Assembly (NCBI GenBank): GCA_018658465.1
Contig: JABHVE010000027.1
Location: 1 to 42,806, forward strand
Origin: Alphaproteobacteria bacterium
GTDB lineage: Bacteria > Pseudomonadota > Alphaproteobacteria > UBA2966 > CAIVPW01
Reading direction: 5' to 3'
Length of the DNA stretch: 42,806 nucleotides
Within the stretch, counting starts at the first letter, position 1. Every line of letters begins with the position of its first letter. The notes beneath the pieces were generated by a model. It was not told the DNA's origin. It made no database searches and saw only the letters and a list, made by a program, of their open reading frames with translations. The position numbers were made by a program, and so were the translations under genes. This document shows, one piece after another, positions 1 to 42,806 of the stretch.

Positions 1-345
1 ACCGCGCATACCCTGGGCGCTTCGGTGATTGCTAGTTTTTCGGCCACCGGGTCCACGTCCCTGCGGGCGTCCCGGGAACGGCCAACGGTGCCGATCCTGG
101 GCCTAACACCGCGCTTGGAAACGGCCCGGCGTTTGGCCTTGGCTTGGGGGGTTCACAATGTGCTGACCGACGAGGCTGACCGCTTTGCTGTCATGGTGGA
201 TATGGCGGTCGAGATTGCATTGCGCGATGGCTTTGCCAAAATCGATGATCGGTTGGTGATTGTTGCCGGGATCCCGTTTGGCACGCCGGGGGCCACGAAT
301 GTTTTGCGAGTGGCCCAGGCCCAAGACCCCAACTCCAAACCCTAA
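1..345 (+). CDS. pyk: Pyruvate kinase, C-terminal part (5' end outside window)
   Basis: The frame is open from base 1, so the track ORF starting at 25 is only the visible tail of a longer gene. The 114 visible residues match the pyruvate kinase C-terminal (allosteric) domain: a SATGSTS-type segment, then RERPTVPILGLTP, then LALAWGVHNV, and the closing IVAGIPFGTPGATNVLRV, which corresponds to the family's GxPxGxxGxTN end. The enzyme makes pyruvate and ATP from phosphoenolpyruvate and ADP in glycolysis. The catalytic barrel lies upstream of the window. The gene converges on the cyclase gene with only 10 bases between stops and no obvious terminator hairpin. Confidence 0.9.
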   Translation, partial: TAHTLGASVIASFSATGSTSLRASRERPTVPILGLTPRLETARRLALAWGVHNVLTDEADRFAVMVDMAVEIALRDGFAKIDDRLVIVAGIPFGTPGATNVLRVAQAQDPNSKP

Positions 346-355
346 GCTCGGCGGG

Positions 356-2227
356 CTATTTCTTTTCTTCCGTGGCTTCGCGCCACAGGACTTCGGAAAC
401 CGGAATTTTTTCCGCGAACCCTTTGAATTCAATTTCGCCCAGGTCGTTAAATTTCAGACCTTTGCCGGCGCACAAATCCTTGACCAATTTCGAAACGGCA
501 ATCTGATCGGTTCCTGCAAAGCCGCACACTCGGGCCGCCAATTGCACAGGCGTGCCGAACAAATCATCGTCCTCTTGGATCGGTTCTCCGGCGTTAATGC
601 CGATGTTCAAATGCAGGGGCAATTCCGGGTTGGCGGCATTGTGTTTTGTTAATCCGCGCATCATGTCCGTGGCTGCCTCAACGCCCTGGGTCGCCTGGCC
701 GAACGCCGCCATGATGCCGTCGCCGGTGTGCTTGATTTCGCGCCCATCGAACTTGCGCAAGGCTTCGCGCACCACCCGGTTATGGGCGTTCACCAACTTT
801 TGGCTGACCGCGTCCCCGTGTTCCTGGGTGAACGCTGTGGAAGCCACAATGTCGGTAAACAACACGGTCACGGTGCCAGAGTTGGTGCTGGTTTCTTTGA
901 CGTTCCAATCATCCAGGGCGTTGACCAGGAAGATTCCGATGTCGGTTTCAACATCATCTTCCCAGAATTTTTCGTCCTCTGGTTCCAGTTCACCGGCGGC
1001 GGCTTTGGCCCGCATCACTTCATCGCGCATGGATGAGGCCATGGCCTCGCGCCCGGATCGGAACATGTCCAAATATCTGGGCTCTAACAAATAGCTGTCA
1101 TATTTGTCGGAAAATTGCCCGGCGCGATCCGCTGTTCGACCCATGCCTTCGACGCATGTTTTTATGACCTTCGGCATGTCGTCTTTGATGCCGTGGGTTT
1201 CAGAATAGGCTTCCGCCGCCCCGGCAAGGAACAGATCAGTACCAAATTGATTGAAAGCACTGAGCTTGCCGCCCTTGACCAGTTCTGCATTGTTGTCGGT
1301 GATGAATTCCATGGACAGACCCATGAACGACATCACTGATTTCTGCGCCTCCACCACTTCTTCGCTCAGTGGTTCCTCGGGCTCGGGCTCGGGTTCGGGC
1401 TCGGGCTGGGGTTCTGGCTCGTGGTCTGCCTCGGGACCTGCCTGACCAACGCTTTGCCCGGGCTGGTCCGTTGCCGCTTCATCGTTGCCCCCAGATTTGG
1501 CAGTTGGCTTGGGCTTTGAATAGGTCTCTGGCTTGTCTTGTGTCGGCGGGCGGCGACGCTGTGGTTGCGGCCGGCGTGGTGCGGATTTCGGCGGCGCGGT
1601 CGAAAACGCCTTCATCATCTCGCCCCAACCAACCATGTTGGGAAGGGCGATCATTAACACCACCAAGAAAATGATCGCAAAAACCTTCAATGGCAGGCCT
1701 TGATTTCCCAGGACACTGCCAAAAATGCCGTACCCACCGAATTGCCCCATGACAAACGAAATGCCGCCCGCCACGCCACCGGCGATAATTAAGGCACCGA
1801 TGATTTTGAACACCACAAACGTGGCAGCCGCCGACGACGGTGCTTCTGGAATGTCAGGAATGTCATTTTTTGGGGCGGCTTTGCCCTTTTTTCCGGGCGC
1901 GCTTTTTGGTCCATCATCAGATCCTGACGACGGAGGTTTTTCTTTGGGCTTTTCTTTTTCCTTGGGCACTTCAATTTTTTGAAGCTCTGGAACGCCCAAT
2001 CCCGCGACCGAATCGTTCTTTTTGTCAGAAAAGATCGCCAGTTCGTCGGTGCTGCCGTCGTCAGGGTTGAAGGTCTCTTTGACAACGGAAATCCCGTCCA
2101 GCTTGCCACCGCCGAACTGCCCTTTAGCGGTTTCAACCGCCTCGGCTTTTTGATCCGCGGTAAAAATGCTGCCACGGACCCAGCGCCCACCGGAGCAGGT
2201 GTAAACGGTATAGACGATTTCTTTCAC
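356..2227 (-). CDS. Membrane-anchored class III adenylate/guanylate cyclase
   Basis: Protein of about 623 residues. I chose the GTG at 2227 over the track start at 2317 because AAGGAT lies 8 bases upstream of it and the extra 30 residues look non-coding. The N-terminal 100 residues are a soluble domain I do not recognise. A Lys/Pro-rich linker and two hydrophobic segments follow (FVVFKIIGALIIAGG and VFAIIFLVVLMIALP), then a Pro/Arg-rich stretch and a Pro-Glu repeat. After a helical region of about 150 residues comes the cyclase domain, with metal-binding Asp in LFTDIVAST and GDGIMAAF. The usual transition-state Asn of VNxAAR is Gln here (VQLAARV), as in some alphaproteobacterial cyclases. A Lys before the GDG motif favours ATP as substrate. 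It probably makes cAMP at the inner membrane; the stimulus is unknown. Confidence 0.85.
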   Translation of the reverse strand: MKEIVYTVYTCSGGRWVRGSIFTADQKAEAVETAKGQFGGGKLDGISVVKETFNPDDGSTDELAIFSDKKNDSVAGLGVPELQKIEVPKEKEKPKEKPPSSGSDDGPKSAPGKKGKAAPKNDIPDIPEAPSSAAATFVVFKIIGALIIAGGVAGGISFVMGQFGGYGIFGSVLGNQGLPLKVFAIIFLVVLMIALPNMVGWGEMMKAFSTAPPKSAPRRPQPQRRRPPTQDKPETYSKPKPTAKSGGNDEAATDQPGQSVGQAGPEADHEPEPQPEPEPEPEPEEPLSEEVVEAQKSVMSFMGLSMEFITDNNAELVKGGKLSAFNQFGTDLFLAGAAEAYSETHGIKDDMPKVIKTCVEGMGRTADRAGQFSDKYDSYLLEPRYLDMFRSGREAMASSMRDEVMRAKAAAGELEPEDEKFWEDDVETDIGIFLVNALDDWNVKETSTNSGTVTVLFTDIVASTAFTQEHGDAVSQKLVNAHNRVVREALRKFDGREIKHTGDGIMAAFGQATQGVEAATDMMRGLTKHNAANPELPLHLNIGINAGEPIQEDDDLFGTPVQLAARVCGFAGTDQIAVSKLVKDLCAGKGLKFNDLGEIEFKGFAEKIPVSEVLWREATEEKK

Positions 2228-2345
2228 GCGGATGATCCTTGTTGACGACTGGCCACGGAGACTACACGGCCAGCTAAGTTTACGCAGCCATGAATAACGG
2301 GGCAATCGCCATCCCACGAACGGTCTACAAGGGCCCCCAAACGAA

Positions 2346-2371
2346 ATGGCCCGGCATCATAGCCGGGCCAT
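2346..2371 (-). terminator. Probable terminator hairpin downstream of rpoH
   Basis: A perfect 10-bp inverted repeat, ATGGCCCGGC / GCCGGGCCAT, with a 6-base loop lies 23 bases past the rpoH stop. On the minus strand it is followed by TTTCGTTT, a short U-rich tract. It fits an intrinsic terminator for rpoH and separates it from the cyclase gene, which lies downstream on the same strand. Confidence 0.7.
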
Positions 2372-2394
2372 CGTTAACAAAATTTGGGGATATG

Positions 2395-3282
2395 TTAGGC
2401 GTCTAAATGCTGCTCAACAGCCGCAGTTTTCATGGAAACCTGAAGCTTTTCAAAGGCCCGCACTTCGATCTGACGCACCCGTTCGCGGCTGATTCCATAC
2501 ACTTTCGACAAATCCTCCAACGTGGTTGGTTGATCCTGCAGTCGGCGTTCCCGCAAAATGTGCTGTTCGCGCTCGTTTAGGCCGCTCATGGCGTCTTCCA
2601 ACATGCCGCGGCGCATGGAAAGTTCCTCGGCATCACCGACGACCGTTTCCTGGTCGGGATGTTCGTCCACTAACCAATCCTGCCATTCGCCTTCGGAATC
2701 GTCGCGCACCGGCGCATTCAACGAATGGTCCGGGCCAGCCATGCGGCGGTTCATGTTGACGACTTCGGTCTCGGAAACGTTCAGTTTCCCGGCAATTGTT
2801 TTGACGGTGGTGTCCCGAAGATCCCCGTCATCAATGGCTTTCAGCTGGGATTTGATCTTGCGAAGATTGAAAAACAGCTTCTTTTGGGCCGCCGTGGTGC
2901 CGATTTTTACCAGAGACCACGAATGCAGGATGTATTCCTGGATTGCCGCGCGAATCCACCACATGGCGTAGGTGGACAACCGGAAACCCCGGCCTGGATC
3001 GAACCGCTTAACGGCCTGCATCATGCCGACATTGCCTTCGGCGATCAGGTCGGCCAGGGGCAACCCATAGCCGCGATAGCCCATGGCGATCTTGGCCACA
3101 AGGCGCAGATGGCTGGTGACCATTTGCTGGGCAGCATCCACGTCTTCCTTGTCTTGCCAGCGAGTCGCCAGCATGAATTCTTGTTCGCGCTCCAGCATGG
3201 GGAACTTGCGGATATCCCGCAGATACCGGGAAAGATTGTGCTCCGGCGAAAGATTGGGAACTAGCGCAGTGGAATTTGCCAT
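2395..3282 (-). CDS. rpoH: RNA polymerase heat-shock sigma factor RpoH (sigma-32)
   Basis: A 295-residue sigma-70 family protein of normal RpoH length. It starts MANSTALVPNLSPEHNLSRYL, like other alphaproteobacterial RpoH. Region 2 is clear (LRLVAKIAMGYRGYGLPLADLIAEGNVGMMQAVKRFDPGRGF, then STYAMWWIRAAIQEYI). The RpoH box QKKLFFNLR that separates sigma-32 from other group members follows. Region 4 ends with LSKVYGISRERVRQIEVRAFEKL. It directs RNA polymerase to chaperone and protease promoters. It lies 31 bases downstream of rluD on the same strand. A GC hairpin and a U6 run sit directly before its ATG, and the only good Shine-Dalgarno candidate (GGGGAG) is on the far side of that hairpin (see findings). 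Alphaproteobacteria often carry several rpoH copies; only one is visible here. Confidence 0.95.
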   Translation of the reverse strand: MANSTALVPNLSPEHNLSRYLRDIRKFPMLEREQEFMLATRWQDKEDVDAAQQMVTSHLRLVAKIAMGYRGYGLPLADLIAEGNVGMMQAVKRFDPGRGFRLSTYAMWWIRAAIQEYILHSWSLVKIGTTAAQKKLFFNLRKIKSQLKAIDDGDLRDTTVKTIAGKLNVSETEVVNMNRRMAGPDHSLNAPVRDDSEGEWQDWLVDEHPDQETVVGDAEELSMRRGMLEDAMSGLNEREQHILRERRLQDQPTTLEDLSKVYGISRERVRQIEVRAFEKLQVSMKTAAVEQHLDA

Positions 3283-3290
3283 AAAAAATT

Positions 3291-3304
3291 CGCCCGTAAG
3301 GGCG
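3291..3304 (-). promoter_or_regulatory. Hairpin plus U6 between the Shine-Dalgarno and ATG of rpoH
   Basis: On the minus strand the sequence is GGGGAG, then the 5-bp stem CGCCC/GGGCG with a TTAC loop, then AATTTTTT, and then the rpoH ATG. It can be read as an intrinsic terminator for rluD. Equally, it is a 5' leader stem that brings a distant GGGGAG to about 10 bases from the start codon. The two readings are not exclusive. Confidence 0.55.
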
Positions 3305-3313
3305 CTCCCCAGC

Positions 3314-4333
3314 TTAAGAAGCGGTCGTATTGTGCCGCGTTGATCTTAACGTGGTGATTACTTTTTCAAATTCAACAGGCAAATCGCTATCAAACGACAT
3401 CACAGCTTTGGTACTGGGGTGGCGAAACCCCAGGGTCGCCGCGTGTAACAGTTGGCGATTGGCGTCCGAAATCGCCTGAGCCGTTTCCATGGGTAACGAT
3501 CGTAGCTTTCGCGCCGGAGCCCGGCCATACGTGGCATCCCCCACAATAGAATGACCGATGTGGGTCATATGCACCCTGATTTGGTGGGTGCGCCCGGTTG
3601 CCAACTTGCATTGGACCAACGAAACGGCATCGCCGAACTGTTCGATGACTTTGTAACGGGTCAGGGCTTCCCGGCCACCACGGTCAACAATGGCCATTTT
3701 TCGCCGATTTTTCGGTGATCGGCCGATATTGCCTTCGATTTTGCCGGCCATTGGGGCTGGGACCCCCCAAACCATGGCCAAATACGTCCGATTGATGCGC
3801 CGGGCGGCGAAATCAGCGGCTAACGCCTGGTGGGCGGCATCGGTTTTGGCGGCGATCATCAGCCCGGATGTGTCTTTGTCCAGACGGTGAACAATGCCCG
3901 GCCGTCGCACCCCGCCGATCCCCGACAGGCTGTCACCGCAATGGTGGATCAGGGCATTGACCAAGGTGTTGTCGGGATTGCCGGGGGCGGGATGCACCAC
4001 CAAGCCTGCGGGCTTGTTCACCACGATCACGGCGTCGTCTTCAAAGGCAATCACCAGGGGGATGTCTTGGCCCACCGGGACGGCCGAGATCGGCTCCGGT
4101 ATGTCCACAACGAAGGTCTGCCCCGGTTTGACCCTGTATGATGGGTCCGTTATCGTTTCGCCGTCCGCGCGAACGCGGCCGTCTCTGATCAGCGTTTTCA
4201 GCCGTTCTCGGGACAGGTCCGCAACCGCACCGGCTAGCCATTTGTCCAAACGCGTTCCTGCCTGATCGCCGGCGACGGGGCCGACGGTTCGGGGCGGGTT
4301 GGGGCTTTCATTCATTGCAACTTGGGTTTCCAT
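3314..4333 (-). CDS. rluD: RluA/RluD-family 23S rRNA pseudouridine synthase
   Basis: About 339 residues from the ATG at 4333; the ATG at 4315 is an alternative. An N-terminal S4 RNA-binding domain (AGTRLDKWLAGAVADLSRERLKTLIRDGRVRADG) precedes the synthase domain. The catalytic Asp motif is HRLDKDTSGLMIAAKT, the RluA/RluD signature, and GRTHQIRVHM comes later. It converts specific uridines of 23S rRNA to pseudouridine. Having an S4 domain and this length points to the RluD subgroup. The longer track ORF begins in a run of codons antisense to the neighbouring hydrophobic gene and is not credible as protein. The start codon lies back to back with the ATG of the divergent small membrane protein gene. 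Confidence 0.88.
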   Translation of the reverse strand: METQVAMNESPNPPRTVGPVAGDQAGTRLDKWLAGAVADLSRERLKTLIRDGRVRADGETITDPSYRVKPGQTFVVDIPEPISAVPVGQDIPLVIAFEDDAVIVVNKPAGLVVHPAPGNPDNTLVNALIHHCGDSLSGIGGVRRPGIVHRLDKDTSGLMIAAKTDAAHQALAADFAARRINRTYLAMVWGVPAPMAGKIEGNIGRSPKNRRKMAIVDRGGREALTRYKVIEQFGDAVSLVQCKLATGRTHQIRVHMTHIGHSIVGDATYGRAPARKLRSLPMETAQAISDANRQLLHAATLGFRHPSTKAVMSFDSDLPVEFEKVITTLRSTRHNTTAS

Positions 4334-4640
4334 GACCACTAAGACTATCCGCGCCATGCAAGTCCTGGTGATTTTTCTTGGGGTGGTCATTTTGATCATG
4401 ATGGGGGTCATTATCACGGTGATGGCCCAGCGCATTCGTGCCGCCTCCGGGCCCGCCGAAGACGCCCCCTGGCAGGTTCAGATCAGCGGCGAAGCCGTGT
4501 TGGATGTGGCCCTGGATGGCAACCGCGCTGTTGTCACTGTCAAACAATCCGATGGCAGCCGACGGATCGAAATCTACGATGTGCGTACCGGGGAATTGAT
4601 TGGCACCGTCATTGGTCCCGAAATTGGCGCGGCCCCGTGA
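4332..4640 (+). CDS. Small single-pass membrane protein, DUF6476-like
   Basis: About 102 residues from ATG 4332, or 94 from ATG 4356. One strong transmembrane helix lies near the N-terminus (MQVLVIFLGVVILIMMGVIITVMAQRI). A soluble tail of about 65 residues follows that looks like paired beta strands (AVLDVALDGNRAVVTVKQSDGSRRIEIYDVRTGELIGTV). Size, topology and position beside rluD and rpoH match the DUF6476 proteins of Alphaproteobacteria; I assign this from memory of the neighbourhood, not a search. Function is unknown. No Shine-Dalgarno is visible before either start. Its TGA overlaps the GTG of the next gene by 4 bases (GTGA), so the two are probably translationally coupled. Confidence 0.7.
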   Translation: MTTKTIRAMQVLVIFLGVVILIMMGVIITVMAQRIRAASGPAEDAPWQVQISGEAVLDVALDGNRAVVTVKQSDGSRRIEIYDVRTGELIGTVIGPEIGAAP

Positions 4641-5053
4641 TTGTTTTCAAACCCGCCGATTTGGCGGCCATCGAGAGCCAAGCCCAGGCGGCCGCTCCTA
4701 ACGAGGCGTGCGGGTTGCTGGAAGGTATCTCGGGTCGGGGAATGTTTGCTGTGACCGCGGTCCACCCCAGCGAAAACGTCGCCAGCGACAAGGCGGATCG
4801 TTTCGAAGTGGATCCGCGGCTGCTGTTGCGGCTGCAAAAGGAATTGCGCGACGGGCCGACGGGGGTGATCGGCATTTATCATTCCCACCCCCGAGGACGG
4901 CCCGAACCCTCGGACAGCGATCTGGCCATGGCATGGCAACCGGAATTGGTGTGGGTGATTACGGCACTGGAGCCCCAGCCCGAATCGGCAGCTTTTGTTT
5001 TGGTGGGCGGCGCGTTCGAGAAAATCGAATTGTCAGACTCGGTGCCGGTGTAA
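4637..5053 (+). CDS. JAMM/MPN (Mov34/PAD-1) zinc metalloprotease-like protein
   Basis: 138 residues starting at a GTG that overlaps the previous stop. The JAMM zinc and catalytic residues are all visible: Glu in ACGLLEG, the His pair in IYHSHPRGRPEPS, and the Asp in SDSDLAMA, giving E...HxHP...S...D. Bacterial proteins of this small type (Mec/RadC-related family) cleave C-terminal extensions from ubiquitin-like sulfur carriers such as CysO/ThiS-type proteins, or are of unknown substrate. No sulfur-carrier gene is adjacent, so the substrate cannot be inferred. The threonine aldolase gene follows with no gap. Confidence 0.85.
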   Translation: MIVFKPADLAAIESQAQAAAPNEACGLLEGISGRGMFAVTAVHPSENVASDKADRFEVDPRLLLRLQKELRDGPTGVIGIYHSHPRGRPEPSDSDLAMAWQPELVWVITALEPQPESAAFVLVGGAFEKIELSDSVPV

Positions 5054-6094
5054 GTGGATTTCCGCAGCGACAATACCTCGGGTGTGGCGCCGCAAATCAT
5101 GGCGGCGATTGCCGACGCCAATTCGGGATCGGCGACACCCTATGGCGACGATGATGCCACGGATGGTCTGACCGCGCTGTTCGCCGAGGTATTCGAACAC
5201 GATGTGGCGATTTTCCCCCTGGGTACCGGAACGGCGGCCAACGCCTTGGCTCTGTCGGCAATCGCGCCACCCTATGGGGCGGTGTATTGCCATGCCCACG
5301 CCCATATCGTTGACGACGAATGCGGTGCGCCGGAATTGTTCACCGGGGGTGCGCGCTTGGTTGGGCTGGATGGCGACCACGGAAAAATCTCGCCAATCGA
5401 TTTGGCGGCGACCATTGAAGACGCCACGCCCCACGGCCCCCACAATATGCAGCCCGCAGCGGTGTCGTTGTCTCAAGCAACCGAAGCCGGAACTCTGTAT
5501 TCGGTCGAAGATATTATGGGGCTGGCCGGTGTGGCAAAGGCCGCAGGCATCGGCGTCCACATGGATGGCGCACGGTTCGCCAACGCGGTGGTGGGGTCGG
5601 GCGCGTCCCCCGCAGACCTAACGTGGCGGGCAGGCGTTGACGTGCTGTCATTTGGCGCCACCAAAAACGGTGCCATGGGGGCCGAGGCCGTGGTGTTTTT
5701 TGATGTTCGCCGGGCCGCAGATTTCGCCCGTCGCCGCAAGCGCGGCGGTCAACTGTTTTCAAAAATGCGGTTTATCTCCGCCCAATTGGCAGCGTACCTG
5801 ACCGACGATTTGTGGCTGGCAAATGCCACCCATGCCAATGACCAAGCAACCCACATGTCGGATGCCTTGGTTGCCATTAACGGCATCGACCTGATGCACC
5901 CGACCCAGGCGAACGAGGTTTTCGTGGCAGTGCCCGCCCCCATGGCCGACGGATTGGACTCCCAAGGGTTTCAATTTCACAGATGGTCATTGGGCAAAAA
6001 CAACGCGGTCGGTTTGCGTTTGGTGGCATCGTTTGAAACCACATCCGATCAAGTGGTTGCCTTGGTATCCGCCGCCCAAAAATTGGCAGTTTAG
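5054..6094 (+). CDS. ltaE: Low-specificity threonine aldolase family (PLP)
   Basis: 346 residues; the GTG start directly abuts the previous TAA. The beta-eliminating lyase fold is recognisable from MDFRSDNTSGVAPQIMAAI, then YGDDDATDGL, then LGTGTAANALAL. The PLP-binding Asp region is GIGVHMDGARFANA, and the Schiff-base Lys is in LSFGATKNGAMGAEAV, all typical of L-threonine aldolase. It should cleave L-threonine or L-allo-threonine to glycine and acetaldehyde in the cytoplasm. It appears to belong to a short rightward operon with the two upstream genes and the Sel1 gene 3 bases downstream. Related PLP lyases with other beta-hydroxy amino acid substrates cannot be excluded. Confidence 0.87.
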   Translation: MDFRSDNTSGVAPQIMAAIADANSGSATPYGDDDATDGLTALFAEVFEHDVAIFPLGTGTAANALALSAIAPPYGAVYCHAHAHIVDDECGAPELFTGGARLVGLDGDHGKISPIDLAATIEDATPHGPHNMQPAAVSLSQATEAGTLYSVEDIMGLAGVAKAAGIGVHMDGARFANAVVGSGASPADLTWRAGVDVLSFGATKNGAMGAEAVVFFDVRRAADFARRRKRGGQLFSKMRFISAQLAAYLTDDLWLANATHANDQATHMSDALVAINGIDLMHPTQANEVFVAVPAPMADGLDSQGFQFHRWSLGKNNAVGLRLVASFETTSDQVVALVSAAQKLAV

Positions 6095-6097
6095 GTC

Positions 6098-6691
6098 GTG
6101 GTTTTCAGAGCCACCGGGGCGATGTTCTTTGCCCTGGTTCTTTGGGCCGGGCCGGCTCACGCCGGACCTATGGACGATGCCTTGGCGGCGTTCGAAGCTC
6201 AGGATTTCGAAGCCGCCGTTGCCTTGTGGACGCCGCTGGCCAATGGCGGAAATGGCACCGCGCAATATTTGTTGGCGTACATGCATCTGACCGGTCGCGG
6301 CGTGCCCCACGATTATTTGCGCGCCGAAACCTATTTCCGCTTGGCGTCGGAGCAGCGGGATACATCGGGGCAAACTTTGCTGGGCGCACTGTTTGAACAA
6401 GGCCGGGGGTTACCCCAAAATTTTTCCGAGGCGGTGTGGCTTTATGGCCTGTCGGCAAAATCCGGCGATGTAGTGGCCCAGGCCCGATTGGCGGCGCTGT
6501 ACGCCGCCGGCCAAGGGGTCGACGCCGATCCGGTCACGGCGTTCGCTTGGTACGCCGCCGCGGCATCCCAAGGGGACCAGGCCGCTGCCGCATCAAGGGA
6601 TGCATTGGCCCAACAATTGTCTTCAGATGATTTGGCCCGGGCCCGCAAATTGGCGGCGGATTTCCAAGCCCGTTATAGGGCGAACCCTTAA
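6098..6691 (+). CDS. Secreted Sel1-repeat protein
   Basis: 197 residues from GTG 6098; ATG 6122 is an alternative. A signal peptide is clear (AMFFALVLWAGPAHAG, AxA-type cleavage). The mature part is built of Sel1 (TPR-like) repeats: AQYLLAYMHLTGRGVPHDYLRAETYFRLA, GQTLLGALFEQGRGLPQNFSEAVWLYGLSA and AQARLAALYAAGQGVDADPVTAFAWYAAAA. Such proteins act as periplasmic scaffolds. It is one of four Sel1 proteins in the window. It is the last gene of the run before the tRNA. Confidence 0.85.
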   Translation: MVFRATGAMFFALVLWAGPAHAGPMDDALAAFEAQDFEAAVALWTPLANGGNGTAQYLLAYMHLTGRGVPHDYLRAETYFRLASEQRDTSGQTLLGALFEQGRGLPQNFSEAVWLYGLSAKSGDVVAQARLAALYAAGQGVDADPVTAFAWYAAAASQGDQAAAASRDALAQQLSSDDLARARKLAADFQARYRANP

Positions 6692-6701
6692 CCAACCGGG
6701 G

Positions 6702-6729
6702 TTGATCGAAGCGCTTGCTGGCGTTATCC
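6702..6729 (+). promoter_or_regulatory. Possible promoter of tRNA-Glu
   Basis: TTGATC and TTATCC are separated by 16 bases, and the tRNA begins 12 bases after the second hexamer. Spacing and position fit a sigma-70 promoter for the tRNA gene. Both hexamers are imperfect. Confidence 0.4.
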
Positions 6730-6740
6730 CTTGTGCCTGG

Positions 6741-6816
6741 GTCCCCTTCGTCTAGCGGTCCAGGACATCGGCCTCTCACGCCGAAAACAGGGGTTCGACT
6801 CCCCTAGGGGACGCCA
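6741..6816 (+). tRNA. tRNA-Glu (anticodon CTC)
   Basis: A complete cloverleaf with encoded CCA. The acceptor pairs GTCCCCT with AGGGGAC. The anticodon stem TCGGC/GCCGA holds the loop CTCTCAC, giving anticodon CTC. The T arm is CAGGGGTTCGACTCCCCT-like. It closely matches bacterial tRNA-Glu. An integrase gene begins 97 bases downstream, so the 3' end of this tRNA is the probable attachment site of the element. Confidence 0.95.
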
Positions 6817-7662
6817 ATTTCCAAGACATTTGATGCAATAACAGCGACTTAGCTGCGCGACGTATGTCCCTCCGCCGGACTGCTACACAAAACTGCTACA
6901 GCGGAGCGGAAAATGGCACCACGAGACCCCTATCTTACCCGTCGAGGGAACACATTCTATTTTCGTCGGGCGTTTCCCGCGGCCGTCGTTGGTCGGGTGA
7001 CTCGCAAGGAGCTAAACCTCTCCCTGCGAACAGCCAGCCTGGCCACTGCGCGTAAACGTTGCCGAGTTGTGGCCAACGTGTTTGAGTCCGCCGTGAAACA
7101 GGCGGAACGAATGCCGGAACTTACACGCGACACAATTCACGGCTTGGTTCGGACCTACTTCCAGCGAGAGTGGGAACGAATGAATGAGCGCGTCTGGATG
7201 ATCTCCGACGATCCCGTCGCGGACCCTGCTGACGAGCTGAAAGGTGCGGAGGATTTTATCAAAGAGCTCCAGGGCAATTTCGGGTCCCATTCCATCGACA
7301 ATTCGACCCGCATTGATGCCTCCCAGCTGCTCCAAGAGAGTGGCTTCGGGAAAGTTGCGCCCGCCTCAGAGGGGTTTGAGGAGGTGGCGCTTGGGGTATT
7401 GAGGGCAAGGATCGAAGCCCTCCGAATATTTACAGCCAACCTTCAAGGCAAGACCAACGAATTGGCACCGAAGGACCCTCTGTTTGATGGCATTGTGGTG
7501 ACTGGAATGCCGGCGCTCCCGGACGACGAAGGTTCAGTGGATCGAACATTGGCCGGTATGGTTGCCGATTACTGCGACTTCAAAATCGGCGCGGATTGGG
7601 CTGAGCGGACCGCAAAGGAATATCGGCGCGGCCTAAACATGTTTGCGGATTTCGCTGGGTCG
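6814..7662 (+). mobile_element. Remnant of a tRNA-Glu-integrated element (left end)
   Basis: The classic arrangement of tRNA 3' end followed by a co-directional tyrosine integrase is present, but the integrase is cut at about 7660. I found no second copy of the tRNA 3' end (GGTTCGACTCCCCTAGGGG) in the window, so the right end is lost or outside. The decayed genes up to 12.07 kb may be further cargo; this is inference. Confidence 0.6.
6913..7662 (+). pseudogene. Truncated tyrosine site-specific integrase (DUF6538 type)
   Basis: The N-terminal about 250 residues of a phage/island integrase. The opening YLTRRGNTFYFRRAFPAAVVGRVTRKELNLSLRTASLATARKRC is the DUF6538 N-terminal domain. A helical linker and the start of the SAM-like core-binding domain follow (DYCDFKIGADWAERTAKEYRRGLNMFADFAG). 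The catalytic domain with the R...HxxR...Y residues is absent. From about 7660 the frame continues to 7809 only as meaningless antisense of the ABC ATPase gene. The start ATG has a GGAGCGGAAA Shine-Dalgarno. It cannot be an active recombinase as it stands. The junction is exact enough to suggest a deletion joining two unrelated genes. Confidence 0.85.
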
Positions 7663-8120
7663 CCATCAAGGCCCGAGGTGACCTCGTCCAGCAGCAAAAC
7701 CCGGGGCTTGAGCACCAGCGCCCGAGCCAGGCCCAATCGCTGGCGCTCGCCGGTGGACAGACGGGAAATCGGCCAATCTGCGCACTCGGCCACCAGCCCC
7801 AGGCGCTGAACAAGTGGTATGGCGGTGCCCCAATCGGCGAAATGCTGCCAAACCTGGTTCGCCCACCAGCCGGGTTCGGTGGCAACATAGGTCACACGCT
7901 TGCGCCATTCCGGGGCGGGAATGGCTTCTCGGGGCTGGCCATCCAGCGCCACTTGGCCGGTATTTGGGTCCAAATCGGCGAGGGCCCGCAATAGTAACGA
8001 TTTGCCACCGCCCGAGGGTCCGGTCACGGCTAGGCACTCGCCGTCGGCAATTTCGAACGAAATCGGGCCCAGCGGGGTTTCCAAGCCGGTCATATTGCGG
8101 ACGCTGAGCACTGCTCCCAT
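7663..8120 (-). pseudogene. C-terminally truncated ABC transporter ATP-binding protein
   Basis: Starts at ATG 8120 with AGAGGA 10 bases upstream. The ATPase is normal to Walker B: Walker A GPSGGGKSLLLRAL, Q-loop region YVATEPGWWANQVWQ, signature LSTGERQRLGLARAL, Walker B with switch start RVLLLDEVTSGLDG. It then runs into PAKSANMFRPRRYS, which is antisense integrase. About 40-60 C-terminal residues including the H-loop are lost. The compact size and signature resemble YbbL/FetA-like ATPases that pair with a separate permease, but no permease is adjacent. Probably non-functional. The deletion junction is shared with the integrase. Confidence 0.75.
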
Positions 8121-8586
8121 CTGCCGAATATCCTCTGTTACGCTGGGTTCGGAAAGTACCCATACCGGCACTGAGCCAAGCGTCGTAAAGATTTGCGATA
8201 AAATGGCCTAGGATGCGTACAATCCGGGGCCCTCCAGTCGTGCCGCGAGGTTGGAATTCCTGGTTCGACCGATTCAGTTTCTGCAGGTCTTCCGGGTCCA
8301 GCTTTTCTGACAGCGCCGGCGGGGGCCCCTCCAGTCCACAAAACGTCACCGCCATCCGGCGGCGACGCTCGGCATCTGGTGCTGGCGTCTCCTCATGGGA
8401 TTCATCAGGCGCTCCATGCGAGGCAACACTTTTTGTCTGAGCGCCATCAATTCGTCGCTTTCATCTCCTGCCGACCTCGGTCAATTCGTTCGCAATCCGC
8501 CGACCGCAATTCGCACACTATGTGGTTTAGCCATCCGCGAGCCGATGGCGGCAGTATTTAGGCTAGGCGGGACCGTGCCTCACGGA
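8121..8586. other. 466-bp stretch without a confident gene
   Basis: On the minus strand a frame is open from about 8460 to 8140 and beyond, reading DESHEETPAPDAERRRRMAVTFCGLEGPPPALSEKLDPEDLQKLNRSNQEF. It begins directly after a TGA and has no ATG, GTG or TTG until 8355. It may be the tail of a decayed gene that preceded the ABC ATPase. I do not recognise it. Nothing else is seen apart from the ATPase Shine-Dalgarno. Confidence 0.4.
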
Positions 8587-9144
8587 TTATTTGTGTGTTT
8601 GACGGTTAAGCCACTCATCGGCGACGTCACCCATGGTCTTTTCAGTTCCGTCTTTGATCCACCGCATAAAAGGTCGATCAAACACAAACTGCTCGCCGCA
8701 CTGAGCCTTCAGAAATCGGCGGACATTTTGAGTATTCCGGTAATTCCGGTTCACTGATGTGGAACGCGTGATGGTGTCGCTGTGCCAATCGAACCCCTCT
8801 GGGGAGTGGAGTCCTGGGATCGCGACCGCCTGCAAGAGGCTGCGTAGTGCCGCTTGATCTACTTGATCGATCCGGCGAAACCGAAGGCAACTCTTACCCA
8901 TGTCAATCCCCGGAAAGGAGCCCTTGTGCTCGGCCAATACCGCTGGGCTGACGTACAAGCTCACGTAGTGCTTTTGAGCGGCCAGCGACGCAATTCCCGG
9001 GTAGCTGAGCATGCCGTATTCGATGTTTTCGGTTACGCCGCCCCCTGCCTCCAGAATTAGAGATCGGATCGCTTCGAGCAGCCCGCGCTGTTTGGTTGGC
9101 ACTTCTGCCAGGTACGCGGCGGGTGTGGAAACAAATCGTTGCAT
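8587..9144 (-). CDS. DUF1801 - DUF6434 fusion protein
   Basis: 185 residues. The N-terminal about 110 (TPAAYLAEVPTKQRGLLEAIRSLILEAG, EYGMLSYPG, YVSLYVS, LRFRRIDQVD) match the DUF1801 (YdhG-like) fold. The C-terminal about 65 (SVNRNYRNTQNVRRFLKAQCGEQFVFDRPFMRWIKDGTEKTMGDVADEWL) match DUF6434, which I know as a short DNA-binding-like domain usually found alone or beside a SAP domain. Both names are from memory of the families. The start is AGGGGGGAACCCAAATG-like, with a clear purine-rich leader. Function is unknown. It lies among decayed genes but reads as intact. Confidence 0.7.
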   Translation of the reverse strand: MQRFVSTPAAYLAEVPTKQRGLLEAIRSLILEAGGGVTENIEYGMLSYPGIASLAAQKHYVSLYVSPAVLAEHKGSFPGIDMGKSCLRFRRIDQVDQAALRSLLQAVAIPGLHSPEGFDWHSDTITRSTSVNRNYRNTQNVRRFLKAQCGEQFVFDRPFMRWIKDGTEKTMGDVADEWLNRQTHK

Positions 9145-9198
9145 TTGGGTTCCCCCCTGGGAGCAGGACCATTCGTCGGAAACGCGCCAATTTCAATT

Positions 9199-9914
9199 TT
9201 ATGGCACCAAACCTGCGATGCGGTTCACCAGCGAATCCATGTCTATGCGGCCATCACGGTTAGTCTGCACGCTGGTCGTTGTCCCTGTCGTCACAAGGTG
9301 AGTGACATGGGTGCGGTAGCCTGGCCATAGGCCACCGTGGCCGAACGAGTTGCCAGTGTCATCAACGAAAATTCCAAAGCCATAGTGGGGACCGGGTGCC
9401 TCCGGATCGCGCCAGCCGGCAGCCAACATTTGGGCGAAGCTTTCGGACTGTATGACGCGGCCCTCGGCGAGCGCTGCGAAGAACTGAACCAACATCGTCG
9501 GGTTGGTGACGAGCCCACCCCCCGTCCACTCGGAGGACGGGTCGTACTTCATCCGACCGTCCTTTTTTAGGTTGCGTGCGCGAACGAAGCTGGGTCATCG
9601 AGCGACAGCGTCCCATCTTCCACAAGCAGCATGGTGAGTGCGGCAACGAAGGTCTTGCCCGTGCTTCCGCCGGGCATGCCGATAGTGTCGTTCAACGGAA
9701 TGTTGGCTTCTACGTCGGCCAGTCCTACCGCGGCGCGGACGATGCTGCCATCCGCTAGCCGGACGGCAGCCCGCAGTCCGGGCATCTTCAATTCCGCGCG
9801 GGCGTTTTCCAGTAACGTCCTGAGCTCCTCCTCGTCGAGGCCGAACGCCGGGTGTGTCCAAGCGAATACAACAGCGATCAGAAGACACATCCTGACGATC
9901 ATGTTGTGCACCAA
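9199..9914 (-). pseudogene. Serine beta-lactamase-like hydrolase, internally deleted and frameshifted
   Basis: Two ORFs in different minus-strand frames are pieces of one class C-type (PF00144) secreted hydrolase. The upstream piece (9567-9914) has a signal peptide (CLLIAVVFAWTHPAFG) and the SxxK nucleophile motif GGSTGKTF, ending at LSLDDPASF. The downstream piece (9199-9552, frame open a little upstream as NLKKDGRMKYDPSSEWTGGGLVTNP) has the C-terminal half with a YGFGIF and FGHGGLWPGY motif, equivalent to the HxG box. About 130-180 central residues, including the YxN motif, are missing, and the two pieces are out of frame. It encodes no complete enzyme. Confidence 0.8.
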
Positions 9915-10043
9915 TGCGTTGGCGGCCCATTTAGTGAAGCCAGTGCCATGGGAAAATCTCTTTATTTCTTAAACGACTAATTTCCCTAGATATTGCAGAC
10001 TAGACGCCTTAGCCCCGCAGGGTGGGCGACATAGGGAAACTGA

Positions 10044-10766
10044 ATGATGGCGGGCCTGTTTGCAAATCAATCTGAAACTCTTCGAGAACTTTTGGGGCTT
10101 AGTGCGCCCGCTATCGCCATAACCTTCAGTCAAAGTCGGCCTGAAACGGTGCCTGATTTTCCAGGGACAGCGCCTGCGGCTGTCGATGGAGGCCGAACTG
10201 GCAAAGTACCTGCCGGCTGTGTGTTTTGGGGAAAGGCCAATGGCGGGACGTTCACCACTCAACCGGCTGATCATGCAAACTGTAATGTGGGCAGCTACAC
10301 CCACGGTTTGAAAACCTTGGAAGAGGCGGCCCAAGGCTCGGATGTTGCCATGTTGCTGGACTCAGGGTGGGTAACGGCAGACGCCGTCCCCAGCATTCCT
10401 CAGGTCTCGGAGCGATTCTCCTACATAACCTATGGACCGCTGGCCGAGGCTACCGCCGCGCCCGACGTCGTGTTACTGCATCTGAATCCGAAACAGACCA
10501 TGTTGATGTCCGACGGCATCCCGGAAATGCGAATTGAGGGAAAGCCCCAATGCCACATCATTGCCGTTGCAAAGGAGCAAAATCAGGTCGTCGCTAGTGT
10601 CGGCTGCATGTTGAGCCGGGTGCGCACAGGAATGAGCAACAACGAAATGACTTGCGCGATACCGGGGCCGATTTTGGCCGAGGTGATTGCCCGTCTTTCC
10701 AGCGCTGTGCAGGTAGACAAAACGGTGGCGGCCTATGCAAGCCAGGATTCGATGAGGTTCAAGTAG
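10044..10766 (+). CDS. DUF169 family protein
   Basis: 240 residues with GGGAAA before the ATG (a second ATG follows directly). The DUF169 (COG2043) pattern is visible: LRELLGLSAPAIAITF, the Cys-containing AGCVFWGKANGGTFTTQPADHANCNVGSYTHGL, VVLLHLNPKQTMLM, and conserved Cys at GKPQCHIIA and MTCAIPGP. The conserved cysteines suggest a metal or cofactor site, but the family has no established function. The gene appears intact despite decayed neighbours. Its stop is followed directly by the remnant of a beta-sandwich protein. Confidence 0.75.
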   Translation: MMAGLFANQSETLRELLGLSAPAIAITFSQSRPETVPDFPGTAPAAVDGGRTGKVPAGCVFWGKANGGTFTTQPADHANCNVGSYTHGLKTLEEAAQGSDVAMLLDSGWVTADAVPSIPQVSERFSYITYGPLAEATAAPDVVLLHLNPKQTMLMSDGIPEMRIEGKPQCHIIAVAKEQNQVVASVGCMLSRVRTGMSNNEMTCAIPGPILAEVIARLSSAVQVDKTVAAYASQDSMRFK

Positions 10767-10933
10767 GAGCCGGGACGTCCCACTGGTCGGTGGGGGATGG
10801 CCTGGTATTCCTTAGGGACGTCATTCCAGGAGTGAACCCAGTGCCCCCGGTCTGGTCGCATGCGGGCGGCCTCTGGTCAGCGGCGGCCGGGGATTATGAA
10901 GACAACATCACCCTGACCGTCACCGCAAAATAG
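10767..10933 (+). pseudogene. C-terminal remnant of a secreted beta-sandwich (SCPU/pilin-like) protein
   Basis: The frame ending at 10933 reads WSVGDGLVFLRDVIPGVNPVPPVWSHAGGLWSAAAGDYEDNITLTVTAK. The ending YEDNITLTVTAK parallels YTETLIFTITAK of the intact protein at 11097-11639, and both resemble the closing strand of spore-coat-U/DUF4402-like secreted proteins. No start or signal peptide belongs to it; the upstream part of the track ORF is a shadow of the DUF169 gene. Best read as the tail of a related gene cut off by deletion. Confidence 0.5.
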
Positions 10934-10976
10934 CGGCGCTGGCGCTTACGGCGGCACGGACGTTATTCCAATCGCT

Positions 10977-10985
10977 GGGGGGGGG
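10977..10985. repeat. G9 homopolymer tract
   Basis: Nine consecutive G lie 112 bases before the start of the secreted beta-sandwich gene and after the remnant. Such tracts can slip during replication. It is not inside a coding frame I trust, so any effect would be on transcription. Confidence 0.5.
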
Positions 10986-11096
10986 TAAGAGTGGGTCGCC
11001 ATTGAGGGCGCAATCGGCGATCAAACGTGTTGCCATTTAGCCGCACTGTGCGCATGTAATATAGATACGGCTCCAAGGATTCAGAGCATTAATTCA

Positions 11097-11639
11097 GTGG
11101 TTCATAAATTTCATATTGGGCATTTGATCACGTCGGTGGCGACAACGATCGCCGTGGCGGCTCTGGTGTTTTTGACGATTATGCCCCGCCCCAGCCTGGT
11201 CACCGATTTTTCCATCAATGGATCCGTCGCCCCGTTTTCCGAAGTGATCGTGACGCCGACGGCGGCCGCCACCGATCTGATCTTGACCGAGGGCCATACG
11301 GAAACCGCGTTGAAGGTCGCAGATGTGTTCCAGCGTTCAAATGTGTGGGAGGGATCCACCGTTACCGTGGCATCGGCGAACTTGCTTGCTGGCGGACGGT
11401 GCACCGTGACCACAGGCCCCTGCCTATACAGCGCCGCTGTTTCTACAGATTTCGGATTCGATTTGCTGATCGGTGCTGCTAGCCTGGCCTTTTCCGGCGG
11501 CTCAGCGACCTGGAGCGATTTGTCCGTTTTAAATTTGCCCGGGACAACGGCATCCGCCAACGTGGCGTATTCTGTTGTGTTCTTGTTGCCTGAGGGCACT
11601 TACACAGAGACCCTGATTTTCACCATTACAGCAAAGTAA
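11097..11639 (+). CDS. Secreted beta-sandwich protein, spore-coat-U/DUF4402-like
   Basis: 180 residues from GTG. A signal-anchor or signal peptide is present (HLITSVATTIAVAALVFLTIM). The mature part is beta-rich with the pattern of alphaproteobacterial SCPU/DUF4402-like secreted proteins: VADVFQRSNVWEGSTVTVASANL, two cysteines (GRCTVTTGPC), FSGGSATWSDLSV, and the closing LPEGTYTETLIFTITAK. Members are thought to form pilus-like surface structures by chaperone-usher secretion, but no chaperone or usher gene is near. The family name is tentative. Confidence 0.6.
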   Translation: MVHKFHIGHLITSVATTIAVAALVFLTIMPRPSLVTDFSINGSVAPFSEVIVTPTAAATDLILTEGHTETALKVADVFQRSNVWEGSTVTVASANLLAGGRCTVTTGPCLYSAAVSTDFGFDLLIGAASLAFSGGSATWSDLSVLNLPGTTASANVAYSVVFLLPEGTYTETLIFTITAK

Positions 11640-11971
11640 CGGAGAGCCGACGATTTTTTCGCGGACCTGCCTGGCCACGGCAGGCGCAATCGTGGGTGCG
11701 GCGGACCGCAGAGACCCTGGCTGTGGGCGCGGGCGCGGTAGTTGCCGCGGCAGGTGTGATCAAAGGGTTTCCTGGGATCGCTCAAAACGCAGCCCTAAAA
11801 GTCACGCCTTGTTTCAGCCATTGGTCCCTCCCGGGTGAAAAGTTTGTACCATTTCGACCGCCTGCGGGCCGCCGCGATACTGAGGTTGAGAGAGCGAAGA
11901 TCATGAAACAAACAATGGGGGGCATTTCGGCCCGGCCAATGGAACCAATAGCGGCATTAAGACGCACGCCC

Positions 11972-12068
11972 CGCGGCGCTCGCCAGGACTCGAACCTGCG
12001 ACGATCAGGAAATCTTAGATCGTGGGCGCCCGCCCACCGGTTGACAGGTCGGGCTGACCACTGCCCCA
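11972..12068 (-). other. tRNA-like relic
   Basis: On the minus strand, GCAGGTTCGAGTCCTGG looks like a tRNA T arm and loop (4 of 5 pairs). Upstream lies CAGTGGTCAG, which resembles a D loop, and a perfect 7-bp hairpin GTGGGCG/CGCCCAC. The acceptor halves do not pair and no 5+7+5 anticodon arm can be drawn, so this is not a working tRNA. It directly precedes rsgA and could be the scar of an integration site. The rest of the 436 bases between 11640 and 12075 holds a 6-bp inverted repeat CCTGCC/GGCAGG at 11666-11684 and no gene that I can support. Confidence 0.35.
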
Positions 12069-12075
12069 TGGGCGG

Positions 12076-13119
12076 ATGTCATTAGAGACACTAGGTTGGT
12101 CGGCGCATTTTCGGGCCCAAGTGGCCGACGATGAATGGTCCACCACAATCCCGGCCCGAGTGATGCGGGTGCGCCGTGGCGAGCTTGTCCTGCAAGGGGC
12201 AGAGATCGAAGTATCGATCCCCTCGTCATCCGTTCCAATGGAGTCCGACGACGAGGATGCCCGCAGCACGTTGGGTGACTGGGTGCTATTGGATAGCCAA
12301 ACCCATCAACCGGTGCGGCGCTTGGACCGATCAAGTTTGTTGAAGCGCAAAGCACCGGGCAAGGCCCGCGGGGTCCAGCTGATCGCGTCGAATGTTGATG
12401 TGATTTTCATCGTGTCGTCCTGCAATCAGGATTTCAATCTGGCGCGATTGGAGCGGTATTTGGTGTTGGCGGCCGAGGCAGGGGCGATGCCGGTGGTGGT
12501 GCTTACCAAAGCCGATCTGTGTGACGACATAGCACCTTATGTCTCCGAGGCTGCTTCGTTGGGCCCTGCCTTGATGGTGGAATGCATCGACGCCCGTGAT
12601 CCCAACAGCGCAAATGTTTTGATGCCGTGGTGTGGGCCGGGTCAAACGGTGGCGTTGCTTGGATCGTCGGGTACTGGGAAATCGACCTTGGCGAACACCT
12701 TGGCGGGCACCGACTATCAGCGCACCGCAGAGATCCGTGATGATGATTCCAAGGGCCGCCACACCACCTCTGAACGGGTTTTGTTACCGCTGGCCGGGGC
12801 CGGATGGTTGGCCGACACGCCGGGCATGCGCGAAATCCAATTGCTTGATGTTGCCGACGGAATTTCTGCCGCCTTCGCCGATGTGGAGGCCCTGGCCGAA
12901 GCCTGCAAATTTCGCAATTGCAGTCACGGGAACGAGCCGGGATGCGCCGTTGCCGCCGCTGTTGCCTCCGGGGATTTGACGGCGCGGCGGGTGGACAGTT
13001 TTCGCAAGCTTCATGCGGAGGAATCCCGCAACCGCGAAAGTTTGGCCCAGCGGCGCAGCCGCGAGCGTACATTTTCAAAGATGGTTCGCGACAAGGTCAA
13101 TGGCAAGCGCCAGGGGTAA
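12076..13119 (+). CDS. rsgA: Ribosome small-subunit-dependent GTPase RsgA
   Basis: 347 residues with the circularly permuted GTPase order typical of RsgA (YjeQ). G4 TKADLC comes first, then G1 GSSGTGKSTLANTL, switch region RHTTSERVLLPL, and G3 DTPGMREIQL. An N-terminal OB-type domain precedes the GTPase. The C-terminal zinc-binding cluster is CKFRNCSHGNEPGC, followed by a basic helical tail. It helps late 30S maturation and releases from the subunit on GTP hydrolysis. It marks the return to core genes after the accessory stretch. It converges on the sensor kinase gene 47 bases away. Confidence 0.95.
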   Translation: MSLETLGWSAHFRAQVADDEWSTTIPARVMRVRRGELVLQGAEIEVSIPSSSVPMESDDEDARSTLGDWVLLDSQTHQPVRRLDRSSLLKRKAPGKARGVQLIASNVDVIFIVSSCNQDFNLARLERYLVLAAEAGAMPVVVLTKADLCDDIAPYVSEAASLGPALMVECIDARDPNSANVLMPWCGPGQTVALLGSSGTGKSTLANTLAGTDYQRTAEIRDDDSKGRHTTSERVLLPLAGAGWLADTPGMREIQLLDVADGISAAFADVEALAEACKFRNCSHGNEPGCAVAAAVASGDLTARRVDSFRKLHAEESRNRESLAQRRSRERTFSKMVRDKVNGKRQG

Positions 13120-13166
13120 TGCCCTAGGTCGATGCCCAGCGAGCAGGCAAAGAATAGCGCGCCCGA

Positions 13167-16100
13167 TTATGCGTTTGCGGCTGCCGTGTGGGGACTGACG
13201 ATGGAGCGATAATCCGGGAACCGAATTGTCATGGTTGTTCCGGTGCCCCGGGCGCTGGCGACAATCAACATTCCCCCGTGGGCTTCCAATTGGGATTTCA
13301 CCAATGGCAGCCCCAGGCCTGTGCCTTCAAAGCTGCGGTTTAAAGCGCCGTCCACTTGGCCGAACGCGGTCATTGCTTTGGCAATGTCATTTTTGTCCAT
13401 GCCAATGCCAGTGTCGGAAACCCAAATTTCCACGCACCCATCGTGAATTACATGGGCTCCGACAGTTATTGTTCCGCCGGGTTCCGTGAATTTCACTGCG
13501 TTTGAAAGAAGGTTGATCAAAATTTGTTTCAGGATCCGGGCGTCGGCGCGCAGCCAGGGCAGGGCATCTGGAACCTGATTAAGCAAAGTCAGGCCCCCAC
13601 GATCCGCGCGCTCAGACAAAATTCTGATGGTTGATTCAACGGCCTGAGGGAGCTCGATATCGCTCTCTTTCAGATTGACCACGTCCGCCTCGATCTTGGA
13701 CAAATCCAGAATGTCGTTGATTACCCCAAGAAGATGTAGCGAGGATCCGTGGATGTCTTTGAAATATTCCAGCTGCCGCGTCGTCGGGTCTCCTGGAACC
13801 CCGGCCATTAGCAATTCTGTGAATCCGATAATAGCATTCATGGGGGTGCGTAATTCGTGGCTGGTATTTGCCAGAAATTCAGTTTTTGCGCGATTGGCCA
13901 GCTGAGCTTCGTTGGACGCATCCCGCAATCGATTTTCCCACTGAACGCGGTCACTGATATCGCGGATCATTACAGTGCCAAGCTTTTCACCATTGGAAAC
14001 GAAGCTTGAAATCGTTGCTTCGGCAGGAAATTTCGATCCATCTTTTCGCAGACCAGAAATTTCCCCAGGTACATTCATCAAACGCTGATTGTCGGTCGAC
14101 CCCAAGAATTTGGCGACGTGTTTACGGTGAGCGTCGCAGTGCAATTCGGGTATCAGGTCATCCAAATTAAGTTTGGTCGCCGAATCACTGGTGTATCCGA
14201 AAAGCTCAGCCGCCGCCTGGTTGAAAAGTTGGATGTCCTGATGCTCGTCAATCGTGATAATGGCCTCACCAGCTTGGCCGATGATGGAAGCCAATCGGCC
14301 GGTGGCGGCGTCGAGTTTACCTGCGACTTCAAAATGTTCCGAAATATCCCGGGCGATAATCACCATCCCCAAAATTTCACCGCTGGCTCCCACATAGGGG
14401 CTGTAGCTAACATCCAAATGCGCACGCCAGCCGCCAGGAAAGGTGATCCATTCTTGGTAGTGAACTTCGTCACCGGATAATAGCTTTTCAAAATTTGGTT
14501 TTATTTTTTCGTGGAGCAATTTATCGCCCAGTAGGGATTTCACCGGGAAGCCAACCACTTGGTCTTTGGTTTTTCCAAACGGTCGCAGGTACGCTTGATT
14601 GGCAGCCAAGTATTTATAATCCCGATCCATCAAGGCGATCATGTCCGACGAATTGGCGACGATAACCTCGTACCGGCGCAGTTCTTCTTCCGCCCATTTT
14701 CGTTTGGAAATGTCGGTGATGGAGCCAACCATGCGTAAAATGTTGCCCGCTTCGTCCCACACAGCTTGGCCGCGTTCATGGACCCAAATGTAATGCCCAT
14801 TGGCGTGGCGCACGCGAATGATGATGTCGAATGGTAGCAGGTCGGCGATATGCCCCTGGATCGCGTCCCGGAACGGCTGCACATCGTCGGGGTGGATCAG
14901 TGCGAAAAATGCTTCCCTGGTCGGGGGAAAGGTCTCGTTGGATAAGCCCAAAATTTCGTGCCACCTTGGGGACCGATAACTTTCCCCGGTGTTGTGGGTC
15001 CAATCCCAAAGCCCAGCATCGATACCGGCGACTGCCAGGGCAAATCGTTCTTCAGACGATCGCAGGGCTGTTTCGGCGACTTTGCGCTTGGTGATTTCAA
15101 TGACGGACCCGGCAAGGCTTAAGGGTTCGCCTTGTTCATCCCAAGCGGCCTGCCCGGTGATCTGGGCCCAAATGTAATGACCTTGCTTATGGAGGATGCG
15201 CACCTCCACATCGTGACGGGTGCGCTCTTTCAGATGCCGGTTCATGGATGTCTTGAGCCGGTCGCGGTCGTCTGGATGAACAATTCGAAAAAATCCCTCG
15301 GGCGTCGCTGGCAGGTCGCCTTCGTCGTATCCAATCAGGCTAAGAAACCTGGGGGATCGGTAAACGACCCCGGTCCCGATGTTCCATTCGAAAATGCCAG
15401 CATCCGAACCGGCGACAACCAAGGCGTATTGCGCCTCGCTTTCCGACAGCTCCCGATCTCTGTCCACCAGGTCCCGTGTGCGGGCCTCGACCTGGCGGCG
15501 TAAAGTCCAGGACCATGCCAGCACCAACACGGTAATTGCCAAAACGATCCCAACAACCAATCCAATGGCAAGGCGTGTCAAAAAGCTTTCCCGTGCCTGT
15601 GCTTCCCGGCGTTCGGGATCGAAAACGAAATCCAGATATTCAAATTCGCCGTCCGCCAATTCGGTTTCGGCCAGCACCCTAAACATCGCCGACCATCGTG
15701 CAGGATTTGAAAACCCAAGGGTCATTTCCGGCGGCAGCGAAAAGTCCGCGATTTCTTTCAGCATGGATCGGTTGAAGGCGCGAATATCCGCAATCGGAAT
15801 GGTCCTGGGCAGTTCAGAGGAAATCCGGTCGGTGATCTCTTCCCTATGGTCAAGGGCATACTCCCAACCTTGAAAGCTGGCTGCGATAAATCGTTGAACA
15901 AGCTCGGGATCGTTTTCTGCCAGACGGGAAGTCGTGAAAATGGCGTCCCCATAAAAGTCCACACCGTAGACAGTGGGCCCCAGGAACGTCGCCTCAACGC
16001 CCAGATCCGATAAAACCCATTTTGCCGCCGGCCAGACTGTGAAAAGCGCGTCAACCAATCCGTCCGCAAGCGATTGCGGGCCTTTGCCTGGGGCGACTTC

Positions 16101-16667
16101 CACCCAATTGATCGAGTTCGGATCGACACCTTCCGCCGCAAGCATGGCGTTAAGTTCGGCGTTGCTAACAGGGGAAATAGGGATTGCGACCCGAAGCCCC
16201 GATAAATCTGAAGGCGAAAAAATTCGAGCGTTTTCCGGCGCCAAAATTCCCAGTCCGCTGTGCTGGAACACGGGCGTTGCGATCAACAATGGCGCGCCGC
16301 CAGCGATCGCCACCACCACATCGGCACCACCGATCCCGAAATCGGCTTGGCCTTGAGTGACCTCCAAGACCGGCTGAGCTCGGCTGTCATCAGTGAAAGC
16401 CGATCTGATTTCAACATTCAGCCCGGCGTCGGCGTAAAACCCCTGCCACAAAGCGGCATAGTATCCAGCAAATTGAGCTTGATGATCCCAGCGCAACTGC
16501 AAGACCACTTTGTCCTGGGCGTAGGATGGAAAGGTAGAAAAACCGAGCATAACCAGTGCCAATGCGAGCATGGCCGTGCGGCGCACGATCCGTGCCCCAA
16601 GCCTTCGGTCCTGGAGTTTGGCGCGGGGCCCAAACCTGGGCAATCCCGCAGAACTCAACGTTTGCAC
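13167..16667 (-). CDS. Sensor histidine kinase with periplasmic NMT1/THI5-type domain and four PAS domains
   Basis: 1166 residues from GTG 16667, with GAGGG 8 bases upstream. Order: signal peptide (RRTAMLALALVMLGFSTFPSYAQ); a substrate-binding domain of about 280 residues of the NMT1/THI5 type (KVVLQLRWDHQAQFAGYYAALWQGFYADAGLNVEI); one transmembrane helix near 370-390; four PAS/PAC units (about 410-910; the first two nearly parallel, GIFEWNIGTGVVYRSPRF and GLWDWTHNTGESYRSPRW); HisKA with phosphorylated His in FLANTSHELRTPMN near 935; and HATPase (NLLSNAVKF, DTGIGM, GTGLGL). Known THI5-type domains bind pyrimidine or aromatic-like small molecules. There is no receiver domain and no response-regulator gene nearby, so it is an orphan kinase. 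Confidence 0.9.
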   Translation of the reverse strand: MQTLSSAGLPRFGPRAKLQDRRLGARIVRRTAMLALALVMLGFSTFPSYAQDKVVLQLRWDHQAQFAGYYAALWQGFYADAGLNVEIRSAFTDDSRAQPVLEVTQGQADFGIGGADVVVAIAGGAPLLIATPVFQHSGLGILAPENARIFSPSDLSGLRVAIPISPVSNAELNAMLAAEGVDPNSINWVEVAPGKGPQSLADGLVDALFTVWPAAKWVLSDLGVEATFLGPTVYGVDFYGDAIFTTSRLAENDPELVQRFIAASFQGWEYALDHREEITDRISSELPRTIPIADIRAFNRSMLKEIADFSLPPEMTLGFSNPARWSAMFRVLAETELADGEFEYLDFVFDPERREAQARESFLTRLAIGLVVGIVLAITVLVLAWSWTLRRQVEARTRDLVDRDRELSESEAQYALVVAGSDAGIFEWNIGTGVVYRSPRFLSLIGYDEGDLPATPEGFFRIVHPDDRDRLKTSMNRHLKERTRHDVEVRILHKQGHYIWAQITGQAAWDEQGEPLSLAGSVIEITKRKVAETALRSSEERFALAVAGIDAGLWDWTHNTGESYRSPRWHEILGLSNETFPPTREAFFALIHPDDVQPFRDAIQGHIADLLPFDIIIRVRHANGHYIWVHERGQAVWDEAGNILRMVGSITDISKRKWAEEELRRYEVIVANSSDMIALMDRDYKYLAANQAYLRPFGKTKDQVVGFPVKSLLGDKLLHEKIKPNFEKLLSGDEVHYQEWITFPGGWRAHLDVSYSPYVGASGEILGMVIIARDISEHFEVAGKLDAATGRLASIIGQAGEAIITIDEHQDIQLFNQAAAELFGYTSDSATKLNLDDLIPELHCDAHRKHVAKFLGSTDNQRLMNVPGEISGLRKDGSKFPAEATISSFVSNGEKLGTVMIRDISDRVQWENRLRDASNEAQLANRAKTEFLANTSHELRTPMNAIIGFTELLMAGVPGDPTTRQLEYFKDIHGSSLHLLGVINDILDLSKIEADVVNLKESDIELPQAVESTIRILSERADRGGLTLLNQVPDALPWLRADARILKQILINLLSNAVKFTEPGGTITVGAHVIHDGCVEIWVSDTGIGMDKNDIAKAMTAFGQVDGALNRSFEGTGLGLPLVKSQLEAHGGMLIVASARGTGTTMTIRFPDYRSIVSPHTAAANA

Positions 16668-16793
16668 AATGCTTGCCCTCCCCCCACGGAGACAAAGCGG
16701 ACTTCGACTCGGGTTAGAGTTTAGAAGGCCAATCTTAAAATCAGGTTACCTATAGGCCCACCTTTGAACGTTTGGCTGGGGTTTGACGATTGC

Positions 16794-17417
16794 TCAGGGA
16801 GCGCCACCCAATGATGCCAGCGGCATTCTGATCCCTAAGGAAACGAAATTGGATCCGGCGCTGACTCCGCCGAACAATCCGTAAATTCCAGATCGGTGAT
16901 TTAGGCGCAGGACGATGCGCGCGTCAGATCGCTGGGGGATGGCAAAGGTTCCCTCGATCACCAAAAAATTCAGAAGCTTTGATGTACGGGCATTGCGCTG
17001 GGCTTCGATCACCGGCGTTTTGCTGGCGAGAGAAAGACCATCGCCGATGGCCAACGTGGTTTGTATTTTGCCGTTCCAGGGAAAGTCGCGCCAGCGAAAC
17101 AGGATCGACGTATCCAATTCCCAATGGCCTTGGCGCCCTTGGTACTGCACCACCTGCATTTCCGATTCCCAAACAAAGGCGCGGGGTGATTTTGAAAGTG
17201 TGTGGCCAATCGCCACGGATGCCGAATAGGCGTCTCGCTCCAATCCTGCGGGCAGCATGTCCACCAGAAAATTATTGGTACCGATCCGGGCATAGACACC
17301 AATGCCAGTGGATGCCGTCACCCACCAGGATGGCTGGGCCAAAGCCTGGGCAGACAGCAGACTGAGAACTGCTGCGCCCAAGATTGATCCGATCCAGTTG
17401 TGGGGTGGTGATGCCAT
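16794..17417 (-). CDS. PagL-like outer-membrane acyloxyacyl hydrolase family protein
   Basis: 207 residues from ATG 17417, chosen because a signal peptide follows at once (WIGSILGAAVLSLLSAQALAQ). The mature protein is a run of amphipathic beta strands ending in VSLGIRMPLASL, fitting a small outer-membrane barrel. The segment VLRLNHRSGIYGLFGGVSAGSNFVSLGIR matches the PagL (lipid A 3-O-deacylase) active-site region, where an HxS pair is catalytic (HRS here). If active it would trim an acyl chain from lipid A. The match is by motif only. It is divergent from the NosR-family gene. Confidence 0.65.
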   Translation of the reverse strand: MASPPHNWIGSILGAAVLSLLSAQALAQPSWWVTASTGIGVYARIGTNNFLVDMLPAGLERDAYSASVAIGHTLSKSPRAFVWESEMQVVQYQGRQGHWELDTSILFRWRDFPWNGKIQTTLAIGDGLSLASKTPVIEAQRNARTSKLLNFLVIEGTFAIPQRSDARIVLRLNHRSGIYGLFGGVSAGSNFVSLGIRMPLASLGGAP

Positions 17418-17619
17418 TGTGCATCCAGAATACCAGCCGTTCCCTCTGAGCGGCCTATACAAACGCCGCGAAGGCCAACGATATGGTCGCCCTGATAGGG
17501 CAATTAGGCTGCCGGGGCAGGACGCCGTGGCCGAGGCCATGCTGCTCACACAGCCCCGCGTTGCCCGATGTCCCGTTTTTGGTTAGGGTCTTCAAAAGGG
17601 CGGGACAACGAGTTCAGAT

Positions 17620-19806
17620 ATGACGGTTTTATCAGCATGGATTGCGCCCTTGCGGCGTCTTGGCCTTTTCGCGCTTTGCGCGATTGGCGCGGGGCTTTTT
17701 GCAGCCCCGGTGGTCGCCGAAGAATTGGGCGAAGCCAATCTCGATAAAAACCTGTTGGAGCGCCTGACGCTCACACCCGGTGCCCTTCAACAAGCCTTTC
17801 CTGGCGCTGACGAAGTTGTGTTTGTCGATGGCCGCCCGCCGGTGGTCGAGGTTTGGATCGACGGGGCCGTGGTGGGGTATTTGTTTTCCACCCGGGATGC
17901 TGTGAACGCCACGGGATATTCCGGGGTCGCCTTTGATTTGGTGGCCGGAATGACCATGGAAGGCGACCTGGTCGGTGCTACCTTGCTGTACCACCACGAA
18001 GCCATCATTGGCCGCGGCGTCCCCCAAGAAAAACTGGACGAATATATCGCCAGCATCGCCGGGGCGAACCTCAGAACGTTCAGCTCCATTCGTCCCGATT
18101 ATCTTAGCCGTGCCAGCACCTCTGGTCGGCTCATGAAACGCGGCTTGTTGAATTCTGCCGAGATGGTGTTCCAAGGCCATGTTCTGGGTGTGCCGCCGGT
18201 GACCGAGCCGACCCTGGATCGCACCGGGTTCGCACCGTTTACCTTCGAAGAGCTACTGGCAAGCGGATCGATCTTGAACCAAGCCGTCACCAATGCGGAA
18301 ATGTTGGGAATTTTCGAAAAGGCAGGGGGCCGAGGCTCGCTTCCCGATCAGGCCTTCAAAGACGGCGAAGAGGGCGTGTTTTTCGAACTGTTCACCACCC
18401 TCATCACCCCGGCATCCATCGGTGCCAATCTTTTCGGCGACGCAAAATACCGCAGCTATATTGAAGACCAACCCGAAGGCGGACTGACCCTGTGGGTGGC
18501 CGGCGACGGAGCCTATTCGTTTGCCAGCAATTCCCATTTTCGATCCGCCAACGACTATTTGTTCGATCGTCTGAAGATCGTCCAGGGTGCCCTGGAAATT
18601 CGCCTGACCCGTGACATGCATCGCCGCTTGGCCGTCAGCCGTGGCCCGGCCATGAACCATCGCAACATCATGTTGTTCAAGATTGAAGCGGACCAGGGCC
18701 TTGATCCGTTGGCGCCGTTCGACATGGTGCTGATGGTTGCCGGCAAAGACAGCGATGGCGGTGCCATGGTGGTCGACGTTCCAATTACCTATCAACTGCC
18801 CGAACGGCACATGCTGTTGCCGCCGCCGGTGCCGCTGCCCATGTGGGTGGAAACCTGGTTGGAAAAACGGGTGGACATCGCCATCCTTGGGCTGCTTCTG
18901 ATTGTCGTGACCATCATTTTCTTGCTCCAAGACGTGTTGGCCCGCCACCGGCGTGTTTATGAATTTGTCCGGGTGGGGGTTCTGGCTTTCACCTTGGGGT
19001 GGCTTGGGTGGTACGCGGGGGCGCAGCTTTCGATCGTCAACATCCTGGCTTATATCCAGGCCCCCTTTGGTGGCAGTAGCATCCAGGCCTTTGTTCTTGA
19101 TCCGCTGATTTTTATTCTGTCCGTGTATGTGGCGTTCACGCTGTTTGTCTTGGGACGTGGCGTATTTTGTGGCTGGCTGTGCCCGTTTGGCGCGTTCCAG
19201 GAATTGTTGAACCGGATCGCCCGCTTTGTCCGCATTCCGCAAATATCCATTCCGCCAACGATGTTGCAACGCCTGTGGGTGGTGAAATATTTGGTCGCTA
19301 TTTTCTTGGTGGTTACGGTGTTTATTTCGGTAGAAGCCGCCGAAGGCTATGCGGAGATCGAGCCTTTCCGCACCGCCATCACCGTCAAGTTCGTGCGTGA
19401 TTGGCAGTTCGCGTTGTACGCCGCTGGGCTGCTAAGCATCGGCCTGTTTGTGGAACGTGCGTACTGCCGGGTGCTGTGTCCCTTGGGCGGAACCTTGGCG
19501 GTGTTGGGCCGGTTCCACATGTTCACATGGTTGAAACGGCGTCAGGCCTGCGGCACCCAATGCCGGATCTGCGAAGGCGAATGCCCCATCGGTGCCATCG
19601 AGCCCAGCGGCAAAATCAACATGAACGAATGCCTGCAATGCCTGGATTGCCAAGCCACCTATTACGATGATCACCAATGCCCACCGTTGATCCAGCGCCG
19701 CAAGCGCAAGGAGCAGCGCAAAGCAGGTGCGCCGAAACGGCCTGGCCAAGTCAGCGGTCCAGCCGTGGATGGTCCGTTGATACCCGGCGCCGCTCCGGCG
19801 GAATAA
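17620..19806 (+). CDS. nosR-like: NosR/NirI-family membrane flavo-iron-sulfur protein
   Basis: 728 residues. A signal segment (LGLFALCAIGAGLFAAPVVA) precedes a periplasmic FMN-binding domain (about 50-190) whose flavinylation region reads LSRASTSGRLM instead of the canonical SGAT-type motif. A second periplasmic region (about 200-400) follows, then five or six transmembrane helices with two CxxxCP motifs (FCGWLCPFGAF, YCRVLCPLGGT), and a C-terminal cytoplasmic ferredoxin-like part (CGTQCRICEGECPIGAI and CLQCLDCQATYYDDHQCPP). NosR proteins move electrons from the quinone pool to periplasmic N2O reductase. No nosZDFYL gene is present within 17 kb upstream or 23 kb downstream, so its partner is unknown. 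An intrinsic terminator follows 18 bases after the stop. Confidence 0.85.
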   Translation: MTVLSAWIAPLRRLGLFALCAIGAGLFAAPVVAEELGEANLDKNLLERLTLTPGALQQAFPGADEVVFVDGRPPVVEVWIDGAVVGYLFSTRDAVNATGYSGVAFDLVAGMTMEGDLVGATLLYHHEAIIGRGVPQEKLDEYIASIAGANLRTFSSIRPDYLSRASTSGRLMKRGLLNSAEMVFQGHVLGVPPVTEPTLDRTGFAPFTFEELLASGSILNQAVTNAEMLGIFEKAGGRGSLPDQAFKDGEEGVFFELFTTLITPASIGANLFGDAKYRSYIEDQPEGGLTLWVAGDGAYSFASNSHFRSANDYLFDRLKIVQGALEIRLTRDMHRRLAVSRGPAMNHRNIMLFKIEADQGLDPLAPFDMVLMVAGKDSDGGAMVVDVPITYQLPERHMLLPPPVPLPMWVETWLEKRVDIAILGLLLIVVTIIFLLQDVLARHRRVYEFVRVGVLAFTLGWLGWYAGAQLSIVNILAYIQAPFGGSSIQAFVLDPLIFILSVYVAFTLFVLGRGVFCGWLCPFGAFQELLNRIARFVRIPQISIPPTMLQRLWVVKYLVAIFLVVTVFISVEAAEGYAEIEPFRTAITVKFVRDWQFALYAAGLLSIGLFVERAYCRVLCPLGGTLAVLGRFHMFTWLKRRQACGTQCRICEGECPIGAIEPSGKINMNECLQCLDCQATYYDDHQCPPLIQRRKRKEQRKAGAPKRPGQVSGPAVDGPLIPGAAPAE

Positions 19807-19824
19807 TCCCTAAATCAAGCAAAA

Positions 19825-19852
19825 AAAATGGCCCGCTGATGCGGGCCATTTT
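19825..19852. terminator. Bidirectional intrinsic terminator
   Basis: A 12-bp stem, AAAATGGCCCGC / GCGGGCCATTTT, with a TGAT loop. A run of A precedes it and a run of T follows, so it works on both strands. It serves the converging NosR-family gene and the hypothetical gene at 19870. Confidence 0.9.
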
Positions 19853-19869
19853 GTTTAGGGTCACGGCCT

Positions 19870-20418
19870 CTAAAGCCGATCAAGATGATTGGCTAAAACC
19901 TTCAGATATTTTTTGTCACGATTGCTGACGAACTGAACCAGTTCGCCTTCGATGGCGGCCAAAATCTTGCGCCCCTTTTTTTTCCCAGACATGCGGCCGT
20001 GGGTGACGATGCCCTTGGCGACCATTGCCCCAAAGGCTGACTTTGCCCGCGCGCCCATGACCCGTTTGGCGGCTTCCGGGAACACCCCGGCCGGAACCCG
20101 GCTTTGCAGATCGTTGATGTCGGATTTCTCCAGGCCGCCGTTGCGGCCCAAAAATTCGCACAAAGCGGCGCTGAATGTGGCCGCTGATTCAAGATCTTTG
20201 GGGGACTTCAAATTCTTTTCTGCAGCATCCAAGGCACCCCCCAAAATAAATTGGGCTGCCGATTCGATCACATTGTATTCCATCGATTTGCCCGCGGCGG
20301 TGGCGGGCTTGATCTTGTAGTGCTCGATCGTTTTTTCAAACTCGACCGCGAATTTATCTTGGGACAATTGTGCCCTGATCGCGTCCTCTTGCTTCTTAAC
20401 GCCACCAAATCCAAACAT
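19870..20418 (-). CDS. Hypothetical helical cytoplasmic protein
   Basis: 182 residues with a good AGGAG 7 bases before the ATG. It has no signal peptide or membrane segment and reads as mostly helical. A charged N-terminal part (KKQEDAIRAQLSQDKFAVEFEKTIEHYKI) precedes a middle helix-rich region (VIESAAQFILGGALDAAEKNL). The C-terminus is basic (GRMSGKKKGRKILAAIEGELVQFVSNRDKKYLKVLANHLDRL). I do not recognise a family. A long imperfect hairpin lies 12 bases upstream of the start and may regulate it. Confidence 0.7.
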   Translation of the reverse strand: MFGFGGVKKQEDAIRAQLSQDKFAVEFEKTIEHYKIKPATAAGKSMEYNVIESAAQFILGGALDAAEKNLKSPKDLESAATFSAALCEFLGRNGGLEKSDINDLQSRVPAGVFPEAAKRVMGARAKSAFGAMVAKGIVTHGRMSGKKKGRKILAAIEGELVQFVSNRDKKYLKVLANHLDRL

Positions 20419-20430
20419 ATACGCTCCTGG

Positions 20431-20473
20431 CCATACTTGATGATGGGCACCCTATAACGCCCATTAAGTATGG
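20431..20473 (-). promoter_or_regulatory. Imperfect 15-bp inverted repeat in the leader of the hypothetical gene
   Basis: CCATACTT-GAT-GATGGGC pairs with GCCCATT-AAGTATGG, leaving a 3-base bulge, one G-T pair and a 10-base loop. It sits immediately upstream of the Shine-Dalgarno of the gene at 19870-20418 and lacks a U tract, so it is more likely a leader element or operator than a terminator. Confidence 0.5.
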
Positions 20474-20694
20474 CTCAATCGTATCCGCTTGCGGGCCGGA
20501 GCGGAACTCTTATCGGTCACAAACCGTGATGATATTGGCGCAATTTGGGAAGGTTCAGGAATTTGTTTGGCACACAGTTGCTGGGCCACCCGCCTTTGCT
20601 CACAGACACTTGAAATCGAGGTGATTGCGATCCGGGGCCTCCCGTGCCATCGTATGGCATGGGTTTGGGAGCTTTTTTTTGGGAGTGGGGGCCG

Positions 20695-20976
20695 GTGAGT
20701 AAATCGCGCGTAAAGCTGGATCTTCGGGGCGAAATTTGTCCGTACCCGCTCCAGGAAACAAAAAGAGAAGTCAAAAAAATGCCCTGCGGCACCGAAGTGG
20801 AGGTCATGGTTGACTGTCCCCCCGCCGTCAAAAATCTTTCCAAGTGGGCCGAAAACGCTGGCCATTTGGTTTTAGAGGCCTTGGATTTGGGCCCCGCCGA
20901 ATGGATGGTCGTTTTGAAGACTTGCGGCGATCAGGCCACCGTGGCGGCAATCACCGACGGCGCCGCCACCGCCTGA
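20695..20976 (+). CDS. TusA/SirA-family sulfurtransferase-like protein
   Basis: 93 residues from GTG 20695, with GGGAG upstream; the track start at 20644 adds residues with no family match. It opens VKLDLRGEICPYPLQETKREVKKMPCGTEVEVMVDCPPAV. The CPxP signature with its active Cys is the TusA hallmark. The ending WMVVLKT is the usual last strand. TusA-like proteins carry persulfide sulfur to tRNA thiolation, molybdenum cofactor or dissimilatory sulfur enzymes. Extra cysteines (MPCGTE, DCPPA, KTCGD) are not universal in the family. No other sulfur gene is adjacent. An 8-T run at 20673-20680 lies just upstream. Confidence 0.85.
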   Translation: MSKSRVKLDLRGEICPYPLQETKREVKKMPCGTEVEVMVDCPPAVKNLSKWAENAGHLVLEALDLGPAEWMVVLKTCGDQATVAAITDGAATA

Positions 20977-21018
20977 CGACATTCATAAAATTCTGATTTT
21001 CAAACGACCGGCGTTCTG

Positions 21019-21369
21019 TTGGGCGCACCGTTGATTTATCACGTTTGCACGGCAGAAGCCTGGGAAGCCGCTGTGGATTCCGGCACTTATCACGGGTCAG
21101 CCGATGACGCCCGCGATGGCTATCTGCATTTTTCTAGCGGTGATCAGGTGCGGGAAAGCGTCGCCAAACATCGCGCCGGGCAGGACGGCTTGGTGATGTT
21201 GGCGGTTGATCCCCAATTGCTGGGCGATGCGTTGAAGTGGGAAGTGTCGCGGGGTGGGGCGTTGTTTCCCCACCTGTATGGGCGGCTACCCTTAGAAGCC
21301 GTTACCCAAGTCACCCCACTGCCATTGGGCGACGACGGCGTGCACATGTTTCCGCCCGGAACACCCTAA
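21019..21369 (+). CDS. DUF952 family protein
   Basis: 116 residues from TTG 21019; a second TTG at 21031 is also possible, and no strong Shine-Dalgarno decides between them. DUF952 features are clear: LIYHVCTAEAWEAAVDSGTYHGSADDARDGYLHFSSGDQV at the start, then LVMLAVDPQLLGDALKWE, then FPHLYGRLPLEAV near the end. The family is small, cytoplasmic and functionally uncharacterised, with a fold related to ADP-ribosyltransferase-like proteins. It is probably co-transcribed with the TusA-like gene 42 bases upstream. Confidence 0.85.
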   Translation: MGAPLIYHVCTAEAWEAAVDSGTYHGSADDARDGYLHFSSGDQVRESVAKHRAGQDGLVMLAVDPQLLGDALKWEVSRGGALFPHLYGRLPLEAVTQVTPLPLGDDGVHMFPPGTP

Positions 21370-21387
21370 CAACGAGCTGATCGCCCT

Positions 21388-21981
21388 TTACGGCAGTGTG
21401 GGTTGGCCCAACAATTCGCGGATTTTGGTGATGCCGCGGTCCCGTTCGTTGCCGGTCAGGCCGACCGAAATGCGATCGCTGGCCGTGGCGCCGGGCATGT
21501 TGCCTTGCAGGCCCGCCATGGTGAACCACACATAGGCTTCGACCAAATCCCGATCCACCCCCATGCCCAATTGGTGAAGCACCGCCAAATTGTATTGGGC
21601 CATGGCCATGCCTTGGCGGGCGGCGGTTTCGTAAAGTTCGGCGGCGCGGGCGTCGTCTTGTTCCACCCCCGCACCTTTTTGGTACATGACCCCCAAATTG
21701 AATTGGGCGCCCGCGAATCCTTGGTCGGCGGATTTGGTCAGCCACTCGGCGGCCTTGGCGGCGTCTTCGTCGACCCATTCACCGTTGCGGTACATGATGC
21801 CCAGGCCGTATTGGGCCCGTGGGTCTCCGTCCTCGGCTGGCGCCAACCATTCGTTGAAGGCCTTTTCGAAATCGCCTGCCGCATAGGCGTCCAGCGCCGC
21901 CTGGTACTCCGCCGACGCTGACGTCGCGCCAAAGCCCACTGCCAGTGCCAAGGCAATCATTGCAATTGGTCTAAATGTCAT
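21388..21981 (-). CDS. Secreted Sel1-repeat protein
   Basis: 197 residues from ATG 21981, chosen because the signal peptide starts there (MTFRPIAMIALALAVGFGATSASA). Three to four Sel1 repeats follow: AQYGLGIMYRNGEWVDEDAAKAAEWLTKSA, AQFNLGVMYQKGAGVEQDDARAAELYETAA and AQYNLAVLHQLGMGVDRDLVEAYVWFTMA. Periplasmic scaffold by analogy. It converges with the DUF952 gene (18 bases) and is divergent from the ParA gene. It is similar in size to the Sel1 protein at 6098. Confidence 0.85.
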   Translation of the reverse strand: MTFRPIAMIALALAVGFGATSASAEYQAALDAYAAGDFEKAFNEWLAPAEDGDPRAQYGLGIMYRNGEWVDEDAAKAAEWLTKSADQGFAGAQFNLGVMYQKGAGVEQDDARAAELYETAARQGMAMAQYNLAVLHQLGMGVDRDLVEAYVWFTMAGLQGNMPGATASDRISVGLTGNERDRGITKIRELLGQPTLP

Positions 21982-22086
21982 GAGAAACCCTAGCATTGAT
22001 CCCAGCCACCGCCCAATGGCCAGGGTTTGTGCTATGTTTTTGTTTGAATTGCCGTGGCCACCTTTGGTCACCTTTTAAGTACGGAT

Positions 22087-22791
22087 ATGAAGTCACTTAG
22101 CCTCGTTGCCCAAAAGGGTGGTGCGGGAAAGACAACCCTGGCGGTACATCTTGCCGTTTACGCCGCCATGCGCGGTGAAAAGGTGGCCTTGATCGACACC
22201 GATCCCCAACGGTCCACTGCCGAATGGTGGCGAGCCAGGGGTATTGCCCGCCCGGCCATGGCCGAATGCAATGTATCCGCCTTGGCCAATGCCCTGAATG
22301 CGGCGCGCCAACGGGGCTTTACGTTGGTGATTGTGGATACCCAACCACGCGCCGACCGCGCGGCGTACTTGGTGGCGGAAACGGTGGATTTCAGCCTAAT
22401 CCCGTGCCGTCCCGGGCCGATGGATTTGCGCGCTTTGAATCGCACCGTGGACATCATTGATTTGCTCAGCGCCCCGGCGGGGATTGTCCTCAACGCCGTT
22501 CCGGCACCGCGCGGCGATCAAGAGGTCTCAATCACCCGCAAGGCTCGGGAAAGCATGCGGCACTTCAATTTGCCGGTCGCACCCGGTGCGATTACTCAGC
22601 GGGACACCCTGGCCCATCCCATGCCCGACGGCCGGGCGTATATCGAATTGTACCCAGACGGCAAACCATCTCAGGAAATTGGCCGGCTGTGGCGGTGGGT
22701 GTCGGCGCAACTGTCTGCGGATCACCACGACCGAGACGACGAATTGCACCCGGACCCCCCGGCCCAACCCGGAGGTCGGCCGGCGGTTTAG
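22087..22791 (+). CDS. Orphan ParA/MinD-family ATPase
   Basis: 234 residues from ATG 22087, chosen because the family begins directly with a MKSLSLVAQKGGAGKTTLAVHLA strand and deviant Walker A. Also present are Walker B-like VIVDTQP and the DTDPQRST motif (signature DxDPQ). The C-terminal tail DDELHPDPPAQPGGRPAV is disordered. ParA ATPases position DNA or protein cargo on the nucleoid. No parB or parS-like repeat is adjacent, so it is not a plasmid partition cassette. Small orphan ParA-like proteins of this type are common on alphaproteobacterial chromosomes with unknown cargo. Confidence 0.85.
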   Translation: MKSLSLVAQKGGAGKTTLAVHLAVYAAMRGEKVALIDTDPQRSTAEWWRARGIARPAMAECNVSALANALNAARQRGFTLVIVDTQPRADRAAYLVAETVDFSLIPCRPGPMDLRALNRTVDIIDLLSAPAGIVLNAVPAPRGDQEVSITRKARESMRHFNLPVAPGAITQRDTLAHPMPDGRAYIELYPDGKPSQEIGRLWRWVSAQLSADHHDRDDELHPDPPAQPGGRPAV

Positions 22792-22804
22792 GCGTTGGCG
22801 GCGT

Positions 22805-23584
22805 TTATTGGGGGTGCCGTGCCAACCACGCGGTCACCCGGCCGGCATTCGATTCCAACGCTTCGGCGGTCAATGTGCCAGCCAAAATTTCGCGGGGCCT
22901 GGCGGCTTCTTCGGCTCCACGGGCCAGAGCAATGGAAAACCAAAAATGGGCTTCCCGGGAATCCGGCACGCCGCCCTGACCGGACTGGTACATCTCAGCC
23001 ACCCGCAGTTGGGACTGCAAATCATCTTGTTCAGCTGCGGCGCGGAACCAACCCACGGCCTTTTCCAGATTTTGGACCACGGTGGTTTCGGCATACCGCT
23101 CGGCCAAGTTAATTTGATCGGAAATGACGCCGTTGAGGGCTCCGGCCTCTAGCAGCGACATGGCTTCCGCCGAATGGCGCAAAGCTTCGACCCCGGTGCG
23201 TACCGGGCCGTCATCCATGACCATTTCTAACTGCCGGTACCAATGGACGGCGAGCTCGAAATCCTGCTCCAGCCATTCTCCCATGTAAAAGCCGTTGGCC
23301 AGGGAATACATGGCATCCGTATTGCCAAGATCCGCGGCATCGCTGAACAGTTTGAATGCCACCACGTAGCTTTCGGGGACCCCAAAGCCGTTCAAATACA
23401 GGTACCCCATACCGACCATGGCCCGGTCGTTGCCTTGCAAGGCCAGGGGTTCCAGATGGCCAAGGGCAGTTTGGTAATCGCCCCCCTGTAAGGCCGCCCA
23501 ACCCAGGTCAAAATCCTGGGCGGAACCCGGTGTGGACAGACCAAGTGCGGCGGCAGCAACAATGGAATAAATGAATGGCTTCAT
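22805..23584 (-). CDS. Secreted Sel1-repeat protein (divergent repeats)
   Basis: 259 residues from ATG 23584, with GAGAG 6 bases upstream and a signal peptide (KPFIYSIVAAAALGLSTPGSAQ). The repeats are more divergent than in the other Sel1 proteins: AMVGMGYLYLNGFGVPESYVVAFKLFSDAA, AMYSLANGFYMGEWLEQDFELAVHWYRQL and LRVAEMYQSGQGGVPDSREAHFWFSIALA. The region between the second and last repeat (VRTGVEALRHSAEAMSLLEAG) is not repeat-like. It lies downstream of the aminotransferase gene on the same strand (56 bases). Confidence 0.8.
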   Translation of the reverse strand: MKPFIYSIVAAAALGLSTPGSAQDFDLGWAALQGGDYQTALGHLEPLALQGNDRAMVGMGYLYLNGFGVPESYVVAFKLFSDAADLGNTDAMYSLANGFYMGEWLEQDFELAVHWYRQLEMVMDDGPVRTGVEALRHSAEAMSLLEAGALNGVISDQINLAERYAETTVVQNLEKAVGWFRAAAEQDDLQSQLRVAEMYQSGQGGVPDSREAHFWFSIALARGAEEAARPREILAGTLTAEALESNAGRVTAWLARHPQ

Positions 23585-23640
23585 GATATCTCTCGATAAT
23601 GTACAGAGGATCGCGGCTCCAAAACCCGCCACGATCTGGA

Positions 23641-24822
23641 CTAGTTGAATAAGACAGCCCGGGCGGCTTCGGCAGATGCCCCGGCGGTAATCGGTGCGCC
23701 CATTCCCACCAGGGTGGTTTCCAAGGCGGCAAGGCACAGGGTCACATGGTTGGCGCTGGATGACGTGCCCATCAAACCGATGCGCCAGACTTTGCCTGCC
23801 AGCGCACCCAAGCCCGCGCCAATTTCCAAACCATAATTGGCCAACAATGTTTTGCGGACCAAGGCTTCGTCGACCCCGTCGGGGATCACCACGGCGTTCA
23901 GTTGGGGCAAGCGGTCGGCTTCGTCCACCAGCAATGACAGCCCCATCGCTTCCAGCCCCGCGCGCAGGGCCTGATGATTTTTGGCGTGGCGGGCCCAGGC
24001 CGCTTCGATGCCTTCTTCGTCCAGCATGACCAAGGATTCGTGCAGCCCGTACAGCGAATTAATGGGTGCGGTGTGGTGGTACGCCCGCGGCGCACCGTCG
24101 GCGGAATCCCAATAGGCCATGACCAAATTCAAATCCATAAACCAGCTTTGGACCTTGGTATTGCGTCCCCTGACCACTTCTTCGGCCCGGGCGCTGAAGC
24201 TGACCGGCGACAGACCTGGTGTGCACGACAGACATTTTTGCGACCCTGAATACACGGCATCGATGCCCCAGGCGTCCACTTCCACTGGAATGCCCCCCAA
24301 TGATGTCACCGCGTCAACGATGGTCAGGGCCCCATGTTCATTGGCCAATTTGCACAACGCTTCGGCATCGGCGCGCACGCCGGTGGATGTCTCGGCGTGG
24401 ACAAAGGCCAATGCCTTGGCCCCGGGGTTTGCCTTCAAGGCTTCTTCGACTTTGTTCACGTCGATGCGCTTGCCCCAATCGTCCATGACCATCACTGCCG
24501 TGGCGCCACAGCGTTCGACGTTTTCCTTCATGCGGCCGCCGAATGCGCCGTTTTGGCAAACGATCACGGTGTCGCCGGGTTCCACCAAGTTGACGAAACA
24601 GGTTTCCATGCCAACCGAACCAGGTCCCGACACTGGGATTGTCAGGCGATTTTTGGTGCGGAACGCTGACCGCATCAAATCCTTTAGTTCATCCATCATG
24701 GCCACAAACATCGGATCAAGATGGCCCAATGTGGGGCGGCCCATGGCTGCCAGCACCCGGGGGTGAACATCGCTGGGGCCGGGGCCCATTAGGGTACGAA
24801 GGGGCGGATTAAACGAAGGCAT
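23641..24822 (-). CDS. Alanine-glyoxylate / serine-glyoxylate aminotransferase (class V)
   Basis: 393 residues; full-length class V PLP aminotransferase. It opens with LMGPGPSDVHPRVLAAMGRPTLGHLDPMF. The Asp that holds PLP is in LTIVDAVTSLGG and the Schiff-base Lys is in YSGSQKCLSCTPGLSPVSFS. The segments DGAPRAYHHTAPINSLYGLHESL and GLGALAGKVWRIGLMG match the AGXT family closely. It converts glyoxylate to glycine with alanine or serine as donor. The substrate preference cannot be read from sequence. No serine-cycle genes are nearby. Confidence 0.88.
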   Translation of the reverse strand: MPSFNPPLRTLMGPGPSDVHPRVLAAMGRPTLGHLDPMFVAMMDELKDLMRSAFRTKNRLTIPVSGPGSVGMETCFVNLVEPGDTVIVCQNGAFGGRMKENVERCGATAVMVMDDWGKRIDVNKVEEALKANPGAKALAFVHAETSTGVRADAEALCKLANEHGALTIVDAVTSLGGIPVEVDAWGIDAVYSGSQKCLSCTPGLSPVSFSARAEEVVRGRNTKVQSWFMDLNLVMAYWDSADGAPRAYHHTAPINSLYGLHESLVMLDEEGIEAAWARHAKNHQALRAGLEAMGLSLLVDEADRLPQLNAVVIPDGVDEALVRKTLLANYGLEIGAGLGALAGKVWRIGLMGTSSSANHVTLCLAALETTLVGMGAPITAGASAEAARAVLFN

Positions 24823-24905
24823 GAACCAAACTTTCTTTTCTGTGGGTTAAGGGGTGTTGGGCGCGGGACGGTACCAAGTTATCGCCGCAGGGGCTAAGGG
24901 GTTGT

Positions 24906-25526
24906 TTAGCCGATGATCAGCAGCGGTGCCGTTTCTACCATGCCCCGCATCACCCATATATATGTGAGCGCGCCGTTCTCGGCTTCCACGACCCCTGTGG
25001 CATTGTGATCAATGACTCGGGCGTCGGTGGTCACGCGGAATTCTCCGCCCATGGAATAGCCGATGGCCTCTAATCTTGGCCGTTGGTTTTCTGGGACGAT
25101 TGACGCGCGTATGGTGATTTCCCCGGTCTTGCGCACATAGGCGATGCTAAGGAAGCGGTTGTCGGTGCGAATGAAGGTGACGCTGGTACGCTCGAAAATA
25201 TTGTCGGATTTTTCGAAATAGACCTGGAAAGCACCGTTCCCCAGATACTCCACGGTCTTGTAGCTGGAATCCCGACCCAGATCAGCAAACACGCCTTCCA
25301 ATCGCTCGTCGATTTCTTTTTGATCGGGGTCGCCGGTCATTAAGCCCGGCACCAAATTGGACGACAGCAGGACACCGTCATAGGTAAGGGTATAGTCGCC
25401 GGTGCGTTGGATCGTAATTTCGGCGACAAACCTGGTCGGCAAATAGCAACCTGTCAGGGCCACGATCAACGCCGCTGCCCCGGCCCATTTGACCCAACTC
25501 AGTAACCCAATATGCCTCAACTGCAC
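24906..25526 (-). CDS. Predicted lipoprotein
   Basis: 206 residues from GTG 25526, with GAGGAG 6 bases upstream. The lipobox is clear in WAGAAALIVALTGCYLP (LTGC, lipidated Cys near 27). The residue after Cys is Tyr, not Asp, so outer-membrane sorting is likely. The mature part is beta-rich (RFVAEITIQRTGDYTLTYDGVLLSSNLVPG, YLGNGAFQVYFEKSDNIF) with a C-terminal AENGALTYIWVMRGMVETAPLLIIG. I do not recognise the family. It is divergent from the MFS transporter gene and upstream of the aminotransferase. Confidence 0.8.
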   Translation of the reverse strand: MQLRHIGLLSWVKWAGAAALIVALTGCYLPTRFVAEITIQRTGDYTLTYDGVLLSSNLVPGLMTGDPDQKEIDERLEGVFADLGRDSSYKTVEYLGNGAFQVYFEKSDNIFERTSVTFIRTDNRFLSIAYVRKTGEITIRASIVPENQRPRLEAIGYSMGGEFRVTTDARVIDHNATGVVEAENGALTYIWVMRGMVETAPLLIIG

Positions 25527-25624
25527 CTAGCGCTCCTCGCCCTCTTCGCCCAAATCAACTCCATCCAGCCAGTATACGGTGGCGGGGCTCGGCTTGCGAG
25601 GTTCTGGGGCGCGAGGAATTCACA

Positions 25625-26869
25625 ATGGTGACCCCCCGCTACAATTTGGCGGCAATTGCCCAGGTTTTTTCCAATCGCAACTACGCCATCTATGCCACCG
25701 GGAATTCCATTTCTCTGATTGGTTTATGGGTCCAACGGTTGGGGGTTGGCTGGCTGGCGTGGGATTTGACCCACTCGGGGTTTTGGCTGGGGGCCGTGGC
25801 CTTTGCCGACCTGTTCCCGGTGGTGGTGATCGGGTTGTTGGGCGGCGTTTTGGCTGATCGTTATGACCGCCGTAAAATTTTGCTGATCGGTCAATCATTG
25901 GCCTTGGTTCAGGCTACGGCTTTGTGGGCGCTGACTGCCTTCGGGTTGATTGGCATCGAGCTGTTATTCGGACTTAGCCTTTTCTTAGGCATCGTCGTCG
26001 CGTTTATCCAATCGGCGCGCTTGTCCTTGGTGCCATCCCTGGTGCGGCCCAGCGACATGGCCGGGGCCGTGGCAATTGGCGCGGTGATATTCAATCTTGC
26101 CCGGTTCATTGGCCCGGGATTGGCGGGCGTTCTTATTCATCTGTTCGGGGTTGCCACTGCATTCGCGTTTAACGCGGTGACCTTTTCGGCGTTGGTGATC
26201 GCCCTTGTTTTCATCCGATCCGCCCCCCATGCCGCCAAAAAGCCCGTCCGAGCCGGGCTGCTGAAGGAAGCATTGGGCGGCTTCACCTATGCGTTTTCCC
26301 ACCCGTCGATTGCGCCGCTTTTATGGTTATTGGTGGCGGTTTCGATTTTCACGCGCCCCGCCTTGGAATTGCTGCCGGGCTTTGCCGATGCGGTGTTCGG
26401 CCAAGGTGCTGGCGGCCTGGCCGTGCTCACGTCATCGGCCGGGTTGGGGGCATTGTTTGCTGGCATGTGGCTGGCCCAACGTGGATCAGCGGCGGGGTTT
26501 TCGACCATCGCCAGCGCCGCTGTTGTGGCGGCGGGGATTGGCGTCGTGGCCTTCACAATGACCAATCCCTTGTGGGCGGCGGCACCGGCATTGTTGGTGA
26601 CCGGGTTCGCCATCACCACAATGGGCATCACCAGTCAGACGCTGATCCAAGCCGGGATCGACGAGCACATGCGCGGCCGGGTGCTCAGCATTTGGGGACT
26701 AATTCTGCGCGGCATACCGGCGATTGGGGCGTTGGGTATGGGTTGGGTGTCGGACTTCACCGGCCTGAAGCCGCCCGTGGCCGTGGCATCGGTTTTGTGC
26801 GTGATCGCCGCCCTGTTCATTTGGCGCGGCTGGCGCGGGAAGATGGCTGTTTTAGAAAAAAGCGGGTAA
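25625..26869 (+). CDS. MFS transporter (EntS/MFS_3-like)
   Basis: 414 residues with GAGGA 7 bases before the ATG. About 11-12 hydrophobic helices are visible. The MFS signature between helices 2 and 3 is GGVLADRYDRRKILLIGQ. A second weak copy lies near GRVLSIWGLILRGIPAIGALGMGWVSD. The arrangement matches the MFS_3 group that includes the enterobactin exporter EntS and many drug or metabolite exporters. There is no siderophore or resistance gene nearby, so the substrate is unknown. It converges on the Sel1-protease gene. Confidence 0.85.
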   Translation: MVTPRYNLAAIAQVFSNRNYAIYATGNSISLIGLWVQRLGVGWLAWDLTHSGFWLGAVAFADLFPVVVIGLLGGVLADRYDRRKILLIGQSLALVQATALWALTAFGLIGIELLFGLSLFLGIVVAFIQSARLSLVPSLVRPSDMAGAVAIGAVIFNLARFIGPGLAGVLIHLFGVATAFAFNAVTFSALVIALVFIRSAPHAAKKPVRAGLLKEALGGFTYAFSHPSIAPLLWLLVAVSIFTRPALELLPGFADAVFGQGAGGLAVLTSSAGLGALFAGMWLAQRGSAAGFSTIASAAVVAAGIGVVAFTMTNPLWAAAPALLVTGFAITTMGITSQTLIQAGIDEHMRGRVLSIWGLILRGIPAIGALGMGWVSDFTGLKPPVAVASVLCVIAALFIWRGWRGKMAVLEKSG

Positions 26870-26877
26870 GTGCGCGG

Positions 26878-27009
26878 TTATTGCAAACACTCCACCAAGA
26901 CGGTGTAGGCGCGGGCGCGGGCCGCCACGTCGGCGGTATCGATGGGTGTGATGGCGCCCGCAGTGCGATAATCGATGGCCAGGGAGTCCAAGAAAACTTG
27001 GGCGACTCA
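26878..27009 (-). pseudogene. In-frame C-terminal extension of the Sel1-trypsin protein, after a TGA
   Basis: Reading on in the same frame past the TGA at 27007-27009 gives VAQVFLDSLAIDYRTAGAITPIDTADVAARARAYTVLVECLQ and then TAA. This is the expected ending of the family, whose members continue NFAIxGSVAxxFL...DTADIAARAxxxTVxVEC. The TGA sits where a Ser codon (TCA) would be expected. See findings. Confidence 0.65.
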
Positions 27010-29049
27010 GCCCTGGATGGCGAAGTTCACGTTCTGAGGAATGTCGCCAATGGCCTCCGCCACAAGTATGGCGTCCAGCTTTGCCACGACCACACCAACC
27101 ACGTTTCCGGCTCCGTCCAACAGCGGCCCGCCACTGTTGCCGGGCTGAACTGGCGCGGTAATTTGCATGATCCGGCGGTCATCCCCTGGGCCCGCCAAGG
27201 CGCTGACCGCGCCGGTGGTGACAATGGCTTCGGTGCTGGTGACCAGTTCGGCACCAAACAACGGATAGCCGATGACCACCACGTCGTCGGCTGGGCGGAT
27301 GCCGCGGCCCGCTCGGAACGCCGCAGTGTCGGCGACCCGTAAATCAGGGGCCATCAGCAATGCCAAGTCGCTGTCTGGTTCCGCCGCCCGAACCTCGGCA
27401 TCCACCGTTTGTTGGGATCCAGTGCGCACCCGCACGGCAGAGCACCCGGCGATGACGTGATTGTTGGTAATAACGTGACCATCGTCGGTGATCACAAAGC
27501 CGGTGCCGGTGGCGACGATTTCCAAATTGGTTGAAACAAGTCCGCCCCGGGTTGGCCGTCTTGCCTCGGCAGCCCGTGCCACCAACAAGGCGACGCTTAG
27601 TTCATCGGAAACTTGGCCGGTGACCGGCAGGCCATAATCTTCCTCGAATTGGCGAATGGCCGCCTGGGTCTGGGCCCCGGCAATACCGTCTGCTGGTCCT
27701 GGGCTGTACCCCAAATCCGCCAAAGCGGCTTGGGTGCGGGAGACATCTTGGTTGGCGATGCCGGGATCGGCGACCGGAGGCACCAAATTCACGGTGGGAT
27801 CGGGGGGCGCCAAAGTTGGCTGAAATCCTCCTGCTTCAAATTGCAAAACCAGCTTTTTTGCTAAATCGATCTGCGCGGTGGACAAGGTGGCTTCAAGGTC
27901 TTCCAGGGCCTCGATGGCTGTTTCGTTTCCCCAATTTTGGGCCGCCAGGGCGAGCCACATATAGGCCTGGAGCGGGTCAGCCGATACCCCTTCCCCTTGC
28001 CGATAAATAAAGCCCAACGATACTTGGGCGAATTCGTGGCCTTGCATTCCGGCCTGGATCATCCACCACGCGCCCTGGGTCAAATCCTGGGCGACGCCGT
28101 CGCCGATGGAATAATCCACCGCCATATTGTATTGGGCTTCGGCATGGCCTTGTTCAGCCGCCTGACGGTACCAAAAAATCGCTTCGATCATGTCTGCCGA
28201 CACGCCATAGCCGTATTCGTAATCCACCGCCAATTCGTATTGTGCCTCGGCAATCCCTTGCTCGGCAGCCAATAAATAATACCGGGCACCTTCGGCGAAA
28301 TCTTGAGGCACCCCGCGGCCTTCGTCGAATATTTTCCCCATGGCCAACTGGGCGAGCCCGTTGCCTTGATCTGCCGACAGGCTGTACCAAAATGCCGCTT
28401 CCGAATCGCTTTGTTCGACGCCGATGCCCCGCGAATAATTAAACGCTAGTTCGAATTGGGCGCCATCGTGGCCTTGCTCAGCCGCATACAAATACCACTC
28501 GGCGGCGATCCCATAATCCTGTTCAACGCCGTAGCCGAAATCATAATTGATGCCCATTTCGTATTGGGCGCGGGGGTCGCCGGCATCAGCTGCAAGGCGC
28601 ATCCACTCTGCCGACACGAAATCGTCTGCGGGCACCCCGTCGCCGGATTGGAACATCAATGCCAAATAATATTGGGCATCGGGATCGCCTTGGGCTGCAG
28701 ACTGTTCGTACCAGTAGGCGGCCTCGGTGTAATCTTGTTCGACTCCCAAGCCGTCGAAATACAAACCCGCCAAAAAATATTGCGCCAGGGAATCTCCTTG
28801 GACTGCCGCAAGGGTATACAGCGCCGCCGCCAATTCAAAATCGGGCTCGCCGACTAAGCCGAAATCGTAAATGTAGGCCGCCATGGTTTGGGCTGCTGGA
28901 TCGCCCGCCTCCACGTGCTCGATCAATTCATCCAGCGCGGCGTCGTAGTTGCCAACCTCGAACTGCTTGATGGCAACGTCCATGTCGGCGGTGGCGGTGC
29001 CACCGATCAACACGCCCAAAAATATTCCAATGATTGCGATCCGTTTCAT
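27007..29049 (-). CDS. Periplasmic Sel1-repeat / peptidoglycan-binding / trypsin-like serine protease
   Basis: 680 residues from ATG 29049, chosen because a signal peptide follows (MKRIAIIGIFLGVLIGGTATA). About eleven Sel1 repeats of 36 residues occupy roughly 25-400. A PG_binding_1 domain follows (VSRTQAALADLGYSPGPADGIAGAQTQAAIRQFEEDYGLPVTG). Then comes a trypsin-like domain with the triad His in ITNNHVIAG, Asp in EPDSDLALL and Ser in QPGNSGGPLLD. No PDZ domain is present. It is likely a cell-wall-anchored periplasmic protease. The printed frame ends at a TGA inside the last conserved segment; the natural end is probably 42 residues further. The catalytic triad is intact. Confidence 0.85.
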   Translation of the reverse strand: MKRIAIIGIFLGVLIGGTATADMDVAIKQFEVGNYDAALDELIEHVEAGDPAAQTMAAYIYDFGLVGEPDFELAAALYTLAAVQGDSLAQYFLAGLYFDGLGVEQDYTEAAYWYEQSAAQGDPDAQYYLALMFQSGDGVPADDFVSAEWMRLAADAGDPRAQYEMGINYDFGYGVEQDYGIAAEWYLYAAEQGHDGAQFELAFNYSRGIGVEQSDSEAAFWYSLSADQGNGLAQLAMGKIFDEGRGVPQDFAEGARYYLLAAEQGIAEAQYELAVDYEYGYGVSADMIEAIFWYRQAAEQGHAEAQYNMAVDYSIGDGVAQDLTQGAWWMIQAGMQGHEFAQVSLGFIYRQGEGVSADPLQAYMWLALAAQNWGNETAIEALEDLEATLSTAQIDLAKKLVLQFEAGGFQPTLAPPDPTVNLVPPVADPGIANQDVSRTQAALADLGYSPGPADGIAGAQTQAAIRQFEEDYGLPVTGQVSDELSVALLVARAAEARRPTRGGLVSTNLEIVATGTGFVITDDGHVITNNHVIAGCSAVRVRTGSQQTVDAEVRAAEPDSDLALLMAPDLRVADTAAFRAGRGIRPADDVVVIGYPLFGAELVTSTEAIVTTGAVSALAGPGDDRRIMQITAPVQPGNSGGPLLDGAGNVVGVVVAKLDAILVAEAIGDIPQNVNFAIQG

Positions 29050-29268
29050 GGGGCAATGGTACGCCAGGACGGGGCGAAATGCCGCCAATTTGTTGGTGCC
29101 GGGGCGGGTGGTGGATCGCGCAATCGCTGGTGTCGCGTTCATTTCATGAACATTTGTGCGTTCATGGCTTGAACACAGCTGCATTTCGGGCTAACGTTCA
29201 CGCCGCGAACACGAATAAATGGCCGACACCTTGGGATACAGGCATCGGCGGCTAGGAGATCCCGGTCC

Positions 29269-29961
29269 GTGGTAAGCCAAGACATCAGTCAGGATCAAAA
29301 AGCCGCCATTGGCTCTGGCCCGCTGGAATCAGACGAAGTTGATGGCGAAAGCGCCATTACTCTGGGTCTTTTGGACGCCGTGCACCAAAACAGCTCGGTT
29401 TCCCAGCGGTCCTTGGCGGCGGAGCTGGGAATCGCTCTGGGGCTCACCAACGCCTATTTGAAGCGCTGCGTGCGCAAAGGCCTGGTAAAGGTCCGGTCAG
29501 CCCCGGCTAATCGCTATGCCTATTATCTGACTCCCAAAGGCTTCGCCGAAAAAAGCCAACTCACCGCCCGCTATTTGTCCGGCTCGTTCAGTTTTTATCG
29601 GCGGGCACGGGATCAATGCGACGCCTTGCTGGCCACCAGTGCCGATGAAGGTTTCCGGCGCATCGCCCTGTATGGCGTTGGTGACTTGGCGGAAGTAGCC
29701 GTGTTGTGCGCCATGCGCCACCACCTGGAAGTCGTGGGTATTGCCGACGATCGGGCAAACATCAATAGCTTCTTGAACCTGGTGGTGGTGCGCGAACTGA
29801 AAGACTTGCCGACTATTGATGGGGCACTTTTGACCGATTCTGCGCGGCCTCAACACAGCTTTGAAAGTTTGGCCAAACAGATCGATCCGGCGCGCATTCT
29901 GGTTCCGGAATTGTTGCACGTGACCCGGGATTCCGATGGGCCGGGAAGGGCGGGATCGTGA
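29269..29961 (+). CDS. Winged-helix transcriptional regulator at the head of the glycan operon
   Basis: 230 residues from GTG 29269, with TAGGAG 10 bases upstream. An N-terminal MarR/winged-helix domain is visible (ITLGLLDAVHQNSSVSQRSLAAELGIALGLTNAYLKRCVRKGLVKVRSA, then a wing YAYYLTPKGFAEK). A second domain follows that looks nucleotide- or sugar-phosphate-binding (RRIALYGVGDLAEVAVLCAMRHHLEVVGIADD, a Rossmann-like strand-loop-helix). This two-domain layout is known from regulators at the start of exopolysaccharide loci. The second domain may sense a metabolite. Its stop overlaps the next GTG by 4 bases. Confidence 0.8.
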   Translation: MVSQDISQDQKAAIGSGPLESDEVDGESAITLGLLDAVHQNSSVSQRSLAAELGIALGLTNAYLKRCVRKGLVKVRSAPANRYAYYLTPKGFAEKSQLTARYLSGSFSFYRRARDQCDALLATSADEGFRRIALYGVGDLAEVAVLCAMRHHLEVVGIADDRANINSFLNLVVVRELKDLPTIDGALLTDSARPQHSFESLAKQIDPARILVPELLHVTRDSDGPGRAGS

Positions 29962-30473
29962 ACCGCTGGTATTGCGCATACACCAAACCCGGTGCCGAGC
30001 TTTGGGCGCGGACGAATTTGTGGGAACGCGGGTTCGACGTGTACTTGCCTCTGTACCAAAAACGCCGCCGCCACGCCCGGCGCACGGACTATGTGGCGGC
30101 ACCCCTGTTCCCGCGCTATTTGTTCGTATCCGCTGATTTGGAAACCGGGGTATCCCGGGGCATTACCTTTGCGCCGGGGGTTTCCAGCCTGATCGCCTTT
30201 GGTGGCGATCCGGCGCCGGTCCCGGATCCAATCATCGCCGAAATTCGCGCCAACGAAGGCGAGGACGGAATGGTGGATATCGATCACGGACATGGCATTG
30301 CCTCGCGCTATCAGCCCGGCGACAAAGTGCGTATCGCCGAAGGCCCCATGGCCGACTCGGTGGGCATTTTTCACGCCCGCAGCGCCGACCAACGGGTATT
30401 CATTTTGCTAGATCTTTTGGGCCGTCAGGTTCAGGTCAAAGTCCACGCCAAGGCTTTGAGCCCCGAGGAATAA
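29958..30473 (+). CDS. Specialised NusG/RfaH-type transcription antiterminator
   Basis: 171 residues. An NGN domain (RWYCAYTKPGAELWARTNLWERGFDVYLPLYQKRRRHARRTDYVAAPLFPRYLFVSAD) is joined to a KOW domain (YQPGDKVRIAEGPMADSVGIFHARSADQRVFILLDLLGRQVQVKVHAKAL). This is the RfaH/LoaP-like size and pattern, distinct from housekeeping NusG, which is normally beside secE. Such paralogues bind elongating RNA polymerase and let it read through long surface-polysaccharide operons, often after recruitment at an ops-like leader element. Being second in the glycan operon supports that role. I saw no convincing ops match. Confidence 0.85.
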   Translation: MNRWYCAYTKPGAELWARTNLWERGFDVYLPLYQKRRRHARRTDYVAAPLFPRYLFVSADLETGVSRGITFAPGVSSLIAFGGDPAPVPDPIIAEIRANEGEDGMVDIDHGHGIASRYQPGDKVRIAEGPMADSVGIFHARSADQRVFILLDLLGRQVQVKVHAKALSPEE

Positions 30474-30511
30474 ATGGGGCTCGCCGTGCCTACAAAAAAA
30501 GCGTTCCAACC

Positions 30512-32251
30512 ATGAATTCTTGGCGTCAACGTTTTGACCTTATCGCCCGATTAATCGGCGAGCGCCGCAGGTTGGCCGCCGTGATGTTCACGGTCACATT
30601 GCTGGCCGCATTGGCCGAAAGTTTCGGCCTGTTCCTGGTCTTGCCAATTTTGTCGGGGGTGTTGGGCCTGGCAAGTGAACCCGGGATGCTGACGAATATT
30701 TCCGGTCGCATCGAACAGTTGTTCCCCGGAGCCTTTCGCCTTGAAATGCTCCTGGCCTTGCTGGCGCTGGCGTTTTTGGCCAAGGGGGCATTGGCGGTCA
30801 CCGCCCGGGGCATGACCGACTATTTTGCCCTGCGCCTGCGTGATGACTGGGCATCGGCGATGTTCGATCATTATTTATCCGCCCGCCGCGCCGGGCTCGC
30901 TGGGCAAAAACTGGGGGCAATGGTTCACAATGTCGCCCAGGAATCCTATCGGGCGTCTCGCGGCGTCGCCCTGTTGTTCGACTTTCTGAACCGTTCCATC
31001 CTGGTCTTGGTGCTGACGGGGTTGCTGTTGCTCATCAGCTGGCAGGCAACAATTTTTGTCGCCCTGACCGGGGTGCTGGTGTTTTACGGCATCCGCAAAA
31101 GCACGTTTCGATACTCCGTAAAATTCGGCAAGCTGCGGCAAAAAATGTTCCAGAAGATCACAGCGATTTCTGCGGAATCCTTGGCGGCAATCAATGAAAT
31201 AAAGCTGTTTGGTGCCAACGCCCGCAAACGTGGCGAATTGGGGGAGCGTCTGGAGCGCCACACCCGGGCGGAAACGAAATTTCGGGTGGCCAAGGAAATC
31301 CCTGTCCAGGCCACAGAATTAATGCTGATCCTGCTGTTTGGCGCCGGCCTGGTGATTATGACAAGAGTGTTGGGGCTGGAGCCCGCGGCATCTGCCGGGC
31401 AGTTGGGGCTGTTCTTGTTGGTGGGCCAACGCATGCTCACCAACGTCAACAACATCATTTCCCAGCGCATGAAAATCGCCGCGATGCTACCGGCTGTGGC
31501 CTTGGTGAGCGATCTGGCCCACGCCGAGCCGGATCGCGAAGATACCCAAACCGGCACGCCCTATAAGCCCCTTGAAACCGACATCGAATTCCGCGATGTG
31601 GGGTTTGCCTATGATCCCGGCACGCAAATTTTGTCGGGCATCAACATGGTAATCCCCAAGGGCAAAACCACGGCGATTGTTGGCGCGTCGGGTGTGGGCA
31701 AATCGACCTTTGCCGACATGTTGTTGGGGTTCGTGTCGCCGACCCAGGGCGCCATCGTAACGGGGGACCAGGATTGGTCTGAATTCTCGTTGTCGTCCTT
31801 GCGCCAGGGAATTGGTTATGTGACCCAGTCGCCCATGATCTTCAACACCACAGTGCGGGACAACATCCGGTTTGGCGCCCCGGCTGCCACCGACAGCGAA
31901 ATCATCGAAGCCGCCAAAATCGCCCACGCCCATGAATTCATCACCGCCTTGGCCGATGGATATGACACCCAGATTGGCGATCGCGGCGAAAATTTATCGG
32001 GTGGCCAGCGCCAACGTCTTGCCGTCGCCCGGGTCATTTTGTGCCGCCCCAGCGTCTATGTGTTCGACGAAGCGACGAACGCCTTGGACCCGGAATCGGA
32101 ATCCCTTGTGCGCGCGGCCATCCGCGAGTTATCGGGGGATGCCACGGTCATTTTGATCGCCCATGGGGAATCGGTGCTGGGCCAGGCGGACGTCATTTAC
32201 CGATTGGAAAGCGACGGCGCCCATTCGGTCAGCAACAACGAGGCCGCCTGA
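30512..32251 (+). CDS. MsbA/PglK-like ABC transporter (fused permease and ATPase)
   Basis: 579 residues. Six hydrophobic helices occupy the first about 320 residues. The ATPase follows with Walker A IVGASGVGKSTFADMLLG, signature NLSGGQRQRLAVAR, Walker B VYVFDEATNALD and H-loop VILIAHGE. The fused half-transporter layout matches MsbA and PglK-like lipid or lipid-linked oligosaccharide flippases. In the context of nonulosonic acid genes, the substrate is probably a lipid-linked glycan rather than a peptide. It ends 1 base before the neuB start codon. Confidence 0.87.
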   Translation: MNSWRQRFDLIARLIGERRRLAAVMFTVTLLAALAESFGLFLVLPILSGVLGLASEPGMLTNISGRIEQLFPGAFRLEMLLALLALAFLAKGALAVTARGMTDYFALRLRDDWASAMFDHYLSARRAGLAGQKLGAMVHNVAQESYRASRGVALLFDFLNRSILVLVLTGLLLLISWQATIFVALTGVLVFYGIRKSTFRYSVKFGKLRQKMFQKITAISAESLAAINEIKLFGANARKRGELGERLERHTRAETKFRVAKEIPVQATELMLILLFGAGLVIMTRVLGLEPAASAGQLGLFLLVGQRMLTNVNNIISQRMKIAAMLPAVALVSDLAHAEPDREDTQTGTPYKPLETDIEFRDVGFAYDPGTQILSGINMVIPKGKTTAIVGASGVGKSTFADMLLGFVSPTQGAIVTGDQDWSEFSLSSLRQGIGYVTQSPMIFNTTVRDNIRFGAPAATDSEIIEAAKIAHAHEFITALADGYDTQIGDRGENLSGGQRQRLAVARVILCRPSVYVFDEATNALDPESESLVRAAIRELSGDATVILIAHGESVLGQADVIYRLESDGAHSVSNNEAA

Positions 32252-32252
32252 A

Positions 32253-33335
32253 ATGCCTGACGCAATTCTTATCGGGGGACACGCGGTGGGGCCGGGTAAT
32301 CCGGCTTTTCTGATCGCCGAAGTCGCCCAATCCCACGATGGATCATTGGGGTTGGCCCACGCATTTGTCGACAGCGCGGCCAAGGCTGGTGCCGACGCTG
32401 TGAAATTCCAAACCCACATCGCCGCGGCTGAATCAACGTTGGATGAACCCTTTCGCACGGCCTTTAGCACCCAGGACGACACCCGGTACGATTACTGGAA
32501 GCGCATGGAATTCACGGCGGAACAATGGGCGGGGCTTGCGGCCCATGCCGCGCACAAAGATCTGGTGTTTTTGTCGTCGGCGTTTTCCATCGAGGCCATG
32601 GAGATATTGAAATCTTTGGGCATGCTGGCGTGGAAAATTGGCTCAGGCGAGCTTGCCTCACACCAAATGCTGACGGCCATCGCCCAGACGGCAGCGGCGT
32701 CAAACGCCCCCGTGTTGCTCAGCACCGGCATGACCACATTTGATGATATCGATGCCGCAGCGGCTTTGGTCCTGGCAGAAGGCGCTGCCATGGGGGGGTT
32801 TCAGTGCACCAGCCGGTACCCGGCGGCGTTGGAAGACGTGGGCCTGAACGTCATCGACCAATTACGTTCGCGGCTGAATTGTCCGGTGGGTCTGTCCGAT
32901 CACACCGGTACTGTGCACCCCAGCTTGGCGGCGATCGCCCGCGGTGCGGACATGATCGAAGTCCACATCGCTTTGGACAAAGCCATGTTTGGCCCCGATG
33001 TACCGGTGTCATTGACCCCCGACGACATCGCCTTGCTGCGTGCCGCCCGGGATGCGGTGGCGGTGATGGATGCCAACCCGGTGGACAATGATGCCATGGC
33101 TGCCGAATTGGCGCCCATGCGATCCCTGTTCAACAAAAGCGTGGCAACAGTGCGCGACTTGCCGTCCGGCACAATCTTGGCCCCAGACATGCTAACCGAA
33201 AAGAAACCGGGAACCGGAATCCCGGCCGCCGACCTGCCGATCTTGATTGGCCGGGTGTTGGCCCGCGACGTGTCTTCGCAGCACTTGCTCGCGGGCGAAG
33301 ATCTGGAACCCTCTATCGAGCCTGAATTGGGATGA
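32253..33335 (+). CDS. neuB: NeuB-family nonulosonic acid synthase
   Basis: 360 residues from ATG 32253, immediately after the transporter stop. The N-terminal NeuB barrel is clear: FLIAEVAQSHDGSLGLAHAFVDSAAKAGADAVKFQTH, then AWKIGSGELASHQMLTAIA, LLSTGMTTFDDI, FQCTSRYPAALEDVGLNVI and GLSDHTGTVHPSLAAIARGADMIEVHI. The C-terminal SAF (antifreeze-like) domain begins at KSVATVRDLPSGTILAPDMLTEKKPGTGIPA. It condenses phosphoenolpyruvate with a hexosamine (ManNAc for Neu; a 6-deoxy diamino sugar for Leg or Pse) to give a 9-carbon 2-keto acid. Which sugar cannot be told from sequence. Confidence 0.9.
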   Translation: MPDAILIGGHAVGPGNPAFLIAEVAQSHDGSLGLAHAFVDSAAKAGADAVKFQTHIAAAESTLDEPFRTAFSTQDDTRYDYWKRMEFTAEQWAGLAAHAAHKDLVFLSSAFSIEAMEILKSLGMLAWKIGSGELASHQMLTAIAQTAAASNAPVLLSTGMTTFDDIDAAAALVLAEGAAMGGFQCTSRYPAALEDVGLNVIDQLRSRLNCPVGLSDHTGTVHPSLAAIARGADMIEVHIALDKAMFGPDVPVSLTPDDIALLRAARDAVAVMDANPVDNDAMAAELAPMRSLFNKSVATVRDLPSGTILAPDMLTEKKPGTGIPAADLPILIGRVLARDVSSQHLLAGEDLEPSIEPELG

Positions 33336-34489
33336 AAAATTCGATCCGTAAAATTTGTATCGTGGTCAACAGCCGGGCCAATTACGGGCGCATCAAATCG
33401 GTGATGCGGGCGGTGAACGACCATCCCAAATTGGAACTTCAATTGATTGTCGGGGCGTCGGCGTTGCTGTACCGGTTCGGCAATGTTGCGGACCTTATTC
33501 GCGCAGATGGGTTCGAGCCTTCTGCCACCGTGTACACCATCGTCGAAGGTGAAACGCCAACGACCATGGCCAAGTCCACCGGCATGGCGATCATGGAGCT
33601 GGCCACTCAGTTCGAAAACATGAAACCCGATATCGCCCTGACTGTGGCCGACCGGTTTGAAACCATGGCGACGGCGGTTGCCGCCAGCTATATGAACATT
33701 CCCCTGGCCCACACCCAGGGTGGCGAGGTCACAGGCAATATTGATGAAAGCGTTCGCCACGCGGTCACCAAGCTTTCCCACCTGCATTTTCCGGCCACCG
33801 CACAGGCCGCCGATTACTTGGTGCGTATGGGGGAAGAACCATCGACCGTGCATTACACCGGCTGCCCCGCCATTGATTTGGTGGCCGGTCTGGACCTGAC
33901 GTTGCCCCCAGATATTTTCACCCGGTACAAAGGTGTCGGTGCCGACCTAGACCCCGCCAAGCCATATTTGGTGGTGCTGCAACACCCCGTGACATCGGAA
34001 TACGGCAGCGGGTTCGACCAGATCAACGCGACCCTACAGGCGGTGGAAAGCATTGGCATGCAAACCGCCTGGTTGTGGCCCAATGTGGATGCCGGGTCCG
34101 ACGATATCTCCAAGGGATTGCGCATGTACCGGGAAGAAAAATCCCCGGATTGGCTGCACATGTATCGCAACTTTGGCGCCGAAGATTATGCGCGGCTGAT
34201 CAATGGTGCCCAATGCTTGGTGGGCAATTCGTCATCGGCATTGCGCGAAGGTGCCTATCTTGGGGTGCCTGCTGTGAACATCGGCAATCGTCAACAAGGC
34301 CGCGAACATGGTGCAAATGTTGTGCACATCGCCAACGATGCCGATGCGATCGTTGCCGCCATCACTGCCCAAATCGCCAAGGGTCGTCACCCAGGTTCCG
34401 AACTGTTCGGTGACGGAACCGCAGGCGGAAAAATTGCGGACATTTTGGCCAACGCCGAAATCACCATTCAAAAACGCTTGGCCTATTAA
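33332..34489 (+). CDS. neuC: NeuC-family UDP-N-acetylhexosamine 2-epimerase (hydrolysing)
   Basis: 385 residues; ATGA overlap with neuB. Epimerase-family features include ICIVVNSRANYGRIKSVMRAV, LTVADRFETMATAVAASYMNIPLAHTQGGEVTGNIDESVRHAVTKLSHLHFPAT, and the C-terminal CLVGNSSSALREGAYLGVPAVNIGNRQQGREHGANV. The hydrolysing form releases free ManNAc (Neu pathway) or the 2,4-diacetamido-6-deoxy-mannose precursor of legionaminate from the UDP sugar, giving the NeuB substrate. The neuB-neuC order is typical. No dedicated 4,6-dehydratase, aminotransferase or acetyltransferase for Leg or Pse is in the window, which favours a Neu-type sugar or a precursor made elsewhere. Confidence 0.9.
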   Translation: MKNSIRKICIVVNSRANYGRIKSVMRAVNDHPKLELQLIVGASALLYRFGNVADLIRADGFEPSATVYTIVEGETPTTMAKSTGMAIMELATQFENMKPDIALTVADRFETMATAVAASYMNIPLAHTQGGEVTGNIDESVRHAVTKLSHLHFPATAQAADYLVRMGEEPSTVHYTGCPAIDLVAGLDLTLPPDIFTRYKGVGADLDPAKPYLVVLQHPVTSEYGSGFDQINATLQAVESIGMQTAWLWPNVDAGSDDISKGLRMYREEKSPDWLHMYRNFGAEDYARLINGAQCLVGNSSSALREGAYLGVPAVNIGNRQQGREHGANVVHIANDADAIVAAITAQIAKGRHPGSELFGDGTAGGKIADILANAEITIQKRLAY

Positions 34490-35391
34490 TGGACGGGTTC
34501 GGCCCATGCGAGATTTGTGGCGGGGACAATTGGAGACCCGTGTACCAGGGCCCCGTGCGCGACGGCAAGTTCGGCAATCTGACAGCCCCCACAACAGTCG
34601 CCGAATGCGATGATTGCGGTGTCGTGCGCTTGGCCGAGGCATCGTGCCACGACGATGATTTTTACGCGGGGCCCGAATATTGGGCATCTGTAACTGGCGG
34701 TGACGGGTTCTCTAATTCCCACGAAATGATGGATGACGTTGGGCTTCATGGGCTTTGGGCCGATGATATCGGCGGAAAAACCGTGGCCGAAATCGGCACT
34801 GGTGGTGGCGGCTTTTTGGATCAGATCAAGGAATTGGAGGTCGCTCCCAAAACCGTCATTGCCATCGAGCCCGCCGACGCTCTGCGCCCCGATCTAGAAG
34901 CCAAGGGGTTCGAGACCTTCGCCTATACATCGGATGCCGCCGAGTCGTTTGCCGGGGCGGTTGATCTGGCCTGCACGTTTAATGTGATCGAACATGTGCC
35001 GGATCCTTCCAAGTTTCTGGCCGATGCCGCCGCATTGCTTGCACCGGACGGGCGGTTGCTTCTCAGCACCCCCAATCGTGACGATACCCTGATGGATTTG
35101 GCCCCTGATTATCCCCAATTTTTCTATCGCGTCGCCCACCGTTGGTATTTCGATGCGGACGCCTTGGCGGCTTGTGCCGCCCAGGCGGGCTTGAAAATTT
35201 CCCGTGTTCATTACGTGCAGCGTTATGGGTTGGCCAACGCCTTGGTATGGATCCGCGATGGCAAACCGTCGGCGCACGACTCGTTGCCGGGGCTGCGCGA
35301 CGCTCGTCTGGATCAAACCTGGCAAGATAATTTGGTGCGCCGAGGCGTGGCCGATCGCCTGTATGCGGTTTTGGAAAGGGTGCCCCAATGA
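34489..35391 (+). CDS. Class I SAM-dependent methyltransferase with N-terminal zinc ribbon
   Basis: 300 residues; the ATG shares one base with the neuC stop (TAATG). The N-terminus carries two Cys pairs (CEICGGDNW and CDDCGVVRLAE), a zinc ribbon as in sugar C-methyltransferases such as TylC3-like and NovU-type enzymes. The SAM motif I is TVAEIGTGGGGFLDQIKEL, with later motif VDLACTFNVIEHVPDPSKFL and LLAPDGRLLLSTPN. The acceptor is likely a nucleotide sugar or glycan. Its position between neuC and the dehydrogenase suggests it works on the same sugar. Confidence 0.8.
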   Translation: MDGFGPCEICGGDNWRPVYQGPVRDGKFGNLTAPTTVAECDDCGVVRLAEASCHDDDFYAGPEYWASVTGGDGFSNSHEMMDDVGLHGLWADDIGGKTVAEIGTGGGGFLDQIKELEVAPKTVIAIEPADALRPDLEAKGFETFAYTSDAAESFAGAVDLACTFNVIEHVPDPSKFLADAAALLAPDGRLLLSTPNRDDTLMDLAPDYPQFFYRVAHRWYFDADALAACAAQAGLKISRVHYVQRYGLANALVWIRDGKPSAHDSLPGLRDARLDQTWQDNLVRRGVADRLYAVLERVPQ

Positions 35392-36329
35392 CCTTGAAAA
35401 TTGCCTATCTGGGGGCCCAATCCGGATACGAATCCCTGGTGGAAACCCTGGGTGGAGCGGCCGACGCGGTCCATGTGGAGGCCAACCCGGACGCCCTATC
35501 ACAAGCCCTGGAAACGGCTGACGGCTTGCTTGATGCCTCCATGGCGGTGCCCATCAGCGATGCCATGATCGACGCCGCGCCGAATTTAAAAATCATCAGT
35601 TGCGCCACAACTGGGTCCGATCACATTGCCCGTGAATCAGCCAATGCACGCGGCATTGCCATCCACACCCTGCGCGAAGACGCCGACCTGTTGGCCAATC
35701 TGACCCCGGCGGCGGAACTTTCTTGGGCCCTGTTGATGGCCGTCGCTCGCAATCTGCCAGCAGCCGTGGCCCACACCCGGGCCGGCAATTGGCAGCGCGA
35801 AGATTTTCCCGGGACAATGATCAACGGTCGGACGCTGGGGCTTGTTGGTGTTGGCCGCATCGGCGGTTGGATGGCCCGGTATGCCCAGGCATTTGGCATG
35901 TCGGTGGTTGGGTACGACCCCTACCAAGACACTCTGCCCGATGGGGTCGAACGGGTCACCCTGGCGGAAATGTTCGGCCAATGCGATTTCGTCTCGGTCC
36001 ACGTGCATCTGTCCGATGAAACCCGTGGGCTTATCAGCCGTGAATTATTAGAAGCCGCGAAGATCGGGCTGGTCCTGATCAACACCTCGCGCGGGGCCAT
36101 CGTTGACGAGGCGGCGCTGGTCCATGGGCTGGCGTCTGGGCGCATCAGTGGCGCGGGCCTTGATGTGCTGGATGGCGAGCCGGACACTGCAAACCATCCC
36201 CTGGTGCTTTATTCCCAAACCCACGACAACCTTTTGATTACCCCCCATTGCGGCGGCTTCAGCCCTGACGCCGTGCGCTTGGTGTGCGCCCGCGCTGGGC
36301 AAAAAATCATGGAGAAATTGGGCCTGTGA
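35388..36329 (+). CDS. D-2-hydroxyacid dehydrogenase (phosphoglycerate dehydrogenase-like)
   Basis: 313 residues; ATGA overlap with the methyltransferase. NAD-binding motif LGLVGVGRIGGWMARYAQAFGMSVVGYDPY. The catalytic trio is present: Arg in LINTSRGAIVDE, Glu in DVLDGEPDTANHPL, His in ITPHCGGFS. It should reduce a 2-keto acid to a D-2-hydroxy acid or the reverse. No ACT or ASB domain follows, so it is not a full serine-biosynthetic SerA. Paired with the ThDP enzyme next door, it probably acts on a 2-keto acid special to this pathway. Confidence 0.85.
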   Translation: MTLKIAYLGAQSGYESLVETLGGAADAVHVEANPDALSQALETADGLLDASMAVPISDAMIDAAPNLKIISCATTGSDHIARESANARGIAIHTLREDADLLANLTPAAELSWALLMAVARNLPAAVAHTRAGNWQREDFPGTMINGRTLGLVGVGRIGGWMARYAQAFGMSVVGYDPYQDTLPDGVERVTLAEMFGQCDFVSVHVHLSDETRGLISRELLEAAKIGLVLINTSRGAIVDEAALVHGLASGRISGAGLDVLDGEPDTANHPLVLYSQTHDNLLITPHCGGFSPDAVRLVCARAGQKIMEKLGL

Positions 36330-37849
36330 GCGCCGTGTCCAATTTCGCTGCGGGCATTGGGGAGGCAAAAGTCCCCCGGGCTTTTGGCGTCCTGGGCAGC
36401 GGCTCAAGCCTGGAGCTTACCGACGCCATGGTGAACGGTGGTGTGGCGTTCCAGGGCGTTCACCACGAAGCCTCTGGCGCCATCATGGCCGGGATCACTG
36501 GGCGATTGTCGGGTATTCCCGGCATTGCCATGGCCATCAAGGGGCCGGGTTTCTCAAACATGGCCCCGGGGCTGTCGGCCTGCCTGATGGACGGCTTGCC
36601 GATGATCGCCGCAGTGGAAGCCTATCCCCCCGGCACCGATTGGGCCGTGCGCCACAAAGGATCTGACCATGGGGCCTTGGCACAGGCAGTTGCCAAAGGC
36701 CGCGTGCAGTTGTCCGAAAAAACCAGCTTTGGCGACGTGGCGGCCTGGGCCAAGGCTGAGACCCCCGGCCCCGTGGTGGTCGAGTTGACTGACGGCGACG
36801 GGGCGGTTCCAGACTCCCTACCAGCCGTTGATGATGTGACAGAGGTCATCGAGGCCATCGAAGCGAGTGGGCGACCCATGGTCATCGCCGGGTCAGGGGC
36901 TCTGCGCCAAGGCTGGGGGCGGGTTTTGAGCACCCTTTCGATCCCGGTGTTTTCCACCGCCAACGCCAAGGGTGTGATCGACGAAACATTGGCTCATGCG
37001 GCTGGAGTTTACACCGGGGTGGGCTTGGGCGAAACGCCGGAAGCCTTGTTGTTGGCAGAAACCGATTTGATCGTGGGGTTGGGGCTGCGGCCGACCGAGG
37101 TTCTGGCGACCAACCTGCCAAAGCCGTCTGTGAATATCGATACCCTGGCCTCGGCTGATGCCTTTGGCTTTGGCACATCCTCCGGCCCAGGGATCGTCGG
37201 CCAGGCGTTGTCGGCATTGGCAGAAAAAGAATGGGGCATGGCGCGCACCCAATTGGTGGTGGGGAAGCTGCGGGTCACCATGATGAACGGCGGCTTCCGC
37301 CCGGCGCAAATTTTCGAAGCGGTGGATCGCCGGTTCGATGGCCTCGTCCGTGGCGTTTTCGACGTGGGCTATTTCTGCACCATTGGTGAACATGCTTGGC
37401 GGGCGCGGCGCCCCGATTTGTGCCTGATGTCGGGGAATGGCCGTTACATGGGCACCGCAATCCCCATGGGCCTTGGCGCGGCCCTCCATGACGCCAACGT
37501 TCCCACGGTGATTTTTGTCGGCGACGGCGGCATCGGCGGTCCCGTGGCGGAATTGAAAATCGCGGTCCAGGCAAAATTGCCGGTGATGGTCGTGTTGTTG
37601 TCCGATGGCGGCTATGGGTCGGTGCGCACCCGCGCCATCCGCGACGGCCTGATCCAATCGCCGTTGCTGCTGGATCAACCGTCGTGGCTGGATGCAATTT
37701 CTGGTCTGGGTCTGCCCGGGGTTCGGGTGGAAAATATGGATGGGTTTAATGACGCCTTGGATCTTTGGCGGCCGGACAGCGGCCCGGTGTTCATCGAAGC
37801 CGGGTTCGATGCCGACGCATACCAAGCCATGACCGACGGCATTCGATAG
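36326..37849 (+). CDS. Thiamine-diphosphate-dependent enzyme (acetolactate synthase/decarboxylase-like)
   Basis: 507 residues from GTG 36326, which overlaps the previous stop as GTGA. The Pyr domain holds the catalytic Glu (VHHEASGAIMAGITGRLSG). A middle domain follows (IVGLGLRPTEVLA). The PP domain has GDGGIGGPVAELKIAVQAKLPVMVVLLSDGGYGSV. The usual Asn after GDG-x25 is missing: the pair is Ser-Asp where most have Asn-Asn, so the Mg2+ ligand set is unusual. It should decarboxylate or ligate a 2-keto acid. Related two-gene sets exist in other nonulosonic loci, but I know of no fixed biochemical assignment. Confidence 0.8.
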   Translation: MSAVSNFAAGIGEAKVPRAFGVLGSGSSLELTDAMVNGGVAFQGVHHEASGAIMAGITGRLSGIPGIAMAIKGPGFSNMAPGLSACLMDGLPMIAAVEAYPPGTDWAVRHKGSDHGALAQAVAKGRVQLSEKTSFGDVAAWAKAETPGPVVVELTDGDGAVPDSLPAVDDVTEVIEAIEASGRPMVIAGSGALRQGWGRVLSTLSIPVFSTANAKGVIDETLAHAAGVYTGVGLGETPEALLLAETDLIVGLGLRPTEVLATNLPKPSVNIDTLASADAFGFGTSSGPGIVGQALSALAEKEWGMARTQLVVGKLRVTMMNGGFRPAQIFEAVDRRFDGLVRGVFDVGYFCTIGEHAWRARRPDLCLMSGNGRYMGTAIPMGLGAALHDANVPTVIFVGDGGIGGPVAELKIAVQAKLPVMVVLLSDGGYGSVRTRAIRDGLIQSPLLLDQPSWLDAISGLGLPGVRVENMDGFNDALDLWRPDSGPVFIEAGFDADAYQAMTDGIR

Positions 37850-37859
37850 GGAAAAGTTG

Positions 37860-38873
37860 ATGGCAAAGCACATCTTGATCGTGGGGTCGGGCAGCGTTGG
37901 CAAACGCCACGCGGCGAATTTGGCGGCCCTGGGCTGCACCATTTCGGCCATGGATCCCCACCCCAGGCGCATATCGGAAATGGCTGCGGAGACCGAAGTC
38001 GTTGGTGCCTTTGACAGCATCGCCGAGGCCCTGCATGTGGAAAAAACTTTTGATGGAGTGGTGATCGCCTCGCCGCCAAAATTCCATGTGGATCAGGCCA
38101 TCGAGGCATTACAGGCCGGAATTCCGGTGCTGTTGGAAAAGCCTGTATCGCCTGATCTGGAAGCCGCCGAACGCTTGGCCTCCGTGGTCAAATCCACCGG
38201 CGTGCCGTTGCTGTTGGGCTACACATGGCGATGGTGGCCGCCCCTGAACCAAGTGCGGTCGATGCTGGCGGACGATGCCATCGGAACTTTACGTCATGTG
38301 CGGTTCGTTATGTCCGCCCACTTGGCCGACTGGCACCCCTGGGAAAATGTCCAGGATTGGTTCATGGCTAGCCGCGATTTGGGTGGCGGGGCGCTGTTGG
38401 ACGAAAGCCATTGGGTCGATCTGGCTTTGTGGTTGTTCGGGAGCCCGAAATCCGTCATCGCCCGGATCGAAAAAATCAGCGATCTACAGGTCGAAACCGA
38501 CGACAACGTGGACATGATGCTGGTCTATGAAAACGGCCTGCGGGTCAGCATTCATTTGGATCTGTACGGGCGACCCCATCAAAAAACCATCCGCTTCAGC
38601 GGCGAAGGCGGCACGATTTTGTGGACCGATTCCCCCAACCGAGTGTCGATCAGCCATGACGCCACCCCCGGCGAAGACGGCTGGCAGGAAACCGATTACA
38701 CCTGCGAACGTAACGAAATGTTTGTTGAAGTGGCCAAAGAATTCTTAGGCGTGGTGGATGGTGCGGCTGTTAACTCTTGCACCATCTCCGACGGGGTCGG
38801 GGTGTTGGAGGTATTGGAAGCCGCGCGACGCAGCAGTACGGAAGACCGCACCGTCGAAATGTCGCCGGTCTAA
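37860..38873 (+). CDS. Gfo/Idh/MocA-family oxidoreductase
   Basis: 337 residues from ATG 37860, 10 bases after the ThDP gene. The N-terminal Rossmann domain opens HILIVGSGSVGKRHAANLAALGCTISAMDPH. The family motif with the catalytic Lys is GIPVLLEKPVSPDLEAAERLA. The C-terminal domain contains GGGALLDESHWVDLALWLFG, with the usual His. Enzymes of this type oxidise or reduce sugar hydroxyls on nucleotide sugars (WlbA-like) or free sugars, using NAD(P). Within the operon it is the third redox or C-C-bond enzyme between neuC and neuA. Substrate unknown. Confidence 0.88.
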   Translation: MAKHILIVGSGSVGKRHAANLAALGCTISAMDPHPRRISEMAAETEVVGAFDSIAEALHVEKTFDGVVIASPPKFHVDQAIEALQAGIPVLLEKPVSPDLEAAERLASVVKSTGVPLLLGYTWRWWPPLNQVRSMLADDAIGTLRHVRFVMSAHLADWHPWENVQDWFMASRDLGGGALLDESHWVDLALWLFGSPKSVIARIEKISDLQVETDDNVDMMLVYENGLRVSIHLDLYGRPHQKTIRFSGEGGTILWTDSPNRVSISHDATPGEDGWQETDYTCERNEMFVEVAKEFLGVVDGAAVNSCTISDGVGVLEVLEAARRSSTEDRTVEMSPV

Positions 38874-38877
38874 TTCC

Positions 38878-39600
38878 ATGGCGTGGGAAGGAAAAAATGT
38901 TCTGGCGGTGGTCCCTGCCCGGGGTGGGTCCAAGGGCATCCCCCGCAAGAATTTGAAACCCGTCGGCGGCATCAGTTTGGTGGCACGGGCGGCGCAAATC
39001 ACCGGGGCCTTACCGTGGATCGACGAGGCCATCATTTCCACCGACGACGATGAAATCATGGCCGAGGCCGTGGCTCATGGCCTGGATGCACCGTTTGTGC
39101 GGCCGCCGGAATTATCCGCGGACGGCGCAACATCGGTGGATATGTGGTGCCATGCTTGGGCCACGGCCGAAGATCATTATCAGTGCGAATTCCATCTATC
39201 GGTGTTGTTGGAACCCACCAGCCCCTTGCGCACCCCAGATGATGTGACGCGCACGGTGCGAACGATGGTGGACGGGGGTCACAGGGCGGCGGCGACCGTC
39301 AGCCCGACGCCAGCCCACTACACTCCGCACAAAACCTTGACCGTGGAAGACGGCACCATTGGGTTCTACCTAGAGGGCGGCGCCGGGCATTCCCTGCGCC
39401 AAACCATTCCGGATTATTTTCACCGCAACGGCATTTGTTATTGCGTGACACGCCAAGCGTTGATGGAGGCGGGCGAAATCTTGGAACAAGACTGCGCCGC
39501 CGTGATCATCACCCGACCCGTGGTCAATATCGACGAGCCATTCGAATTGGAATTGGCGGAATTTTTGCTGGATCGTCAAAACTCTGCTGGGCAGCAATAA
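38878..39600 (+). CDS. neuA: NeuA-family acylneuraminate cytidylyltransferase
   Basis: 240 residues from ATG 38878, chosen because the family starts VLAVVPARGGSKGIPRKNLKPVGG, which binds CTP. Also visible are WIDEAIISTDDDEIMAEAVAHG, the LLEPTSPLRTPDDVTRTV segment, and the Asp and His region PDYFHRNGICYCVTR. The end NIDEPFELELAEFLL matches NeuA-like enzymes. It activates the NeuB product as the CMP sugar donor. With neuB and neuC it completes a nonulosonic acid activation route. The ORF in the track begins 40 codons earlier only because of frame overlap with the oxidoreductase. Confidence 0.9.
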   Translation: MAWEGKNVLAVVPARGGSKGIPRKNLKPVGGISLVARAAQITGALPWIDEAIISTDDDEIMAEAVAHGLDAPFVRPPELSADGATSVDMWCHAWATAEDHYQCEFHLSVLLEPTSPLRTPDDVTRTVRTMVDGGHRAAATVSPTPAHYTPHKTLTVEDGTIGFYLEGGAGHSLRQTIPDYFHRNGICYCVTRQALMEAGEILEQDCAAVIITRPVVNIDEPFELELAEFLLDRQNSAGQQ

Positions 39601-39602
39601 CG

Positions 39603-40448
39603 ATGGGTGATCTTTCCCCACCCGTTTTCGTTGGCGGAATGTTTAAATCCGGCACCAGCTTGTTGCGGGCCATGTTGGGCCAGCATTCGTCCATGTCTGC
39701 TGGCCTTGAAACCGCGTGGTTCGAATTGGATTGGCAAAACAATTTGGGCCGCGGTGGCGAAGCGTTAGAGGATTATGTGACGCGCACTGCTGAATTTTAC
39801 GGGGAAGACCGGGATGTGGCCCAGGCCATGGCGGCGGACAGCCCAGACGCCTTGGCCTTCATCGACCGGCTGTTGGGGGCCAAAGCCCGGCGCGATGGCA
39901 GCCGCCGTTGGGTGGAAAAAACGCCAGGCAATGTGCGCTTCGCCGATCAAATTTTTGCCCGCTGGCCCGACGCCCGCATGGTCCACATCATTCGCGACCC
40001 CCGGGATACCTTCGCCTCCCTGCGGCAGATTTCCAAATGGGACACTGTCGAAGAATTCGCCAGCCGTTGGTGCGACACCTTTGGTGCCTGGGAAAAATTC
40101 AAAACCGACGACGTGGTCATTTCAACGAACGCCCTGGAAATTCGTTACGAGTCCTTGGCAACGGATTCAGCCGCGACCATGGCCCAAATTTTGGATTTCT
40201 TGGATGAGCCATGGGAGGCCGCGGCAGGGGAACACCGGGGCGAAACCAAGGATTATTTGCGGGTGTTAAAGGCCACGGGCAAGGCGAGCTCCACACTGGC
40301 GCGCCTGGCGGAACCCATGTCAGTCAGCCGAATCGGAATTTGGCAAGACACATTGACCTCGAATGACCTGGCTGGGGCAGAGCAATACGTGGCGGATCGC
40401 GACCTGACTGATGTGTACCGGCAATGCTTTGCCGAGGCCGGATCATGA
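39603..40448 (+). CDS. Sulfotransferase (PAPS-dependent type)
   Basis: 281 residues; ATG directly after the neuA stop. The 5'-phosphosulfate loop is FVGGMFKSGTSLLRAMLGQHSSM, and the 3'-phosphate site is MVHIIRDPRDTFASLRQISKW. Both are the hallmark pair of cytosolic-type sulfotransferases. WVEKTPGN is also typical. It would move sulfate from PAPS to a hydroxyl of the glycan or the nonulosonic acid, giving a strongly acidic surface, plausible in a marine organism. PAPS synthesis genes are not in the window. Confidence 0.85.
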   Translation: MGDLSPPVFVGGMFKSGTSLLRAMLGQHSSMSAGLETAWFELDWQNNLGRGGEALEDYVTRTAEFYGEDRDVAQAMAADSPDALAFIDRLLGAKARRDGSRRWVEKTPGNVRFADQIFARWPDARMVHIIRDPRDTFASLRQISKWDTVEEFASRWCDTFGAWEKFKTDDVVISTNALEIRYESLATDSAATMAQILDFLDEPWEAAAGEHRGETKDYLRVLKATGKASSTLARLAEPMSVSRIGIWQDTLTSNDLAGAEQYVADRDLTDVYRQCFAEAGS

Positions 40449-41431
40449 ACCAGTTGCTGTTCGTCAACTACCATTACATCCGCAATGCCGGTCAGTACGC
40501 CGTGGGCGACGGAAACCAAGCGCGGTTCCCCGGAATACATCCACTTGGAACACAGGCGTTCGCCGACCAGATCGACTGGCTGGCCGATCACTTTCACATG
40601 GCCACACCGGCCGAAGCTGAAGCCCACATTTTGGGCGGCACCCAATTGCCGGGGCCCAGCGTTGTTGTGACCTTCGATGACGGATTGGTGGACCATGGCC
40701 CGGCCGCCAAGGTATTGGAGGCCGCCGAAATCCGCGGCATATTTTTTGTCACCTCGCGGCCGTTAAAGGACCGGGTGCCCTTGGTGGTGCACAAAGTCCA
40801 TTGGCTTCGGGCGACCACGCCCCCGGATGATTTCCGCAAAGAATTCAATGGCTTAGTGCCCGCCGAATGGGCCGAGCCACACCATGGAGCCCAAGACGCC
40901 GAGGCCGCCGCCAAGATTTATGTTTACGATTCCCCCGCAGACGCGATGCTGAAATACCGCATCAATTTTCGGCTGCCCCACGATGTGGTGGATGCGGTGA
41001 CGTCGGCAATGATGAAGTCCCGCGGGATCTCCGGTGGCGAATTTTGCCAGGGGACCTACTTGAATGCCGAAGGCGTTCGGGCCCTTCAAGACGCTGGGCA
41101 TTTGGTGGCGGCCCACGGCCACAGCCATACCCCGTTCAGCCGCTTGGAACCCCACGAATTGGCGACGGATATTCAAACCAACGTGGACTGTTTGACCGGG
41201 ATCTTGGGGGCGCCACCCCAATGGGTTTCCTATCCGTATGGGCGGGATTGGGCGGTGCCCGAAGACACATCAGCATTTTGCCGCCAATTCGGTTTTGAAA
41301 TTGCGCTGACCTTAAAGGCCGGGTGGAACGGTGCGGATGCCGATCCCACCCGTTTAAACCGCATCAATACCAACGAAGTGGAAGCGGTTGCGGGCCCACA
41401 GGCTGCCAACAAGGCTGCCACCAATGCCTAG
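40445..41431 (+). CDS. Polysaccharide deacetylase (NodB-type)
   Basis: 328 residues; ATGA overlap with the sulfotransferase. The NodB motifs are TFDDGLVDHGP (catalytic Asp pair) and HLVAAHGHSHTPFSRL (metal His pair). A segment WVSYPYGRDWAVPED matches the later catalytic arch. It opens LLFVNYHYIRN, as in many deacetylases of surface-glycan clusters. It removes an N- or O-acetyl group from a sugar. There is no signal peptide, so it acts in the cytoplasm or on a membrane-linked precursor. It overlaps the next gene by 8 bases. Confidence 0.85.
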   Translation: MNQLLFVNYHYIRNAGQYAVGDGNQARFPGIHPLGTQAFADQIDWLADHFHMATPAEAEAHILGGTQLPGPSVVVTFDDGLVDHGPAAKVLEAAEIRGIFFVTSRPLKDRVPLVVHKVHWLRATTPPDDFRKEFNGLVPAEWAEPHHGAQDAEAAAKIYVYDSPADAMLKYRINFRLPHDVVDAVTSAMMKSRGISGGEFCQGTYLNAEGVRALQDAGHLVAAHGHSHTPFSRLEPHELATDIQTNVDCLTGILGAPPQWVSYPYGRDWAVPEDTSAFCRQFGFEIALTLKAGWNGADADPTRLNRINTNEVEAVAGPQAANKAATNA

Positions 41432-42017
41432 GCGGTTGCGGTTATCGTTGAAGCCCGCCAAGCAATTGTTATGGTTTTTCCTGTGGTGGGATATGCGCCT
41501 ATCCAGGGCCAAGGAAATTGGTATCGATGCCGGGTGCGGGCGCATGGAAAACAAGCATCTGTTCCGAACCGAGCGGTACGTGGGCATCGATGTGGATACC
41601 GAACGCCTGGCCGAAGCCCACCGGCAACATCCAGACGCCCAGGTCATCAACGGCCCCATTGAAGATGCCGGTGACGTGGTCGGCGATATGGTTCTGTGCG
41701 TTCAGGTCATGCACAACCGATTCTTCAAGGTTGAAAACACACTGGCCGCAGTCAGCGCCTTGGTGAAAATGGTGCGCCCCAATGGCGCGCTTATTTTCAA
41801 CTTTGGTCGCCCAAGTTTCCCGTATGAGGCCCAGGTTGATGCTCTGCTGGCCCCGGCGTTTACGTCGGTCAAAAAGCGCAAATACGGGGCTTTGTCGGCC
41901 AACCAGACGGTGTTCGCACCCCTGTTGGCTTTGGCGATGTTTGTAATCCCGGCTCTGCGCAAAGGTCGGGGATTTCACAAAACCTACTATGTCTGTCGGG
42001 GCCGGATCGGTGGCTAG
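41424..42017 (+). CDS. Class I SAM-dependent methyltransferase
   Basis: 197 residues from ATG 41424, overlapping the deacetylase stop. SAM motif I is EIGIDAGCGRMENK, then RYVGIDVDTERLAEAHRQHPDAQVINGPIED, with later MVLCVQVMHNRFFKVENTLAAVSALVKMVRPNGALIFNF. The N-terminus is basic and hydrophobic (MPRRLRLSLKPAKQLLWFFLWW), and a hydrophobic stretch lies near the end (FAPLLALAMFVIPAL), which suggests membrane association. The substrate is likely a lipid-linked or surface sugar. A 121-base gap follows before the radical SAM gene. Confidence 0.78.
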   Translation: MPRRLRLSLKPAKQLLWFFLWWDMRLSRAKEIGIDAGCGRMENKHLFRTERYVGIDVDTERLAEAHRQHPDAQVINGPIEDAGDVVGDMVLCVQVMHNRFFKVENTLAAVSALVKMVRPNGALIFNFGRPSFPYEAQVDALLAPAFTSVKKRKYGALSANQTVFAPLLALAMFVIPALRKGRGFHKTYYVCRGRIGG

Positions 42018-42138
42018 ATGGTGCCCCTGAAAAATCCTAAAACCCTAGTCTGGCTGCGGTCTTTGGCCAAGGTAGCAGTAGAAATTTTCACCAAAAAGGT
42101 TTAGGTAGAATGACCATATTTACAAAGGAAGGTTTGCG

Positions 42139-42806
42139 ATGAGAACCGCAACGGATCTTGCGCGCTCTGCTCTGAAAGGCGCCACGGCGCCCCTGGCGAT
42201 GTTTTCGACGCCAAAGAAAGAAGCGCTCGATTATTGGGTCAATCATCGCTTCCCGCCGTCGTCGATTTATCAGATCAGCTTCCGTGCGGCAGACGGCTGC
42301 AATTTGCGCTGTAAAACGTGTCATTTCAGCCTGGATTATCGCAAGGGTCAAAAGACCCTTTTGATGGATCCGGAATTGGTGCGCGAGGTGGTGGATACCA
42401 CCAAGGGCCATGTGAATTTGATGAGCTTTTCCGCGTCGGGCGAACCGCTGATCAACCCAGAAATCGACAAGATGGTCGGCTACGCCAGTTCTGCGGGAAT
42501 CAGAACAAAGGTTGGGACCAACGTCATGCTGTTGACCCCGGACATGTCCAAACGCCTGTTGGACGCTGGGCTGTCGATTTTGAAAGTGTCCATCGACGGT
42601 GCCACCAAGGAAACCTATGAAACGGTCCGGGTCGGGGCGAGCTTCGAGAAGCTGCGCGATCACCTGGAAGAATTCCGGCGGCTGCGCGACAAGAGAGGTG
42701 CCAAGACCAAGATCGTCATCAACACGGTGATCACCAACGACAACCACTTCGAAGTGGAAATGGTGAAAGAGGTTTTTGCTCACATCGGCGACAAGTTCGC
42801 GGCCAA
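42139..42806 (+). CDS. Radical SAM protein, N-terminal part (3' end outside window)
   Basis: The gene is absent from the ORF track because it is open at the right edge. ATG 42139 has AAGGAAGG 7-14 bases upstream. The 222 visible residues include the cluster motif CNLRCKTCHF (CxxxCxxC), preceded by SSIYQISFRAADG. Further family features are LMSFSASGEPLINPEIDKMV, IRTKVGTNVMLLT and SILKVSIDGATKETYETVR. This matches the radical SAM/SPASM group found in surface-glycan and lipid-modifying clusters. The missing C-terminus may hold extra cysteines. The reaction is unknown. The 121 bases before it carry no clear terminator. Confidence 0.88.
   Translation, partial: MRTATDLARSALKGATAPLAMFSTPKKEALDYWVNHRFPPSSIYQISFRAADGCNLRCKTCHFSLDYRKGQKTLLMDPELVREVVDTTKGHVNLMSFSASGEPLINPEIDKMVGYASSAGIRTKVGTNVMLLTPDMSKRLLDAGLSILKVSIDGATKETYETVRVGASFEKLRDHLEEFRRLRDKRGAKTKIVINTVITNDNHFEVEMVKEVFAHIGDKFAA

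Follow-up and report, generated by a model that had tools for sequence, protein, structure and literature searches.

A conserved dehydrogenase–ThDP enzyme–Gfo/Idh block in nonulosonic acid loci with a possible role in carbon branching of the sugar

Nonulosonic acids occur as decorations of flagella, capsules and LPS, with a known diversity that lies mainly in N-acyl groups, O-linked groups and stereochemistry. We know of no Neu, Leg or Pse pathway that uses a hydroxyacid dehydrogenase together with a ThDP enzyme, in agreement with the preliminary description of the present DNA, which had stated that these routes need neither a hydroxyacid dehydrogenase nor a ThDP lyase; likewise, no example of a C-branched nonulosonic acid has, to our knowledge, been described. 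Acetolactate-synthase-like ThDP enzymes decarboxylate a 2-oxo acid and couple it to a carbonyl, the acceptor of acetolactate synthase being a ketone, and Gfo/Idh enzymes act on many substrates, GenD2 and WlbA oxidising sugar rings. A literature search revealed no nonulosonate locus with a D-2-hydroxyacid dehydrogenase (2HADH) or an acetolactate synthase, the nearest system being the Shewanella sfm operon. The sfmABCDE genes of S. oneidensis, encoding a NeuB-domain protein, a ThDP enzyme, a reductase, a methyltransferase and an ATP-grasp protein, are required for normal flagellin modification, and the flagellin nonulosonate of this organism carries a nitrogen-free, partly methylated moiety of 236–264 Da (PMC3765264). 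YerE-like ThDP enzymes branch keto-sugars with a decarboxylated 2-oxo acid, with ErwE preferring hydroxylated 2-oxo acid donors (PMC12247030), and the Gfo/Idh enzyme RgNanOx oxidises C4 of a sialic acid (PMC7535918). Here, we analyzed an operon at positions 32253–39600 of an alphaproteobacterial stretch of 42,806 nucleotides (the window), in which nonulosonate genes flank a 2HADH, a ThDP enzyme and a Gfo/Idh oxidoreductase, together termed the trio or block.

Layout of the operon and origin of its sugar

All seven genes of the operon are open frames on the plus strand and were identified by Pfam and TIGR profiles in the order neuB, neuC, CxxC methyltransferase, 2HADH, ThDP enzyme, Gfo/Idh and neuA (Table 1), neighbouring genes overlapping by 1–4 bases or being separated by gaps within about 10 bases. 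This confirmed for every frame the arrangement described before, with neuB and neuC at one end, neuA at the other and almost all genes overlapping or within 10 bases. The methyltransferase contains two amino-terminal CxxC pairs, C7/C10 and C40/C43. Apart from NeuA, the operon encodes no nucleotide-activating enzyme, and Pfam analysis of the block yielded no acyltransferase, CoA ligase or ATP-grasp ligase. Downstream of the second methyltransferase, a radical-SAM gene runs off the end of the window. Promoter and terminator scans gave results near chance level. The regulator and NusG-paralogue pair (29269–30473) heads neuBC loci even where the block sits elsewhere, providing a hint of dedicated antitermination.

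Table 1 Features of the nonulosonate cluster; positions are those of the window.
Feature	Positions	Strand	Profile evidence and remarks
Winged-helix regulator, head of the cluster	29269..29961	+	HTH_24; precedes neuBC in other genomes too
NusG paralogue, RfaH/UpxY-like antiterminator candidate	29958..30473	+	Pfam NusG; co-located in other loci
ABC exporter, MsbA/PglK-type flippase candidate	30512..32251	+	ABC_tran and ABC_membrane
neuB, nonulosonate synthase	32253..33335	+	PF03102 (NeuB) 198 bits; SAF domain
neuC, hydrolysing UDP-GlcNAc 2-epimerase (to ManNAc)	33332..34489	+	Epimerase_2; TIGR03568 373 bits
Accessory CxxC methyltransferase	34489..35391	+	Methyltransf_23; outside the constant block
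2HADH, block gene 1	35388..36329	+	2-Hacid_dh(_C); 2-Hacid_dh_C 183 bits
ThDP enzyme, acetolactate-synthase fold, block gene 2, GTG start	36326..37849	+	TPP_enzyme_N/M/C
Gfo/Idh/MocA sugar dehydrogenase, block gene 3, likely start ATG 37860	37857..38873	+	GFO_IDH_MocA(+C)
neuA-like CMP-nonulosonate cytidylyltransferase	38878..39600	+	CTP_transf_3
Sulfotransferase	39603..40448	+	Sulfotransfer_3; linked to the block in many relatives
Polysaccharide-deacetylase-family protein	40445..41431	+	Polysacc_deac_1; linked to the block in many relatives
Second methyltransferase	41424..42017	+	Methyltransf_11

The NeuC score against TIGR03568 lies above the cut-off of 236 bits, and the protein matched human GNE with 240 bits versus 192 bits for the diNAc-bacillosamine epimerase. 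The preference was reversed (GNE 147 bits, diNAc-bacillosamine epimerase 232 bits) in the control, a NeuC encoded at another nonulosonate locus of this genome, near a GDP_Man_Dehyd-family dehydratase. NeuB has N. meningitidis SiaC/NeuB as its nearest solved structure and reached 267 bits for N-acetylneuraminate synthase (TIGR03569), below the cut-off of 400. A legionaminate origin was rejected for this operon, as NeuC is not of the LegG (diNAc-bacillosamine) type and LegB, LegC and LegH were not found beside NeuB and NeuC among the genes tested (29269–42804). Pseudaminate was rejected likewise, the PseI model (185 bits, cut-off 340) and, for NeuA, the PseF model (99 bits, cut-off 206) both staying below their cut-offs and PseB, PseC, PseH and PseG being absent from the operon. 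Based on the GNE-like NeuC and the lack of LegB/C/H and PseB/C/H/G genes in the operon, the precursor is probably ManNAc derived from UDP-GlcNAc, as judged from sequence. Since NeuB and NeuA are divergent and fall below the curated cut-offs, the name Neu5Ac should not be applied to the final sugar.

The genome, a 2.05 Mb draft in 155 contigs, encodes four NeuB homologues. Locus L053 (G000:C25, 5957–10099) is likely a legionaminate locus, as judged from its GDP_Man_Dehyd-family dehydratase, its NeuB and its NeuC, which is of the diNAc-bacillosamine type. L054 (G000:C128, 1593–11143) contains a cytidylyltransferase, NeuB, HisF/HisH-like genes and an amidotransferase-like protein (2309–3610), for which no Pfam family was detected at E 0.001; its gene content looks like an acetamidino-type pathway. 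In L055 (G000:C31, 8994–12537), genes for a cytidylyltransferase-like protein and an ABC exporter come after the fourth NeuB homologue.

Conservation and rarity of the block

Scanning the genome_contigs collection with the ThDP protein yielded 20 loci, in which 2HADH, ThDP enzyme and Gfo/Idh were present together wherever the contig extends far enough, and in nearly every relative found. The trio occurs in Alpha-, Gamma- and Betaproteobacteria and in Nitrospira, the taxon names being those of the records, which are MAGs. Ten of these loci combine neuB, neuC, 2HADH, ThDP enzyme, Gfo/Idh and neuA in the same order, including a gammaproteobacterium (L030), a Nitrospira (L032) and a Burkholderiales member (L041), the latter with an extra reading frame between the ThDP and Gfo genes. 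This frame (12454–13341) reads as formyltransferase-like from its sequence. Six further loci (L035, L037–L040 and L042) contain the trio followed by neuA, with neuB and neuC absent from the locus, and in L033 and L044 the trio has no adjacent neuA. Two short contigs cover the arrangement in part, L031 (Desulfonatronovibrio) with part of neuC, 2HADH and ThDP enzyme, and L043 with part of the ThDP gene, Gfo/Idh and neuA.

A whole-genome search detected NeuB in all 13 genomes tested. In the seven genomes that were read (G015–G021), a close neuB–neuC pair is located elsewhere (59–62% and 72–75% identity), and again the regulator and the NusG paralogue stand at its head. In one genome with a separate block, the NusG paralogue and neuB are separated by a peptidase M20-family gene (L100, 7633–9081), and other split loci have a gap of similar size at this position. 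The best argument that the six enzymes serve one pathway comes from G012, where the set is divided differently between two loci of the same contig: the first reads ABC exporter, neuB, neuC and, directly thereafter, Gfo/Idh, and the second methyltransferase, 2HADH, ThDP enzyme, two other genes and then neuA, sulfotransferase and deacetylase. About half of the relatives also have sulfotransferase and deacetylase genes downstream.

Together, these data establish the association of the trio with nonulosonate genes as conserved across phyla and rare. Its carriers belong to an uncommon group of aquatic bacteria, joined by a few more distant relatives. The earlier proposal, which tied the middle enzymes to nonulosonate synthesis, is supported in this respect by their position beside neuBC and neuA in ten loci, some of them in distant taxa, and the co-occurrence search that it had called for returned no set of relatives keeping the middle genes away from neu genes. 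It had, however, taken four middle genes as a single block, which holds for 2HADH, ThDP enzyme and Gfo/Idh and fails for the methyltransferase, present in only about a third of the block loci; a four-gene unit was thus ruled out and the methyltransferase regarded as accessory. The methyltransferase also adjoins neuC where the block is missing (L089 and L090). L089 (5725–11848) brings together deacetylase, sulfotransferase, NeuC, the CxxC methyltransferase and a Maf-like gene.

At a threshold of E at most 1e-60, a ThDP orthologue was detected in 5 of 385 sampled alphaproteobacterial genomes, all of which are among the nine carrying a NeuC of 68% identity or more. This overlap corresponds to a hypergeometric probability of 2e-9 if the genomes are independent, a value that overstates the association, as three of the five come from one family. 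Scoring the top three candidates per genome gave no ThDP orthologue beyond the own genome in 399 genomes of the phylum. Among the matches listed in a plasmid search, ThDP similarities stayed below about 30% identity and 2HADH similarities reached up to about 40%, and three plasmid ThDP contexts that were inspected were unrelated. Four genomes (G232, G321, G361 and G398) carry the NeuC without the block, with methyltransferases adjoining neuC and, in three of them, a Maf-like gene beside it, as read from the sequence and confirmed by Pfam in G232. The occurrence of this close NeuC type in block-free genomes indicates that the NeuC pathway does not need the block, which is therefore an add-on. 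In quick trees of NeuA, NeuB and NeuC, block and block-free loci clustered without clean separation, requiring 2–4 label changes.

Enzymes of the block and their possible reactions

The 2HADH retains the R235/E264/H287 triad and the GVGRIG motif, these columns being conserved among 24 sequences. For the ThDP enzyme, the AF2 model (pLDDT 90.7) adopts the three-domain TPP fold, and the top Foldseek matches were acetolactate and acetohydroxyacid synthases. The catalytic glutamate E48, the Mg/ThDP-binding GDG motif (G399-D400-G401) and D427 are kept, E48, D400 and D427 being invariant in 24 sequences. A canonical acetolactate synthase of branched amino acid synthesis was ruled out by the score (best 120 bits against the acetolactate synthase models, cut-off 509) and by the gene context. 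The AF2 model of the Gfo/Idh protein (pLDDT 92.4), comprising a Rossmann and a carboxy-terminal domain, matched in Foldseek the Agrobacterium oxidoreductase 5uhw, GenD2 and WlbA and, more weakly, RgNanOx, with which it shares 16% identity. The lysine of its EKP motif (K95) and the D182/H185 pair are invariant in 18 sequences.

Taken together, the ThDP fold, the likeness of the Gfo/Idh protein to sugar-ring dehydrogenases and the YerE/ErwE precedent suggest C-branching. We tentatively favour a nonulosonic acid pathway with a dedicated modification module giving a C-branched nonulosonate, a reading that we place somewhat below an even chance. By family evidence, NeuC would convert UDP-GlcNAc to ManNAc, which NeuB would condense with phosphoenolpyruvate to a Neu5Ac-type acid. 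From its linkage, the trio may act on the sugar before NeuA activates it with CMP or at about that stage: Gfo/Idh would oxidise a sugar hydroxyl to a ketone, 2HADH would turn a hydroxyacid into a 2-oxo-acid donor, and the ThDP enzyme would decarboxylate this donor and join it to the ketone as YerE-type enzymes do, yielding a C-branched nonulosonate with a tertiary alcohol. That the block itself makes such an acid by this sequence, from sialic-acid-like sugar through a ketone to a ThDP-made carbon–carbon bond, is possible though doubtful. The product may be modified by the sulfotransferase, the deacetylase-family protein and the methyltransferases, and the ABC exporter could carry the glycan out.

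The trio could instead build a small hydroxy- or keto-acid that becomes attached to the nonulosonate in N- or O-linkage, the ThDP enzyme forming an acyloin-type acid that the dehydrogenases adjust. 2HADH and an acetolactate-synthase-like enzyme would be a plausible route to a branched hydroxyacid, and the nitrogen-free nonulosonate moiety of S. oneidensis, with its operon containing a ThDP enzyme, a methyltransferase and an ATP-grasp protein (PMC3765264), lends this some precedent. We nevertheless consider it unlikely, as the block encodes no candidate acyltransferase, CoA ligase or ATP-grasp ligase and its invariant third member is a sugar-type dehydrogenase. The interpretation given in the preliminary description, a 2-keto or branched acid that is joined to the 9-carbon sugar or yields an acyl side chain, is partly supported: joining a 2-keto acid to the sugar fits the acetolactate-synthase-like fold, and an acyl side chain appears less likely than a C-branch because an acyltransferase or acyl activator is missing from the block.

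The linkage of the trio to neuA does not prove the substrate and would also fit action on a different sugar within this glycan. Surface-glycan clusters often mix pathways, and the sulfotransferase and deacetylase-family genes that accompany many loci may act on other residues, so that the trio might make a different component, merely co-regulated with a conventional sialic acid pathway. This seems quite unlikely given that the operon contains neither a further nucleotidyltransferase nor a 4,6-dehydratase and that the genes with which the trio stably associates across phyla are neuA, neuB and neuC. Slightly more improbable is action on the hexose ahead of NeuB, with Gfo/Idh oxidising ManNAc, the ThDP enzyme extending or branching it and NeuB taking the new substrate. 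The position of Gfo/Idh directly after neuB–neuC in G012 and the divergence of the NeuB clade, below the Neu5Ac synthase cut-off, would agree with such an order, whereas split genomes mostly keep the trio with neuA, apart from neuBC, and the same NeuB/NeuC clade occurs without the block.

Relation to described systems

With C-branching as the favoured reading, the trio probably turns a sialic-acid-like sugar into an unusual, possibly carbon-branched, form that is so far undescribed. If true, a module forming carbon–carbon bonds would represent a new kind of nonulosonate diversification together with a genetic marker for it, and would suggest new ThDP enzymes working on acidic keto-sugars.

Compared by gene content, the operon shares with sfmABCDE the combination of a NeuB-domain gene, a ThDP enzyme and a SAM methyltransferase, a precedent showing that nonulosonate operons with a ThDP enzyme exist elsewhere as well. 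The sfm operon differs in its SDR-type reductase and ATP-grasp protein and in lacking 2HADH, Gfo/Idh, NeuC and NeuA. Similar to the NeuABC pathway to Neu5Ac, a UDP-GlcNAc-type NeuC, a NeuB with SAF domain and a CMP-transferase are encoded in one operon, here with three additional conserved enzymes and with NeuB and NeuA diverging below the curated cut-offs. The RgNanOx/YjhC enzymes (PMC7535918) have the same Gfo/Idh fold and set a precedent for C4 oxidation of nonulosonates, but are catabolic and carry HxxH in place of the DxxH found here. The YerE-like enzymes (PMC12247030), compared by description, belong to the ThDP superfamily that holds acetohydroxyacid synthase and also occur in surface-glycan clusters; the known ones act on nucleotide-activated deoxy-keto sugars, whereas the keto-sugar acceptor proposed here would be found in an operon whose sole activator is NeuA.
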